Origin: Bolinopsis microptera
Taxonomy: Eukaryota > Ctenophora > Tentaculata > Lobata > Bolinopsidae
Assembly (NCBI RefSeq): GCF_026151205.1
Contig: NC_087074.1
Span: 20,738,765 to 20,802,764, forward strand
Direction: 5' to 3'
Length of the DNA stretch: 64,000 nucleotides
Part shown: in pieces, positions 1-64,000 of the stretch
Layout of the letters: each line of letters starts with the position of its first letter
Numbering within the stretch: position 1 is the stretch's first letter
Program-made: the position numbers and the translations under genes
Notes under the pieces: generated by a model
Told to the model about the DNA's origin: nothing
Database searches by the model: none
The model's input: the letters and a program-made list of their open reading frames with translations, nothing else

Positions 1-2003
1 ATTCCTGTTTTTATGGACCACCTACTAAAAACAAAATGAGTTATTCTATGTGAAAAAAAACAACCACAAGAAAACAACAATTTCAAGAGGGGAGTCCAGA
101 AATTACCGATACCAACACCATATAATAAGATCGTTGTTAATTTGTCAGATAGTGCATGTTTACATTTTTTCTAAGCAGCGCGTGCCTTTTTTCGAAATAT
201 TAACCCCATATAATACAAAACTTTGCGAATTAGCGGTGGTATAATTTTCACCTATGTGATCGCACCAGTGACATTACTTTGACACATAAACTAATCAAAC
301 GACTTTAATGATTCCAGAAAATTTTACTAACTGCATTTAGCTAGTTTATAGTAAATACACACGATCGCAGAATAGAGGAGCACAATTGGGCTCTTTGTTC
401 TGCGACCGTGTTTCCTCGATGGGCCGACAGGTTTTTGTTGTGTAGTAGTGCTGGGGAAAAAACACGCTTTAACTATCAATAAGAGTAATTTTTAATTCTT
501 GACCTGAGTGCCACAGTTTCTGTGGTAAAAACAAATTTATAGTTAAACGTTATATATCGTAGAAGGGCATGATTTACTCACATCACTAAGCATCTGGATG
601 GATAATTAGCACACAAGGATAAACTGACCTTTAAACATGACCACCAGCTATACCACGTAACCATAGCTCCGAAATGAATAAATTGCTCTACATAGAAACA
701 TCTGGCCTGATCCTATCACATTGTGGTCACCAGGGGTTCGGTAAAGCCCTTACAGGCAACTGGGTCCTTTTACCAGCCACAATAAAATTGGTCATGCCAG
801 TACTGTCATAAACTGTAACCAACTATTTTACCCGGGAGAAAGCTACCTTATTCTTTGTATTTTGTCTCAAGTACTAGAGCATCTTTTTTCTTCTCTTTTT
901 TCACTGTCTCTACTTTTATGTTGCCCAGATTGTTTGGTATGACTGTATTGGATTTTCAGATATAATCTTTATCATCAGTTACTGTTCTGCAGTAAACTTT
1001 TTCAATCAATTTTTATTGTATATTGGAAACTTCAGATTGTTTGTGTATTTGGAGTCTATAGAATTTCTATGGATTTTTTAAAGAATTTTTATAGAGTTTT
1101 TATAGAATTTTTAATATATCAGGGAATTTCATTTTTATTAACCTGATTTTTAAATTTGTTAGGCTGCTGAGTTTCATACTACGATTTCTTGTAGTCATTA
1201 TCCTTTCCTTTAGCCCTCTGTTAGAAAACCTGCTAACCCTTCTTGGATATCTGCTTGTTAGGTGCATCTGCCTTATTTAGTCACGTTATATTTTACAGTT
1301 TTTATCTCCTGTTTTCTGAACAGTTTCTTGTTCCACCTCCGTCTAAGGCAAAGATGCACACTCTCGTTAATTTAAGTATCATTTACAGCTGTGCATAAGG
1401 GTTAAATTTAAATTATTTAACCTTTTGGTGCTGTATAAAAATAACATTAATTTATTATTATTATTATTATTATTTAAAAATTAGATATCTTTTGCTAAAT
1501 TTTAAATTTTAAGTCATAGAGCAATCTTCTTAATTTTAAAATTTTTAAGAATAACTTTTAAGTTAACAGGATTAACTTGTTTAATATGATTATACGACAA
1601 ATAGAAATAAATTTAAAACTATCCGTGGTTTTTTTAAATAAATTATAATCTTACCTAAATCCAAAGCCAGCTTTGTAAAATTTACTATTAGATCATAATA
1701 TATCGTCAATTCTAAATATTTACAATGCAACATTTCATTAATCTACATACAAGCGTACTCCAGCCCCTGCACGCATCCGTTCTTATGCGGCGCGGCTTTC
1801 TAATAAATATCGTGTCAATGTGTACGTCTAAATGTTCATGTTTTGTGTAAACCGAATCCAATTGAGATTAGTGACAAGGATAAGGACCCAAGTGCCTGTA
1901 CGGCTTTTTCGGACCCCTGTGGACCACTACTCTTGAAATCGCTCTACAACTATTGAACATTTATAACTGTTATATAATATATAACGTCATTTGACAATTA
2001 TTA
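1..2003. other. AT-rich intergenic DNA
   Basis: I see no gene here. The stretch is AT-rich with short homopolymer runs, a (TTA)n microsatellite near 1449-1472 and a T-rich stretch near 1070-1130. The 64-codon open frame at 50-244 has no coding signature, recognisable motif or splice context. Confidence 0.6.
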
Positions 2004-2010
2004 TCACTAG

Positions 2011-2360
2011 CAGGAACCCGTCTAACCCTTAAGTGGTGTCAAGACTCAAGAGACTAAAACAATTATTACCTATTTAATTCGCGTTTTTGACACCACTTGG
2101 GGGTCCAAATTTTGGGTTTTAAAACTCCTATTTCTTGGCCAATTTTTTATTTTTTCATGCTGATTTGAAGGCCATTAAAGCATTTGACCCAGTCATTTGA
2201 CCCCCTTTTTTTTTTTTTTTGACCCAGTCAAAAAGTTTCAGTTGTATATATTTTACGGTTTTTGCAGAAAGTCGTGTTAAAGTTGATGCCGTGGTGTCAG
2301 TAAAATGGCACGGATAAATATATATATATATCGTCTCGCTTTATACATAGTAAGATTAAT
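2011..2360 (+). repeat. Dispersed repeat A, copy 1 (empty site for a MITE)
   Basis: About 340 bp that recurs at 43336-44450. Shared landmarks are a 'cccgtctaacc' start, the inverted pair 'aagtggtgtcaa' / 'ttgacaccactt' about 60 bp apart, 'tttttattttttcatgctga', 'acccagtcaaaaagttt' and a (TA)n tract followed by 'tcgtctcgctttata'. Copy 1 also has a T-run near 2208-2221. The internal inverted repeat suggests a foldback or MITE-like family. In copy 1 the sequence runs straight through 'ctttatacatagtaag', whereas copy 2 carries a mariner-like MITE at that point. Confidence 0.75.
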
Positions 2361-2815
2361 CTACAATCTAACTGTCTTGCTGAGGGGGAGGAGTAAACGC
2401 TTCACAAACTAAAATACTTACAACATACAAAATTTAAAACCATCGACACGGTTATAGTTAATATCAAGGGCCAATTTGGTATACCTCTATTTCGTTGTAA
2501 TATTTAGTATATCTTCACATCTTAATACTATAATGAAATACAATAGGATACATGTTTCGAGAAAGAAAGGTTGGTCCGATTATTAACAAAAGTAAACAAA
2601 AGTCCAACAGGGACTCCGTGGAGTCGAAAAAGGTACACGGCCGCTGTCTGGTGCTGCTAGGCATTTATTGATCAAGATGTTTTATTGTATTGGTTTTTTA
2701 TGATTCTATTGTTCGTGACTAATCAAGTTCTAAGTGGAGGTATAAAGTGCTGCTTAAGATACTTCGTCATCTCATGTCCAGTATAATGAATAAGATAGTA
2801 AACAATACAGTTTCA
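2360..2815. other. Intergenic DNA, nothing recognised
   Basis: Short AT-rich interval with no coding signature, tandem repeat or RNA gene that I can support. Confidence 0.45.
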
Positions 2816-2819
2816 GTAG

Positions 2820-3338
2820 TTGACCCATACATTTAAGTCCGTCATAACTAACAACCAGTTAGAAATCACAGACAATAAAGCAGTCGAGGATGCAAAAAAA
2901 GCCATTGACACACTCCTCTCTAGCTCCAGTGCTAAGATCGTCGTCTCCCTGCCCACTCCAACTCCTGGCCCATTAAGTGATCTAACAAAACAATTTGTTT
3001 CGGAAATCACCCAATTTGTCTCCACTAAAAGAAAACTAAGTGACTTAATAAGTCATTTAGTTCTCTTTTAGTGGAGACAAATTGGGTACCGGCCCCTCTT
3101 CACTGTAAACAACACTGGAAACGTTTCCGGCCGTGCCATCTCTGCTGCCGGGCCACCCCAAGACTCTCCTAACCCACTGAAGGAAGATTGACGGATGTTA
3201 CTCGTCTAAATTTCTTCGAAGTAGCGCGCGCCGCTTTCTTCTCAAATGGCCCGATGGCAAGTGCTACGGGTCGGGCCAGACCATTAACAATGGTCAAAAG
3301 GAAGACCAACTTCATGTCTCAGAGTATGGTCTAAAAAA
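2820..3338 (+). pseudogene. Coding-like relic interrupted by a palindrome
   Basis: Three consecutive stretches look protein-coding on the plus strand. 2820-3008 encodes an acidic then Pro/Ser-rich segment (contains SLPTPTPGPLSDLTKQF). 3095-3190 encodes a segment containing NNTGNVSGRAISAAGPPQ and ends in a stop. 3194-3331 continues in a shifted frame with LNFFEVARAAFFSNG and ends at TAA. The first two are in the same frame but are separated by a near-perfect palindrome that brings in stop codons. Base composition is richer in GC than the flanks. I do not recognise the family; it could be a decayed host gene or a mobile-element protein. The coding nature is my inference from composition. Confidence 0.4.
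3009..3087. repeat. 39-bp-arm palindrome with a 1-base centre
   Basis: Left arm 3009-3047 begins acccaatttgtctccact; right arm 3049-3087 is its reverse complement with only two differences (one A/C and one G/T-type) and a single base between the arms. The centre is too tight for a normal pre-miRNA loop, so a foldback insertion, a templated repair footprint or a read artefact are better explanations than a microRNA. Confidence 0.85.
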
Positions 3339-3339
3339 A

Positions 3340-5640
3340 CTTTGTGTTAATATAAAACCTTTATTGTGCCTTTATCGTGCCTTATTTAAAAAAAATAATT
3401 TAAATTTAAGTAAAACAAAATTTAAATTTTATTGCCATATTACAATGAATAATAATATCATAATAAACATACTTAAACATAAACATCAGATAATAAACTC
3501 CTAAAAATTAGATATGCTCTTGGAGGACTTCGCCGCTTCGCCGCGCCGCGCAAACTAGCATTCTTGCTTCGCATCGTCAATCGTTGCTTTGTTTCGCAGA
3601 GCAACGATAAAATACGCTTTTTACTATATCATATATATACTGCTCGAAAATTTATCTCAATCATAAATTTGTATTAAGTAAAATACAATTTTTTTAAAGT
3701 AAAATACAATTTTTATTTTCCACAGAAGAATCAATACATATTGAATTATAAATATCCGATAATTCCATTAATAATCATTAAAAGTTGCTTTGTAAAATCA
3801 AAAACGAAAAGCCGTACGCTGAACGCGCGCGGCATCTTTTCGGCAGCAATTCCTAAATTAAATCAATAATCATGTTAATATGAGTATTCAACACTACTCG
3901 ACAACAAATATTTGCCGGCCCATCGACGATTCAGTCGCCGAAACAAAAATCAAATGATTGCTTTTTCGTTTCGGGAACTGTTTGAACCCATTATTATATC
4001 CGACTAATCATACTTTATAATTTTTAAAAAACAAAGCAAAGTAAAAAGATGTTCCTCGATGGACCGGCATTCGCAACTGCGAAACGTACGACAAACACCA
4101 CCACTAGCCCTTAATTGATGTTACAGGAAGCCAAAGAGAAGACGACCTAGTCACGGTTACCTGGGGACCTCAGGCTATTATGTTCATAAACACAACCGAA
4201 TAGAGATTAGGCGGAATGACAGGCTGAGCGCGGCCCAGTAAAGTCACGGCAGCGATTAAAGAGATAAGGAGTGAAGTTGATGAGCAAAAAGTAATCAGTT
4301 AAACAAAAAATTCAGTTAAACAAAAATTCAATTTTATGCCATTTATTACAGAGTAAACAAGTTTACAATAAATCAATTTGATATTTAAAGGAATCCTAAT
4401 TCAATGTGTAGTATGGTTGTCACTCTTTAAATAGATTAGATATAGGTTGACGGGGCAAAGGGGTGTGCGTGCTGTTCGCTATTGCTCACACCAAACGGCA
4501 ACCTAGTAAATGTTTTGTATGGACACCGGTCTCCATCACGATACAAAATTAGGATTGTAGAATTTATTGTATAACTTTTAGTGCAGTGGAGGAAGCGGTG
4601 TGGTGCATTAATAGAGTGACAGCCTACTGATTTAGAGTTGTTTTTAACTGAGCATAATGGGTATATTTTTGGACCTAAAGGCTTTACTATGGCAACTTTA
4701 AAATTGCTTCTTTTAATCATTTATTAAATATCACTTAAAAAATATATAAATCTGGAATCTGTTCACACATGGTTGAGGCTCCGGCTAATCGGTTCTCACT
4801 TCCTGACTACGAGAGTTCACAGATCTCCCCCTCCTTTTGTTAGGTCCATGGAAAGGTGAAGAAGTGAAGATTAAGGCCAGAGGGGGGGTTAAGGGGTCAA
4901 AAACATCGACCAAAATATTATTTTCTAAATCAATATAATTTTTGATGACAAAAACATTGCTGCTATTCACATATTTGTAGCTGCTTAACTTTTTTTAATA
5001 CTTGAGGTTAACCGATTTTCACAAAATTGACTATACAACATTGAGGTAAATAAAATTGAGGTTAATAATTCATTACACTCCATAATTTTTTGTTATTTCG
5101 GTCAGCAAATGTTAACTCTAAATTTGTCCTTGACTGCTAGTTTGGGTTTGGAAGGACAGGTAACAAACGGGGCAAGGACTGCGCATGCCTTAAAGCTTTT
5201 GCACACACCGAAACGCTAGTTCAGTTAGGTTTTTAGAGACAAGGCTCATATTAGGACTAGAAGAAATTTGTCAGTAGACATTAGGGGTTCTGTTTATAGT
5301 TGTTACTATAGGTTGCAGTTTGTTTTACTTAAACTTCTCAGATTAAATTTAGAAAATTCAAAAATATACATTTATTTTATTAAAACTTTCTCACGCATAC
5401 TTTACTCACAGGACAAGACTTGGAAAACAGTAGCCTAGGGAATTTAATTGAGATGTGTGTGACCAGCCGGTTATAATGTTTGGAAAATAACATTTGTGCA
5501 GTCAAAATCTTTTGTTAACTTTGGGGTTAAAATGTTAACAATTTTGGTTGATCTAGTGTTGTGGTTGTCAGGTGGGTCTGCCTGACGGATTAGAAGGCAG
5601 GGTTTCCTTGACGAATATGTGTAACCCTCATGTAAGGATA
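3340..5640. other. AT-rich intergenic DNA with repeat fragments
   Basis: No gene recognised. A GC-rich patch (3520-3600) has repeated 'gcttcg/cgccg' motifs. The segment 4150-4245 is related in reverse complement to 14340-14425 and partly to 13140-13205 (shared 'cgcgctcag' and 'taatctctat' landmarks), so it is part of a dispersed family. The open frames near 4436-4970 on the minus strand carry no motif. Confidence 0.45.
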
Positions 5641-5729
5641 TTGGAGCACGGAATTATTTCAATTGGCCACTGTGACTGAGCTATTAAAAGGCCAACGTTT
5701 CACACTGACTTTTGGCCCACCCTGTACCA
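5640..5729 (-). mobile_element. Solo right end of the mariner-like MITE
   Basis: About 90 bp matching the right end of the element at 43646-44418: 'gtgactgagctatta', then 'cacactgacttttggcc' and 'caccctgta'. I could not find the matching left inverted terminal repeat upstream, so this is a truncated copy or relic. Confidence 0.65.
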
Positions 5730-5972
5730 TTACTGAATTTATCTGTGTATATTGTTTCTATTTTATAAAAATCTCCAAGAGATTTGTTTGATTCAACACG
5801 GACAAACTTATTTTCAGTTTTAGAAATGGATCTTCATGTTAGGAATTTATTCTTAAAATATATTTTTTGAATATTTACTGTGTTATAGATTTATTAATTC
5901 TTTTTGTCTATGATTCTGTTTGATAATAATAAACTTCTTGCAGAATTAATATATTATTTAACCTCAGGAAAA
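5730..5972 (+). other. Probable 5' UTR or 5' intron of HTATSF1
   Basis: AT-rich and ending in a plausible acceptor (tattatttaacctcag) five bases before the ATG at 5973. This suggests an intron in the 5' UTR, with the upstream non-coding exon unidentified. In-frame codons upstream of 5973 (from about 5904) exist but run through this pyrimidine/AT tract and resemble no known HTATSF1 N-terminus. Confidence 0.5.
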
Positions 5973-7298
5973 ATGGCTGAGAAAGGTCTCTCAAGTGATG
6001 AATCGGACGAAGGGGAAGATAAGATAACTGTAGTGAGAGAAACAACTACAAGACCAGACATAGTTCCTCCTAAAGATGAACTTGAATACCAGTTACAGGC
6101 TGAACTCAGAGAAAAAGAAAAAATTGCAGCAGGACATTATTACTCTGATCCCAATGATGGTACATGTTATGAATGGGATGAGAGTCAGAGGGCCTGGTTT
6201 CCACGTATCACAGAAGACTTTTTGGCAGCATATCAAATGAGTTATGGTGTGACCCAAGACAACCAGTCCTCAAGTCCTGACAAGGACACCAAATCTGTGG
6301 AGTCAACTGATGTCAAGGAATCTTTACCTATTTCTGAACAGAAAGAGGACACTGTTCAAGTTGATCAAAATGAAGAAAGTGACTGTTCAAAAACTGTCGA
6401 AGAAAAATCTGTGCCAAAGAAACAGAAAAAGGAACCTGAATGGTTTCAAATGGATGCAGATAAGAACACATGGATTTATGTGTCTGGACTTCCTCTGTCG
6501 ATGAACTCTGATGAATTTCTTGCATTAGTTGGGAAGTATGGTTTAGTTATGGAGGACCCAGACACCGAGAAGAAAAGATTCAAAATGTATACCGACGACG
6601 AAGGAAACTTTAAAGGTGATGCAAAGTGCTGTTACTATAGAAAAGAGTCAATACCACTGGCAATTCAAATGTTAAACGGAACTAAGCTTCCGGGATCAAC
6701 TCATAAAGTGAAAGTTGAACAGGCGAATTTCGTTTTGAAAGGTGAATTCAACCCTAAATTAAAACCAAAGAAGAAAAACAATAAGAATAAGAAAAAGCGT
6801 AAGAAACAAGATAATATGTTAGATTGGAGGGATAGGGCTGGTGGTAATGATCTACGACCAAAACACGCCAAAATTGTCATCATGAAACACTGTTTCGATC
6901 CTAAAGAGTTTCTCGAAGATGCTTGTATGATCACTGAAATTCGAGATGACATAAAACAAGAATGTGAGAAGCTTGGACCAGTGAAAAAGGTTTTTCTGTT
7001 TGATCGACATCCTGATGGTGTAGTCTCAGTTAAATTTGATACTCACGAAGCTGCTGAGGATGCAGTCAAAGGTTTTGACAAAAGGTGGTTTGGTGGCCAG
7101 CAAATACAAGCTCACCAGTGGGATGGTGTGACCGATTATGCGATAGAAGAAACGGCTAAAGACCGTGAAGTTAGGTTAGCCAGCTGGCACAAGTTCATTG
7201 GAGATGGGGAAGTGGATGAGACTGCCCCTGCTACTCCCTCAGACAAACCTTCAGAACAATTATCAGTAAATACTGAAGATCATAATATTACAGCATAG
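5973..7298 (+). CDS. HTATSF1: HIV Tat-specific factor 1 homolog (Cus2-like splicing factor)
   Basis: Nuclear splicing and transcription-elongation factor family; the yeast homolog Cus2 assists U2 snRNP assembly. An uninterrupted frame of 441 codons starts at MAEKGLSSDESDEGE. An N-terminal signature HYYSDPNDGTCYEWD... AWFPRITEDF matches the family. RRM1 spans roughly residues 167-260 (WIYVSGLP start). A lysine-rich linker (KKKNNKNKKKRKK) follows. The C-terminal RRM (about 298-390) is a U2AF-homology motif: it has the diagnostic RXF element as RWF at residues 371-373, preceded by an acidic helix (EDACMITEIRDD). Human HTATSF1 is about 755 residues with a long acidic tail; this one ends shortly after the UHM, as in short invertebrate and yeast forms. 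No intron interrupts the coding region, which is unusual beside the multi-exon neighbours and leaves an old retrocopy possible, but there is no disabling change. Confidence 0.93.
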   Translation: MAEKGLSSDESDEGEDKITVVRETTTRPDIVPPKDELEYQLQAELREKEKIAAGHYYSDPNDGTCYEWDESQRAWFPRITEDFLAAYQMSYGVTQDNQSSSPDKDTKSVESTDVKESLPISEQKEDTVQVDQNEESDCSKTVEEKSVPKKQKKEPEWFQMDADKNTWIYVSGLPLSMNSDEFLALVGKYGLVMEDPDTEKKRFKMYTDDEGNFKGDAKCCYYRKESIPLAIQMLNGTKLPGSTHKVKVEQANFVLKGEFNPKLKPKKKNNKNKKKRKKQDNMLDWRDRAGGNDLRPKHAKIVIMKHCFDPKEFLEDACMITEIRDDIKQECEKLGPVKKVFLFDRHPDGVVSVKFDTHEAAEDAVKGFDKRWFGGQQIQAHQWDGVTDYAIEETAKDREVRLASWHKFIGDGEVDETAPATPSDKPSEQLSVNTEDHNITA

Positions 7299-7328
7299 TG
7301 ATCCTGTATAATTCAAATTCTTCTCAAT

Positions 7329-8622
7329 TTAAAGGATGAGGGGACCTTAGAATTTACTTCCAAATATTCGCGTTTAAGTCCTGTGAAAGTGTGTAGAATC
7401 AAAAAATACGCCGGACTGTGAAATCGATAATTCGTGCAATATCACGCCGCGCTCCTATTGGCTGATAGCAATTTTGGGCTGTGACGTCACTTATGTGTTA
7501 AGACCAACGTGCGCGCGCACCCTTTGCTCGTGTCAACATTTTGTTCTGTTCTGTTTTAATTACGTCGTGTTACCTTTGGCGTTTGCGAGAGCGGTATCTT
7601 TGGTTGCACTGAATTAGTCTAAGTTACGAATAATTCTCTTTAATAATAATAGTTAAATGTAACTCAGAAAGGCTTTCTTGTAGTTGTAGTAGGTATTTAT
7701 ATTTATAAATAGCTAAGATAAGTAGCATCCGATAACTAAACCACAAGCTGCTATTTTGTTTTGACTTGTTTGAAACCCGATATGGACACAATTAAAAAGA
7801 ATGTATGATGTAGTAGAAGACATTTTACCAGCTAGCCCTTGGCGCCTCTAGTCCTATCTGAGTACGCACGTGCGGTTTGACACTGTGCGTGTACCGGCCT
7901 TTAGTTGTACACTCATTTATAATTTACCGTTTTAGTTTGCTGTGACTTGAGTGTAAAGCGTAACGAATGTGGATGTGTTCGTCTGCTATGCTTGGTATAA
8001 TATTGCTTGGTGTAATAGTTGCAAATCTTGCTTACGTTATAAGTAGTGTCACATAGTGAGTTAGAACTTAAAAGCTTGGTGCTTGGTGCTTGTCCAACTG
8101 GAATGAAGACATGCATTTCATACCTACCCGATCCATTTTTATTAGGACCGTGTTGTGTTGATATGACATGTTGATATATCAACTGTGGTACGAAACAGGG
8201 AGTTGCTAGGTGTTACGTTGGGAGCTATAAATATACATAATTTACATGCCTTTCTGTGTGACTTCAATCTTATTCCAGGTGTATCTCGGCTCATGGTTAT
8301 CGTAGGATGATAATTCTTTTTTCAACCGGTCATAAAAAGTCTCCTCTCCATTGGTTATAGGCTCGTTAGTATCGTAAATTGTTAATTTATTCTTAATTAG
8401 TAATTTAGTCGGCCCGCACGCTCATTTTACCTGTATTTCTATATGCGCGGATCAGAGCAACTCACATAATTGACGTCACAGGTTCAAATTGTTTTGGCTG
8501 GATATCTCGGCGCGCGAATGAAATACAACTTTGCGGATTTCACTAAAGTGGTTTATACGATTAATGTAATAAAAGGATTTGCACGAGAAAAAAACTTTTT
8601 CTAAGGTCCCCTCATCCTTTAA
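7329..8622. mobile_element. TTAA-flanked MITE (piggyBac-like), 1.29 kb
   Basis: Inverted termini AGGATGAGGGGACCTTAGAA (from 7333) and its reverse complement (ending 8618) are flanked on both sides by TTAA (7329-7332 and 8619-8622), the target duplication typical of piggyBac-type transposition. A TA duplication with a slightly longer terminus cannot be excluded. No transposase frame is present inside, so the element is non-autonomous. It begins 30 bp after the HTATSF1 stop codon and contains an AATAAA (8569-8574), so it probably forms most of that gene's 3' UTR. Internal GC-rich patches lie near 7445-7535. Confidence 0.8.
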
Positions 8623-9128
8623 CCGTTGTGACCATGCTGTGCCAAGGAAAACTACATCGTTGTTCTGAAATTTGAACTTCAAATTCTGGTTATTGTACAA
8701 TAATGGCTTTGTGGTGCAGTTCTGTACCTGGATTTTTGAGTATTTTATAGCATGTCACGTCAGCACTATTTTGTGAACATTTCTAAGGGATGTCATAACC
8801 ATATATAAGACAGTCATTTTCCGTCTTCATTATTTGGAGTTCATCCGATGATGTTTGCTGTTTTTATAAGACCTATTTTAACTATCTAAATTGTTATATT
8901 GTATGAAAATATTTCGTTATTTGGCCAATGAGTTTCATTATAACATTTCAGTTTCACTTAAAAAGTAAAGTTTGAGAAAATTCTGTATTTATCTGGCATC
9001 TATCGTAGTTAACTTAAATTCTCAATATGCTTACCTCCATAATCCATGTACCTTATTCCTGTAGCCTGAACTGATGCAGTATTGTTTTGACTCTGCTTTG
9101 CTTATGACTTAAATATATCATTTTTTCC
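8623..9128. other. Intergenic DNA, nothing recognised
   Basis: AT-rich; no coding signature and no clear tandem repeat. It may contain the true end of the HTATSF1 transcript. Confidence 0.4.
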
Positions 9129-9129
9129 A

Positions 9130-9405
9130 TTTCACCCTTTTGTAAAAAGGCAATAGTGAAAGGTTACGAATGGAGGTTTTTGCAGAAAAACGTGGTTTTT
9201 GGAGAAGGAGATAGGTGGGTTTAAATATGTTGTCATCTGTCCTTCCTTCCGTCCGTTACCATGCAACGAAAAAGTTGTGCGTTCGCGTGAGGATTGCTTG
9301 CGGAGATGTGATGTATAGATAGCCTCTAATACGCCCAATTCGTACGTGGCACGCGTAGTGTATTGATGTGTACACGAGTATAGTTTACCTTTGCTCACAA
9401 TTTTT
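9130..9405 (-). repeat. Dispersed repeat B, copy 1
   Basis: About 270 bp that recurs in inverted orientation at 12600-12900. Shared landmarks: 'cccttttgtaaaaaggca' at one end, an internal 'ttgcagaaaaacgtgg'-like stretch, 'gttaccatgcaacgaaaaa', and 'agcaaaggtaaactatact' at the other end. The apparent shared peptides on one strand reflect repeat homology, not a gene. The two copies sit on either side of the ACADM exons. Confidence 0.75.
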
Positions 9406-9795
9406 TAAATTACAGATACAAGTTAAGTTCTACGGCAATTGAACTGAATTTCAAGTGTTTCCCGTATTTGATGCATAATTTATCAATATTATTATCATGA
9501 AGATTGAAGTGAGCTGATTGGAGCTTATACTTAAATTTATAGTAAATGTGAAATGGAAATCTAGCGTCCACCAAAACGAAACAACGGGCGCAATTCTTGT
9601 TTAAATATAGGTTGAGAGGTGAGGGGATACTTAGTTAACACGTGATCGAAATTAACCAATTAGGTTCATGCCTCACCTTGAACCCCCCCCCCCCCCCCCC
9701 CCAAGATACGCATCTATACTTGTTAGAATTTAAACACGTTGAAGTTTTACTACCTCACTTTCTAATAATAATATTCCAATTCTCACAGAAGTAGA
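9406..9795. other. ACADM upstream region with a poly-C run
   Basis: AT-rich DNA with an 18-base C run (about 9685-9702). It ends in a pyrimidine-rich acceptor (ccaattctcacag) seven bases before the ACADM ATG, so a 5' UTR intron is likely. No promoter element can be assigned. Confidence 0.45.
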
Positions 9796-11926
9796 ATGGC
9801 ACTTGTAGGTAGAATCTCCCGTCAACTCTTCCCAAGACTCTACCCTGTAGTCAGCTCTTCAGCCAGAAACATCTCCTTCAACCTGAATGATCAGCAGACC
9901 GAAATACTAGAAACTACTAGAAAGTTCACTCTGGACGAGGTAGTTCCTACAGCTGCCCACTATGACGAGACCGGGGATTATCCCTGGGAAGTGCTACAGA
10001 AAGCTTTTGATCTAGGCCTCATGAATACCACTATATCTGAGGACTATGGAGGGTTGGGTTAGTTTATTGTCTTGGTTTGTGATAGTGCTTTGGAGTTCAG
10101 TGCCCTGAGCTTTCTATATATATATATTTATTTATATATATAATACAATATACATATATATATATATAATATTCACATGATATACTTTTCATGAGTTTTG
10201 GATTGTAAAATGAAAAATTACTTTTAGATTTGTATGATTTTATTTTTTTGAGAATAGGGATTTGGCTACACCAGCTATGGCTTTCATTATGTAAACTTTC
10301 ATCAATTAGTTTCACAAGAAATATAATTCGTCAGGTTTGTCCCTATTGGAAGCTTGTATCGTACAAGAAGAGATCGGGTTCGGATGTACTGGTATTGCAA
10401 CAGCGCTCGGTGGAAACAGGTTTGTAACATGATGTGCTGGATATGCCATTTTGATAAACATCTTTTTATATCATAAATATGACCTTGTTACATTGAAACG
10501 TAGAACAATTCCTTATCCTGATGACAGCCTTTTCCTTGTCGCAATAAACGGGAACACTACAAATTTTGCCCCAGAAATTTACAATGCATCTATATTATAA
10601 TCTATATTTGACCGAGTAACATTCTCACATTTCAGTCTAGCTGAGTCGCCAGTTATAATAGCAGGTAGCCACGAGTTGAAGAAGAAGTACCTGGGAAGAA
10701 TGACGGAGGAACTGCTAGTTGCAGCGTACGGTGTGACCGAGCCTTCTGCAGGCTCTGATGTTGCTTCTACCAGAACTAGCTCTAGAAAAGGTTTGGGTTA
10801 TAATCACTATGCCATTGATTTACTGATAAATTACCCCAATAAATAGCCAATCAGTTGGGTAGGTAGTTGTGGAAGGATTGAATGGATATAATAAATAAAA
10901 GATCCCCGCTGACATACAATTTACTTCAGTTGGTGATGATTACGTAATAAACGGAAGTAAAATGTGGATAACCAACTGTGGACACGCAAACTGGTTCTTT
11001 GTCTTCACTCGATCGGACCCCGACCCAAAGTGCCCGGCTGCTAAAGCCTTCACGGCTTTTGTTGTGGACGCAGACTCACCAGGAGTCACTGTCGGGAGGA
11101 AGGAATGGAATATGGGACAACGGTTAGTTACATAGTACAGTCACGTGGTGTAGTCACGTGGTGTAATATTGAACATAGTTGAAAGAAATTGATTTGCAGT
11201 TATCCTCGATTTAAAGATAATTGCAATGTGTTCACTACAGCACAATATGATATATATGAGTTGTTTTAAAGAGAGTTAAACAAGTTGACCCTCCCCCCCC
11301 CCCCCCCCCCCAGAGCATCAGACAACAGAGGGGTAACATTTGACGAGGTGGTAGTGCCAGTCACGTGGTGTAGTCACGTGGTGTAGTCACGTGGTGTAGT
11401 CACGTGGTGTAGTCACGTGGTGTAGTCACGTGGTGTAGTCACGTGGTGTAGTCACGTGGTGTAGTCACGAGGTGTAGTCACGTGGTGTAGTCACGTGGTG
11501 TAGTCACGTGGTGTAGTCACGTGGTGTAGTCACGTGGTGTAGTCACGTGGTGTAGTCACGTGGTGTAGTCACGTGGTGTAGTCACGTGGTGTAGTCACGT
11601 GGTGTAGTCACGTGGTGTAGTCACGTGGTGTAGTCACGTGGTGTAGTCACGTGGTGGTGTAGTCACGTGGTGTAGTCACGTGGTGTAGTCACGTGGTGTA
11701 GTCACGTGGTGTAGTCACGTGGTGTAGTCACGTGGTGTAGTCACGTGGTGTAGTCACGTGGTGTAGTCACGTGGTGTAGTCACGTGGTGTAGTCACGTGG
11801 TGTAGTCACGTGGTGTAGTCACGTGGTGTAGTTAAACAAGCCTCCCTTTCAGAGCATCAGACACCAGGGGGGTAACATTTGACGAGGTGGTGGTGCCAGC
11901 TGACAATGTTGTAGGGGAGCCGGGAG
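9796..11926 (+). CDS. ACADM: Medium-chain acyl-CoA dehydrogenase, N-terminal exons 1-5
   Basis: Mitochondrial flavoenzyme for the first step of beta-oxidation of medium-chain fatty acids. Exons by frame and GT-AG sites: 9796-10057, 10335-10419, 10636-10790, 10930-11122 and 11853-11926; phases agree across every junction, giving 256 codons with no frameshift. An Arg-rich, acid-free leader ([19 protein letters not shown]) is a typical matrix targeting peptide. Family signatures follow: [34 protein letters not shown], the acyl-CoA dehydrogenase signature [13 protein letters not shown], the flavin-contacting KMWITN and a W-x-M-G-Q-R stretch. The last exon seen stops at GEPG, where the human protein still has about 160 residues, including the catalytic glutamate. 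I did not find the remaining exons downstream. The acceptor region and start of exon 5 also exist as an upstream partial copy. Confidence 0.92.
11314..11360 (+). pseudogene. Duplicated 5' fragment of ACADM exon 5
   Basis: This repeats the first 47 bases of the true exon 5 (11853 onward) with a few substitutions, and it is preceded by its own acceptor made of a long C run and CAG (about 11292-11313). The intron lead-in 'gttaaacaag' is also duplicated (near 11275 and 11831). It runs directly into the 13-bp array, where the frame hits a stop within a few codons, so it cannot encode the protein. It could still act as a decoy acceptor. Confidence 0.85.
11361..11831. repeat. 13-bp E-box minisatellite in ACADM intron 4
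   Basis: About 36 copies of tcacgtggtgtag, nearly identical, with one 3-base insertion near 11650 and one G-to-A variant near 11470. Each unit contains the E-box palindrome CACGTG, a site for bHLH(-Zip) factors such as USF, MYC/MAX or CLOCK/CYCLE families. Two more units lie at 11140-11166 in the same intron, a likely seed. The array is bracketed by two copies of the start of exon 5. Confidence 0.97.
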
Positions 11927-12590
11927 GTGCGTTTATCAAACTTCCACAAACAAGACATGGACGTGAGACATGGGACACTGAATAAACGTGCAGAGAAAAA
12001 ACAGATTAGGGACGTGTGTTAATGAAAATTTTTGGTAGCGCTCGGATTTTATTTTTAATTTTTTGGTCTCCAATTCCGCGAAATTTTTTTTTTTCTTGAA
12101 AATTCGTCTGTAAAAATTTGTTTTCACGCTGTTTAACTATTAAATAGTATTACTGAACAGTTATTCTAAAAGTTTTTTCCGTCAAAAAATATTGTTCATA
12201 TTGCCTTAGGAGGCAATAAAAATTTTGCGCGCAAAAAACTTTTTTTCGGAAGTTTTTCGAAATTTTGACGGTTACCATTATCAATTTTGTTATTTCATTG
12301 ATGTCAACATGTGCGGCTCATTTAATATTATAGTAACCAGAACACCTAAATTTTTAATTTAAGTTTACTATAAAAATTTGAAAAATCTCAAAAAAAGGCC
12401 ATTTTTTGGTTCCAAACCACTTTTATCGATTCTACGGATTCAACAGAATTTGCGGCCCGTTGTTTTGTTGTTTTGGCGGGACGCTAGTTTCCATCACTAC
12501 AACTTTAAGTATAAGCTCCAAATCAGCTCACCTCATATATTAATATTAATAAAATTATGCTATTTAACTAGGGGAAACATTGTAAATTCA
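11927..12590. other. Downstream of ACADM exon 5, no further exon seen
   Basis: AT-rich DNA after a good donor (gtgcgt). I looked for the conserved C-terminal ACADM motifs and saw none here or in later plus-strand intervals. Open frames at 11936-12614 have no recognisable content. Confidence 0.45.
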
Positions 12591-12597
12591 ATTAAAA

Positions 12598-12905
12598 ATG
12601 CAAAAGACTGTTAGCAAAAGAAAACTATACTTGTGTACACTCAATACTTACGTTTGCATGCCACTTTTCGAGCATTATAAATGCACTGGCGCCGCAACAT
12701 TCATTGACCAAAGGCTATCTATGCATCACCCCTGCAAGCAATCTTCGCGCACGCGCGCGGTTTTTTCGTTGCATGGTAACGAACGGAAGGAATTACACAT
12801 AATCAAACCACCTACTGCAATCTCCAAATTCCACGTTTTTTTGCAAAAAAACCTCCATTTGTAAACTTTCACTAGTGCCTTTTTACAAAAGGGTTGTGAA
12901 CGAAA
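12598..12905 (+). repeat. Dispersed repeat B, copy 2
   Basis: Inverted relative to the copy at 9130-9405, with the same landmarks in reverse order and ending 'gcctttttacaaaaggg'. Long runs without stop codons in both copies give similar peptides, but this is repeat homology. Confidence 0.75.
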
Positions 12906-15480
12906 AAATACGTGTTTTAAGTGGTCTGCTAGGTGATTAGTGTTCACATAACCATGTGTATACGCGATACTGCGTTGGACGCGCTTGTTTCACAAGTTGA
13001 ATATATATCCTTTGCCGCATACGGCGGTCTGTGCGCTACTGCAAGCGAGAGGGCTCTGGTTAGAGCCTAAATTTTAGTGTATCGAGCAGAAAATCCCCGT
13101 AAGAGCCCTCTACTATAATTAGCAACTTTTGTGTTTTGGTTCATAATAGAGGTCTGTATCTGATCAGAAGTTACGGGGGCCGCGCTCAGCTGTCATTCCG
13201 CGAATTTTATTTTCTTCTTTATGTTAATGGAAATGATAGCTGAGGTACCAGGTAGATCAGAAGCCGAGATAATTTATTAGTGGGCGTGTCGCGCGATTTG
13301 GGTTGCGCGTCAAAAGGCGTGATTCGAGAAATGCCCCACGGTGAAAAAGTTTGTACCCGAGTATTAGTGTTATATAGGGTCATATAATCGGATTACACGA
13401 GAAAACTCCGCGGACGTCAAAATTTTCATTGGTTTATATGGTTTTGCCGTTCTTCCGTTGGAATTTAAGGCTGCAAAAACCATAAAAACCAAATTTTTAC
13501 CCTTACAGGGTAAATATGCTTCACGGAGAGTTATGGGCAAAAAACCGTTTTGGCACGTGACAGCTAGTAAACATGAATTCGATTGTTTAGGCTGGGTTAG
13601 GGTTTTTAGGGTTGTGAGTAGGGGATATTGTTAGCTTCGAGTTTTGGTTAGGTTGGGTTCCGGATTAGGGTTTATGTAAATCGTTTTGTACGCTGCAAAA
13701 CTGCATAAAACCAAAGTACGTGAAATTTGTGGGCGAGCGAACTTAGTTAAGAGCCGGATTTATCCTATACTACGCATTTTGTTCGATTTAGTATATTTAA
13801 TTTTTACCTCATTTTTAAAAAAGGATCTCCTAAAATGTTCCGGTGAAAAATTTTGGTCCGTGGAAAAACTTTTCTCGAAAATTTTTCCAAATAAGGTATA
13901 GCGAAAGGATCGAGGGGGTTAGCCGTGAGATTTATAAAAATAGAACCGTCATCCAATGATGATTACAGATTAGGAACCGTCAACTCGTTTTTATTGTATT
14001 GGCATTGCCATTTAAACAATGCAACATTCATCGTACCTTGTTTTATACAACCAATAAACAAATGCTATTGCTAATGTGTAATGTACAATGTAGAGTGTAC
14101 ACTACTCAAGGTTTAGGTAGGCCTTTACAATTGGTTCGTAAGGGACGTAAGGTTATCACTGAAAGGTAAAGTTTCTTACCTCCTTTAATGCAGAATGACA
14201 GTCCGAGCATGAGCCACGGTTTAAATTTATCCCTTCACCGCCGGGGAAAGAAAACACGGTTTAATCCCTTCGCCGCCGGCGTACTCTTACAACATGAACA
14301 TTCTATGATGATGATCGCGCAGACTGAATAAATTATATTGTATGTTTATTGCCCCACTTACTGGGCGCGCTCAGCCGGTCAGTCCGTTCTAATCTCTATG
14401 TTATGAACCATAATAGGCCTGAGGTTCAAGGCTTGCAACCTCTCAGAAACACTAACTCACTGGAAGTAACCTAATGAAAGTTATTTCCAAATTAATTATA
14501 TACCAAATTCACTTTCCTTTTCACCGGTTGCAGTCTTGTCCAAGGACAAAAAGAATCGCGATTATTTAGGCAAAAAATCGCGGCGCGCGACCATGCCAAA
14601 ACTAGGCGAAAATCGCGGCGAAAGATAGTGTACTTGCAGAGCAAAGTAACATGTCATATATTCGTTAACTAGGCTAGTTAGATTAGTAAATACTAAGTTG
14701 TATGATTTAACCTACCAGGACGCGCGCCGAGTTGGACTGTCGACGGTCTAGAGCTTGTTTTAGATCAGCCCTTCCAGTCGATCTCGAGGTTCCCTCCCCC
14801 CAGCTCGCCTGAACGGAACTCGATGTTCCACTTCGAATCTGTACTCATACACATAATATTATAAGTTAGCTTGTTTTAATATTTTACCTAACTACACGCG
14901 TTGGCAGGCTCAGCTGCTTCCACTCGAGTTTTAATTAAGAAATTTTGGAAAGCTCACTATTACAGAGAATGAAAGAGAGAGCCAAAAAATTCGGGCATTA
15001 TTTTATTTCAGTGAAAAATTTGCCCATGGAACTAGATCGAGGTAACTAGTGACAGTTGACCTTACATAGTGATCTAGGGGTTGTTAGAGATAATTTTTCA
15101 CCCGAAAAATAGGCCATTTTTAAACAGCATGATGTGATAAATTTCGGTAATGATTTAAGAATTAGCAATGTTTACATTTTTTATAACTCAGTAATTTCCG
15201 CTCCGTGAAATATTTATTTCCAGTTTTGACAGTTAAATTTTGATTTCTTTTCAAGCTGTATTGTACCCTAACCAAGGACTATTGAAGTATGTTGCTGTCT
15301 CGTTCTGCCCTAAATTGCAAACCACATCCTCGCATATCTACAAAAGAGTTGTTGCTTCGTTTCATTCTCCTAGTGGAGACACCTCAGTGACCGTGTCAAA
15401 CTAAACAGAAATAAAACGGTATCAGAGACAAGACAGAGACATTCCTGACGTGGAAACACGGAATTATGTGCTGCTGTGAA
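12906..15480. other. Intergenic DNA with dispersed repeat fragments
   Basis: No gene recognised. 13505-13570 is related in reverse complement to 21545-21620 (shared 'gttatgggcaaaaaaccg' and 'cacgtgac'). 14704-14752 carries 'caggacgcgcgccgagttgg', repeated at 21478-21515 and in modified form at 21953-22015. 15287-15360 ('ctgtctcgttctgcc' to 'atctacaaaa') recurs at 21310-21372. 14340-14425 is related to 4150-4245. Short telomere-like 'gggttagggtttagggttgtg' wording near 13600-13675 is degenerate and not an array. Confidence 0.55.
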
Positions 15481-16740
15481 ACCTGCTTCGGCAAACAACA
15501 GTCACCAAAAAACAGGACATCCTTCGAACTGGGAATCTTCATCCTGGGGCGAAGGTTATGATATAGGGGAGTTTCAGAGCACTATGTAAGTCTGGATTGG
15601 AGTGATGGACACACAGGCTTGTTGGCCAGGACAATTTCCGTGGAGAGTACGGTCTAACCAGTCCCAACAAACCTGGACAAGTATCCTTGACCTCAGATGA
15701 GATACAACAGGTGCCAGGAGTTTTGGCGCGCCTAAAACGGACAAAAACTCCAAGGTATCGCTACAACACAGTTATAAGCAGTGTGGGGTAAAGACAAGAG
15801 ATTTTCTAGCTCACTTACAGATCCATGGTATAGGATTTTGACAGGATACCTGCCAACAAAGAAATGCTTCGTATCATCGCTGATTTTGAAGTGTGGGCGT
15901 ATAAGGGAGACATTATCTTGGGGGGTGGATTGTGGTGAGGTTTAAACCTAATCCTGCCAATGCTGGGTATGTGTGGGAGCTCGCTGGTCACAACAGACCT
16001 GAACTATTTATACCAGTATTGTTCGAGGTTCAATTTTAATTTCGAATTTTTCATTGTTATTTATAATCTCCACAAACTAAAAGCTTGTTCTGTTTTATCT
16101 CTATATTATCCTTCTTTGTCTGTATTAGCTATTTATGGAAATTTAAGCTATGTTTTCATTCTCAGTTTTCAGATCCCATGTAGAGTTATTCCATGCTATG
16201 GAGAAAACACGGTGAGGGAGGAGATAGTTTCTGGGTTAGCACCTTTCTTCAGCAATCTCAGAAGAAAGTCAGAAGAGAGACCAGACTTACTTTGATATCT
16301 GTGCAGAGTGCCAATATACCACAAGTCTCAACCGGTACAGACAACGACGTCTCAGAAGTCCACCACACCCTTATGACCATGTTAGGAGAGGATATTTTCC
16401 AAGATAAGTGACAACCCCTGGTCCCAGACACCGCCTCTAGCTACCTAACCCTGGATCTAGAGACTCGGAGACAGATGGTGGGAGGCGTACCTGTACTCAC
16501 AGAGAGCCAACTTGGAGATCGTGAGTCGGTGGATCATGAGAAAAGTTAGAAGGAGGGAGGTTGTGGTGCTGGATAACTTCAGGGTTTTCACGGGAGGAAG
16601 AGTTTGGGAAGGACGGAAACGGGGGGGACAGGAGAGGATGGTTCGGACGCTTATGTTAATTGGAATCATCTCCAGAGGGTCTGCTGAGCCCAGTGGAGGA
16701 CTGAAACCGTGCTTTATTGAGACCGAGAAACATTGACTGT
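15480..16740 (+). other. Exon-like, GC-richer region of unknown nature
   Basis: Composition is closer to coding DNA than the flanks. Several short plus-strand frames carry protein-like stretches, for example 16193-16411 (VSTGTDNDVSEVHHTLMTML) and a segment near 15585-15650, but no frame is long, splice sites are not convincing and stop codons interrupt. I do not recognise a domain. It may be a decayed gene or mobile-element remnant. Confidence 0.3.
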
Positions 16741-17376
16741 TGTCAGACTGTATTATAATTTAAATGGATCGGTTGTTGAGTATAATATCTGACTGGTAAT
16801 CAAACTCTTCGACGAAAATGTCGTCTTCGCCAATTTATATTCAAATATCTGGTTTGATTCGAAATGCTCATATAATATTCATCGTTTTTTATTTATTTTG
16901 GTCACGTACCTGTAACTTCACTGCACTAGGAACAATAATTTTTATCGCCCTTACTGAAACATAAGACCTAAATGCTTTGAGCTGTGGTGACAATAATAAA
17001 ATCAAAATGTAAGGCTCGTTCCCTGAACATCATGAAAAAGTGATAAATTTCTCTCAGTTGAAATATCTATTTTCAGTTTTTTACAGTAAATTCGGATTTT
17101 TTTCATCTTACTGTCCCCAAACAAAGGATGAAGTATATTTAGTGCTTTTCATGCAACAAGTAAAACATATCTTGTTGGTCATGTTTCCAGGTTTGGACTG
17201 GAATTGCCCGCTTAAAGAACTCATCGCGTTACATTACATAATTTTCTGAAACATATATTACATTTACAATAAATTATGCAATATCACAACATTACCAATC
17301 AACAAAAAAAAATTTAATCGCAGATTCAAATGCAAATTATCGTAAATTAAACACAAAAAACAATTAAACATGCAAT

Positions 17377-17411
<35 letters not shown>

Positions 17412-17715
17412 AATAAATGAATATCCGAATGCGCTTTTTTGTCAACTTACTCCTTCATAAATTAATTTTTGGACAAATAAATTTTTTTAGGACGGTTTAA
17501 ATAATGGGGTTACTAATTTATAAAGTTCTCAAAATAATAAATCAATACAAATTAATCACAAAGACTAGATAATAATAGAATATTGGTAACTTATATAAAC
17601 TGAAAAACGATATATGTCGATTCAATTACAAAATAATATTAGGTGATTGAAACATTTCAATAAATTCATCATAAATTCTCTTTACCATATTACCCCAAAT
17701 ATTTATCTTGATTTA
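16741..17715. other. Intergenic DNA with a T31 run
   Basis: AT-rich, with a homopolymer T tract at about 17379-17409. Nothing else supported. Confidence 0.5.
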
Positions 17716-18622
17716 CTTATCGGACCTTATTTGGACGGACATTACTTGAACGCTGCATGGGGCCCTTAGCGTTATCTTAATGTCCGTTCAAATAAGTCCG
17801 TTCAATTAAGGTCCGTCCAGTTAAAGTCCGTTGAAATTTTTTCAAAAATTTTACCATTTCGAACTTTTAGTCAGAATATGACAACTTTTGAGAACTTTAT
17901 TGTGCCGTAAGTTAACGAAGGAAAAAAGGTTCTCCTTGGTCTGGCGGAGGCACAGAAAATCTACCGTATATGATGTTTTCAAGGGTCACTTGGCAGAAAA
18001 AAGTCAACGAAACTTATGGCACTCAACAACAAAGTTCATGAACTAGTCCCCGCCCAATATGACAAACTTGCTCCAGCCTCTAGGATATCACGGTAATCGT
18101 GTTGCAAGGACATTGTCCGACGTTGTTATAGTTCATATTATCGGGGGCGGTTATGAAACAATGCTAGGAAAGCTCACGTGATGTTAAGGTTAGCCTAGTT
18201 GTCTAAGATAAAACCACTTCACGCCGAATGGCTTGTAAAAATTATCAGGTAACACTGGAAATGCAGGGACCGGGTTGTTTGATTTTTTAAAAGGTTTCCA
18301 TAAAGCTAGAAATCTCTGATGTTTTAAGCATGGACTATTTCATGCACGGAAAACCCATTGATGAAGATGATATGTGATATTGAGACATGATCATGTCTAA
18401 TATTTTAACATTTTTTACACTGCTTAATGACTGATTGTCTTACTTACTGTATAAATGGATTTTAATTAAAAATTCATTTGCTGAAATTTAAAAAAGTTGA
18501 AAAAAAATATTGAACAAAATTCGGCTTTTTGATGTTATGAATGCCTTCGAGCGTTCATATTAAGGTCCGTTCATAATTGTGTCCGTTCATGTAATGTCCG
18601 TCCAAATAAGGTCCGATTAAGG
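17716..18622. mobile_element. MITE with subterminal repeats, about 0.9 kb
   Basis: The left end 'tcggaccttatttggacgga' (17720 on) is matched in inverse at the right end (about 18581-18616), giving terminal repeats of about 35 bp. Inside both ends the motif 'gtccgttcaa(a)ta / ggtccgtcc' is repeated several times in both orientations, a pattern of subterminal transposase-binding repeats. No transposase frame is present. The target duplication is not clear. Confidence 0.7.
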
Positions 18623-21300
18623 TATTAAAACTTGACAAAACTTGTGCGCAAAGCAGCTAATTAAATCTTGCGCAACCAATTTTACCTAAAAGTTCGGTAA
18701 CAAATTTTTGAACCTTTAAGTGTGAATAATTCTGGTAATTCGTACTAATTGAGAAATAAATATTCAATAAGACAAATTTTTTGAACTTGCCTACCAAAAA
18801 AGGATAAGATTAAAACTTTAAAATTATAATCTTTTCTATTATCATATAACGTCACTCTAACTTTCCTTATAATTACTAATTTTAAGTCTAGCTAGACATT
18901 ACAAGCGAAATATTTGTATTATTTTCTATCATTTCCTTAGGCTGAAATATCTTCTAATACATTCGTAAATAAATTAAAATCATAAAACTATCAACTCATT
19001 TGATAACGAAATGTGTTCTTTTAATCTTTTTAGATTTTTCTGTTATCCCTTGTTCTATCAAAAGTTTATATATTTCTATTCGTAAACATGTAAATAAAAT
19101 TGAGCTATTTGTTTGTGCTGCATGGTACCATTGGTATTCCAATACTTGTCTATAAATTGACCTGATAAGTACATAAGAATTATCAATCACATAATTAAGA
19201 CATTCCAAAAGTGTTATATCTTTGAAAAATGAACTTATATTTTTACTACATTATCAGAGAAATAGGCTTCTTAAGTATAAGATTCGGAAATAATATAGAT
19301 TTTCTTTAAAATCAAATACTCTTTCTACAAATACATACGAAGATTATCTTCAATTGAATATTGAGGTATTGATGTATATAAAGATGAAAAAAATAAGTAC
19401 TGGACAGGACTTTAAACTTTCTGGGTTATTATCATAACTAAGAAATCTAAGATAGGCTATTATTTATCAATAACAAAATAATCATTTTCTAACGTGAATT
19501 TATTATCATATATAGATTTATTTTTTAGCTGAGTGAAGCATAGATTAATACAAATGCTAAGATAGACTGATAATTGTTGCTAAATACTTCCACTACAGAC
19601 GTTATATATCTAACTCCGACTGGCTTTTTATGTGTTTTGGTGAATCATATAAATAAGTGTAATTTGCTAGTATCTTCATCAAATTTAATTCGATGTATAA
19701 GTAAGAATGCTTTATGCTCATTAATTATTATCATCTTCTGAAACGATTAACTTTAGTAAATGTATTCGATGATAATTCCTTTTCAAATCATACTAATATA
19801 GAACTTTTTCAAACAATAGTAATATCATTTTTGGCTTTATCGGAGGAACCCAATAAAAATCTTTATGTAGGCTCATCTAAATCTGCTAAGACTTCACATC
19901 TGATAATATGAATAATAGGGATATGGTTTAGCTCCTTGCAGTTAATTTTCACTTGCTCGATTATGATTAGTGTTTTCCACTCTTGAAAACTCTTGCTATA
20001 GGTTTAGCCATAAATTAGGACAATTTATCGCAATAGCTTTTGAGTGCCGTCTTTACTGATTTAAAGCTTTCAGTACATTGTTTAGATTAGTCTCTATAAT
20101 TTAATCCCTTCATTAGGAGGATTACGAAGTTTATATTACTGATCATTGTAGCTCTCCTGTAAGACATGTTTATGAGTGGGTCTGATTTATAACGACTTGA
20201 TGACAATTACATTCACTGTTCTGAGTCCAATGTTAGCTTCATTATATACTTTTTTGTAGTTAAGTACTTTAGATCTGATTGTTGGAGGGGTATTTCGTAG
20301 GACATTGTAGGTTGCTGATGTACTTTGACTTGAATGGTGCAGCTTTTAGTAAACTGTTCCATTTTAAATTATCTTTCGAAAAATCCAATATACTCGGACA
20401 AATTTATTACATAATTAATACAATAAAAAGAATTTGATTTTACTATTATTCTTACCGCTAAACATCTTGTAAGGTAAAACCTGATAAATCTTTAACTAAG
20501 TGAATTTTATGAAATCTATAAGTCGTTTATTACTATTAAAATTATTAATATAAGATATAGCTTTAATATAACTAATTAAGTAGTTTCTTTTTAAGGATTA
20601 CTAGATTAGTACGAATATCATCGCATATCAATCGTTTTTCATCATCCAGCAAATCTTCATAAAATACTCGATATTCAAATTCTTGTCTTTCACTTACAAT
20701 ATTATAATGAATCTACCTCACGTGATGTTATTTATTTTTAAACTATATCGAACTGACTATAAATCGTGTTTTAGAGTTCATCACCATATTGCAGGCCATT
20801 AGTAGTTCTTCTTTTTTACACGAATTTGAGCCATATGGAAAACTGTATTAACTGCAAACATACAAGCTTCTTCATGTCTTCTCTTTCTTTCAATGTGTAT
20901 TATTAGGTAAAGAGTTATGTAATCGGCATGATAGCCATGTTTTCAGTGCTATGATTTACTTGAAAGTGATCACGAAGTATTTTGCAGCCTCCACCACCGT
21001 TTTATAGTTAGATTTATGTTGGCTTATTCTGAAGCATTGAATTGTCGTGGCCAAAGTATTGATATTTACAATTTTATGCAAGCATTTTATCAAGTAGATG
21101 CACTTTTCGTTTGACACATGATCAATTAAAGGTCAATGAGGGAAAGTAGGAGTTTGTAGTGCTATTAGGTGGTAGAAGTTGTCAAAGAAAGGCAGTTTAA
21201 GCAGTAACGCATGATTTTCTATCACATGTACTATGTTAAAGGGTTTCAAGAGATTCTGGTCATTTATACTCTGAATGATCATCAAAAGATTGTTCCGACA
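18623..21300. other. Very AT-rich intergenic DNA
   Basis: Nothing recognised on either strand: no splice-bounded exon, tandem array or RNA gene. Open frames of 65-70 codons are chance products of AT-rich sequence. Confidence 0.5.
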
Positions 21301-22140
21301 GTATGTTGTTTACTGTCTCGTTCTGCCTAAATTGAAATCAATCTTCCAATCATCTACAAAACAGTTGGCGGTGGTTACAAACCTACAATTGAATGTGGGG
21401 AGTTACTCAGTACATTGCCTCACGTTGTAGACCCACCGCGAACGGTGCCCTGTTTGTAGTTTAATTAACCTACACTTACCAGGACGCGCGCCGAGTTGGG
21501 ACTCGTCGACGGTTAATATATGGAACAGATATTTACGAGTATCACCCGTTAAGTGCCTGTCACGTGACCAACTACGGTTTTTTGCCCATAACTATCGGTC
21601 CAGGGAAAGCATTTTTACCCCACGTATGGAATCCTTTAGTCTTGGGGATTCGGAATTAGCGTCACGTCCAAACAATACAACGATTTAGATCAATTTCGTA
21701 CCCAAATCAAAGGCAAAGGGCCTTTTCACAGTCACAAGAATTTCTTAATAAAATTTTGGCGAGCGACTCTTGTTATTAGTAAATAATTACTATTACTGCT
21801 GAAACATTTTAATATTGTCGGAAGCTAGGATGTGGGCGCTGCGATGCACATTATTATGCTTATAATGCACATTATGCTACGAGATCGTAGCATGCAGAGC
21901 TACGAGCTGCAAATAGTTTGTTTACTTGTGGTTTATATCTTATCAGCAAAACAGGACGGCGCGCCGAGTTGGATCGTCGATGGAACAGATAATTTTACGA
22001 GTATCACCCGTGTTAAGGAAATGTTGGCATCGTACGCGTATTTCAATATAAATCCAATTAATATAGGCTATTCACTATCACTCAATCAGAATCACAGACA
22101 AATTGACAGTCGTACATTTTTCGGATTTGAAAATTGATTG
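21300..22140. repeat. Dispersed repeat D cluster
   Basis: Contains a copy of the 15287-15360 segment (21310-21372), then 'gacgcgcgccgagttgg' with 'aacagatattttacgagtatcacccgt'-type sequence at 21478-21550 and again at 21953-22020. The two internal copies are about 475 bp apart in direct orientation. Related pieces lie at 14704 and 13505. The 101-codon open frame at 21832-22137 overlaps the repeat and has no supported function. Confidence 0.6.
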
Positions 22141-23329
22141 TAAAACTTGCAACTTCATATTAAATAGGAATATACAAATAAATCTACAATTAATGTGCCT
22201 ACTTTAATTTTAAAGTTTATATGATAAGTACCTTACATGTAATTAGGTACATAGTATTAGACAAGCTTCAGACTGACCTCTCCACAAACCTCTTGACAAC
22301 ATGATAACGCCGGACCTTGTTTGGTTTATTACCCCCTTGATTTCCACCTTCAAACCAATAATAATGTTCATTTGGACCTCAAAACGTGGTCCAAAATTGA
22401 AAGTTGAATATTTTATTCCCTTCATAGACGGCGTTATAATGATTTAGAAGAGGTCGACTGTCATCGTGCTACACCTATACGCTTAGGTACCTTAACATAT
22501 TAAGTGCCATAAATTTTGGCAAAATACTCAGCGACCAAAAATCTGAGTTTTTGCACTACACACTCGATAGAACTTGTAGTTCATCAATGTAAGATATCTA
22601 TGTTCAAGTTCTTTTTCCTAGTGAAGATGTAAATAGAATTATCCTTTACAAATCTAAGCAAACTAACACACTTAATCATACACAAAATGCAATACATAAC
22701 ACGGAAAAAAACCACACTCATCAATAGACTCGGCCAATGGCATGACTGCATAAAATTTACCTGTTTAGATCTTACAGCACCTGCCCTGTTCTGCCTACCA
22801 GTTCATTCCAGTGTCAAATAATAAACATACTATTGGGTCACAAATACTTTATAAGGAACAACTTTATGAACAACTCCTCTACGAGGCAGTCAAATCCCAG
22901 CTAAGTCAAAATTAGTTTGAAATTGATAGTGAAAATGCTACAAATTGTTCGATGGTGCTCTCAGTGTCGATCGATTTTGTTCCGTAACATACAATAAATT
23001 ATCATTAAGGAGGACAGGAACTTTAAGGCATCTGAGGAAAATTAAAACGATGTTAACTGAAACTATCTACATAAAAAAAGCAAGTATTTTCGATATCATT
23101 CATCACTAATTTCAGAACAAATGCTGCACATCAAACAATGTCAATAGTTATCGCTTGCTAGCATCGTAATTTAGTTAATATTTCTACACCTAATGATCAA
23201 GCACATTAAGATGCAACATGAACAAACAAGCTGCATTCATTATTCATATACTTGGTCTATTCTAATTCGTTAAACTTGACTTTGTCACTTTGTCAGCATG
23301 AACATCGAACATTCCAATTCTACATTACA
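22141..23329. other. Intergenic DNA downstream of PPEF
   Basis: AT-rich; no exon or repeat recognised. It probably contains the 3' UTR of the minus-strand PPEF gene close to 23330. Confidence 0.4.
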
Positions 23330-25235
23330 TTAATAAATCGATAGTGTCATGGTCAAATATTCCATTGTAAAAACTGGTTGTCGACTTCTGCAACTCTCCA
23401 AAAACTCGTTGAATTTAATTTCCCCGTCCTTGTTGATGTCCTGTGTCCACTAGGTTGTCCAGGTCATCAGGGGAGAGGGGATGAGCCGTAAGTTTGGCCA
23501 GGAGTTCCACACTGCTTCTTAACTCTTCACGTGATAACAGCCCTGAAATCATAAGGGGTTCCGTGAGAAACTTGAGATTATCTCACGAGTGCTCGCTCAG
23601 TTTGTATTAGTGAAGTTTATTAAGCCTGCGTTCGCGTTCTTAGTTTAGTTAGTACGCTTGTTAGTTAATGCTTCATTTAAAAAAGAAATATTGCATGTAG
23701 GTGAGTGGGCACAGTTAAAAATTCGCATAGAGATGAAAAAATGTATAGTCTCATTGCGCCAAGCTAGTAATCGGAAATTTTGTGGGAAACAAAAATGTTC
23801 ACTGCATCAATTTTATATCAATTTGTATTTCACGTTCAGACTTTATTAAATTCGCTCGATTGAACCTGAGTTGTCGGTATTCAGGAGCGCTGAATATTGT
23901 TTCCAGAATGTTTCTTTGTCGAAATATCGTTCAGTTATTGCTTATTAGCGATACTCCCCTCCAATCGTACCGTCCGTGACAACAGCTATTCGTATTTTAT
24001 CTTCCTGAAAAATTGACAAAAAATTTGCAATCAGGCCCACTTTAGGATGTTAGCAACATAATTGGTAACAACCGGAACAGTTTGAACAAAAACATGTTCT
24101 TGTAGTATCGAAACTAAAAAAACCAACAATTTTCACCCACCCTCATCATCCACTTCGACAAGTTTTGACGGAGAGTCCTCACGGTAGGTCGAGGTTTAGA
24201 ACACTACTCTTGACTCTTCCACTCCATCTTGTTATGAGACCTGGACAAAACTTGTTCAGTGAGATTTAATACGAGCATTTCTCGTAACCGGCCAATGTCA
24301 ACCAATCAAATAGCCCAGATTTCTGTCAGCGACGAATAATTCAACTCATACGACAATTACAAGCTAACTATAGGTTAATACAGCTTCTTATAAGCTGGGC
24401 TCGTGCCTACTGTTTTCTCCGTATCGTGACTTTCGAAAACTCGTCCTGTAGTCGCCTTTATCCCGAAAATATTTGAGTTCTCAGATCTCGCAAAGCAGAA
24501 CTCTCAACCATCCTCTTAACCCTGAAAAAATTGCATGGGTAAAAATCATTTCAGTCGGAAAACAGGGTGCTGATGATAAACACGATAAACATAAGACATG
24601 TTTTCGGATTGATTGAGGCGAAATATAGAGACATAAACAGTATATCATATTAGAATATTGTATAAAGGCAAAACCTTGATTATAGTGGCAACTGTTTGGT
24701 GTTTTCAGTAGCCGAAAATTGGATGAACTGAGGCTTGTGACTTTGGTTCCCAGTTTTATGTAGGCTCCCAAATTACTCCGGCTTCGTAGTAGTAATTACT
24801 TGCACTGATTATTGTCTACTACCTGTAGAGAAGATACGTTCACTAATCGAACATAGCTGTTTTTAATCGCTTAACATAACTTGCATGGTATTAAGTAATT
24901 AACACCAGTTAATGAAGAGCCTCGAATCCGGCATAATCTTGATTATCAATCTTCGATTTTTAGATGAAGATCAGTAGATTTTCGATTGATATTTCAATTA
25001 AAAATTAAGATTTAAACTCTCTTATTCCCACCAAATAAATTTCTACATAAAGACCGTCGTGGGTCGCGTCATAAACCATCAGGCTTACACTCGTGTGACC
25101 GAATCAGCAGTTTGAAGTTGTGTTTCATCCGAATGTCTTTTGAAAAATGTCCGGTCCGAAGTATGTGCCGCCTCCACGAAAGTGTTGGGTCAATCCAACT
25201 GCAGCTTTAGGGTCACTCCACAAAAGGTCTAACAT
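23330..25235 (-). CDS. PPEF: Ser/Thr phosphatase with EF-hands (PPEF/rdgC type), C-terminal exons, disrupted
   Basis: Calcium-regulated PPP-family phosphatase (Drosophila rdgC acts in rhodopsin dephosphorylation). Exon 25235-25077 encodes the PPP motif [21 protein letters not shown] and, after a one-base slip, [12 protein letters not shown]. An exon from 24822 encodes [10 protein letters not shown] and [12 protein letters not shown]. Exon 24521-24411 encodes [18 protein letters not shown] short exon ending at 24141 encodes [15 protein letters not shown]. The last exon, 23542-23330, encodes [15 protein letters not shown] and the canonical EF-hand loop [12 protein letters not shown], then the stop. 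Acceptor and donor phases fit at 24141/23542. Single-base indels break at least four of the five exons. Upstream exons with the GDxHG, GDxVDRG and GNHE motifs were not found. It is either a pseudogene or a gene in a poorly polished assembly stretch. Confidence 0.82.
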
Positions 25236-25379
25236 CTGAGGCAGAAGGAAATAAGTTGGGTATGGAATAAACGTATAGCATCAACCACGGCCATGGTTAC
25301 AGTTCAGATGGAGCAGCTACAATAGGATCGACCTCTTGTAAAGACTAGTTGACCTTCAAAAAGTAGTGTCGACGAACCA

Positions 25380-25480
25380 GTTTAACGGGTGACCTAAGTC
25401 TAAGGTTCTATCAAGTTGACATCTATACACTCTCGCTTCTGCCACCTGAGCTACATGGGGGGATTGGAACCACATGTATT
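25380..25480 (-). repeat. tRNA-like A box, possible SINE head
   Basis: On the minus strand 'tagctcaggtgg' (about 25455-25444) matches an RNA polymerase III A box exactly, and 'ggttcgtcgac' about 60 bases later is a weak B box. No cloverleaf can be drawn, so this may be a decayed tRNA-derived SINE or chance. Confidence 0.3.
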
Positions 25481-25639
25481 TTCAATTATTCCGTAGTAAT
25501 AGCACGAACACAGAAAATGGTGATATGATTCTATCATTCAGATTTTCGGAAAATCGGTAACACATTCGACACGGAACAGATTGTTCGACAAGCACTCAGT
25601 TCGATAAACTCTAAATAGTCGGGATTCCCAACCGTTCTA

Positions 25640-26945
25640 AAAGTCTATCTCGTAGCTTTCGTGTTAAGCGATTCTAAACGGTTATCACCTCTCTAGATGA
25701 TTCTTAAAACATTTGGACTTCATTGCATTTTTGAAATAATGCAATGAGGGCGTTTTCGGCCCACCACCCTTTTTCAGGGTTTCGCGGTCACTCGAATTTT
25801 TGTATTTCAGCCAGGAAGTGTCTTTAAGACTATTCCCGTTCATACACCAAAATGTGGCCTAATAGCCACATTTATATACAACTTATTAAGCAACAATATG
25901 TTGCGTAATAAGTTGTAATAAATGTGGCTATTAGGCACATTTACCTTAAAATGACTTTCTATTTTCGGAAATATGGCCGAAAACGGTTTTTTTTTGGCTC
26001 GACACAGTTCCATCATTTCCGTGATTTTGGCATTTCCGCCTAGGAATGTCGTAGAGACTATTCTGATACACTCAAAGGTACATAATGGCCACACTTCTAT
26101 ACAATTATGGAAGCAACATATACCCTAAAAAGGCTTATTTTCGGAAATTGTGGTGAAAAACGGATTTTTTGCGGAGCGAACAATGACAATATTCACAAAG
26201 GACAATTCGGCTATTGGACTGTTAACCTAGAAAGGTCTCAAAGCTCCATGAAGCAGAACACAGCATTTGGTCACAAGATGTAAGATGACTCACTTTGTAT
26301 CAGGAAAAAAAAAACACTACAAAAATTGGAGAATGAGCTACTTTATTGGGGCATCTCTCTTAATGGGCCAGCCAGCAGCATATTGTGTCTTACGAAATGG
26401 CAATTTTTCAAAATTACGGTTTTCTTAGTAAAGTCAATGGGTCAGTTGCTAACAGCAAATTGTTTGCAATGCCGATCATGCACATTCATATACTCAAAAA
26501 CGCTCGCTTTAGGAGTTCATTAGTACATAAGTTTAACTATTACTGCTTAGGCGATTTGTGAAAAACTCCAACATTTTTCATTGGTACACCATTTAGCCAA
26601 ATGTAAGACCAAAATTCAACTTTTTATTTATTCATGCATGAAACCATGATATATCTGTCCCAAGAATTCCGGACCTAAAAATAAATCGGGCAAGGATCCG
26701 GGCAGATTGTTCGCTTGAACACTGACCGTACCACTTTATAATATATTGCTTCACTCTCTCGACCAATATTGGTCTGTAATCCTGGATTGAGGCTCTTGGA
26801 TGCAGTTTTTAACCGCCCTCATTGTATTTATTTCAAAATGCAATGAAAGTCCAAATGTTTTAAGAATCATATAGAGAGGTGATAACCGTTGAGAAATCGA
26901 TTTTAACACGAAAAGCTAACGAGATTCCGTTTGTCTCAGACTAAA
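25640..26945. mobile_element. Element with about 110-bp inverted ends, 1.3 kb
   Basis: Left arm (about 25648-25755: 'ggttatcacctctcta', 'aaaacatttggactt', 'cattgcatttt') is repeated in inverse at 26810-26935. Inside lies a second palindrome, 25849-25944, with arms built on 'aatgtggc(c)taatagccaca' and 'caacttatta', and a third related piece at 26020-26110. No transposase frame; a foldback-type or composite MITE is the best guess. Confidence 0.65.
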
Positions 26946-29085
26946 GTTAGCCTCTGTCGAACTTTAGTTGTGCTATTGGACTGTAGTTCGGACCAGTCGA
27001 TTCGATGAGTTCGAAAGAGCGCTCAGAAATTGTTGTTGTAATACGCGGTAATTTAAAATCCGAGTTAGTGCATGTAAAAGATAGTGAAAGTCAGCCGAAA
27101 TCAAATTTAATCCTACAATGCGCGCAGCGTGTAGGTCGATCGTCTATAGTCTGTCACGTAATGTTTTAAAAAGTCATCGCATCAGCAGAATCTCGATGCG
27201 CGTCGCTACGTTTACTTTGACAAAATGTCAAAATGAGACAATGCCAGTATGATAATTCCGACGATCTGATGTGTATCATGAATTTCAGATTAAGATTACA
27301 TCTACAGGGGAATCTGGATGGAGCCCGGTCCTTTGCTTTATCATTACTGGTGCGGTAACTTTCTCTTTGTTGCTTACGAAAGCAGCCCATATTACATATC
27401 TACCTTCTGCCTTTCACCTTCGTCCTTTATTATTTGTGGGCTCAGGGCTGTTCTTTTAGGTCTTTGATTAAGATATACTACGTTACACCTTTCTGTGGGA
27501 CATTATTATGATGGGTGTGTGTGTGTGTGGGTGTGTGTGTGTGTGTGATTGAATCTGATAAATTAAAAACAAGCAGATACTTGCAACTCAATTTGAGGAA
27601 GGCCACACAGGTCCACATTGTATTAAGTTTATCTAACTTTACAAGCCATTTTCCGAAGCCACCATAATTATACATTATGTCTCATAATTAATGCTTTAAT
27701 GTATCATATATAATACATTATGTATCATAATTAATTCATTGTGTATCATAATTAATGAAAATCCTGTCTCATTCAATAAGATCGATCTCGTCTTCACTTC
27801 ATCATTAATTTTAGTTGGAGGACGTAAATTGAGGCATTACTGAAAAGGAGCAATAGTTACTTTCGACTTTATTACATTGCACAGAAATTAAATTTCATAG
27901 TTCATTATTTTCAGTGTTCCTCAGCATTTTGAGTTATTTAATTTGTTCCTTTGGCTTTATCTGACAATTGTCAGCGTTACTTAACATATTAAAAGTGTAT
28001 TTGATAATATTAGAAAATAAGAATTTGTCGAATGTTGCCACCAGTAACAAACCCTGACAGGGTCATAATATGGTGGGTGTCTATTAGGTTACTCTGAAAC
28101 TCAATCCTAGATTATTAAGGTGGTGAGTGTTCTATGTTAATTGTGAGGATGTAATTAAATGTTAAGATTAATAATATGGTAAGAATTCATGGTATGTGAT
28201 CTTGTTCTAAGGTGAAAGCAACGTCATTTTGCAATCAATTTAATAAGTGAATACTGAATAGATGATAAGTTATGTATATTAGAGCACCCCACTCAAACCA
28301 CTCCATATGGTCTTCGACTCTGTTTGAGATTTTATAGTCGATAATTGTAATTTGACTTATGATTAATAATTCTTGTATAACCTCCTCTATCTAGTAATCA
28401 GCTCTATCCACTACTTGAGACACTCAATTCCACAACCAAGCTGCACTTTTAAGTGATTCCAATGTTGTTTCACTTATTCTAGGTGTGGTTTCACCAACTT
28501 ATAAAATCGCAACTTTATAGTGGAAACACTATTGGCTTGAGCCAAGTGTCTCTTCAAGGTCACACACTCTAAGCTTGCTATGGAAACTGTTGGATTAAGA
28601 ATATGATAGAAGAATGAGATAATAAGCTAATAGTATGGTCAGTAAGCGCTTCATAAGCCAAATCATTTCAGGTGTCTCCCATTTAATGTCCTCCAAAGAT
28701 TCAATATTCTAATATTTCCATCGTGTACTGCTATAAGAGATATTGTTCATCGTTAAGATCATGGGAATAATGAGGAAAAGTTCCATTTTCACTAGATGCT
28801 ATGTAAAGTAATTGTAATGTTCCAGCTAGATTTAGTTTACATTCTTTACATATCATCGGGTGATTTTCCCACAATAATAAAGTGGACATCGCGAATTAGG
28901 AAGAAATTACTTAATTTTAAAGTTTTTCACACGGCCCGGATCATTTTACCTAGTTTTCCGGAGGTAATAGCCTTACTTCACTTGCGCAGGTAAAGTATAT
29001 ATTTTACAAAACCGATTCTCATGAAACTTCAAAACTTTGTCACTCCATGACTGACTTTAATCACACCCTCACCGACTCAGATTTT
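26946..29085. other. Intergenic DNA with a TG microsatellite
   Basis: (TG)n with two G interruptions at about 27514-27548, and short 'aattcattgtgtatcata' repeats near 27675-27760. No gene recognised; open frames lack motifs. Confidence 0.45.
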
Positions 29086-29099
29086 TATTAGTTATATTA

Positions 29100-29236
29100 C
29101 TGACGTTATCATTCAACGTTATTCATTTTCAAGTTATCATTTCAACGATATCATTTCAACGTTATCATTTCACGTTATCCATTTCAAAGTTATCATTTCA
29201 AAGTTATCATTCAAAGTTATCATTTCAACGCTTTAC
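29100..29236. repeat. 14-bp minisatellite with many indels
   Basis: About nine copies of gttatcatttcaac with frequent one-base gains and losses at homopolymers. Confidence 0.85.
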
Positions 29237-29484
29237 TACAGACGTAATAGCGTTTATACTGGCATTCTAGACTCCTGGCATTTCCTAGACTCCGACGCTC
29301 TACAAAGTATTCTCCATAGCTAAACATCTAGGTCACTGGTCAGGGCATAGGTTATAATAATATTAATATCTTATCCCGCTACAAATAATACAAGTTGAAA
29401 CAACAGTGCAATTTCTCTGTTTCGACGCCCACAAACCTACTTAACAGCGATGTACAGACAGTTTAGGATATGAGTATTATTCAC

Positions 29485-29812
29485 AAACAAATCAGGGTTA
29501 TATTTCGAAGTGTTGGATGTCAGCAATCAATCGGGTTATATTTCAGACATGGTCGGTATGTAAAACAAACATCTGGGTATATTTCCAGACATTGTTAGGT
29601 ATGTCAGCAAACAATCTGGGTTATATTTCAGGGACATGTTAGGTATGTAGCAAACCAATCTGCGGTTATATTTCCAGACATGTTAGGTTGCCAACACAAT
29701 CGGGTTATATTTTCAGGACATGTTAGGTATGTCAGCAAACAATCCGGGTTTTCATATTTCAGACATGGTAGGTATGTCAACAACAATGTCAACAATCTGG
29801 GATAAATTGACA
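29485..29812. repeat. About 42-bp minisatellite with many indels
   Basis: Seven to eight copies of a unit built from 'gacatgttaggtatgtcagc' and 'aaacaatctgggttatattt'. Copies differ mostly by one-base indels rather than substitutions. Confidence 0.85.
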
Positions 29813-30585
29813 CGGTAAAACGTCTGGTATTATTATTCTGTGGAATGACAACTTTCAGGCTGACAAAAAAAACCGTTAAAAACGGCTTGATCCGGGCTGT
29901 TATATAATCTTAAAAACTATACTGAAAGGTTCTGGAATTTCTAACCGTGGTTACTAGATTGTCAGAAAATAGTTGTATCTGCCATTGGACCCGTAAGCCT
30001 ATGATGAGGACCGGCAATAGCCGTTGGATCACAAGCAGAAAATTTGTCGAACTATAGCACGGCTACTTGGACTCTAGTTCGGACACGTACGAAGTTCGAC
30101 CAGGGGTGATATCTGGCGAACTTAAGTTGTCGACCTATAATGCTTGTCGAATAGAGTACGTGAAATTTGAGTACTAGAAGTACTAGTGCTTTACAAAAAT
30201 TGTCCTGTTTGCCACTCGGTTCTGATCTAGCTAACCGGAAATTAGATTGATATCCGGACTAGTTTCCGGTTTTGCTGCAAATTCTCTGATGGTACGCGGT
30301 TACTAGGGTCATTTGTGTAATAAAAGTGCGTAAGTGGATAGATACAGGTTGAGTGAAATAGATGCTTGTGGGAAAAGTAAATGCTCTATGTTTTTTTGAC
30401 AGATGAATGTCCACTTAATTTTTGATATTTAGGTAATGAAAATATTATACTTTTTAATAATAATACAATTAAAATACTTAACAATTAATAATTTGCTCAA
30501 CCCCATCGTCCTTTATAGCTAGGACATATGATAACGTGGGTAAGACAATTGTCTATTTAGCGACTTTGTATTCTATTTTGAATAT
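29813..30585. other. Intergenic DNA, nothing recognised
   Basis: No coding region or clear repeat that I can support. The stretch near 29985-30150 has repeated 'ggcaatagcc/gaactatag'-type words but no defined unit. Confidence 0.4.
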
Positions 30586-30589
30586 CTTG

Positions 30590-32030
30590 ACCTCGTTTTT
30601 TGTGATTTTTTGAGGTCGTCGATTTTTCAAAATCGAATACAATTTTTAAAGGCCTATCTCAAAAATTTTGTCTGGCTCATCTCTTTTAAATGATTCCCTA
30701 GAAACATATCAAGTGGGCTGTGTGAGTGGGGGTTTCATGCTAAGGCATAGGGTATTTTAGACCTTCACACATGCCCCTAACTTTGTTTCTAAGGTAATTG
30801 GGTACAAAAAATACGATCCAATCATTTACAGGGCCGAAAATGTCTCAGAAAAAAATTTTGGGCGATTTGAGCAATCTTGTAGTACAAAAATAGAGGCTGA
30901 TCCTGGAAAGTTGTTTTTTTAGAGGTTTAATCAATTTAAAGCTCTTTTTATGAACTGTAACGAAGGACAGCTATCTTAGGAACTCAAATCTTTTTGATTA
31001 TGAAAATATTGATCAGACAAAAGTTGTGCCTATTTATATGGACCAAAAATTTCTGTCAACACCAAATTGTTCTGTATTTTCAAAAATTTCGTTTAAAATC
31101 CGATTTTTGGATTTTTATCAATTTTTTTTAACTTAATAATTGTGATATTTTGATTTTTCATCCATTATGTGCATCTGGTCTAGGGTGCAAAAAAATGCCA
31201 CAAACACTGGAGAATAACTAAAAATATGTCATTTAATAGCAAAATTTGAGCTCATAAATTATCTTAAAATGCAGAAATTTTTACCCAATTTTGAGTTCTT
31301 AATTTTGTTAAAACAGAGTTGCCCAAAACTGCCCACCGTGATTCTTATTGCATCTGATAGGGAATTGTCTAGTTTGATGATCCATGCATTTTACCGAAAC
31401 TATTGCAAACCAACATCGAATTATATTTGTCGTTAAATACCCCAAAAATTGCCTAAAATACACGCCATTAAAAAAGGCGCGGTCAAAAATCAGGTGAAAA
31501 TGTTAAAGTCCACACAGTTTTTTTTAGATGGCTGAGTATTCTTAAGTATAACTGTATTCAATTATTAACAAAACTGCCTTGATCAGCATTTTAGCCAAAA
31601 TAATAAATTATTAGGCAATTTTTGGCTAAAAAAGGCAAAAAATTTCTTGACAGTGAAAACTGCTTATTTTTTCACGCGACCGCTTTTGGCATCTTGCAAA
31701 GGTTTTTAATTACGGTTTTTTGCATGGAATCGGGCTAGCGTTTTACAATAAGGAAAAGCTTATTTTCAAAGAAATTTAATGAAAGTCGATTTTAGGGCCA
31801 TGTAGCATTGGTTAGCCCACTGTGCATTATCTGAAAAGTTCAGGGTGAATTTGCTTTTAAAAATGAGGAGATAATATAGATTTTAGACTCGTTTTCAGGG
31901 CACACGATTGAGAACCCATTAGGGACGAATTTAAGATTTTTGGAAAACTGCCAAAAAAATCAACCAAATTATGAGTTAGAATCAAATGAGAGGCAAGATG
32001 AAAATATGTAAAGTTTATGAACTGATAGCC
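30590..32030. mobile_element. Diverged relative of the 41-kb palindromic MITE
   Basis: 30590-30720 shares with 41225-41335 'gattttcaaaatcgaat', 'atctcaaaa', 'ggctc' and 'aatgattcc.tagaaata' in the same order. 31865-31915 shares 'agattttagactcgttttca' and 'gcacgattgaaaac'-like sequence with 41366-41405. The middle (30720-31860) is AT-rich without a coding frame. Boundaries are not defined. Confidence 0.4.
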
Positions 32031-32589
32031 AATGTCACTTTCAGATTTGCTCCTTCATAAAAAAAAATTATCGATTTTACTTTCCAACACTATTTTCAAT
32101 CACCCTGTATTAAAAATGGTACTCTACAATCTGATCTATAAAAACGGAGTACGGCGTTACCACGCGATCAGTCTTTTATCCCGCCCGCTAAATCTACAAT
32201 GTCTGCTAACTTACAATTGAGTATGAGGTAGTCAATTAATGGTCAAAAATATGGCTTATAAGATACATTCACACATAGTTGAAACAGCATGAGACAAGTG
32301 AAAAACACTACAGCTCGTGTCGAATAGAGTGCGGTTGAACTTGATGTTGCGTTACCGGCTCTGTCTAGCATTCCTTTTTGATTTTTTCCCACACATATTA
32401 TAGAAGGACCTAGTGTAATCGGCATTCGGCGGGATTCACTGCCGCAGTTAAAAAGGGTAGGAGCATTACCCGTTGTGTCAGAAACCCGCATTAGGTGAGC
32501 AATTCTATTCGAGAGCCCTCACGTTTCCAATGGTATCTTAAACAATAGTTAATAGTATTGAAAAACACTAATCATAGAAAATTAACTTA

Positions 32590-32880
32590 ACACCACACCC
32601 GCCTATCATATTTGTGAACACGCCATTGCATGGTCGTATGAAAAGTATGAACTCTCTCTCTGCAGACCAAACAGTGGCCCCCGCCCCTATAAGATTTAGT
32701 ATAGACAGCGAATCTTACCCGGGTATATCAATTACATATAATTATGCAGCTACATATTTATATGCGAGCCCCGTATCTTACCGTTCTGCTCAAGCCATAT
32801 TATGTAACATTTGTGGTTACAAAGCATCAATTACCCAACCTACAACGACCGATTTATAAAACCTTTATCATTTAACTTCG
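32590..32880 (+). repeat. Dispersed repeat C, copy 1
   Basis: Shares with 46015-46345 the ordered words 'catggtcgtatgaaaagtatgaa', 'ccaaacag', 'cccc(t)cccct', 'gacagtgaatctta', 'catatataatgca' and 'accgaccgatttataaaa'. The open frame across it is not maintained in the second copy. Confidence 0.6.
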
Positions 32881-33098
32881 TCAGAAGTTTTGTCGGCACT
32901 TACGAAAAATCAGTCCCGCAGAACTCTTTACCGTTTTCTTTGATTAAGCCGCTCGGAAAATTACAAACAGCCAGGACCGGACACACATTCGGGATTAGTA
33001 GTTAGTTTATATCTTATGTCAGCATGTGACCCGAAGTTCAGCGAAGTTGAACTTCTAGATTTTGTGTTGAATTCTAATTTAAAGCAAGTTTTATATTC

Positions 33099-33169
33099 GG
33101 TTCGGTGGTGTAGGGTTATCACGTCTGCTTTACACCGCAGAAGGTCCCGGGTTCAATCCGGTCGAACCT
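33099..33169 (+). tRNA. tRNA-Val (anticodon TAC) with small indels
   Basis: The acceptor arm GGTTCGG pairs with TCGAACC (last pair G-T), the anticodon stem TCTGC/GCAGA encloses TTTACACC with anticodon TAC at 33131-33133, and the T arm contains GGTTCAATCC. Relative to an ideal tRNA-Val, the D loop lacks one base (tagggttatcac), the anticodon loop has one extra C, and the T stem lacks one C. It is therefore a recent pseudogene or an intact tRNA with consensus errors. Pol III boxes are recognisable. Confidence 0.75.
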
Positions 33170-35640
33170 GTCTTTTAGAACTTGAGAAAATTAAGTCAAT
33201 TCAACTGTTTAGTCATGTGTTTCAGAGAGAATAGTTCGTTATCTTTACCACTGTAAAGATAACCAATTTTAATTAATCGAATAAGGAGTGGAATTGGCTT
33301 AATGAATCTTGAAAAAAAACTCTTATTTCTGAAGATTATTTGTATAAAGGTAAGTTGGTAACACGAAATAAAGCTCACTCTTTAACTTTTGTTCTCTCTT
33401 TGTGTTTTAGTTTAATTTTCTATGACTTTTTGTCAATTTCACTAGAAGAAGGTGTATAAATAGCAACTTCAGATTGGCCATCGAAACTTACATCAGAATT
33501 TCACAGGATATATAAGACAAATGTTTTAGTGTGTACAGACTTTTACGCTACGTTAAATAAGCCATTAGGGGGTATTACAGGTACATTGATACCATGTTTT
33601 GCTACAGACCCCCCCCCCCCCACCGAGGAGTCTTTTTACGTGAATCTCTGCTGCATATATTAAAGAAGTCGCTAATATCGTAATGCAAATAACACGCATA
33701 ACTTAATGAATTCCTCACATTTGTTTAAATATCGGTTATTTCTTAATTTACCAATAAACAACATACCGTAATAATGCAGGTCGGTTTTAAGTCTACCGAT
33801 TAGTTAACATTCATACAGATAAAATACTTCTCTGCAGTAATTATTTTAAAAAACTGGTAGGGTAAAATCCGAGCTATGATTTTTGCACGTGAAACAATTA
33901 TTTTTTATCATAATTTGTTCCAACACCGAGTGTGCATCATAAGCCGTGATTTCTGGGGGGAAACTTGATCAATCTAGTAGTGGACGAATCCTCAGGGTTC
34001 AATTTAACATGCTCAGTTAGAAACAACCAGAACTCACTGTGCCATATTTACAGTACATTGTGCTATAATGTACAAATTGTACAGTGTACTAATATGTAAG
34101 TGTGTAGCATGGTTTCAGTAAATGTGTAACAGCACGATAATGATGATGGGAAAACTACACACGGTGTGTTGATGATATGAACTAGTTATGGTAACTACAT
34201 CCTCAGTGCTTCAATACAATAGCCTCCCTCTAATACAGCTGTTTAATTATATACTTATTAACAAATTATTATAGGAATGACAGGATTGCTGTCCACCTTA
34301 ACATTAACTTAACAATGGTCTCTGCGCGCGAATTGGATCAAGATTCCATTACTAACAGCACGAAGCCACACTAATGTCACATTAACCTGTAAAGGTATAG
34401 CGCTAATGGTCACATGTCACAGTAACTTGTCACATGTCACAGTTAACTTGTCACGCTCTAACTCGTACCATGTACAGTTGTGGGCGGGACACTGTTGAGT
34501 GGTAAGATATATTCATTGAGGATTGCGTGGTATGATATATTTATTAAGATTGCAGTACACTGTACAGTGTATCTAGGTATCTTATGTATTATCGGGTTTA
34601 AATTGAAGTTGGAAGTATTTGGCTATTTGTAAGTATAATTGACTAGTATAATAATAGTGAGAAATTTGCAGTATTCACCCGGATTGTACCAGCAGTCAGC
34701 ACATTTGTGGATGCACCGATTAATTTAATAAGTGGCACAGTAAGAATGTAACGCTGAACTTACTGATCCCGGACCCAACTTATACGGGATCATGGTAAGT
34801 TTATCATATTAGCCCCAATTTTACGTGGAATAAATGGAACAGTGAGGCAGTAAATTAGTAGTGTTAGTTAATAGGTAGAAACTCGTTATACTGACTTACT
34901 GGTTAAACTTAGGTAATTGTCGTTAGTCCGTATTTGAGACAAGTTCTAGAATCAAAGACTTGTTTGTTTGTATATAGAACCCGTCCCAATCTCGTCTCGG
35001 GAAACTGACCAAAACTCAATTTTGAGTTTCTATACGAGTGTTACCTGCAAGATTACTGTACCAATATTTTAATAATGGAGTTAGTGGGGATGGTTCAATG
35101 GATAGTCAGGAACCTAATGGTACCAGGTGCCGTATTCGGTACCAGGTACGTGCTAGAATTTCCTGGAAACTGCAGGACACTGGAGAGATGTCATTCATTC
35201 AGATTTTAAGCACTTTGAAGGATCAGTCAGTCAGGACGTTGAATGATTTCCGGATTTAAATGACTCCTGTCCAGGGCAAGTCATTCATTTTAAATTTCTT
35301 CTTGGTGATATTATATAATACACTAGACCAGTTGGCTATTAAGTAGAGCGAATAGGTGGTGTGATTGACAGTTCAGAGGTTGCTCCTTACAATTCAGTTG
35401 CAAATATAGATTGAGCTATAATTATAATAGAGATGTTTGTAAGCGTTTGATACAGAATCATGAGATTCGTGATAGTTTCTACCTTGTTGTACATGGTTGG
35501 AACAATCATGAATCAAATTCATACCTAACCACAGTTCATCATCAGTGTCAACAGCTTATAAGACTGTACATATCTGCACTAGATATCTATATATATCATA
35601 CGCAATTATAAACCCCATTAAAATGAATTTAAATATTGTC
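33170..35640. other. Intergenic DNA, weak exon-like bits
   Basis: A C13 run at 33609-33621. Small repeats of 'tgtcacatgtcacagt' occur near 34405-34450, and an inverted pair 'gtacaaattgtac' near 34070. 35038-35259 is open on the plus strand but has no recognised domain. Confidence 0.35.
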
Positions 35641-35709
35641 AATCTCACAATTTAAACTTACCACAAAACCGTAAAAAACAAATCCTTGTGTGTCACATAC
35701 CTTATGTCG

Positions 35710-35850
35710 AGGTATATCGTTGATATAATTCAAGTAGTAATATTGAACCCCACCGTGACAGATCAGCCACATGTTATCTCCACAGTTACCAGAGGTGCAC
35801 TTGAAACACTCCTTCAAATCCTTTGAGATCCTGTTGGCGAGCAGACCCGT
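35710..35850 (-). other. Possible Cys-rich exon
   Basis: A minus-strand segment encoding CFKCTSGNCGDNMWLIC followed by HGGVQYY and ending IPRHK immediately before a good donor (gtatgtga at about 35703). The Cys spacing resembles a small zinc-binding module but I do not recognise the family, and no partner exon was found. Confidence 0.3.
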
Positions 35851-35854
35851 ACTT

Positions 35855-36070
35855 CTTTACAGCTCTGAATTTAATTAATTAATTAATAAAGAGGACGAAC
35901 TTTAATTGAGCAGACCGTACTTCTTTATCCGGTCTGTAATTAATTATTAATTAATTAATTATGAGGAATGAACTGTTCATTTTAGCAAACCGTTATTCTT
36001 TACCAGTTCTGAAATTAATTAATTAATTAAATAATTAATGAGGGAATGACTGTTCATTTGAGCAGGTTGT
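35855..36070. repeat. About 95-bp tandem repeat with (TTAA)n cores
   Basis: Two and a half copies of a unit with 'gagcagaccgtacttcttta', 'ttctgaa' and an (attaatta)n core followed by 'gagggaatgactgttcattt'. Copies differ by indels. Confidence 0.75.
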
Positions 36071-37090
36071 AAATTTGGTGAAGTTTCAGTAGTTTGCTAG
36101 AATGAATTAGGTAGTGTTAAAAAGAGCGAAAAATTTAAAAAAAACGTTTTATAGATACTAAATTAGATAATACCAAAGGGTTGTTGCGCGATGCGTTAAC
36201 TAAGCGTGGCGCTAGTATTTTAAGAATATGAGGAATATTTGGTAATTTTAAAAAATTAGTAAGGTGTACCTTGCCATATTATTCTCGCTTTACACTTAAA
36301 ATACACAGCGATAATGTAACTTTCAACATAATCTTCCCACCAATAATTCACTTATACACATCATATAAAAGCTGTGCCTGTTTTCTTTTGTTTTATAAAT
36401 TGCACAACAGGTGCTTTCGTAAGTCGCAAACCACAATTTCTTCGCTCTGTGACTGATGTCAGCTTAGGACTTGAATCAATTAATATATATATTAATATGA
36501 CTTTGAATTGGACTTCGTACGATTTTTATTATTTATTTATTACGTAATGTCTTGAACTTCTATTTTTCACCTAGAGTTCAAGCGTTACGTAAACGTTGTA
36601 CCAATCACTACATTATTAACTGAATAGCTAATTAAAAACTGTACCATTTCACAAGAGTGTGATTTAGATGTCTAATACTTTAGGATTAACCGTTTGAACC
36701 TTGACACGTTCGGTAATGATTCTTGATTTGCTCTCAAGGCGCCACGACAAACCGCGTTTAAAATTCTAACCATTTATTTTAATTCCTACAAAAAGGTTAC
36801 AATGGTGTAAATAGTATTAGTATCGACTATTCAGGCCGATCATTGTTACTACACCGCAAGTTAGTTACACACCTTTGATGGTTAATACTTCCAGATACAA
36901 ATACTTGAAAGTAACTTGTGATCGTCACGCGGAGATTGCTTTTAGGCGGAACTTTTTCAGTAAAAAAATGTACGTACATAAAACTCAACACCTATTACAT
37001 GTGTGCTCAAAGGAACTATTAACTAATCGTTTTGAGCAAGTTGAGCTGTAGGAGGACTGAGATCATGACGTGCGTGTGCGATATTGTCAG
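36071..37090. other. Intergenic DNA, nothing recognised
   Basis: AT-rich; a palindromic 'taatatatatatta' near 36481. No gene. Confidence 0.4.
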
Positions 37091-37099
37091 ATTGTTTAG

Positions 37100-37395
37100 C
37101 AATCAGCATTTTTATGAAGGTGTTGTGCATACTTTGTGGAGGAGTCGAGCATACTTGTGAAGGGTAATGCATACTTAGGAAGGAGTAATGCCATCTTGTG
37201 AAGGGTAGGCATACTTTGTGAAGGGAGTAATGCATACATTGTGAAGAGTGTTTGTGCATACTTTGGAAGGAGTAGTGCATACTTTGTGAAAGGAGTAAGT
37301 AGTGCATACTTTGTGAACGAGTAGTGCATAGCTTTGTGAAACGGAGTTGTGCATTTACTTTGTGAACGAGTAGTGCATACTTTGTGAAAGAGAAT
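37100..37395. repeat. About 23-bp minisatellite with many indels
   Basis: About twelve copies of a unit like gtgcatactttgtgaaaggag. The overlapping minus-strand open frames here are products of the repeat, not genes. Confidence 0.9.
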
Positions 37396-37950
37396 GGAAG
37401 TTTCCACAATGCCCGGAGAATCTACCCACTCACAAATTTACATCTTTAAGTATTAAGTATCATTCTTAATTCTGGACGCACAGTTGTGCCGAGCGCCCCG
37501 CCTTTTTGGAAAAACTCAAGTTTTAAAGGAAAGTCGTCTGCCTTTTACACAAACATTTGCTATCCTACCTAAAATCACCCGAGAAATCGTTTAAGACACA
37601 TTTCAATACCCTAAAATGCAAGGCTGATACGATATCTAAGAAAAACATTTCAAAAAATTTTCAAAAAATCCAAAATTTCAGGCAAGGCTTGTACCAAAAA
37701 GGGCCAAATTTTACAAGAGCACACCTGAAGGGGGCCATGGGGCATCTATTTTCTGTTTTAATAATGTTTAGGCATTTCAAAAAACATAGGGGGGTGGTCC
37801 CTCTTGATTGAGTTCATTTTTATTTTGCCCATAATACATGGTTGTGCCTTCAAATTTTGGGATGCCGCGAGTGCACCTAGAAGGCCAATATTTTAGGCTA
37901 AAAATCAATGAAATTAGACCTCAACGGAGTAAAAGGATATGGTATAGGTT
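37396..37950. other. Intergenic DNA, nothing recognised
   Basis: An 84-codon plus-strand frame (37557-37811) has Lys/Asn-rich content without a motif and I do not support it as a gene. Confidence 0.4.
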
Positions 37951-37954
37951 TAAC

Positions 37955-39078
37955 TGTGCCATAGAATCACATTTAAAGTGTATAAACGACAAGTACATAT
38001 AATTTGTCGAATAAGGTGGTTCGAAAAGAATTTACCTGTATTTTACAGTCAAATTTTTGATCGAGGCTGGTTTACCAAAATCGACCCAGATGATCAGCAT
38101 GTCGTCGCACCCGGGGGAGGCTTCTCAAATTATTGTTTATGATTATGAAACTTTCGGAAAGTCAAACAAAACATCATGAGAGAGCTCCCATTGTGACAAT
38201 CATAGTCCAATTTTGACCATTTGTGGGTGTGCCCTAGAAACAAATACACCAATAATCGCAAAAAGCTCTCATTTCATCACCAAAATTCAGTTTTTTCAAC
38301 AATTTTGTAATTGGGAAGCTCAAATAGCCTCAAGCTGCCATAGAAAGCTAATTTAACGTGATATAAACGACATTACATACATTTGTGGAATAGAGTGGTT
38401 GAAAAGAATATCTGTATTTGAACAGTCCAAAGTTTTTTGATCGAGGCTGCGTACCAACATCGACCCAGATGATCAGATGTCGCACGGGGAGCTTCAAATT
38501 ATGTTTAATGATTTATGAAACGTTTGGGAAAGTCAAACCAACATCATTGAGTGAGCCCTCCCCATTGTGAAGACATCATAGTCAATTTTGACCATTTGTG
38601 GTGTGCCCTAGAAAAAATACACCAAAAAATCGCCAAATCTATCATTTCATCACCAAAATTCAGTTTTTTCACATATTTTGTAATTGGAAAGCTCAAAATA
38701 GCCTCAAAGCTTGCCATAGAAGCTTAATTTAAACGACAATACAATACATTTGTGGAAATGAGTGGTTTGAAAAGCAATTTACCTGTATTTTGACAGTCAA
38801 AATTTTGATCGGAGGCTGGTACCAACATGGACCCAGTGAATCCGCATGTCGCACGGGGGAGGCTTCAAAAATTAAGTTTTATGATTATGAAACCGTTGGA
38901 AGTCAAAAAACATCATGAGAGAGCTCCCCATTGCGACATCAAGTTAATTTCGAACATTTGTGGCAACGCTAGAAAAATACACCAAAATCGCCAAAATATT
39001 CTAATTTTCCTCGCCAAAATCAGTTTTTCATAATTTTGTAATTTCAGTAGCTCAAAAATAGCCTCAAAGCTGCCTCTT
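37955..39078. repeat. Three tandem copies of a about 375-bp unit
   Basis: Copies begin near 37960, 38338 and 38709, marked by 'ccatagaa(g)', 'aaacgac', 'tttgtggaat(a)gagtggtt', 'gatcgaggctg', 'gacccagatgatcagcatg', 'gtgtgccctagaaa' and 'caaaattcagttttttc'. They differ largely by one-base indels, more than by substitutions. Confidence 0.9.
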
Positions 39079-40889
39079 ACTATTGTAACAGCGCTTGAAT
39101 AATCGAATCATGTAAAAGCCTAAAAAGACCATTATTTGTTTCCATTTAAATGCAACAAAAATTTTGAGATTGCGCTGAAAACTAGGAAGTAAATTAAGTC
39201 AAAATGGTGCCACTTTGAATTTTCGTAACTCAAAAGTTAAAAAAAGATTTATGCCCATAATTTTTTTACTTGTTGAAATTTAGTTTAATTGTCCGCCGAT
39301 GAAAGCTAAGTTATTAGAGATTTTAAAAAGTGCCAACTTGTTCTTTCCCAGTCAGGGGCACACTGTGTGACGGGGTAATGTGGAAATTTCTAGATGTAAA
39401 GTGGGTAATATCCCGGTCTTAATCTTGAGGAAACTCAGTGCATTTCGTAATTTAGTTAAATTAGTTTGCTTGTTCGCTGTTAAGATTTGATAAGAGAGGA
39501 ACAATTAATTATTGTGTATATCGTAGATAGGAAATTAGTGTGTGGTTATTTGAGATTTGAGGAACAGTTTGTTTGGCATCTGTCTTATTTACTGGCACGA
39601 TTAAAATATATTGCTTTATGATTTATAAATCTAAGAATGCGTTCAAAATAAACGTTCTAAGTTTTTTTAGATAGACTGTAAGAGCGTGATTTTTTTAAAT
39701 AAGATGATCATCATAAAAAAGCCCGGATATACCAATTAAATGTGCCTATCACGCGACCCATTTTCGCTAACTTTTAAATCAATTAAATTGTAAAATGATT
39801 AAAGCCAATTGTAAAATCATTACAGCTTAATTGTAAATTCATTACATCTAAAAAATTGTAAAATCATTAAAGCTAAAGCCACAGTTTACTGCCACCTCCT
39901 TCCCAAAGTAATGCACGAGCAAGTGCGCGTCATGCACGTGCACTTTATCCAACTAAATTCCCTCTTCTCGGAGGACAGAGCCACGCTCTGTATAATTTTA
40001 TCATTACGCTTACTATACATCTAAAACCTGAATGTAAATAAACAAATGTACTAAATTACTTTTAAATGCTGTGTAAAGTCTGTTGTGGCGCTTCTTTAAT
40101 GAACAATGCAAAGGACAATGCACATTATACACGACACATCTTATATCCCCCATAGGCATAAAACACTATCTACAATGTTCAGTATCAAACTTGCGACTTT
40201 GTTTATATAGGATTTTATTATTAGGCATTAGGCACCACTGTGTCTTATACCTATTAGGAGTATTATCTATGTGTAACAACTTAAGCACACTGTTACAGGC
40301 GCACTATCTGATTTCCATTATGTGAACCAGAGCAGCTGTTCTGTCTAGTTTATCCAGAGTGGTCTTACCTTTGGTGATATCAAGAAACTTTTTTCGTATT
40401 CTAACAATACCTTTTACTTGGTACGTTCTGGTTATAAGGCACAGCTCGTCCAACATATCAATAATAAAATGGATATTTAAACTGGACTATACGAGAGATG
40501 AGCCGATTATTATAACTGCACAACCTAAATAGGGCTGATCTTGTTAATCAGCAGCGATGATGAGAGCTGCAATAACAATGTACGCACACGCAGTGTATTG
40601 TGAGCACTTACTGGGGATGATTTGCGCGGTACCTATTATTATTATATTATTGGGTTTGTCTATAGTTTACCTGGTTAGTGTAGAGCTGGAGATATTAAGT
40701 CTTAGTTAGATTTGGGAATGTCTGCAGAAAATATTCTAAAAAACAGCATTGTTTTATAATGAAATGAAAAAATTAATTATGTAGTAGTTGTACAGCATTA
40801 CTAAGGTAATGGGACTACTACGGACCCTCTACCGGCCAATCTTGTTAACAAAGCCGTAGTCAAGGTTTGGTGAACGGGAGTTAAAAGGC
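39079..40889. other. Intergenic DNA with short repeats
   Basis: 39785-39880 has four copies of a 'aattgtaaaatcattaaagct'-type unit. Otherwise AT-rich without a gene. Confidence 0.45.
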
Positions 40890-41593
40890 TTAAGGGGGGG
40901 CGGGGGGGGTCTTCATCAAAATTCTTCTCGAATTGATTTTATAGTTGTTTCTGATAGAAGGGGAGTGATATCTATCAGCTGCTTGGTTCCCATGGAAAAA
41001 TATTGTTCCTAGCCAAAATTATCGCAGTCAAGGTCAGCGCTCATGTGTAATTGGGGTTATTGCGGCGAGCGATTTTTCAATCGGCGCGCCTGAAAATTGA
41101 GTCTTAAAAATCTATTCCTCCTACATTTTTTGAGCAATCACCTGAAACTTCAGGATATGTTTAGGGATCATTTAGAAGATATCTGTCGAGCCGAATGTCT
41201 TGGACCTGGAAAAATCGTTAAAAAATGAGGTCCAAGATTTTCAAAATTGAATAAAAAATCTTCTAAGGCATATATCTCAAAATTCGGCTCGACAGATATC
41301 TTCTAAATGATCCATAGAAATATCCTAGTAAGTTTCAGGTGTTGATTGCTCAAAAAATTGTAGGAGAAGATAGATTTTAGGACTCGATTTTCAGGGGCGC
41401 GATTGAAAATCGCTCGCGCACTACAATTACACATAAGCGCTGACCTTTGACTGGCGATTAATTTGGCTACGGAACAATATTTTTCCATGGGGACCAAAAA
41501 GAAGCTGATAGAATTATCCTCCCCTCTATCAGACAACAAACTTTTAATAATCATTCCGAGATAATTTGATGAAGACCCCCCCCGGCCCCTTAA
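40890..41593. mobile_element. Palindromic TTAA-flanked MITE, 0.7 kb
   Basis: Almost the whole element is an inverted repeat: left arm about 40894-41200 and right arm about 41285-41589, mirror-imaging 'gggggtcttcatcaaa', 'tctgatagaagggga', 'ccatggaaaaatattgtt', 'gcgctcatgtgtaatt', 'gcgagcgatttttcaatc' and 'agatatctgtcgagccga' around a spacer of about 85 bp. TTAA lies at both outer ends (40890-40893, 41590-41593), next to G/C runs. No transposase frame. Arms differ by roughly a tenth of positions by eye, so it is not a read fold-back. Confidence 0.85.
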
Positions 41594-42885
41594 GGGACAT
41601 AGTCAAGTGTAGCGCAACTTCTCATGTAGTGGCATCTGAGAAATGCGAAATAGGTTGTATGTAAGGATGCTCCTTAATAAATCGTCTTTTTCTCCGATAT
41701 AAAATTGACTAAGTCGGAAGAATCTCGAATAATTTAGTTGCAGCGTGCCACATTGCTAATATTGAACAAATAATTAGATAGAAAATATTAAACAGAAAAA
41801 ATGTTTTAGAAAAATGCTGTTTACACCTCATATGTCAAGCACAAACAGCTCCTCATTAAATTTAAACCATTAATTTTCTGGAGCTTTAGTTAGTATGATA
41901 AATATGTTCCAGACACCTATAATTTGGCAGGGATCCGTGTTGAAGGAAATGGAAATGTTTGGTATAATTGGTTTAATCGCTATTCGTAGTTAGACATTTT
42001 GACGTGGAATGAACTTCTACTACCAAAATTAATGAGCAATATATCTCTTTCTGAGCAATGAATGTACACAATAGAAATTCCCATGTACAAAACTAACAAA
42101 AAAAAAAAAATAAAAATACATGTATCAAACTAAAACAATTGTATATAATAAAATAATATAAAAAAATATTTTTTTTATGGTAGCTTAAACACCAAACTCT
42201 AAGACCAGTGGATAAACACAAAACTTATGCTCTATTGGTGAAACAAAGATACTAGAATCAAGATGAAACTATCAAGGTGTGTATGCATAGGACTAAAAAG
42301 TATATAGTAATCACTCTAGGACAGAAGCCAAAAAAACTAACAAACAATAGAAGAACTAGTACATACCTGTAGTAAAGCCGTATCTTTTGTTCATAAAAAC
42401 ATCCTTTGATTGCCACGGTTGAGGGAGGGAAGGGAATTTGGGTAGAGGAGGACAGAGACTAAAACAAACAGAATAGACACCTGTAAAATGGGAAGGTTAT
42501 GAAGGGAAAATACTACGGGTGTTTTTGCTTGGCTATTCTTTTTTACAATTTTCAAAAAAATTGGACCCGAGCACCATACCATAGATATAATTGTGGTGCG
42601 ACAAAATGAAACGAAATGTCGAGTTGCTCGTTGCTAAAATGTACTGTTGCTTAGCAATTTGTTGCTAATATAATATGTTCAGTTGCATTTTAGTCAGAAA
42701 TATGTGTAAAATAGCGATAGCACAATTCTCATATATTGGATTGGGTAATACTTATTATAATATTAGTGTAATTATTATAATATTACGTAATCAGCCCAGA
42801 CTACCACCCTTAAAATAAATTTTATTTTTATATGGGCGAAAACACAATATTTGGATGTTTATATGTGCAGGGTTGTCCCAAAAGA
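41594..42885. other. Intergenic DNA, nothing recognised
   Basis: AT-rich; no coding segment supported on either strand. Confidence 0.4.
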
Positions 42886-42887
42886 GG

Positions 42888-42950
42888 GGTGGGGGGGGGG
42901 TGGGGTTCAGTTCATTAATACCGTACGATCCCCCCCCCCCCCCCCCCCCG

Positions 42951-42995
<45 letters not shown>

Positions 42996-43017
42996 CCCCC
43001 CCCCCCCCCCCCCACCC
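42888..43017. repeat. Long poly-C tract with a facing G run
   Basis: A run of about 85 C (42930-43013) broken only by single G and T bases, preceded 30 bases earlier by a G-rich run (gtggggggggggtgggg). Proline or glycine open frames here are artefacts. C/G tracts of this length can form quadruplex or i-motif structures and are hard to size. Confidence 0.9.
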
Positions 43018-43335
43018 GAAAAAAAGGGGGCGACCAAGTTATCAGTGTTTAATAACTCTAGAACAGTTTGAGAACATCTGTATTAAGTGTACATGGGGCT
43101 TATTATACTCTATACTCTATAGGGTATGACCTCCAGAGTTCGAGACAAAATCTGTCACAGACCTAAAGTTCATTCGAGAGTAGAGTGTGGCAGCCTTGTT
43201 GGACGCTTTTTTACATGCGCTCTACCAACGAGGTCCTCGCCAAAACAACTCTCGATTTAGATTCACTTAAACTCTAGATTAATGTTCTGTTGAGCTAGAT
43301 GGAAAGAATTTTCCTCCGACCGCATTATTAATATA

Positions 43336-44450
43336 GCAGGAAACCCGTCTAACCGAAAAGTGGCTGTCAAGACTCAAGAGACTTAAATAATTTTTACCTC
43401 ATTTAATTCCGCGTTTTTGACACCACTTGGGGGTCAAATTTGAGCTCTAAAACTTATTCTTGGCCATTTTTTATTTTTTCATGCTGAGTAGAAGTCCATT
43501 AAAAGCATTTGGACCCAGTCAAAAAGTTTTAGTTGGATATCTTTTACGTTTTTTGCGGAATACTCGTTGTTAAAGTTGATGACCAGTGGTGTCAGTTAAA
43601 ATGGCACGGATTAAATAAGTTATATATATATCGTCTCGCTTTATACAGGTGGGCCAAAAGTCAGTGTGCAAAACGTTGGGTCTTATACCTCCGCGTGTTT
43701 TATAATTGATGGGTTGTTGCTTTGCAGATTGGTTTACTCGTACCTATGGTTCGAGGGATTCTCGTCACAAAATGAAAATTCGAATATTTTAGACCACGCC
43801 ATTCAAAATTAAAACAACTTAATGTTCTCCCCGAACATGCTAGATGTCTAATTTTTTCAGATACGGTAGATGATTAAATGTTTGGCATCTGATCTGAAAA
43901 AAATGATGTGGAAACGGATTAGAAATGACGAAGTTTATCAGCATTTGTGTATCTGTTAACAAAATTGACTGGGTGATTTATGTGACACCGTGACACGACA
44001 CCTTAATTGGGCAGCTTAACGATTCCCATTAATGTTTAACGGGGGTGGTTTAACGGGTCACCTAATCCACGTGATCAGGTAGCCAATCAACTGATCACAC
44101 GTAATGAATAAACTCGATATGCTTCGTATCTCGATGATCTGAGAGAATGCTACGCTCTCATTTTTTTCAGGACAACCGTTAATTCGAATTGCCAAACACA
44201 ATTCAATAAAATTTGGCTCGATCGACTATCCAAAACTATCAAATAAATGCGAAATGAACTTCTCTTGAAATAAAAATGAAACACAAACATGTTTCGATTT
44301 GACAATTTCTCGAACCAGTGGTGGTAGTAGTCATACCAGAACAAATTATTTCCAATTGGGCACTCAGTGACTGAGCTATTAGGCAACGGTTTGCACACTG
44401 ACTTTTGGGCCCACCCTGTATATAGTAAGCTTTACGTGCTATGTAGTGCT
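43336..44450 (+). repeat. Dispersed repeat A, copy 2, split by a MITE
   Basis: Matches 2011-2360 up to 'tcgtctcgctttata', is interrupted by the element at 43646-44418, and resumes with 'tagtaagc'. Copy 1 gives the uninterrupted version. Confidence 0.75.
43646..44418. mobile_element. Mariner-like MITE, 773 bp, with TA duplication
   Basis: Left terminus 'caggtgggccaaaagtcagt' and right terminus the inverse of 'acactgacttttgggcccac', each flanked by TA (43644-43645, 44419-44420), give inverted repeats of about 35 bp. Inside there is no transposase frame. A fragment of the same family is at 56760-56990 and a solo right end at 5640-5729. Insertion into repeat A is shown by the empty copy at 2340-2350. 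Confidence 0.88.
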
Positions 44451-45950
44451 ACAGTATTAACAGCAGCATTATAGTGAGGTTGTTGTGTTAGTTCTAACGC
44501 ACTTCCAAATATCTCTTTTAATCTACACGTTACTTTCTTTAGAGAATTGTTGCTTGATTACAGTGCGTCAAGTGTTGTACATGTTTACTTTTTTAGTTAT
44601 TTCATTTAAAACCAAGGGGTCTACCGCAATAATTGGGGTTTTTTTGCAGTAAATAGGGTACATATGTTTTACTGCAATATACAGGACCATTTTCAAACCG
44701 TAGCGTTTTAGATGGGTTTGAACTTGTTTGTTAGACTTGAACAGCAAACACTAAACACTGTTACTGTCTTTAGTAGCTGTATCTTACAAAGAATAACGCT
44801 CTCGTAAATGCCACAGACAATCAGTTTTACCGCTATCAATATTCTACCATCTTCCCTGGAACAGTTCGATACACCTCGGACGATGAGCAAGTGATATTGA
44901 AAACAATAAACCTGCGAGTTGTCAAATCTAACTTTTACGTGTCTCCATGAGGGTTCGGATTAGAAAAAAACATCAGTCAACGCAGACCTAGCAAACGGGG
45001 ATCCAACTTTAATAATTTGGACTTACGTATTCAAAGTGGCGTTAAAGTTTTTGGTCAAAAGTCGATTCAAGGTATTTAGATGTCTTCTTGTGCTTGTTTT
45101 TGGGCATTTTCAGAAATTTCGCAGTCAGCAATTTACAGACAGTCAGACGAACATATTGGATGGCCGAATATGCCCTAAATCATGAAATTACAGACAAAAA
45201 TTGTCTTTCTGTCCTTTTTTCACAAAAGTTTTTGGAGTAAAGCTAAGTTAAAAAGCTGGTTAACTCCTTATTCAATATTCATATTGCGTCACTGAATGTA
45301 AGTGACTGAAAAAAATATTCCAATATTCTAAAAGTAAACACCAAATAATTCAATTTATCAGTTCTACCCAATTTATTGAAATTATGAACCTATCACCAAC
45401 GCACATCGGTACCATGCCCATTTCACCTAAAGACTTGAGGAAAAAATGCGAGTAATTTAGTAGCAGTAACTCGAATAATTGGACATTACAATCAGAAATT
45501 ATTGAATGAAATAAGAAAACTCCACGCTAGCAGGGCCTCTATCCACAAAGTTTCACGTTTATACGTAGGGATTATCAGCACTTGGGCAGTATCGTTCTGA
45601 ACCTAGTAGGGTAAATTCGTAAGTGCGCACATTTCATGAAAAGCAAAACTATACAGGCCATAGGGAAACTATATATTTTTAACGAGTTTTGTCAATTCAA
45701 ATGGCAAAACACTTTTACAGAAGACCAGAAGTCTGGTTTGACCCTTTAACTTTATTCTGAGCTGAAGAAGCTGATTTGGATTTCCACGTATAATGTGATC
45801 TATGAGATTTTAAGTTTCGTAAAGACCTTCACTCTAATGATAATGAATGTCATATAGTGATTAGGGTAAGTTATGAACTGAAAAAGTAGAAGACTCATTA
45901 CCAGGCCACGCATGGGAATAGTCATTGGGGCGACCAGCTTTGTTACCCTG
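44421..45950. other. Intergenic DNA, nothing recognised
   Basis: AT-rich without supported genes. The tail of repeat A copy 2 occupies the first few tens of bases. Confidence 0.4.
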
Positions 45951-45954
45951 CCAC

Positions 45955-46350
45955 AATGTTTACTTCAAATATATATATTACTAGTGTTACCCGTGCCTAC
46001 GGCCGGGATTACTATCGCAGTTGAAATGCAAGTTAAACCGCCTACTATATTTTTTAAAAACAGCATAACATTGTCGTATGAAAGTATGAAACTCTTTCTA
46101 CCGTCCAAACAGGACGCAATGAGAGCCCCCTCCCCCTCCCCTAATAGCGTTATAGTTTAACATGACAGTGAATCTTAACGCGGCTTAAACCTAATTAGAT
46201 TCATGTACAACGCTACATATATGCGCTACATTATATGCAGTAATGGGTAGAGGGAGAGAGCGAGGAGGGAGAAAAAAGACGAGCCATTTTAGGTCACATA
46301 TGTTGGTACAAAACCATAAATTAAACCACTTACCACCGACCGATTTAAAA
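45955..46350 (+). repeat. Dispersed repeat C, copy 2
   Basis: Preceded by 'tatatatattactagtgttacccgtgcctacggccggg', wording typical of dispersed elements. 46015-46345 then matches 32590-32880, with insertions near 46235-46290 (GA-rich). Confidence 0.6.
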
Positions 46351-46797
46351 AACTTTATTTTATTTTATTTTTTGAAATCTTTCATATCAGAATTTATTAC
46401 AAATATCAATGTTGTATAGAATTTCTAAAAATTGGACTAGAGAAACCAAAGAAATGCCCTGACAAGTGTTTCAGCGCTGATACCAATTCAGGGGACACCA
46501 ATCTCACCCAAATAACCAAACAAAGGCCTCGAGAGGACTGATGGAAAAAAGTCGAGCAATTACATTGGGCCCCAAGTGCAGAAGGAGAAAAATGGGCAAT
46601 AATATGAGCTGTGAACTTAGGAGGCATTTCTAGGTTTTTAAGAATAATTGCCACAACCCAAAAATTCTTAATTACAATTGGCTGATTTGTAATATTTCCA
46701 ATGGAATGAAGTTTTAACAATAAATTTTAAATAATTGAATATAAAAGACTAAATCAAAATTGTATCCGAATAAAGCAAAAATGCGTGATGAGTACCT

Positions 46798-46799
<2 letters not shown>

Positions 46800-46830
<31 letters not shown>

Positions 46831-48027
46831 ATAGAGAAATACACTACCCGTAGTCAGGAGAAAAAGAATTGTCAGGATCTGAACTAGGGTCAATATCTAC
46901 AGATGCAGTACAAACATGTTCCTTCCAGATGTGTTTAATAAGTTCTGTTTTAAACGCACCTGGTCTGATAATCTCTCGAAGGGAAAGAGGAAGTCGGTTC
47001 CAAGTGAGATGAGCTCGATAAAAGTAAGATTTAGATATAGCTGAGCCAGGTGGAATTGAAGATATTACTGATAAGTGATCAAGATGTGAGCTTCTCAGTC
47101 GGCTTGACCCGGAGAAGAAAGTAAGGTACTGAGGCAGAGTGGTGCATGGGTGGTAATGATGCACTAGGGAATGAAAGAACTTGAGATCATGGTAATCAAA
47201 CCTGTACTTTAGGGGCAGAATATTTAACTGTTTACAATGGGCATTATAGATTTCCTCTACACTATAGCTTACACCGTAATCATTACGAATCCATTTGAGG
47301 GCCCTTTCTGCAATCCTTCAAGCCTATTGATAGTGCTACTGGACGCTGGTCGCCAAATGATGGGACAGTGTTCGAATATTGAGCGTACAAGAGTAAGATA
47401 CAAGACTCTTCTCTTGTTCAGATCATTAATAAAATGACAATTTCTCTTAAGCATGCCAAATTTTTGGTTAGCTTTACCATATAGAGCATCGGCCTGGCTA
47501 TTAAAATTTAGATTAGACGTCATGATTATGCCTAAATCTTTTTCAGAATCTGTATAATCAAGAAGAGTTTGGCCCATAGAGTAAGTGTAACGTGTAAATG
47601 GTAAAATGCCATCTAAGGGAGACCACCTCTTAAGTATAGCTAAGACCTTACATTTATCAGGATGAAACTTCATCTTATTAGTTCTTGCCCATGTCATGAG
47701 ATAATTAATATCGCTTTGAAGTATATGGTGGTCTTCCTCTTGGGATATCTCTCTCCAAATTTTAGTATCATCAGCGTATAAAAGGATATTAGTGCCCTGA
47801 GAAAGTCCAGAATATATATCATTTATGAAAAGAACAAAAAGTGTTGGTCCGATTATTGACCCTTGAGGAACACCTGACAACACCGGTAAGGTTGCAGAGA
47901 TAGCCCCATTAACAACTACACATTGCTGACGTCCGGAGAGGTAACTTTTCATAAATTGGAGAAGCATTCCATCGATGTTATAATAAAATTTTAGCTTGTA
48001 TAGTATTAAGTCGTGGTTAACGGAATC
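46800..48027 (-). mobile_element. Non-LTR retrotransposon relic (jockey/CR1-like reverse transcriptase)
   Basis: Reverse transcriptase C-terminal two thirds on the minus strand. It starts at 48027 within the first conserved block (DSVNHDLILYKL), then SYLSGRQQ, GVPQGSIIGPTLFVLFINDI, the active-site LLYADDTKIW, a DKCKVL block and the thumb region. A one-base frameshift near 47315 passes into a C-terminal segment (LKWIRNDYGV... then SKSYFYRAHLTWNRLPLSLR) that ends at 46844. Endonuclease and ORF1 are missing: the 5' end is cut exactly where the 15-bp minisatellite starts. A run of about 30 A on the plus strand (46799-46828) lies just beyond the stop, the opposite polarity to a normal poly-A tail. 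Confidence 0.9.
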
Positions 48028-48572
48028 TAGAGGAGGTGTTACTAGAGGAGGTGTTACTAGATGATGTGTTACTAGATGATGTGTTACTAGATAAGGTGTT
48101 ACTAGAGAAAGGTGTTACTAGAGGAGGTGTTACTAGAGGAGGTGTTACTAGAGGAGGTGTTATTAGAGGATGTGTTATTAGAGGAGGTGTTACTAGAGGA
48201 GGTGTTACCGGAGGAGGTGTTATTAGAGGGAGTGTAACTAGAGGAGGTGTTACTAGAGGAGGTGTTACTAGAGGAGGTGTTACTAGAGGAGGTGTTACTA
48301 GAGGAGGTGTTACTAGAGGAGGTGTTACTAGAGGAGGTGTTACTAGAGGAGGTGTTACTAGAGGAGGTGTTATTAGAGGAGGTGTTACTAGAGGAGGTGT
48401 TACTAGAGGAGGTGTTACTAGAGGAGGTGTTACTAGAGTAGGTGTTACTAGAGGAGGTGTTACTAGAGGAGGTGTTACTAGAGGAGGTGTTACTAGAGGA
48501 GGTGTTACTAGAGGAGGTGTTACTAGAGGAGGTGTTACTAAAGGAGGTGTTATTAGAGGGAGTGTAACTAGA
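48027..48572. repeat. 15-bp minisatellite
   Basis: About 36 copies of agaggaggtgttact with scattered substitutions and almost no length change. It abuts the truncated reverse transcriptase. Open frames of up to 184 codons on the plus strand are repeat products. Confidence 0.97.
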
Positions 48573-49176
48573 TTATTATTCTTATTCTAGGACTGAGTCT
48601 AACCCCCAATCTTAATTTATAGTTTGATAAAGGGTACCTCCCAGCTGGACCAGACGTTCACTTTTGGTTATAACCTATAATACAGTAAAATATGGATAAT
48701 AAATTAAAATAACCAGTAATAACAGATAAGAGGCGGTTTTAACTATTGTTAATTGTTATCAGATGTACTGAGGAGTGCACAAAATAATGGCAAACAACCC
48801 ACTTATAAATAACCCGCAAACTTATTAAGACCACAAGGTTGCTGAACTTGATAAGCTAAAAACTTATTACACTATTTTTATTTCACTTTTTCAAATTAAC
48901 ATTGGTTATATTTCTCGCCCTCTTCAACTGAGATGATTCGTAAGCAAATCATATCATATTGAATCGTTAACAAAGTTGGGGCCCGAATATTTATAAGCAG
49001 TTCAGTATAACACTAATTTATAAGCATTTGTAAATTATACGCTTACCTTGTCATGTGTTTAGCCACTACATAACCACGAGAAGCCCCCAATTGATCAATT
49101 AGTCTATTGTTAAGCAGATCAACAACCAATACGCTGGTCACAACCTCATTAAAATGAACCACGTCGGCATTTCGTA
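48573..49176. other. Intergenic DNA, nothing recognised
   Basis: AT-rich; no gene or repeat supported. Confidence 0.4.
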
Positions 49177-50056
49177 TACCTTACTCGGGATTATTATAAC
49201 CGGGATAAAGTGGTGGGTTTTGGAAGATTCCGCCATATTTTTCCCGGTCAAAAATTTTACCAGTCATAAAAAAACCCGCCGACTCAGATTATGGGGTTCC
49301 AAGGGGGTGGTGATCATCATATTTTACCTGAAGTCTCATATGTGCTAGAGAAGACTTTTGAAGCAGTGGATGGAGGGCTGTAACTTTATTGGCGGTTGCT
49401 ACCATAATTTCGTTATAAAAATCACAATTTGGTTATAGAAATCAGATTTCAGGGTGGACCGTGATTCTCACTTTTCTTGCCCATGAAGTGAGTAAACTGT
49501 GCCACTATTTCATGGTCCACGGTGGATTGATTACTGGAGCAGTTGAAGATGCAAAGCCAAGACGTTCCCCAATACCAAGCGGTGGGCAGGAAATTAAGCT
49601 CCGGCTGACCTTCAGAGCAGTAGCCCCATTAGCGGACAAAATGAAAGTCTTGTTAAGACAACAATACAACTTCGAATTTGACGGTCAGCAGCAGGGTGAT
49701 ATCAATAATGATAATGGAGGGGACATTAGCGATAATGAGAATGAGAATACGCTTTAATGAAGATTTGACTTATTATTGCTATAGATTTATTTTCCTTTAA
49801 ATACTAGACGTGTCTTTTTTTCTATTTCTGAGTAATATCAGTAACTGTAAATTGAAATAACTTCTTTAACAAGTAACAAAAACAGAAATTTCGGTTGAAA
49901 ATTTGTTGACCTCTGAAAAAAAACTTGAAAGGTCGGCCACCGGTAAATACATGACCGGGATAATTTGGCGGGTTTTGGGAAATTCCGCCATATTTTTCCC
50001 GGTTATTAATTTTCCCAGTCATAAATTAACCCGCTATAATATTCCCGAGTAAGGTA
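49177..50056. mobile_element. TA-flanked inverted-repeat element, 876 bp
   Basis: Termini ccttactcggga (49179) and tcccgagtaagg (ending 50054) with flanking TA at 49177-49178 and 50055-50056. Subterminal 'ggcgggttttggaa' / 'ttccgccatatttttcccgg' sequences are repeated in direct orientation near both ends. It carries one open frame, 49461-49757, described separately. Confidence 0.75.
49461..49757 (+). CDS. Small open frame inside the TA-flanked element
   Basis: 98 codons opening at an alternative start. The central part (PSGGQEIKLRLTFRAVAPLADKM) and the acidic Asn/Asp-rich tail ending in a stop look protein-coding, and base composition is higher in GC than the element's ends. It may be a C-terminal remnant of a transposase or captured host exon sequence. 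I do not recognise it. Confidence 0.35.
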   Translation: MILTFLAHEVSKLCHYFMVHGGLITGAVEDAKPRRSPIPSGGQEIKLRLTFRAVAPLADKMKVLLRQQYNFEFDGQQQGDINNDNGGDISDNENENTL

Positions 50057-50140
50057 GCTGGACTATAAGCAGAATTCTAGAGACAGTAGACCTTTATTTG
50101 GACTAAGTCACAACGCGAGACTTGGGTAATATAATTACTG

Positions 50141-51130
50141 TTCTAGCAGCAACCAGTACCATTTCTAACCGGTCTAGCAGCAACCAGTACCATTTCTAAC
50201 CGGTCTAGCAGCAACGAGTACCATTTCTATTTGTTCTAGCAGCAACCAGTACCATTTATAACCAGTCTAGCAGTTACCAGTACCATTTCTATTTGTTCTA
50301 GCAGCAACCAGTACCATTTATAACCAGTCTAGCAGCGACCAGTACCATTTCTAACCGGTCTAACAGCAACCAGTACCATTTCTAACCGGCTAACAGCGAC
50401 CAGTACCATTTCTAATTGTTCTAGCAGTTACCGGTACCATTTCTAACCGGTCTAGCAGCAACCAGTACCATTTCTATTTGTTCTAGCAGTTACCAGTACC
50501 ATTTCTAACCGGTCTAGCAGCAACCAGTACCATTTCTATTTGTTCTAGCAGTTACCAGTACCATTTCTAACCAGTCTAGCAGCAACCAGTACCATTTATA
50601 ACCAGTCTAGCAGCAACCAGTACCATTTCTAACCGGTCTAGCAGCAACCAGTACCATTTCTATTTGTTCTAGCAGCAACCAGTACCATTTCTAACCGGTC
50701 TAGCAGCAACCAGTACCATTTCTAACCGGTCTAGCAGCAACCAGTACCATTTCTATTAATTGTAACCAGTACCATCTAAGTTTTTTTGACTTTTTTACAA
50801 TTAATTTCTTTATCTCGTTATCTCTTTATCTAGTTATATCGTTATCTTTATATCTTTAACTTTGAGTCGTTATGTCGTTGGGTAGTTATCTTAACCAGTC
50901 TAGCAGTTACCAGTACCATTTCTAACCGGTCTAGCAGCAACCAGTACCATTTCTAATTGTTCTAGCAGTTACCAGTACCATTTCTAACCGGTCTAGCAGC
51001 AACCAGTACCATTTCTAACCGGTCTAGTAGTAACCAGTACCATTTCTATCTTTCTATTTGTTCTAGCAGTAACCACTAACCAGTACCATTTCTAACCGGT
51101 CTAGCAGTAACCAGTACCATTTCTATTAAT
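50141..51130. repeat. 31-bp minisatellite with a duplicated flank
   Basis: About 28 copies of a unit with tctagcagcaaccagtacc and atttctaaccgg (variants atttctatttgt, gttacc). The array is interrupted at 50757-50890 by 'aattgtaaccagtaccatct', 'aagtttttttgactttttta' and a (tatctcgt)n tract. That same interruption is repeated after the array at 51125-51270, so array end plus flank were duplicated as one higher-order block. Units touch without unique spacers. Confidence 0.93.
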
Positions 51131-51275
51131 TGTAACCAGTACCATCTAAGTTTTTTTGACTTTTTTACAATTAATTTCTTTATCTCGTTATCTCGTTATC
51201 TAGTTATATCGTTATCTCGTTATCTTTATATCTTTAACTTTGAGTCGTTATGTCGTTGGGTAGTTATCTTAACCT
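51131..51275. repeat. Second copy of the minisatellite flank with (tatc/tcgt)n
   Basis: Near-identical to 50757-50895, including 'ttatgtcgttgggtagttat'. It differs in a few (tctcgttа-type) unit numbers of the microsatellite. Confidence 0.85.
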
Positions 51276-51551
51276 GAGCACGCGAACATAGCGTTACCAA
51301 GGCGATATGACTCGAGGCAATATAACGTTCTAGTTGTAACCGAAACATAGTTTATTAGTTCTATCACCTAATGCATGTATCTCAAGATTGTTATGTTATC
51401 GTGTAAACTAGCAAACTACTTAAAGTAGACTTTTAGAATGCTGAAGTCCGTAGGATTCGAGAAGCCACTGCTGCAATGCTATATTTTTCTAACCCAAAGT
51501 AAAAATATGTAGAGACATTCTTTAGATTCTTTTTTCTAAGATTACATCAGG

Positions 51552-53151
51552 ATGAAGAGGATCTCTACAATGACTATAAAGCCCTTTGTAGTGATCTACT
51601 GGATATTCGGCTTCGCCTCAGGGTCTGCAATTGATAGCGGTTAGTAGTTTTCAGACTTCACTATTACTTCACTGTTATTAGTTTTATCGTGTCAGTCTTC
51701 GTCCGCTCTGCAAATGAACGCTGGCTCGTTGAGTAAGTTGTTGTCTTTATAAATACTGGCAGAATTGTCTAGTTCTATCGTTTGGTAATCTTCCGTTTAT
51801 GAGGTGCGTCGTGCAAGTGTGTCGTGCAAGTGTGGGTCACTAAACACTATGCTGTAACTATGCTGTAACTATGCTGTAACTATGCTGTAACTATGCTGTA
51901 ACTATGCTGTAACTATGCTGTAACTATGCTGTAACTATGCTGTAACTATGCTGTAACTATGCTGTAACTATGCTGTAACTATGCTGTAACTATGCTGTAA
52001 CTATGCTGTAACTATGCTGTAACTACGCTGTAACTATGCTGTAACTATGCTGTAACTATGTTGTAACTATGCTGTAACTACGCTGTAACTATGCTGTAAC
52101 TATGCTGTAACTATGCTGTAACTATGCTGTAACTATGCTGTAACTATGCTGTAACTATGCTGTAACTACGCTGTAACTATGCTGTAACTATGCTGTAACT
52201 ATGCTGTAACTATGCTGTAACTACGCTGTAACTATGCTGTAACTATGCTGTAACTATGCTGTAACTATGCTGTAACTATGCTGTAACTATGCTGTAACTA
52301 TGCTGTAACTATGCTGTAACTATGCTGTAACTATGTTGTAACTATGCTGTAACTATGCTGTAACTATGCTGTAACTATGCTGTAATTATGCTGTAACTAT
52401 GCTGTAACTATGCTGTAACTATGCTGTAACTATGCTGTAACTACGCTGTAACTATGCTGTAACTACGCTGTAACTATGCTGTAACTATGCTGTAACTATG
52501 CTGTAACTATGCTGTAACTATGCTGTAACTATGCTGTAACTATGCTGTAACTATGCTGTAACTATGCTGTAACTATGCTGTAATTATGCTGTAACTATGC
52601 TGTAACTATGCTGTAACTATGCTGTAACTATGCTGTAACTATGCTGTAACTATGCTGTAACTATGCTGTAACTATGCTGTAACTATGCTGTAACTATGCT
52701 GTAACTATGCTGTAACTATGCTGTAACTATGCTGTAACTATGCTGTAACTATGCTGTAACTATGCTGTAACTATGCCCAAATACAAATTCTAATTATCCG
52801 CTTACTTAAATTCCCACAGGCTGGATTACAGTGCCAAAAGATACAAAAGTCAACATAGCGTCTTCTCCACTGGAGATACAGACACACTCGCAGGGCAACC
52901 TGAGGATCATCTTCTACGGGAACGAGGGAAACGCGGGAAAGATCGACATAGAGGTTTCCAGTGGTACCTCAAAATACCGTCTAAATGAATGTATGAATAA
53001 ACATGATGACTTCCATCCAAATATCATGACCGACGGAAATGCTAATATTTGGAGAGTGGAAAAGAAATGGGATAACCCAGAGATACTTAGAGTTTTGGTG
53101 TTCTGCAACGGCAAGGAGGTTTTTAGTAAATTTAGGCTCTTCAATTTCTAA
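51552..53151 (+). CDS. Small secreted protein, two exons, family unknown
   Basis: Exon 1, 51552-51639, encodes a start methionine, basic residues and a hydrophobic signal sequence (FVVIYWIFGFASGSA). Donor gttagt; acceptor ttcccacag; exon 2 is 52820-53151. The split codon rejoins in phase (Ser-Gly-Trp), giving 139 residues. The mature part is beta-rich in appearance, with one Cys in NECMNK and one in VFCNGKEV, a conserved-looking IWRVEKKW, and no transmembrane segment. The WRV...cNGxEV pattern reminds me of extracellular beta-sandwich domains in invertebrate secreted proteins, but I cannot name the family. An AATAAA lies at 53153-53158, right after the stop. The only intron is almost entirely an 11-bp array. 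It lies tail-to-tail with the minus-strand transporter gene. Confidence 0.75.
51847..52770. repeat. 11-bp minisatellite, 84 units, in an intron
   Basis: 924 bp equals exactly 84 copies of ctatgctgtaa with no length change. Rare point variants (ctacgctgtaa, ctatgttgtaa, a c-to-t giving taattatg) recur at several places. It fills most of the 1180-bp intron of the secreted-protein gene. Confidence 0.97.
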
Positions 53152-53158
53152 CAATAAA

Positions 53159-53712
53159 CTTAATAATGAGAGGAGGAATCTGGTCCACTAGCACTAAGAA
53201 TCTAATGCGGGATAAGTCTGACAACTTGTCTAAATACCTTTTTTGAGATCTCAGAGATTGGCGACAACTAAAAAATCATTGGTAACACTCCGCAGGAGAT
53301 AAACGTTCCGATAACTGAGGCACATTGCAGCTCGGATAACTATTTACTGTGGCATAGGACCGCAGTTAAGATGGCTTTCATGGACTCAGACTCTGCTTCT
53401 ATATCATACCGCAATGTGCAAGGTGATAAACTATGGTCGGAAATTAATTTAGTATAAGATGTCAAGAAAATAACAGTTTCAAGAAAATAACAATTTCTCC
53501 ATTTCTCCGCCTAATTTCTTTTAACACAGATATCAGGTCGACCATTATTGAGTGGGTGTAGTTACACAACCTAATCTAACACTTTTCAGACTTTTGGGTT
53601 ATTGTTATTACAATAGTTCTGCAATATAACAGAAAACGCTTAACATTAACAACTTTGATTATGTGTTATTCGTATGATATGTTCATAACAGATGTGTACT
53701 TAGTACTCACAA
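53159..53712. other. Between secreted-protein gene and transporter, nothing recognised
   Basis: No exon found on either strand. The C-terminal transporter exons expected here on the minus strand are not visible. Confidence 0.4.
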
Positions 53713-53713
53713 G

Positions 53714-53909
53714 TATTAATTATGTGTATTAATTATGTGTATTAATTATGTGTATTAATTATGTGTATTAATTATGTGTATTAATTATGTGTATTAATTG
53801 TGTGTATTAATTATGTGTATTAATTATGTGTATTAATTATGTGTAATAATTATGTGTAATAATTATGTGTATTAATTATGTGTAATAATTATGCGTAATA
53901 ATTATGTGT
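53714..53909. repeat. 13-bp minisatellite next to a splice donor
   Basis: About 15 copies of tattaattatgtg (later units taataattatgtg). It begins about a dozen bases beyond the exon 4 donor of the minus-strand SLC35F6 gene. Confidence 0.95.
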
Positions 53910-53922
53910 ACTGAGTACTCAC

Positions 53923-56083
53923 GGAAGTGTAAGGTCTGAGAGAGCCCCACGTAGATTAGTCCGATGACAATAATGAACATTCCCAATACATTGTGTCTCT
54001 CAAACCTCTGTTTTAGAGCTACCCTAGCTAGTAGTCCGGTAAATATTATCACAGCTCCTGGGGAGAAAGGTTTGAGAGTAAGGACTTTAGGGTGGATTAC
54101 TAAAACAATTACTCTGCCATATGTTCAGTGTTTTCAAACATTTAAGCCGGAGGTCCCCAGGATATAAAACAACACTCATGTGACCATGTCATGTGACCAT
54201 GTCATGTGACCATGTCATGTGACCATGTCATGTGACCATGTCATGTGACCATGTCATGTGACCATGTCATGTGACCATGTCATGTGGCCATGTCATGTGA
54301 CCATGTTAAGACTCATGTGCTTCCTCTCATTGGTTAAAGTTACCTCTCATCATTTGAGCTACACTAGCGTACGTGAGGCTCAGCCCCAGATACAACATGC
54401 TGGTTGCAGTGAGAGGTTACTCCTAGTTACCACCTAGTTACCACCTAGTTACCACCTAGTTACCTCTCATCATTTGAGCTACACTGGCGTACGTGAGGCT
54501 CAGCCCCAGGTACAACATGCTGGTTGCAGTGAGATCGCAAAGTGCGGGAACCAGCAAAAAGTAAGGTTTGAAACCCTCTCCCGCTACTTGAGGTTCTTCT
54601 CCTTTCCGTTTAGCTACCACTACTGTTAGATGATAGACAACCAAACACCCTGACTCCCCAATAAACATCAGTATCGCCTGAGGGGAGTTTTGGTTAATTT
54701 TGTCGGAGCCCCCGGTTTAAAATTTGCGAGGTGTAACTTTTAGGAATTTGGGACGAGCCAGATTTTAAATATACTGAAAATAAGCCTCAAATAAGATGAT
54801 TGATTTTATAGTAATAATGTAGTCCAGCTGAGAGAAGAGCATCGAAATAAATCGAATTGACTGGCATCAAATTTGTAATTTAATACATATAATAATTATG
54901 GCGCGCGAGTTAACTCATTGCATGCGGACACGGACCCGCATTTTCACAGATTTTATGTTCATAGTTTCATATCGGATGCATATCTTACCTATCAGATGTG
55001 ATATGCAGCGATAGTATCCGATAGGCAACCGATGTAAAACGGTAAAACTAAAGCCGGTAAACTTAAAATCTGGCTGTCATGTACGCGACGGCCGGCGCTG
55101 CGCGCCGGGCCACGCGTGTAGCGCAATGAAACATACAACTTTATTCTTTGCGTCTTCCAGTAAAATATACAGTAGACCGTTTCAGGGGCGTCTTCTGGCA
55201 GAGTTATAAAACAAGAGTTACAACGAAAAATCATGGGCCACTGTCTTGACAGATAATAGTTCACAAACAAACCAGCCCAAAGTATACTCACTTGAAAGAA
55301 GGGATGGTAGAAAGTGCGCCTAAAGGATTCACATTTGTCAGCACCATAACTCGCGGACACGTCGGCAAACCTGTAATATTAGAAGGATTGGAAATTACAT
55401 TTATTTTATTCTCGTCTCTGAATCTTAATGTTTGTGTTTTCTTCTTAACATATTCTTGTTGTTATAATATGAATTACGAAAGACTCGTACAGATTAGAAA
55501 TATTTCTGATCAACTTGATGAAGTGGTGAGTTTTAGTTTCCCATGACCCTGCTGTTCGGACTTCTGCTAATACTTTTGAGTTTTGATGTGCAACATTTGA
55601 CGTCATATTGTAAGTATAAAGTATCAGTATATAGAACTGTGATTTCTGGAGAAGTCACAAGAATACACAAACGGAAGTTGAAATGTAATATGCAAGATTG
55701 GTGCACGCGAGTTCTGTACTAGAAAACTCCCATTGCGTCACACAAAGTATTGAATATCATCACATGCCCATAATTTGTAAATATTAGAATGTAATAACTC
55801 GGCTGTTATGTGTTATGTGGTGGACAGTGTCCACTCGACACGTATATTTTACACTCTACAAATATCCCTTATTTCCCTTATGTCCGATAAGCACTAAGTT
55901 CAATTTACTGCTTACAGAACGCCATTTTCACAATCTTTCTAATGAAGGTAAAACCTTTAAAGATCACTCACTGATAAAGCTCGATTGGAAGCAATGATAA
56001 AAGTGTACTTACTTAGCAGATATTGTGTTAATTGTCCCAGTGATCATCATAATCAAAGCCAGTACCAGACCCCATTTTATCAT
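53923..56083 (-). CDS. SLC35F6: SLC35F6-type transporter, exons 1-4 (N-terminal half)
   Basis: Drug/metabolite-superfamily membrane protein; the human protein locates to lysosomes and mitochondria. Exon 1, 56083-56013, encodes WGLVLALIMMITGTINTISA, a first transmembrane helix like the human N-terminus. Exon 2, 55370-55292, encodes FADVSASYGADKCESF and HPFFQ. Exon 3, 54677-54464, encodes LMFIGESGCLVVYHL, then FLLVPALCDLTATSMLYLGL and TYASVAQMMRG. Exon 4, 54057-53923, encodes AVIIFTGLLARVAL and LGMFIIVIGLIYVGLS. All donors and acceptors are canonical and phases agree (166 codons). The CDxTxTSxxYxxL and QMxRGAVIIFTG blocks identify the family. Human SLC35F6 is 371 residues; the second half was not found below 53923. 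A partial copy of exon 3 lies between exons 3 and 4. Confidence 0.9.
54176..54305. repeat. 13-bp minisatellite in SLC35F6 intron 3
   Basis: Ten uninterrupted copies of tcatgtgaccatg, with one A-to-G variant, in the intron between exons 3 and 4. Confidence 0.95.
54341..54462 (-). pseudogene. Duplicated 3' fragment of SLC35F6 exon 3 plus an 11-bp array
   Basis: 54344-54413 repeats the last 70 bases of exon 3 with its splice donor (54343-54342), differing by two substitutions. Between this fragment and the true exon end lie four copies of ttaccacctag (about 54415-54461). The fragment lacks its own acceptor, but it supplies a second copy of the same donor. Confidence 0.88.
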
Positions 56084-56755
56084 CCTAATAATGAGGAAAA
56101 TTCATACATTCAGGAAATTAATTTAGATCAGTGATATCAATAAGCCAAATTCCTTAGAAATAAAAAAGAGATTATTTGGGTTTATTTAATTCCAGTCACC
56201 AAACCGCAAACTTCAATTAATTGACTTTTGACATTTACATTTACATTTAAGAAACATATTCAAAGTTACTTAATTCAGTATAAATGTTTACTAAATACAG
56301 TGTACACAGTATAAATATCACCTAAAATAAAACATCATAGGACACGAATAAAAGTCGGTTAGCACGGTCAAAAAACTATCCGTAAAACTCTCAAATATTC
56401 GATACTGACTTGTATTGTTGGTTGTATCAGTGATATGTATCTCCATTTATCAGCCAGTTGTGTATCAAAGTGTATTATATATAAGAGTACGAAGGGATTC
56501 AATACACACACATCGGAATACTATGTTAAATTACATCTTGCCCCTTATTAAAGTAGTTAAATATTGCTCTTTACACAGTTATCATATCAGTTAAGGAAGT
56601 GGAATAGTAATAACCCCCGATATGAAACAGGTGACAATATTGGTCTATTGTCACTATTCATGATTAAATGTACAGGGGGAAGTCAGTGTACATAATATGT
56701 TTAATGTTGGGTGTTATACTATACCACTGCAACATACTGTACCTATGCATAACAA
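56084..56755. other. Upstream of SLC35F6, nothing recognised
   Basis: Probable promoter side of the minus-strand transporter gene. AT-rich; no defined promoter motif or repeat. Confidence 0.4.
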
Positions 56756-56759
56756 GTTT

Positions 56760-56990
56760 ATACCAAAATGAATAAACTCGCTATGCTTCATATCTCGGTC
56801 ATCTAAGAAGCTAGAACTCAGGGTTAATGAAATTTGAATGGCCAAATACAATTTGGCTCTATTGGATATTTAACATATCAAATAAATGCGAAAATGAACC
56901 TTCATTCCAAAAAAATTAATTTGAATATTCTTTCATTTGATATATTCCTCGAATATTTATCGAACGAGTGGTGTGGTGATATCAATTATT
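56760..56990. mobile_element. Fragment of the mariner-like MITE
   Basis: Matches the interior of the 43646-44418 element in the same orientation (43646-element part 44104-44340): 'atgaataaactcgctatgctt', 'tatctcg', 'aatttggctc', 'atcaaataaatgcgaaa' and 'tctcgaa'-like words in order. Both termini are missing. Confidence 0.7.
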
Positions 56991-57165
56991 GTAAGTAACC
57001 TTTTTTAGAAACTATAAAAATAAAATACTGAAACATACGTAACATAAAACATTGATATAAAATTTACTAAAGAAATTAAAGTTATTAAGGAAATTGTGAA
57101 TCAGATAAAACAGTAACACAAGTAAATAACTTTGAACAAATCAACTATGTACTTGGAAACTAAAT

Positions 57166-59746
57166 TTAATGTCTTATCACGTGAGCTATAGGCTCCAACA
57201 AATCTAATAATCTGGATATAATATTATTAAATGCAGTACCACTGTCACCACTGTCACCACTGTCACCACTGTCACCACTGTCACCACTGTCACCACTGTC
57301 ACTACTGTCACTAGAATACTTCCTTTCTGGAGTTTGGTATAACACAACAGAACACTTTACACGGGCTCGTGAGATTGCAAGATAAAGTTGACTGATGTCC
57401 CATAAAAACGAATCGACCTCAACTTCATGTAACACAATAACAGCAGGCCACTCAGATGAAAAGCTGTCAAAACCTGTACATATTGATATCTTATTAGTGT
57501 CGTAACCTTCACTACTCAGTGTCTTTACAATAAACTGTTCTGTCTTAGTATCTATCATTTTAGTTACCAATATTCCAATGTCGGAATAATCTAAATCATC
57601 TCCCTTTAACAACATCTTAAATTCATTTATCAAGACATCTTTTATCAAGGTATAATCATCATTCTCCAAAACATGTATCTTAGTTAAAGGTCCTCTTATA
57701 AAATGTCCATCTTCCTGTTTTGGAAAAATGTATCCAAATTCACTTCCTACCATGTCAGCGCAAAAACCCCTCACTACAGATAAAACAGATGATATGTCTT
57801 GAGTGTTCCTCAAATTTTTAGGTAATGTTACTCGCCGCACACTCGACAACTTGTCCTCTATATCTAGTAAATCATGTATTTGAAAAAGATATTTACTATC
57901 CGTATAAAGGAAACATTGTGCTATGTCACATACCACCCACACGTGGTGTGCAGCAGACAACTTGATAAGATCGTTAAGAAGCTCTATAAATACATGTTTA
58001 GTCCCCAAAATGGGGTAGTTGGATATTAAAGCCTGGATATCGTCTATAAATACACTACTATCTGTTAGAGATATTGCCAGTTCTCTAAAAACACGTGGAA
58101 CTCCAATTCTAGACACATATCTATAGTGACAATTACAACCTGGTAATGTTCTTTAATATCATTTATCTCATCTGACACGATCGATGTACATTTCTTGTAA
58201 CTGTAAGTCTTACACGTAACCCCTGCTTTACTCAGTGCAGTTTGATACAAGTTAGCGTTATTACCTTTACCAGCAAATGTGAATACCACGATCTTGTTCT
58301 TCTCATCAGATAACGCTAACTGTAAAATCTTCCCGCACATTACAACTGTTTTGCCTGACCCAGCCGGTCCGTTTATCCACAACAACTTTTCTTTCGATTT
58401 TAATGTCTTGTCTTGATCAGCAGTCAAATATTTGATACCGACATAATCTCTTACTTCAGGGGGAGCTTCTACTACACCAGGATTTGAATTGACATTTCTT
58501 ACTCCCTTTTTCTCAAACGTGATAATTGCTGTCTTCAACTTCGCATCGATGTCTCGTATGTTCTTCCTAATGAGCATATATTTTTCTCACATATATTATT
58601 CTTGTTAGCCCACAATGCGAGAAGAACGTTTTCAGTCTCTTCAAATGATACAGGAGATTGTTGATCCTTTGATATTTCTTCTGTAACGTTTGTTTTCCAC
58701 CAAGAACTAAAGCTATCATCACTCTCTATGTCCACTTTAGTGATTCTTCCCACACATCTTTCTTTCTCATACGGAAATGCGGCAAACTTTAAAATTTTAG
58801 GAACTACACTACCTAACATTTTAGCAATCCCTAGAATAAGCTTTTCTGTTCTGCTTGCTTGAAGCTCTGCCTCATTCCGATCAGCTGTGTTTTTCTTGAC
58901 TTCGATGATAACAAAATAGTATTTTCCCATTACAATAAAATCACACTCCCCTGTTATGTTTCCATCACATAGTTTCCTCTTTTTCTTACCCATTTTCTCA
59001 CTCTCGAAAGATTCCTCAACAAACAGCTTGTAATCACTGCGAAGGTATTTTAAACCGTGAAGTACGGTGATTTTATCATGATGTTTTATTCTCTCAAGAA
59101 CCCTAAAAACCTTTACCTCAGCCTCAAACCCATATCTGCTATTTTTAAGTTCTTCACAGTACTTTGGAACTCCAGAGTTAGTTTTCTTGCACTTATTGGA
59201 TTTCTTGAGCTTGTTCACAGAATTCCAATCAATTTTGTCGATAAATTTTGAAAGAGGCATTGGTGGGACCATAACCGGGTAATACACAGTTGGTTGTTCT
59301 GGATCCTGTTTGGGTAGTGGCTCGAAAGTAGAGATATAATTTTCCCTTATATCTTTACCATCTCTTTTCAAATCTGCCAACCGATCACCTGTTAAAATAG
59401 CTCGTCATGAGATGTTATATAGTTCATGGTATCACAAATCTTCATAACAGGGGGAGGGGGTTTATATCTTGTTTTCTTAGTTATGGGATAAAATATTTCA
59501 AGTGAAAAGGGTTGTTAAATGAGTCTTATTGAAAGAAATCGATACTTGAGGAAGGAGGGATAGTATAAGAGAACGAGAATAAGGAAGTGAGGGGTACATT
59601 AAAGAACGAGAGAAAATAGAGTGTTAAGAAAATCTGTAAGCAGAGTTCCCTTAAAAATTAGGCTGGTAACCAACCTGTATTTTGTTGATGGGAACTAGAA
59701 GTAGCCAGCTCAGAATCCTGTCTTGCATTATTTGAAGATTCGACCA
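57166..59746 (-). CDS. NERD nuclease / SF1 helicase-like protein
   Basis: A short exon (59746-59675, Ser/Asn/Gln-rich) splices in phase to a long exon starting 59388. First block (to about 58560): a nuclease-related domain with the PD-(D/E)XK core GECDFIVMGKYYFVIIEVKK (Asp, then Glu-Val-Lys). Second block (58577-58120): Walker A GPAGSGKT after LTADQDK. Third block (58116-57166): Walker B VFIDDIQ, motif III CDIAQ, and near the end SSEWPAVIV and motif VI LYLAISRARVK, as in UvrD/DUF2075-type helicases. A (Gly-Asp-Ser)n repeat precedes the C-terminus. Frame shifts occur near 58560 and near 58100; at the latter, one A is missing relative to the paralog at 62.6-64 kb. Proteins with this nuclease-ATPase architecture process DNA or RNA, many in bacterial defence; any role here is inference. 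Upstream exons beyond 59746 are unknown. Confidence 0.85.
57238..57306 (-). repeat. In-frame 9-bp coding repeat, (Gly-Asp-Ser)n
   Basis: Seven to eight units of ccactgtca on the plus strand, read on the minus strand as Gly-Asp-Ser repeats near the C-terminus of the nuclease-helicase protein. It stays in frame because the unit is a multiple of three. It resembles a low-complexity acidic linker. Confidence 0.9.
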
Positions 59747-59865
59747 CTGAAAAGTAGTGATTACCATGTGTTACATAAACAAAGTAATAAAATCTAGAAG
59801 TATATCCATCGAGGTGTAATTTAGTGTTGGTCGTTTAAGAGGGTTCAACATCTCCAGACATAAGG

Positions 59866-60113
59866 TAGACTAATGTAGGGAGGGGTTAGATTAGAGATTA
59901 GAGTAAGGTAGGGAGGGGTTAGATTAGAGAATGAGAGTAAGGTAGGGAGGGGTTAGATTAGAGAATGAGAGTAAGGTAGGGAGGGTTAGATTAGAGAATG
60001 AGAGTAAGGTAGGGAGGGGTTAGATTAGAGAATGAGAGTAAGGTAGGGAGGGGTTAGATTAGAGAATGAGAGTAAGGTAGGGAGGGGTTAGATTAGAGAA
60101 TGAGAGTAAGGAG
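59866..60113. repeat. 34-bp minisatellite, left block
   Basis: About seven copies of a unit joining 'gggaggggttagattagaga' and 'atgagagtaaggta'. The same unit occurs on the far side of the AG tract. Confidence 0.95.
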
Positions 60114-61990
60114 AGTGAAAGACAGAAGAGAAGAGTAGAGGCAGCAGAAGATAAGAAGAAGCGCAGAAAGAGAGCAAGAGGAGAGAAGAGAAGAGAGAGA
60201 AGCAAGAGAGAGAGGAAGAGAGAGAGAAGAAGAGAGAGAAGAAGAGTAGAAGGAGAGAAAGAGAGAGAGCAGAAGAAGAGAAGAGAGAGAAGAGAAGAGA
60301 GAAAAGAGAGAGTAGAGGAGCAGTAAGAGAAAGAGAAGAGAGAAGATAAGAGAGAGAGAGAGAAAGAAGAAGAAATGAGAAAGAAGAGAGGAGAGGAGAA
60401 GAGCAGAGTGAGAAGAGTAGAGAAGAGAAAGAGAAGAGAGAGAGAGAGAAAGAGAGACAGAGAAGAAGAGAGATAGAGAGAGAGAGGAGAAGAAGAAGAG
60501 ACAGAGTAAGAGGAGCAGAGAAAGAAGAGAGAAAAGCAGGAAGAGAGAAGAGAGAAGAGAGAAGTAGAGAGAGAAGAGATAGAGAGAAAGCAAGAGAGAG
60601 AGAGAGGAAGAGAGAGAGAGTAGAGATAGAAGAGAGAGAGAGAAGAGAGCAAGATCAGGGAAGAGAGCAGAGAGAAGAGAAAGAGGAAGAAGAGAGAGAG
60701 AGTAAGAAGAAGAGAAGAAGAAAGAAGAGAGAGAAGGAGAGATGAAGAGAAAGAGAGAGAGAGAGAGAAGTGAGAGAGAAGAAGATGCGAGAGAAAGAGA
60801 GAGAGTAGAAGAGAGGAGAAAGAGAGAGAAGAGATAGAGAAGAGAAGAAGAGAGAGAAGGAGAGAGTAAGAAGAGAGAAGAAGAAGAGTAAGAGGAGAGA
60901 GAGAGAGAGAGAGAGAGAAGAGAGCAGATAAGAGAGAGAAGGAGAGAGACAGAGAGCAGAAGAGAGAAGAGGAAAGAGAGAGAAGCAGCAGCAGAGAGTA
61001 GAGAGAGAGAGAGATAGAAGAAGAAGGAGAGAGAGAGAGAGCAGAGAGAAGAAGAGTAGAGAGAGAGAGAAGAGAGAAGACAGAGCAGAGAGAGAGAGGA
61101 GAGAGAAGAGAAGAAGAAGAAGAGAGAGAGTAAGAAGAGAGAAGAGAGCATAAGCAGAGAGAGAGAGAGTAGAAGAGAGCAGAAGCAAGAGAGAAGAGAT
61201 AGAAGAGAGAAGAAGAGAAGAGAAGAGAGAGAGAGAGAGACAGAAGAGAAGAGAAGAAGAGAGAGAGAGAGGAGTAGAGCAGAGTAGCAGAGTAAAGAGA
61301 AGAAGAAGTGAGAGAGAGCTAGAGAGAGACAGAGAGGAGAGAGAGAGAGAGGAAAGAGAGAGTATAGACAAGAAGAGAAATGAGAGAGTAGAGAGGCAGA
61401 GAGTAGAAGAGAGGAGATAGCAGAGATAGAAGAGCAAAGAGAAGAGAGATAGCAGGAGAGTAGAGAGAAGGAGAGAGGTAGCAGGAAGAAGGAGCAGTAG
61501 AGAGTGAAGAAGAAGAGAGAGGTGAGAGAGATAGGAGAGATAGAAGAGAGAGAGAGAAGAAGAGAGAAGGAGAAGAAGAGAGAGAGCAGAAGAGAGAAGA
61601 GAGAAGAGAAGAGAGAGAGAGAGGAAGAGGAGAAGAGGAGAAGAGTAGAAGAGAGAGAGAAGAGAAGAAGAGAGAGAGAGAGAAGAGAAGTAGAGAGAGA
61701 GAGAAGAGAGAGAGAAGAGAGAAGAACAGGAGAGAGAGAGAGGTAGAAGAGAGAGAGAGCAGAGGGAGGGAGAAGTAGAGTAGAGAGCAAGGAGCAGAGA
61801 GAAGTAGAGCAGTAGAGAAGAAGCCAGAGAGGAAGAGAGTAGAGGAGTCAGAGGAGGAGAGAGAGAAGATCAGAGAGAGAGGAGAGAGTTGAGAGAAGAG
61901 AGTAGATAGAGGGCAGAGAGAGGAAGAGAGAGAGAGAATGAGAGATAAGAGAGAAGATAGAGAGCAGAGAAGAAGGAGAGGTAAGAAAGG
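60114..61990. repeat. 1.9-kb polypurine AG tract
   Basis: Plus strand almost wholly A and G (agag, agaag, gagaa words) with occasional single T or C. It could form triplex (H-DNA) structures and is polymorphic-prone. The Leu/Ser-only frames of up to 565 codons on the minus strand and the Arg/Glu frame on the plus strand are artefacts. Confidence 0.97.
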
Positions 61991-62625
61991 AGTGAGAATG
62001 AGAGTTAAGGTAGGGTGGGGTTTATTAGAGAATGAGGAGTAAGGTAATCGGGAGGGGTTAGATTAGAGAATGAGAGTAATGTAGGGATGTATTAGATTAG
62101 AGAATGAGAGTAAGGTAGGGTGGGGTTAGATTAAAGATTGGGTAAGGTAGGGAGGTGTTAGATTAGAGAATGGGAGTAAGGTAGGGAGGGGTTAGATTAG
62201 AGAATGAGAGTAAGGATAGGGAGGGGGTTAGATTTAGAGAATGGAGAGGTTATGTAGGGGAGGGGTTAGATTAGCGAATGAGAGTAATGTAGGGAGGGGT
62301 TAGATAAGAGAATGAGAGTAATGTAGGGAGGGGTTAGATTAAGATTGAGAGTAAAGGTAGGGGAGGGGTTAGATTTGAGAATGAGGAGGTTAAAGGTAGG
62401 GAAGGGTTTGATTAGAGAATGAGAGTAATGGTAGGGAGGTGTTAGATTAGAGAAATGGAGTAAGGTAGGGAGGGTGATATAATAGAATGAGAGTAAGGTA
62501 GGGAGGGGTTAGATAATTAGATGAGAGTAAAGGTAGGGAGGAGGTAGGATTAGAGAATGAGAGTAATGTAGGGAGGGGTTAGATAAGAGAATGAGAGTAA
62601 GGTAGGGAGGGGCTAGTTTAGAGAA
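61991..62625. repeat. 34-bp minisatellite, right block
   Basis: About 18 copies of the same unit as at 59866-60113, but with many one- and two-base indels between units, unlike the clean left block. Confidence 0.93.
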
Positions 62626-64000
62626 TGTTATAAAGATTTGTGATACCATGAACTATATATAACATCTCATGACAAGCAATTTTAACAGGGTATCGGTTAG
62701 GACAGATTTGACAAAAGAGGATGGGAAATGATTAAGGGAAAATTATATCTCTTCTTTCGAGCCACTACCCAAACAGGATCCAGAAACAACCAACTGTGTA
62801 TTACACGGGTATGGTACCACCAATGCATCCTTTCAAAAATTTATCTAAAGTTTTTTTGACAAAATTGGATTGGAATTCTGTGAACAAGCTCAAGGAAATC
62901 CAATAAAAGTGAAGAAAACTTATCTCTGGAGTTCCAAGTACTGTGAAGAACTTAAAAATGGCACGATGGGTATGAGGCTGAGGTAATGGTTTTTAGGGTT
63001 CTTGAGAGAATGAAACAACACGACAAAATCACAGTACTCCACGGTTTAGAATACCTTCACAGTGATTACCAGATCTTTGTCGGAGACCATCTGTACATAA
63101 CTGGTGATAAGAAGGGGCAACCATGTGATCGAGACGAAGATGCAAAAGAAGGAGAGTGTGATTTTATTGTGATGGAAAAATACTATTTTGTTATCATCGA
63201 AGTCAAGAAAAACAGAGCTGATCTCGACGATGCAAAACTTCAAGCAAGCAGGACAGAAAAGCTTATTCTAGGGATTCTAAATGTTAAGTAGTGTAGTCCA
63301 TAAAATTTTAAAGTTTGCCGCAATTTCCGTATGAGAAAAAAGCTGTGTGGAAGAATCACTAAAGTGGACACAGAGGTGATGATAACTTTAGTTTCTTGGT
63401 GGAAAACATAAAGTTACAGAAGAAATATCACAAGGTCTCAACAATCTCCTGTATCATTTGAGAGACTAAAAAGTTATTCTCGCTTGTGGGTAACATGAAT
63501 AATATATGTGAGAAAAATATATGCTCATTAGGAAGGAAACATACGAGACATCGATGCGAAGTTGAAGACAGCAATTATCACTTTTGAGAAAAAGGGAGTA
63601 AGAAATGTCAATCAAATCCTGGTGTAGTAGAAGCTCCCTGAGTGAAGAAAGTATGTCAGTATCGATTTTTGACTGCTGTTATGACAATACATTAAGAATC
63701 GGAAAGAAAAGTTGTTGTGGATAAACGGACCGGCTGGGCAGGCAAATCAGTTGTAATGGTGGGAGAAGATTTACAGTTAGCGTTATTGATGTGAAGAACA
63801 AGGTTCGTGGTATTCACATTTGCTGGTAAAGGAAATAACGCTTCCTTGTATAAACTGCGTGAGTAATAGCAGGTTACGTGTAAGACTTACTGTTTCAAGA
63901 AATATGTCATTTCGATCGTGTCAGATGAGATAATGTTTATTAAGATCATTACAGGTTGTAATTGTCACTATAGATATGTATCTAGAAATTGGAGTTTCAC
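62626..64000 (+). pseudogene. Diverged, broken paralog of the NERD nuclease-helicase (partial)
   Basis: Homologous in inverse orientation to 59445-58100. It covers the acceptor region, the start of the long exon, the NERD core (62986-63291, EGECDFIVMEKYYFVIIEVK), the linker and the Walker A region near 63725, and runs off the window end. Substitutions are real: the segment between FVGDHL and GECDF differs in length and sequence from the other copy. Numerous frameshifts break it. At the second frameshift point of the other copy, this one keeps an extra A (ctagaaattgg versus ctagaattgg) that restores the reading frame. No counterpart of the 59746-59675 exon was found upstream. Confidence 0.85.

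Follow-up and report, generated by a model that had tools for sequence, protein, structure and literature searches.

The helicase GajB partners a separate nuclease, GajA, and is not known to carry a NERD domain. Group III Schlafens have an N-terminal nuclease core. Ctenophores have been argued to be the sister lineage of all other animals. The nuclease-helicase Nhi is reported to nick and unwind DNA, and is thought to respond to phage SSB (PMC12904381). The ctenophore Mnemiopsis has 38 NACHT, 15 TIR2 and 42 C-type lectin genes; the ctenophore survey giving these counts covered 20 Pfam domains, NERD was not seen among them and the word is absent from its main text (PMC11797021). A literature search, based in part on top-ranked results and with subscription papers outside its scope, returned no paper on a NERD nuclease-helicase family in animals.

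Here, we analyse a window of 64,000 nucleotides from the ctenophore Bolinopsis microptera (contig NC_087074.1), in which two related genes face each other. The pair belongs to a large, lineage-expanded and apparently diversifying family that joins a NERD nuclease and an SF1 helicase in a single chain, and sequence comparison suggests a role in cell-autonomous defence (probability about 0.58).

The gene pair

The following features were identified in the window.

57166-59404, minus strand: copy 1, NERD-SF1 helicase gene (open frames and family profile)
57238-57311, minus strand: in-frame 9-bp minisatellite of copy 1, C-terminal GDS repeat, 8.2 copies
57352-57372, minus strand: helicase motif VI of copy 1, SRARVKC (translation)
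58033-58050, minus strand: helicase motif II of copy 1, FIDDIQ (translation)
58347-58370, minus strand: helicase motif I (Walker A) of copy 1, GPAGSGKT (translation)
58535-59404, minus strand: N-terminal arm and NERD (PD-(D/E)XK-type) domain (family profile positions 5-270; Pfam NERD 17 bits)
58895-58903, minus strand: EVK in the NERD domain of copy 1 (translation)
58937-58948, minus strand: ECDF in the NERD domain of copy 1 (translation)
53451-59449, minus strand: left-hand arm of the inverted duplication (82.6-95.1% identity with 62626-69206 among blastn pieces)
59867-60111, plus strand: 34-bp tandem array, left (97% matches, 1% indels)
60165-61980, plus strand: degenerate GA-rich tract within the spacer between both genes (repeat analysis)
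61994-62627, plus strand: the same 34-bp array, right (82% matches, 8% indels)
62626-64000, plus strand: copy 2, the inverted paralog, truncated at the window edge (match to copy 1)
62956-63288, plus strand: open NERD stretch of copy 2 (family profile E = 8.7e-25)

The coding part of copy 1 consists of three overlapping open reading frames of 289, 173 and 328 aa, with two frame breaks within the overlaps near 58,535-58,586 and 58,065-58,152. The PD-(D/E)XK core, Walker A, Walker B and motif VI that an earlier note on this DNA had placed in one gene can all be read in copy 1. A family profile, made from 17 further members found in this genome and run against the family loci fetched, matched the three pieces with E = 7e-35, 1.9e-47 and 5e-62; given the E-values of this profile, the family match of both copies is not due to chance. 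The NERD piece of copy 1 furthermore shares 61% identity with a 734-aa frame on C12 that has no breaks.

Of the Pfam models that the earlier note had named, UvrD-helicase matched copy 1 over its cut-off (25.9 bits, cut-off 23), whereas NERD (PF08378) stayed under it (17.0 bits, cut-off 22.1). ResIII (26.9 bits, cut-off 22.5) and NPHP3_N (29.3, cut-off 24.8) also passed, and UvrD_C_2 fell short (17.4, cut-off 27.4). An AlphaFold2 single-sequence model of the NERD piece had a mean pLDDT of 34 and was unusable.

From position 62626 on, copy 2 (locus L039) aligns with copy 1 in the opposite orientation, on the other side of the 34-bp arrays and the GA tract, in agreement with the diverged, facing paralog described earlier. 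Its coding part extends past the window, to about window coordinate 65,080. The inverted arms are about 6 kb each, 59449 to 53451 pairing with 62626 to 69206 in blastn, and past the paired arms the sequence as far as 76,235 contained no match to the window of at least 150 bp at 1e-10. The GDS-coding minisatellite has 25.2 copies in copy 2, beyond the window end, against 8.2 in copy 1.

Sequence quality of copy 2

Between 62,626 and 64,512 there are on average 4.9 indel events in every 100 aligned columns, compared with 1.1 further on. Because indels cluster there, and because they rise from 1% in the left 34-bp array to 8% in the right one, much of the apparent decay of copy 2 is probably assembly noise. 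The indel-rich part (about 62,000-64,500) looks like long-read sequence that was not polished, and the right-hand array is probably unpolished as well. The substitutions in copy 2 look real.

It is rather unlikely that copy 2 is no true paralog and instead stems from the second haplotype, or from a read joined wrongly, that was set backwards during gap closing. The abundance of indels in this stretch points that way, as do the two arm pieces outside the gene that are 95% identical between the arms and the published description of the assembly, according to which TGS-Gapcloser was followed by pilon (PMC10232365). However, the NERD stretch of copy 2 differs by 10-20 substitutions per 100 aligned bases, and in a tree copy 2 (only 111 aa) groups with a C12 paralog (support 0.91) and not with copy 1. 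Furthermore, the 34-bp array is not palindromic: its units keep one orientation to the left and to the right of the GA tract, which speaks against a simple fold-back read; this artefact was rejected on account of the array and of the seemingly real NERD substitutions.

Family members in the genome

A scan of 264.65 Mb on 13 large contigs gave at least 143 loci matching NERD or full-length queries, both window copies counted in. This number was obtained by merging 91, 62 and 124 search rows by strand and a 1.5-kb gap; it is a lower bound since candidates were scored only in part (58 of 305 in the 62-row search and 135 of 211 in the 124-row search), and one broken gene may count as two loci. The expanding family that had been suggested is thus found, but it is not small, and a single-copy gene is excluded by the count. 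A clean frame of at least 650 aa is present in 85 loci and lacking in 58 of the 143, and in 37 of the 143 the clean frame is shorter than 450 aa. The Pfam NERD search of the genome gave 91 matches at E <= 0.001, all above the curated cut-off. In the second search, through which the helicase half of unfetched loci was seen, 53 of the 62 rows extend through helicase motif I.

All 13 large contigs carry members, which are both clustered and dispersed, and for 31 of 142 loci the nearest neighbour lies within 10 kb, compared with a mean of 1.6 and a maximum of 10 in simulation. Flanks were compared for 30 loci, using the longest 45 of 81 upstream and the longest 45 of 68 downstream alignments. Related loci have flanks in common with copy-specific ends, and the homology takes in sequence upstream of the frame; it stops at about -400/+440 in L014 and at about -510 in L018. 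One member, L026, contains ankyrin repeats.

Conserved residues and domain matches

The NERD residues E64, D119 and E132 are conserved in 34/34 sequences each and K134 in 33/34, both window NERD pieces included, and from these catalytic residues the domain is judged a putative active nuclease. The SF1 motifs Q, I, II, III, IV, V and VI are all present, in order and near-invariant: the Walker A K in 35/36 frames, both D of motif II in 36/36, D and Q of motif III in 36/36, R of motif IV in 32/33 and the motif VI arginines in 28/28 and 27/27. The motifs are named as is usual for SF1 helicases and, for I to IV, also by alignment to a bacterial protein. The proposed identity as NERD nuclease plus SF1 helicase is supported, and an absence of NERD/helicase homology is excluded.

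Pfam NERD was matched by 17/17 aligned members at E <= 0.01, which is no independent test because the members were picked through a NERD search. The NERD cut-off of 22.1 bits is passed by the L009 protein (39.7 bits). L045, the closest intact relative of copy 1, had no NERD match at E <= 0.01; L035, which falls in the same clade, reached 24.4 bits. L045 also stays below the cut-offs for UvrD-helicase (22.3 against 23) and UvrD_C_2 (25.8 against 27.4). UvrD-helicase was matched by 10/17 aligned members at E <= 0.01, and the rival P-loop models NPHP3_N and nSTAND_NTPase5 by 14/17 each. Among PADLOC models, mad8 matched 11/17, C3a187 9/17, Nhi 5/17 and RTasNERD-Hel 3/17 members at E <= 0.01, those matches examined in animal members covering mostly the motif I region. 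A PDB profile search gave 19 sequences at E <= 1 (best 0.00047), of which 18 match the motif I region and one elsewhere. NCBIfam and PHROGs gave nothing beyond weak or ankyrin matches.

Selection on domains and spacers

For dN/dS, pairs were hand-picked among close paralogs of the fetched loci, where 106 pairs had at least 200 codons and dS < 1.5. Twelve pairs were used first and a partly different twelve for the figures given here, with three gap-adjacent codons left out; the set combines four intact-gene pairs with eight having a broken or truncated partner, and some genes were used in two pieces. In the four intact-gene pairs dN/dS was 0.50 (0.36-0.71) for NERD, 0.29 (0.18-0.50) for the helicase motifs and 2.30 (1.31-5.15) for the spacer between motifs I and II. 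The corresponding values in the 12 pairs were 0.33, 0.33 and 1.42 (1.02-2.06). Spacer and NERD differed with Fisher p = 1e-4 (4 pairs) and 1e-9 (12 pairs); the neutral synonymous share of 0.21 was set by hand for the Fisher and gene-wide-dS analysis, and agrees with the value implied by the pair analysis.

The family changes fastest outside its working parts, and dN/dS values of 0.3-0.5 indicate constraint on the nuclease and helicase motifs. The spacer ratio ranges from 1.0 to 2.3 depending on the dS used. Since it is about 1.0 with gene-wide dS, and 0.97 in one of the four intact pairs, the spacers may be under relaxed constraint.

Prokaryotic and viral relatives

The profile-profile alignment of the family with a Selenomonas NERD-helicase spans 370 columns and reaches from NERD as far as motif IV (probability 98.7, E = 3.8e-16). 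The helicase motifs of the bacterial protein lie outside the trimmed residue alignment and were compared by profile-profile alignment only. The Selenomonas protein itself matches the PADLOC anti-phage models RTasNERD-Hel (4.8e-66) and NERD+UvrD C3a187 (1.2e-24).

A scan of prokaryotic genomes with the family gave 589 pattern matches and no confirmed relative, and a plasmid search gave one match with 25.8% identity over 41% of the query. With the Selenomonas protein as query, a second prokaryotic scan found one relative, which belongs to a different Selenomonas strain. When 299 genomes of the Selenomonas phylum were searched with a profile, 17 gave matches at the 1e-5 limit, every one of them within the helicase region (profile positions 297-458) and not in NERD; this search is insensitive, since the Selenomonas genome itself was missed at 1e-5 and gave four matches, NERD included, at 1e-3. 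Because no close prokaryotic relative was found in the genome scans, with only the 26% identical plasmid match besides, recent transfer from microbes looks unlikely. An acquisition from microbes, as the earlier note suggested, is conceivable in view of the homologous bacterial architecture. A viral origin was likewise rejected: viral scans gave two loci with a Walker-region match and then 0/5, a phage collection search gave no relative, and beyond the Walker A region none was found in the viral and phage scans.

Possible function

If the family acts in defence, presumably in the manner of bacterial Nhi or NERD-helicases, the helicase motor would load on and travel along foreign or aberrantly replicating nucleic acid, and the fast-changing segments between motifs would touch parasite-encoded partners or structures. 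The tethered NERD domain would nick or cut the substrate, as its conserved catalytic residues suggest. The repertoire would grow by tandem and segmental duplication at the DNA level, including inverted duplication as seen here, which the shared flanks support, and would yield many variants around one conserved enzymatic core. The earlier suggestion of an action on foreign nucleic acid is thus plausible. More tentatively, and with somewhat more doubt than belief, the family could be a so far unrecognised ctenophore germline arsenal of well over 100 single-chain nuclease-helicase effectors with conserved catalytic cores and diversifying sensing surfaces, an animal counterpart of Nhi and the NERD-helicases that attacks viral nucleic acid directly.

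A role inside the genome, against transposable elements or in replication stress or DNA repair, with an expansion that follows the host's own mobile elements and not viruses, is improbable. The UvrD/PcrA-like SF1 core, with weak profile matches to PcrA and others, is consistent with such a role, and defence and repair helicases share mechanism in part. In the same direction, a LINE-type reverse transcriptase lies in the window (47269-48114), and an endonuclease-like LINE-type frame, under its cut-off, adjoins L019. However, repair genes with a housekeeping role usually have few copies and even constraint, whereas this family has at least 143 loci, and its spacers show a dN/dS near or above 1.

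The frame breaks in copy 1, the 58 loci, out of 143, that lack a clean frame of at least 650 aa and the spacer ratio of about 1.0 with gene-wide dS would also fit a relaxed, decaying family without present function, but 85 clean long frames, constrained motif codons in intact-gene pairs (0.29) and near-invariant catalytic residues make this very unlikely. Least probable is that the gene forms the core of a self-spreading mobile element, or travels in one as cargo, and that its copies are selfish, as members on all 13 large contigs, single long frames and many broken copies might suggest: flank breakpoints differ per copy among the alignments compared (longest 45/81 and 45/68), constant termini around dispersed copies were not found in 30 loci, judged from flank breakpoints alone, and scans of viruses and phages found no relative past the Walker A region.

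Were the defence role true, an animal lineage argued to be sister to all others would directly attack foreign nucleic acid with a design so far studied in bacteria, and the antiviral strategy of early-branching animals would become testable. The family also offers natural variants, constant in the engine and changing in the spacers, from which one could learn what such helicases sense. Its at least 143 loci exceed the 38 NACHT or 42 C-type lectin genes given for Mnemiopsis, species and counting method being different (PMC11797021).

Comparison with known systems

Group III Schlafens, such as SLFN11, compare with the family through the SLFN-g3 helicase model, which the family matches at E = 0.0003-0.04 and under the cut-off (20.7 bits against 24 in a copy 1 piece). 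The N-terminal domain of the family is NERD, unlike in Group III Schlafens, and no Schlafen core was among the Pfam matches listed for the window pieces and members examined. With Gabija GajB and other UvrD-like defence helicases the family has the UvrD-like ATPase core in common, with weak matches.

Nhi of Staphylococcus epidermidis and AbiO are, like the family, single-gene nuclease-helicases. The Nhi model matches 5/17 members at E <= 0.01, three matches examined being confined to the motif I region; no full-length match was found, the best of six members (1.4e-06) covering only profile positions 184-252 of 470. The ctenophore NACHT/TIR immune families belong to the same phylum as the nuclease-helicase family, and are described as lineage expansions with unusual architectures (PMC11797021).

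The bacterial NERD-helicases (PADLOC RTasNERD-Hel PDLC03813, labelled DRT, and the NERD+UvrD C3a187, PDLC01087) likewise combine an N-terminal NERD and a downstream SF1 helicase in a single chain. The RTasNERD-Hel model gives a weak, two-stretch match in L009 (1.5e-9), and a full-length one only in the bacterial relative. The Selenomonas protein and the family are collinear over the 370 profile columns, with ExK and Walker A conserved, whereas motif II of the family reads FIDD-Q instead of VDEAQ. Compared with the bacterial proteins, the family furthermore has a longer N-terminal arm, variable inserts and at least 143 loci in one genome.

Structure and coding content of the inverted gene pair

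The NERD/SF1 helicase genes of B. microptera encode single-chain proteins in which the NERD core is intact and the set of SF1 motifs complete, and they occur as many variants in which the "engine", i.e. the NERD and helicase motifs, is conserved while the spacers between the helicase motifs change. Two members lie near the end of the window:

57166-59404, minus strand: copy 1, in three overlapping open pieces
62626 onwards, helicase part to about 65,080 in window coordinates, plus strand: copy 2, traced past the window in the adjoining DNA (L039 and L040)

The earlier note had placed a nuclease core, Walker A, motif II and motif VI in one gene, and all of these were located in copy 1. On translation, piece 1 contains a NERD-type core with ECDF and EVK, piece 2 contains Walker A, and motifs II and VI are found in piece 3. 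The standalone Pfam scores of the pieces are modest: NERD reaches 17 bits, below the cut-off of 22.1, whereas UvrD-helicase (25.9 bits, cut-off 23), ResIII (26.9, cut-off 22.5) and NPHP3_N, another P-loop model (29.3, cut-off 24.8), exceed theirs. A family profile made from 17 other members in the same genome matches all pieces, with E-values from 7e-35 to 5e-62. Both copies end in an in-frame GDS minisatellite, of 8.2 units in copy 1 and 25.2 units in copy 2.

The diverged inverted paralog across a repeat spacer was likewise recovered, with copy 2 traced from 62626 and the arms paired around a GA tract. The arms run from 59449 to 53451 and from 62626 to 69206, and past them, up to 76,235, no matching piece of 150 bp or more was found. 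Between the genes, a 34-bp array is followed by the 1.8-kb GA tract and then by the 34-bp array again, in unchanged orientation. Copy 2 averages 4.9 indel events per 100 aligned columns between 62,626 and 64,512 and 1.1 beyond 64,512. Furthermore, indels in the 34-bp array rise from 1% on one side of the GA tract to 8% on the other. The indel-rich part of copy 2 and the second 34-bp array have the look of raw long-read sequence. Gap closing with TGS-Gapcloser and polishing with pilon are described for the published Bolinopsis assembly (PMC10232365), which fits the appearance of this region but is not proof.

Copy 2 may be allelic or mis-joined in origin. However, its NERD stretch carries 10-20 substitutions per 100 bases and clusters, at a support of 0.91, with a paralog from a different contig in a tree of 37 rows over the N-terminal half, to which copy 2 contributes just 111 aa. 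Both window copies and L045, the nearest intact relative of copy 1, form one group with a support of 0.997.

Tandem arrays at 37111-39074 and 29484-29787 show up to 15% indels, exemplified by a 373-bp unit in 3 copies with 13% indels, and suggest further unpolished assembly stretches. Very clean minisatellites with 11- and 13-bp units in up to 85 copies are located at 51846-52776, 11359-11832, 53713-53910 and 54176-54306. A LINE-type reverse transcriptase fragment (46844-48114, minus strand; RVT_1 E = 4.5e-16) enters a minisatellite at 48027-48572 made up of 36 copies of a 15-bp unit. The window also holds a tRNA gene (33099-33169, Rfam 43.4 bits), to which ARAGORN gave no anticodon assignment, and an open frame of 466 aa (5898-7298, plus strand) with two RNA recognition motif stretches, which we take to resemble the splicing factor HTATSF1.

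Family size, distribution and gene form

The searched genome comprises 264,652,675 bases in 232 contigs, of which the large contigs C1 to C13 account for 258,070,895 bases (97.5%); the window lies on C3. Matches amounted to 91 rows with Pfam NERD, 62 with one member protein and 124 with the window NERD piece as query. The earlier note had suggested counting the members genome-wide; merging the three sets gives at least 143 loci, and the family can no longer be called small, as it was there. The helicase half was verified in the fetched loci and in 53 of the 62 member-protein rows, which span motif I, and is assumed from frame length in the other loci. Clean frames of at least 650 aa are present at 85 loci, 21 have frames of 450-649 aa and 37 have shorter ones.

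All 13 large contigs have family members. C12 and C13 carry 20 loci each, against 8.4 and 9.0 expected from their share of the sequence, whereas C10 carries a single locus against 10.1 expected (Poisson 5e-4). A neighbour within 10 kb was found for 31 of 142 loci; 300 random placements gave a mean of 1.6 and a maximum of 10.

The first 20 loci fetched include 19 long frames, of which 18 have a methionine within 20 codons of the preceding stop, and the coding part therefore seems to be a single exon. Long single frames are not peculiar to the family, as glutamate-receptor frames of 904-989 aa occur in the same genome. Several of these glutamate-receptor-type genes, with single frames above 900 aa, are clustered (C12:11782391-11809362 and others). 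Variants of the family include two loci with a duplicated N-terminal/NERD part (L023, L025), one with a long fused ankyrin-repeat tail (L026:3791-6874, Ank_2 E = 1.7e-82) and one with an insertion (L035).

About 270-870 bp directly upstream of the frame are common to close relatives (30 loci; longest 45 of 81 alignments), as are downstream flanks (30 loci; longest 45 of 68 alignments), and the ends of this homology differ copy by copy on both sides. Common flanks with copy-specific ends are what DNA-level duplication would produce, and they disfavour retrocopying or a fixed-end transposon.

Conservation and selection

The NERD residues E64, D119 and E132 (profile numbering) are each conserved in 34/34 frames covering the site, and K134 in 33/34. 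With helicase motif names that we assigned, partly by alignment, the covering frames retain the Walker A lysine in 35/36, the motif II DD and the motif III D and Q in 36/36, the motif IV R in 32/33 and the motif VI arginines in 28/28 and 27/27.

The nuclease and helicase halves of close paralogs differ in their evolution. dN/dS was estimated from pairwise alignments, dropping codons beside gaps.

dN/dS of gene segments (intervals in brackets)
NERD: four intact-gene pairs 0.50 (0.36-0.71); twelve pairs 0.33
Helicase motifs: four pairs 0.29 (0.18-0.50); twelve pairs 0.33
Motif I-II spacer: four pairs 2.30 (1.31-5.15); twelve pairs 1.42 (1.02-2.06)

Constraint on the engine is solid. The motif I-II spacer differs from NERD with p = 1e-4 (four pairs) and 1e-9 (twelve pairs), and its synonymous changes fall below the neutral split (p = 0.008 and 0.037, uncorrected for the choice of segment and pair). 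Positive selection on this spacer is suggested but not proven, because its ratio is about 1.0 with gene-wide dS, the intervals of the remaining spacers include 1, and single intact pairs vary (0.97 for L013/L014, 1.41, 2.87 and one pair without synonymous change). Between L033 and L036, dS is 0.52 in the nuclease half and 0.02-0.05 in the helicase half, suggesting gene conversion or exchange between these paralogs.

Prokaryotic and viral relatives

The best prokaryotic match found lies on a Selenomonas ruminantium plasmid, in a gene with the annotation "NERD domain-containing protein" (25.8% identity over query residues 50-366, tblastn E = 2e-9). It was the sole matching record among 72,556. 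Profile-profile alignment of the family with this protein spans NERD through motif IV in 370 columns (probability 98.7, E = 3.8e-16). No closer relative turned up in the scan of prokaryotic genomes, in either of two scans of viral contigs or in a phage collection. A profile search of 299 bacterial genomes matched 17, by the helicase only, but also missed the Selenomonas genome, which is known to bear relatives.

The Selenomonas protein matches the PADLOC model RTasNERD-Hel over nearly its full length (4.8e-66) and C3a187 (NERD+UvrD) at 1.2e-24. The animal members gave weak matches (E <= 0.01) to mad8 (11/17), C3a187 (9/17), Nhi (5/17) and RTasNERD-Hel (3/17). Since these fall mainly within the motif I region, in the rows of six members, they support kinship of kind, not membership.

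Possible function and comparison with known systems

The motor might travel along foreign or stressed nucleic acid, with the spacers recognising parasite proteins or structures and NERD cutting the nucleic acid.

Of the 20 Pfam domains covered by a ctenophore immune survey, none that we saw is NERD, and the word is absent from the survey's main text (PMC11797021). Among the papers listed for the NERD or nuclease-related domain we found no animal family, judged by title and the start of the abstract, and none was listed that joins ctenophores with NERD and helicase.

The nearest functional precedent is Nhi, a nuclease-helicase from one gene that is described as nicking and unwinding DNA, with phage SSB as its proposed trigger (PMC12904381). 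The likeness lies in a nuclease and a helicase in a single gene. AbpAB, a nuclease/helicase system of two genes, is reported to be activated by phage SSB or DNA damage (PMC10732053). A role tied to DNA repair is therefore still alive, as damage, too, activates AbpAB. Among animals, the group III Schlafens, as described in PMC8875196, offer an analogue of the family.
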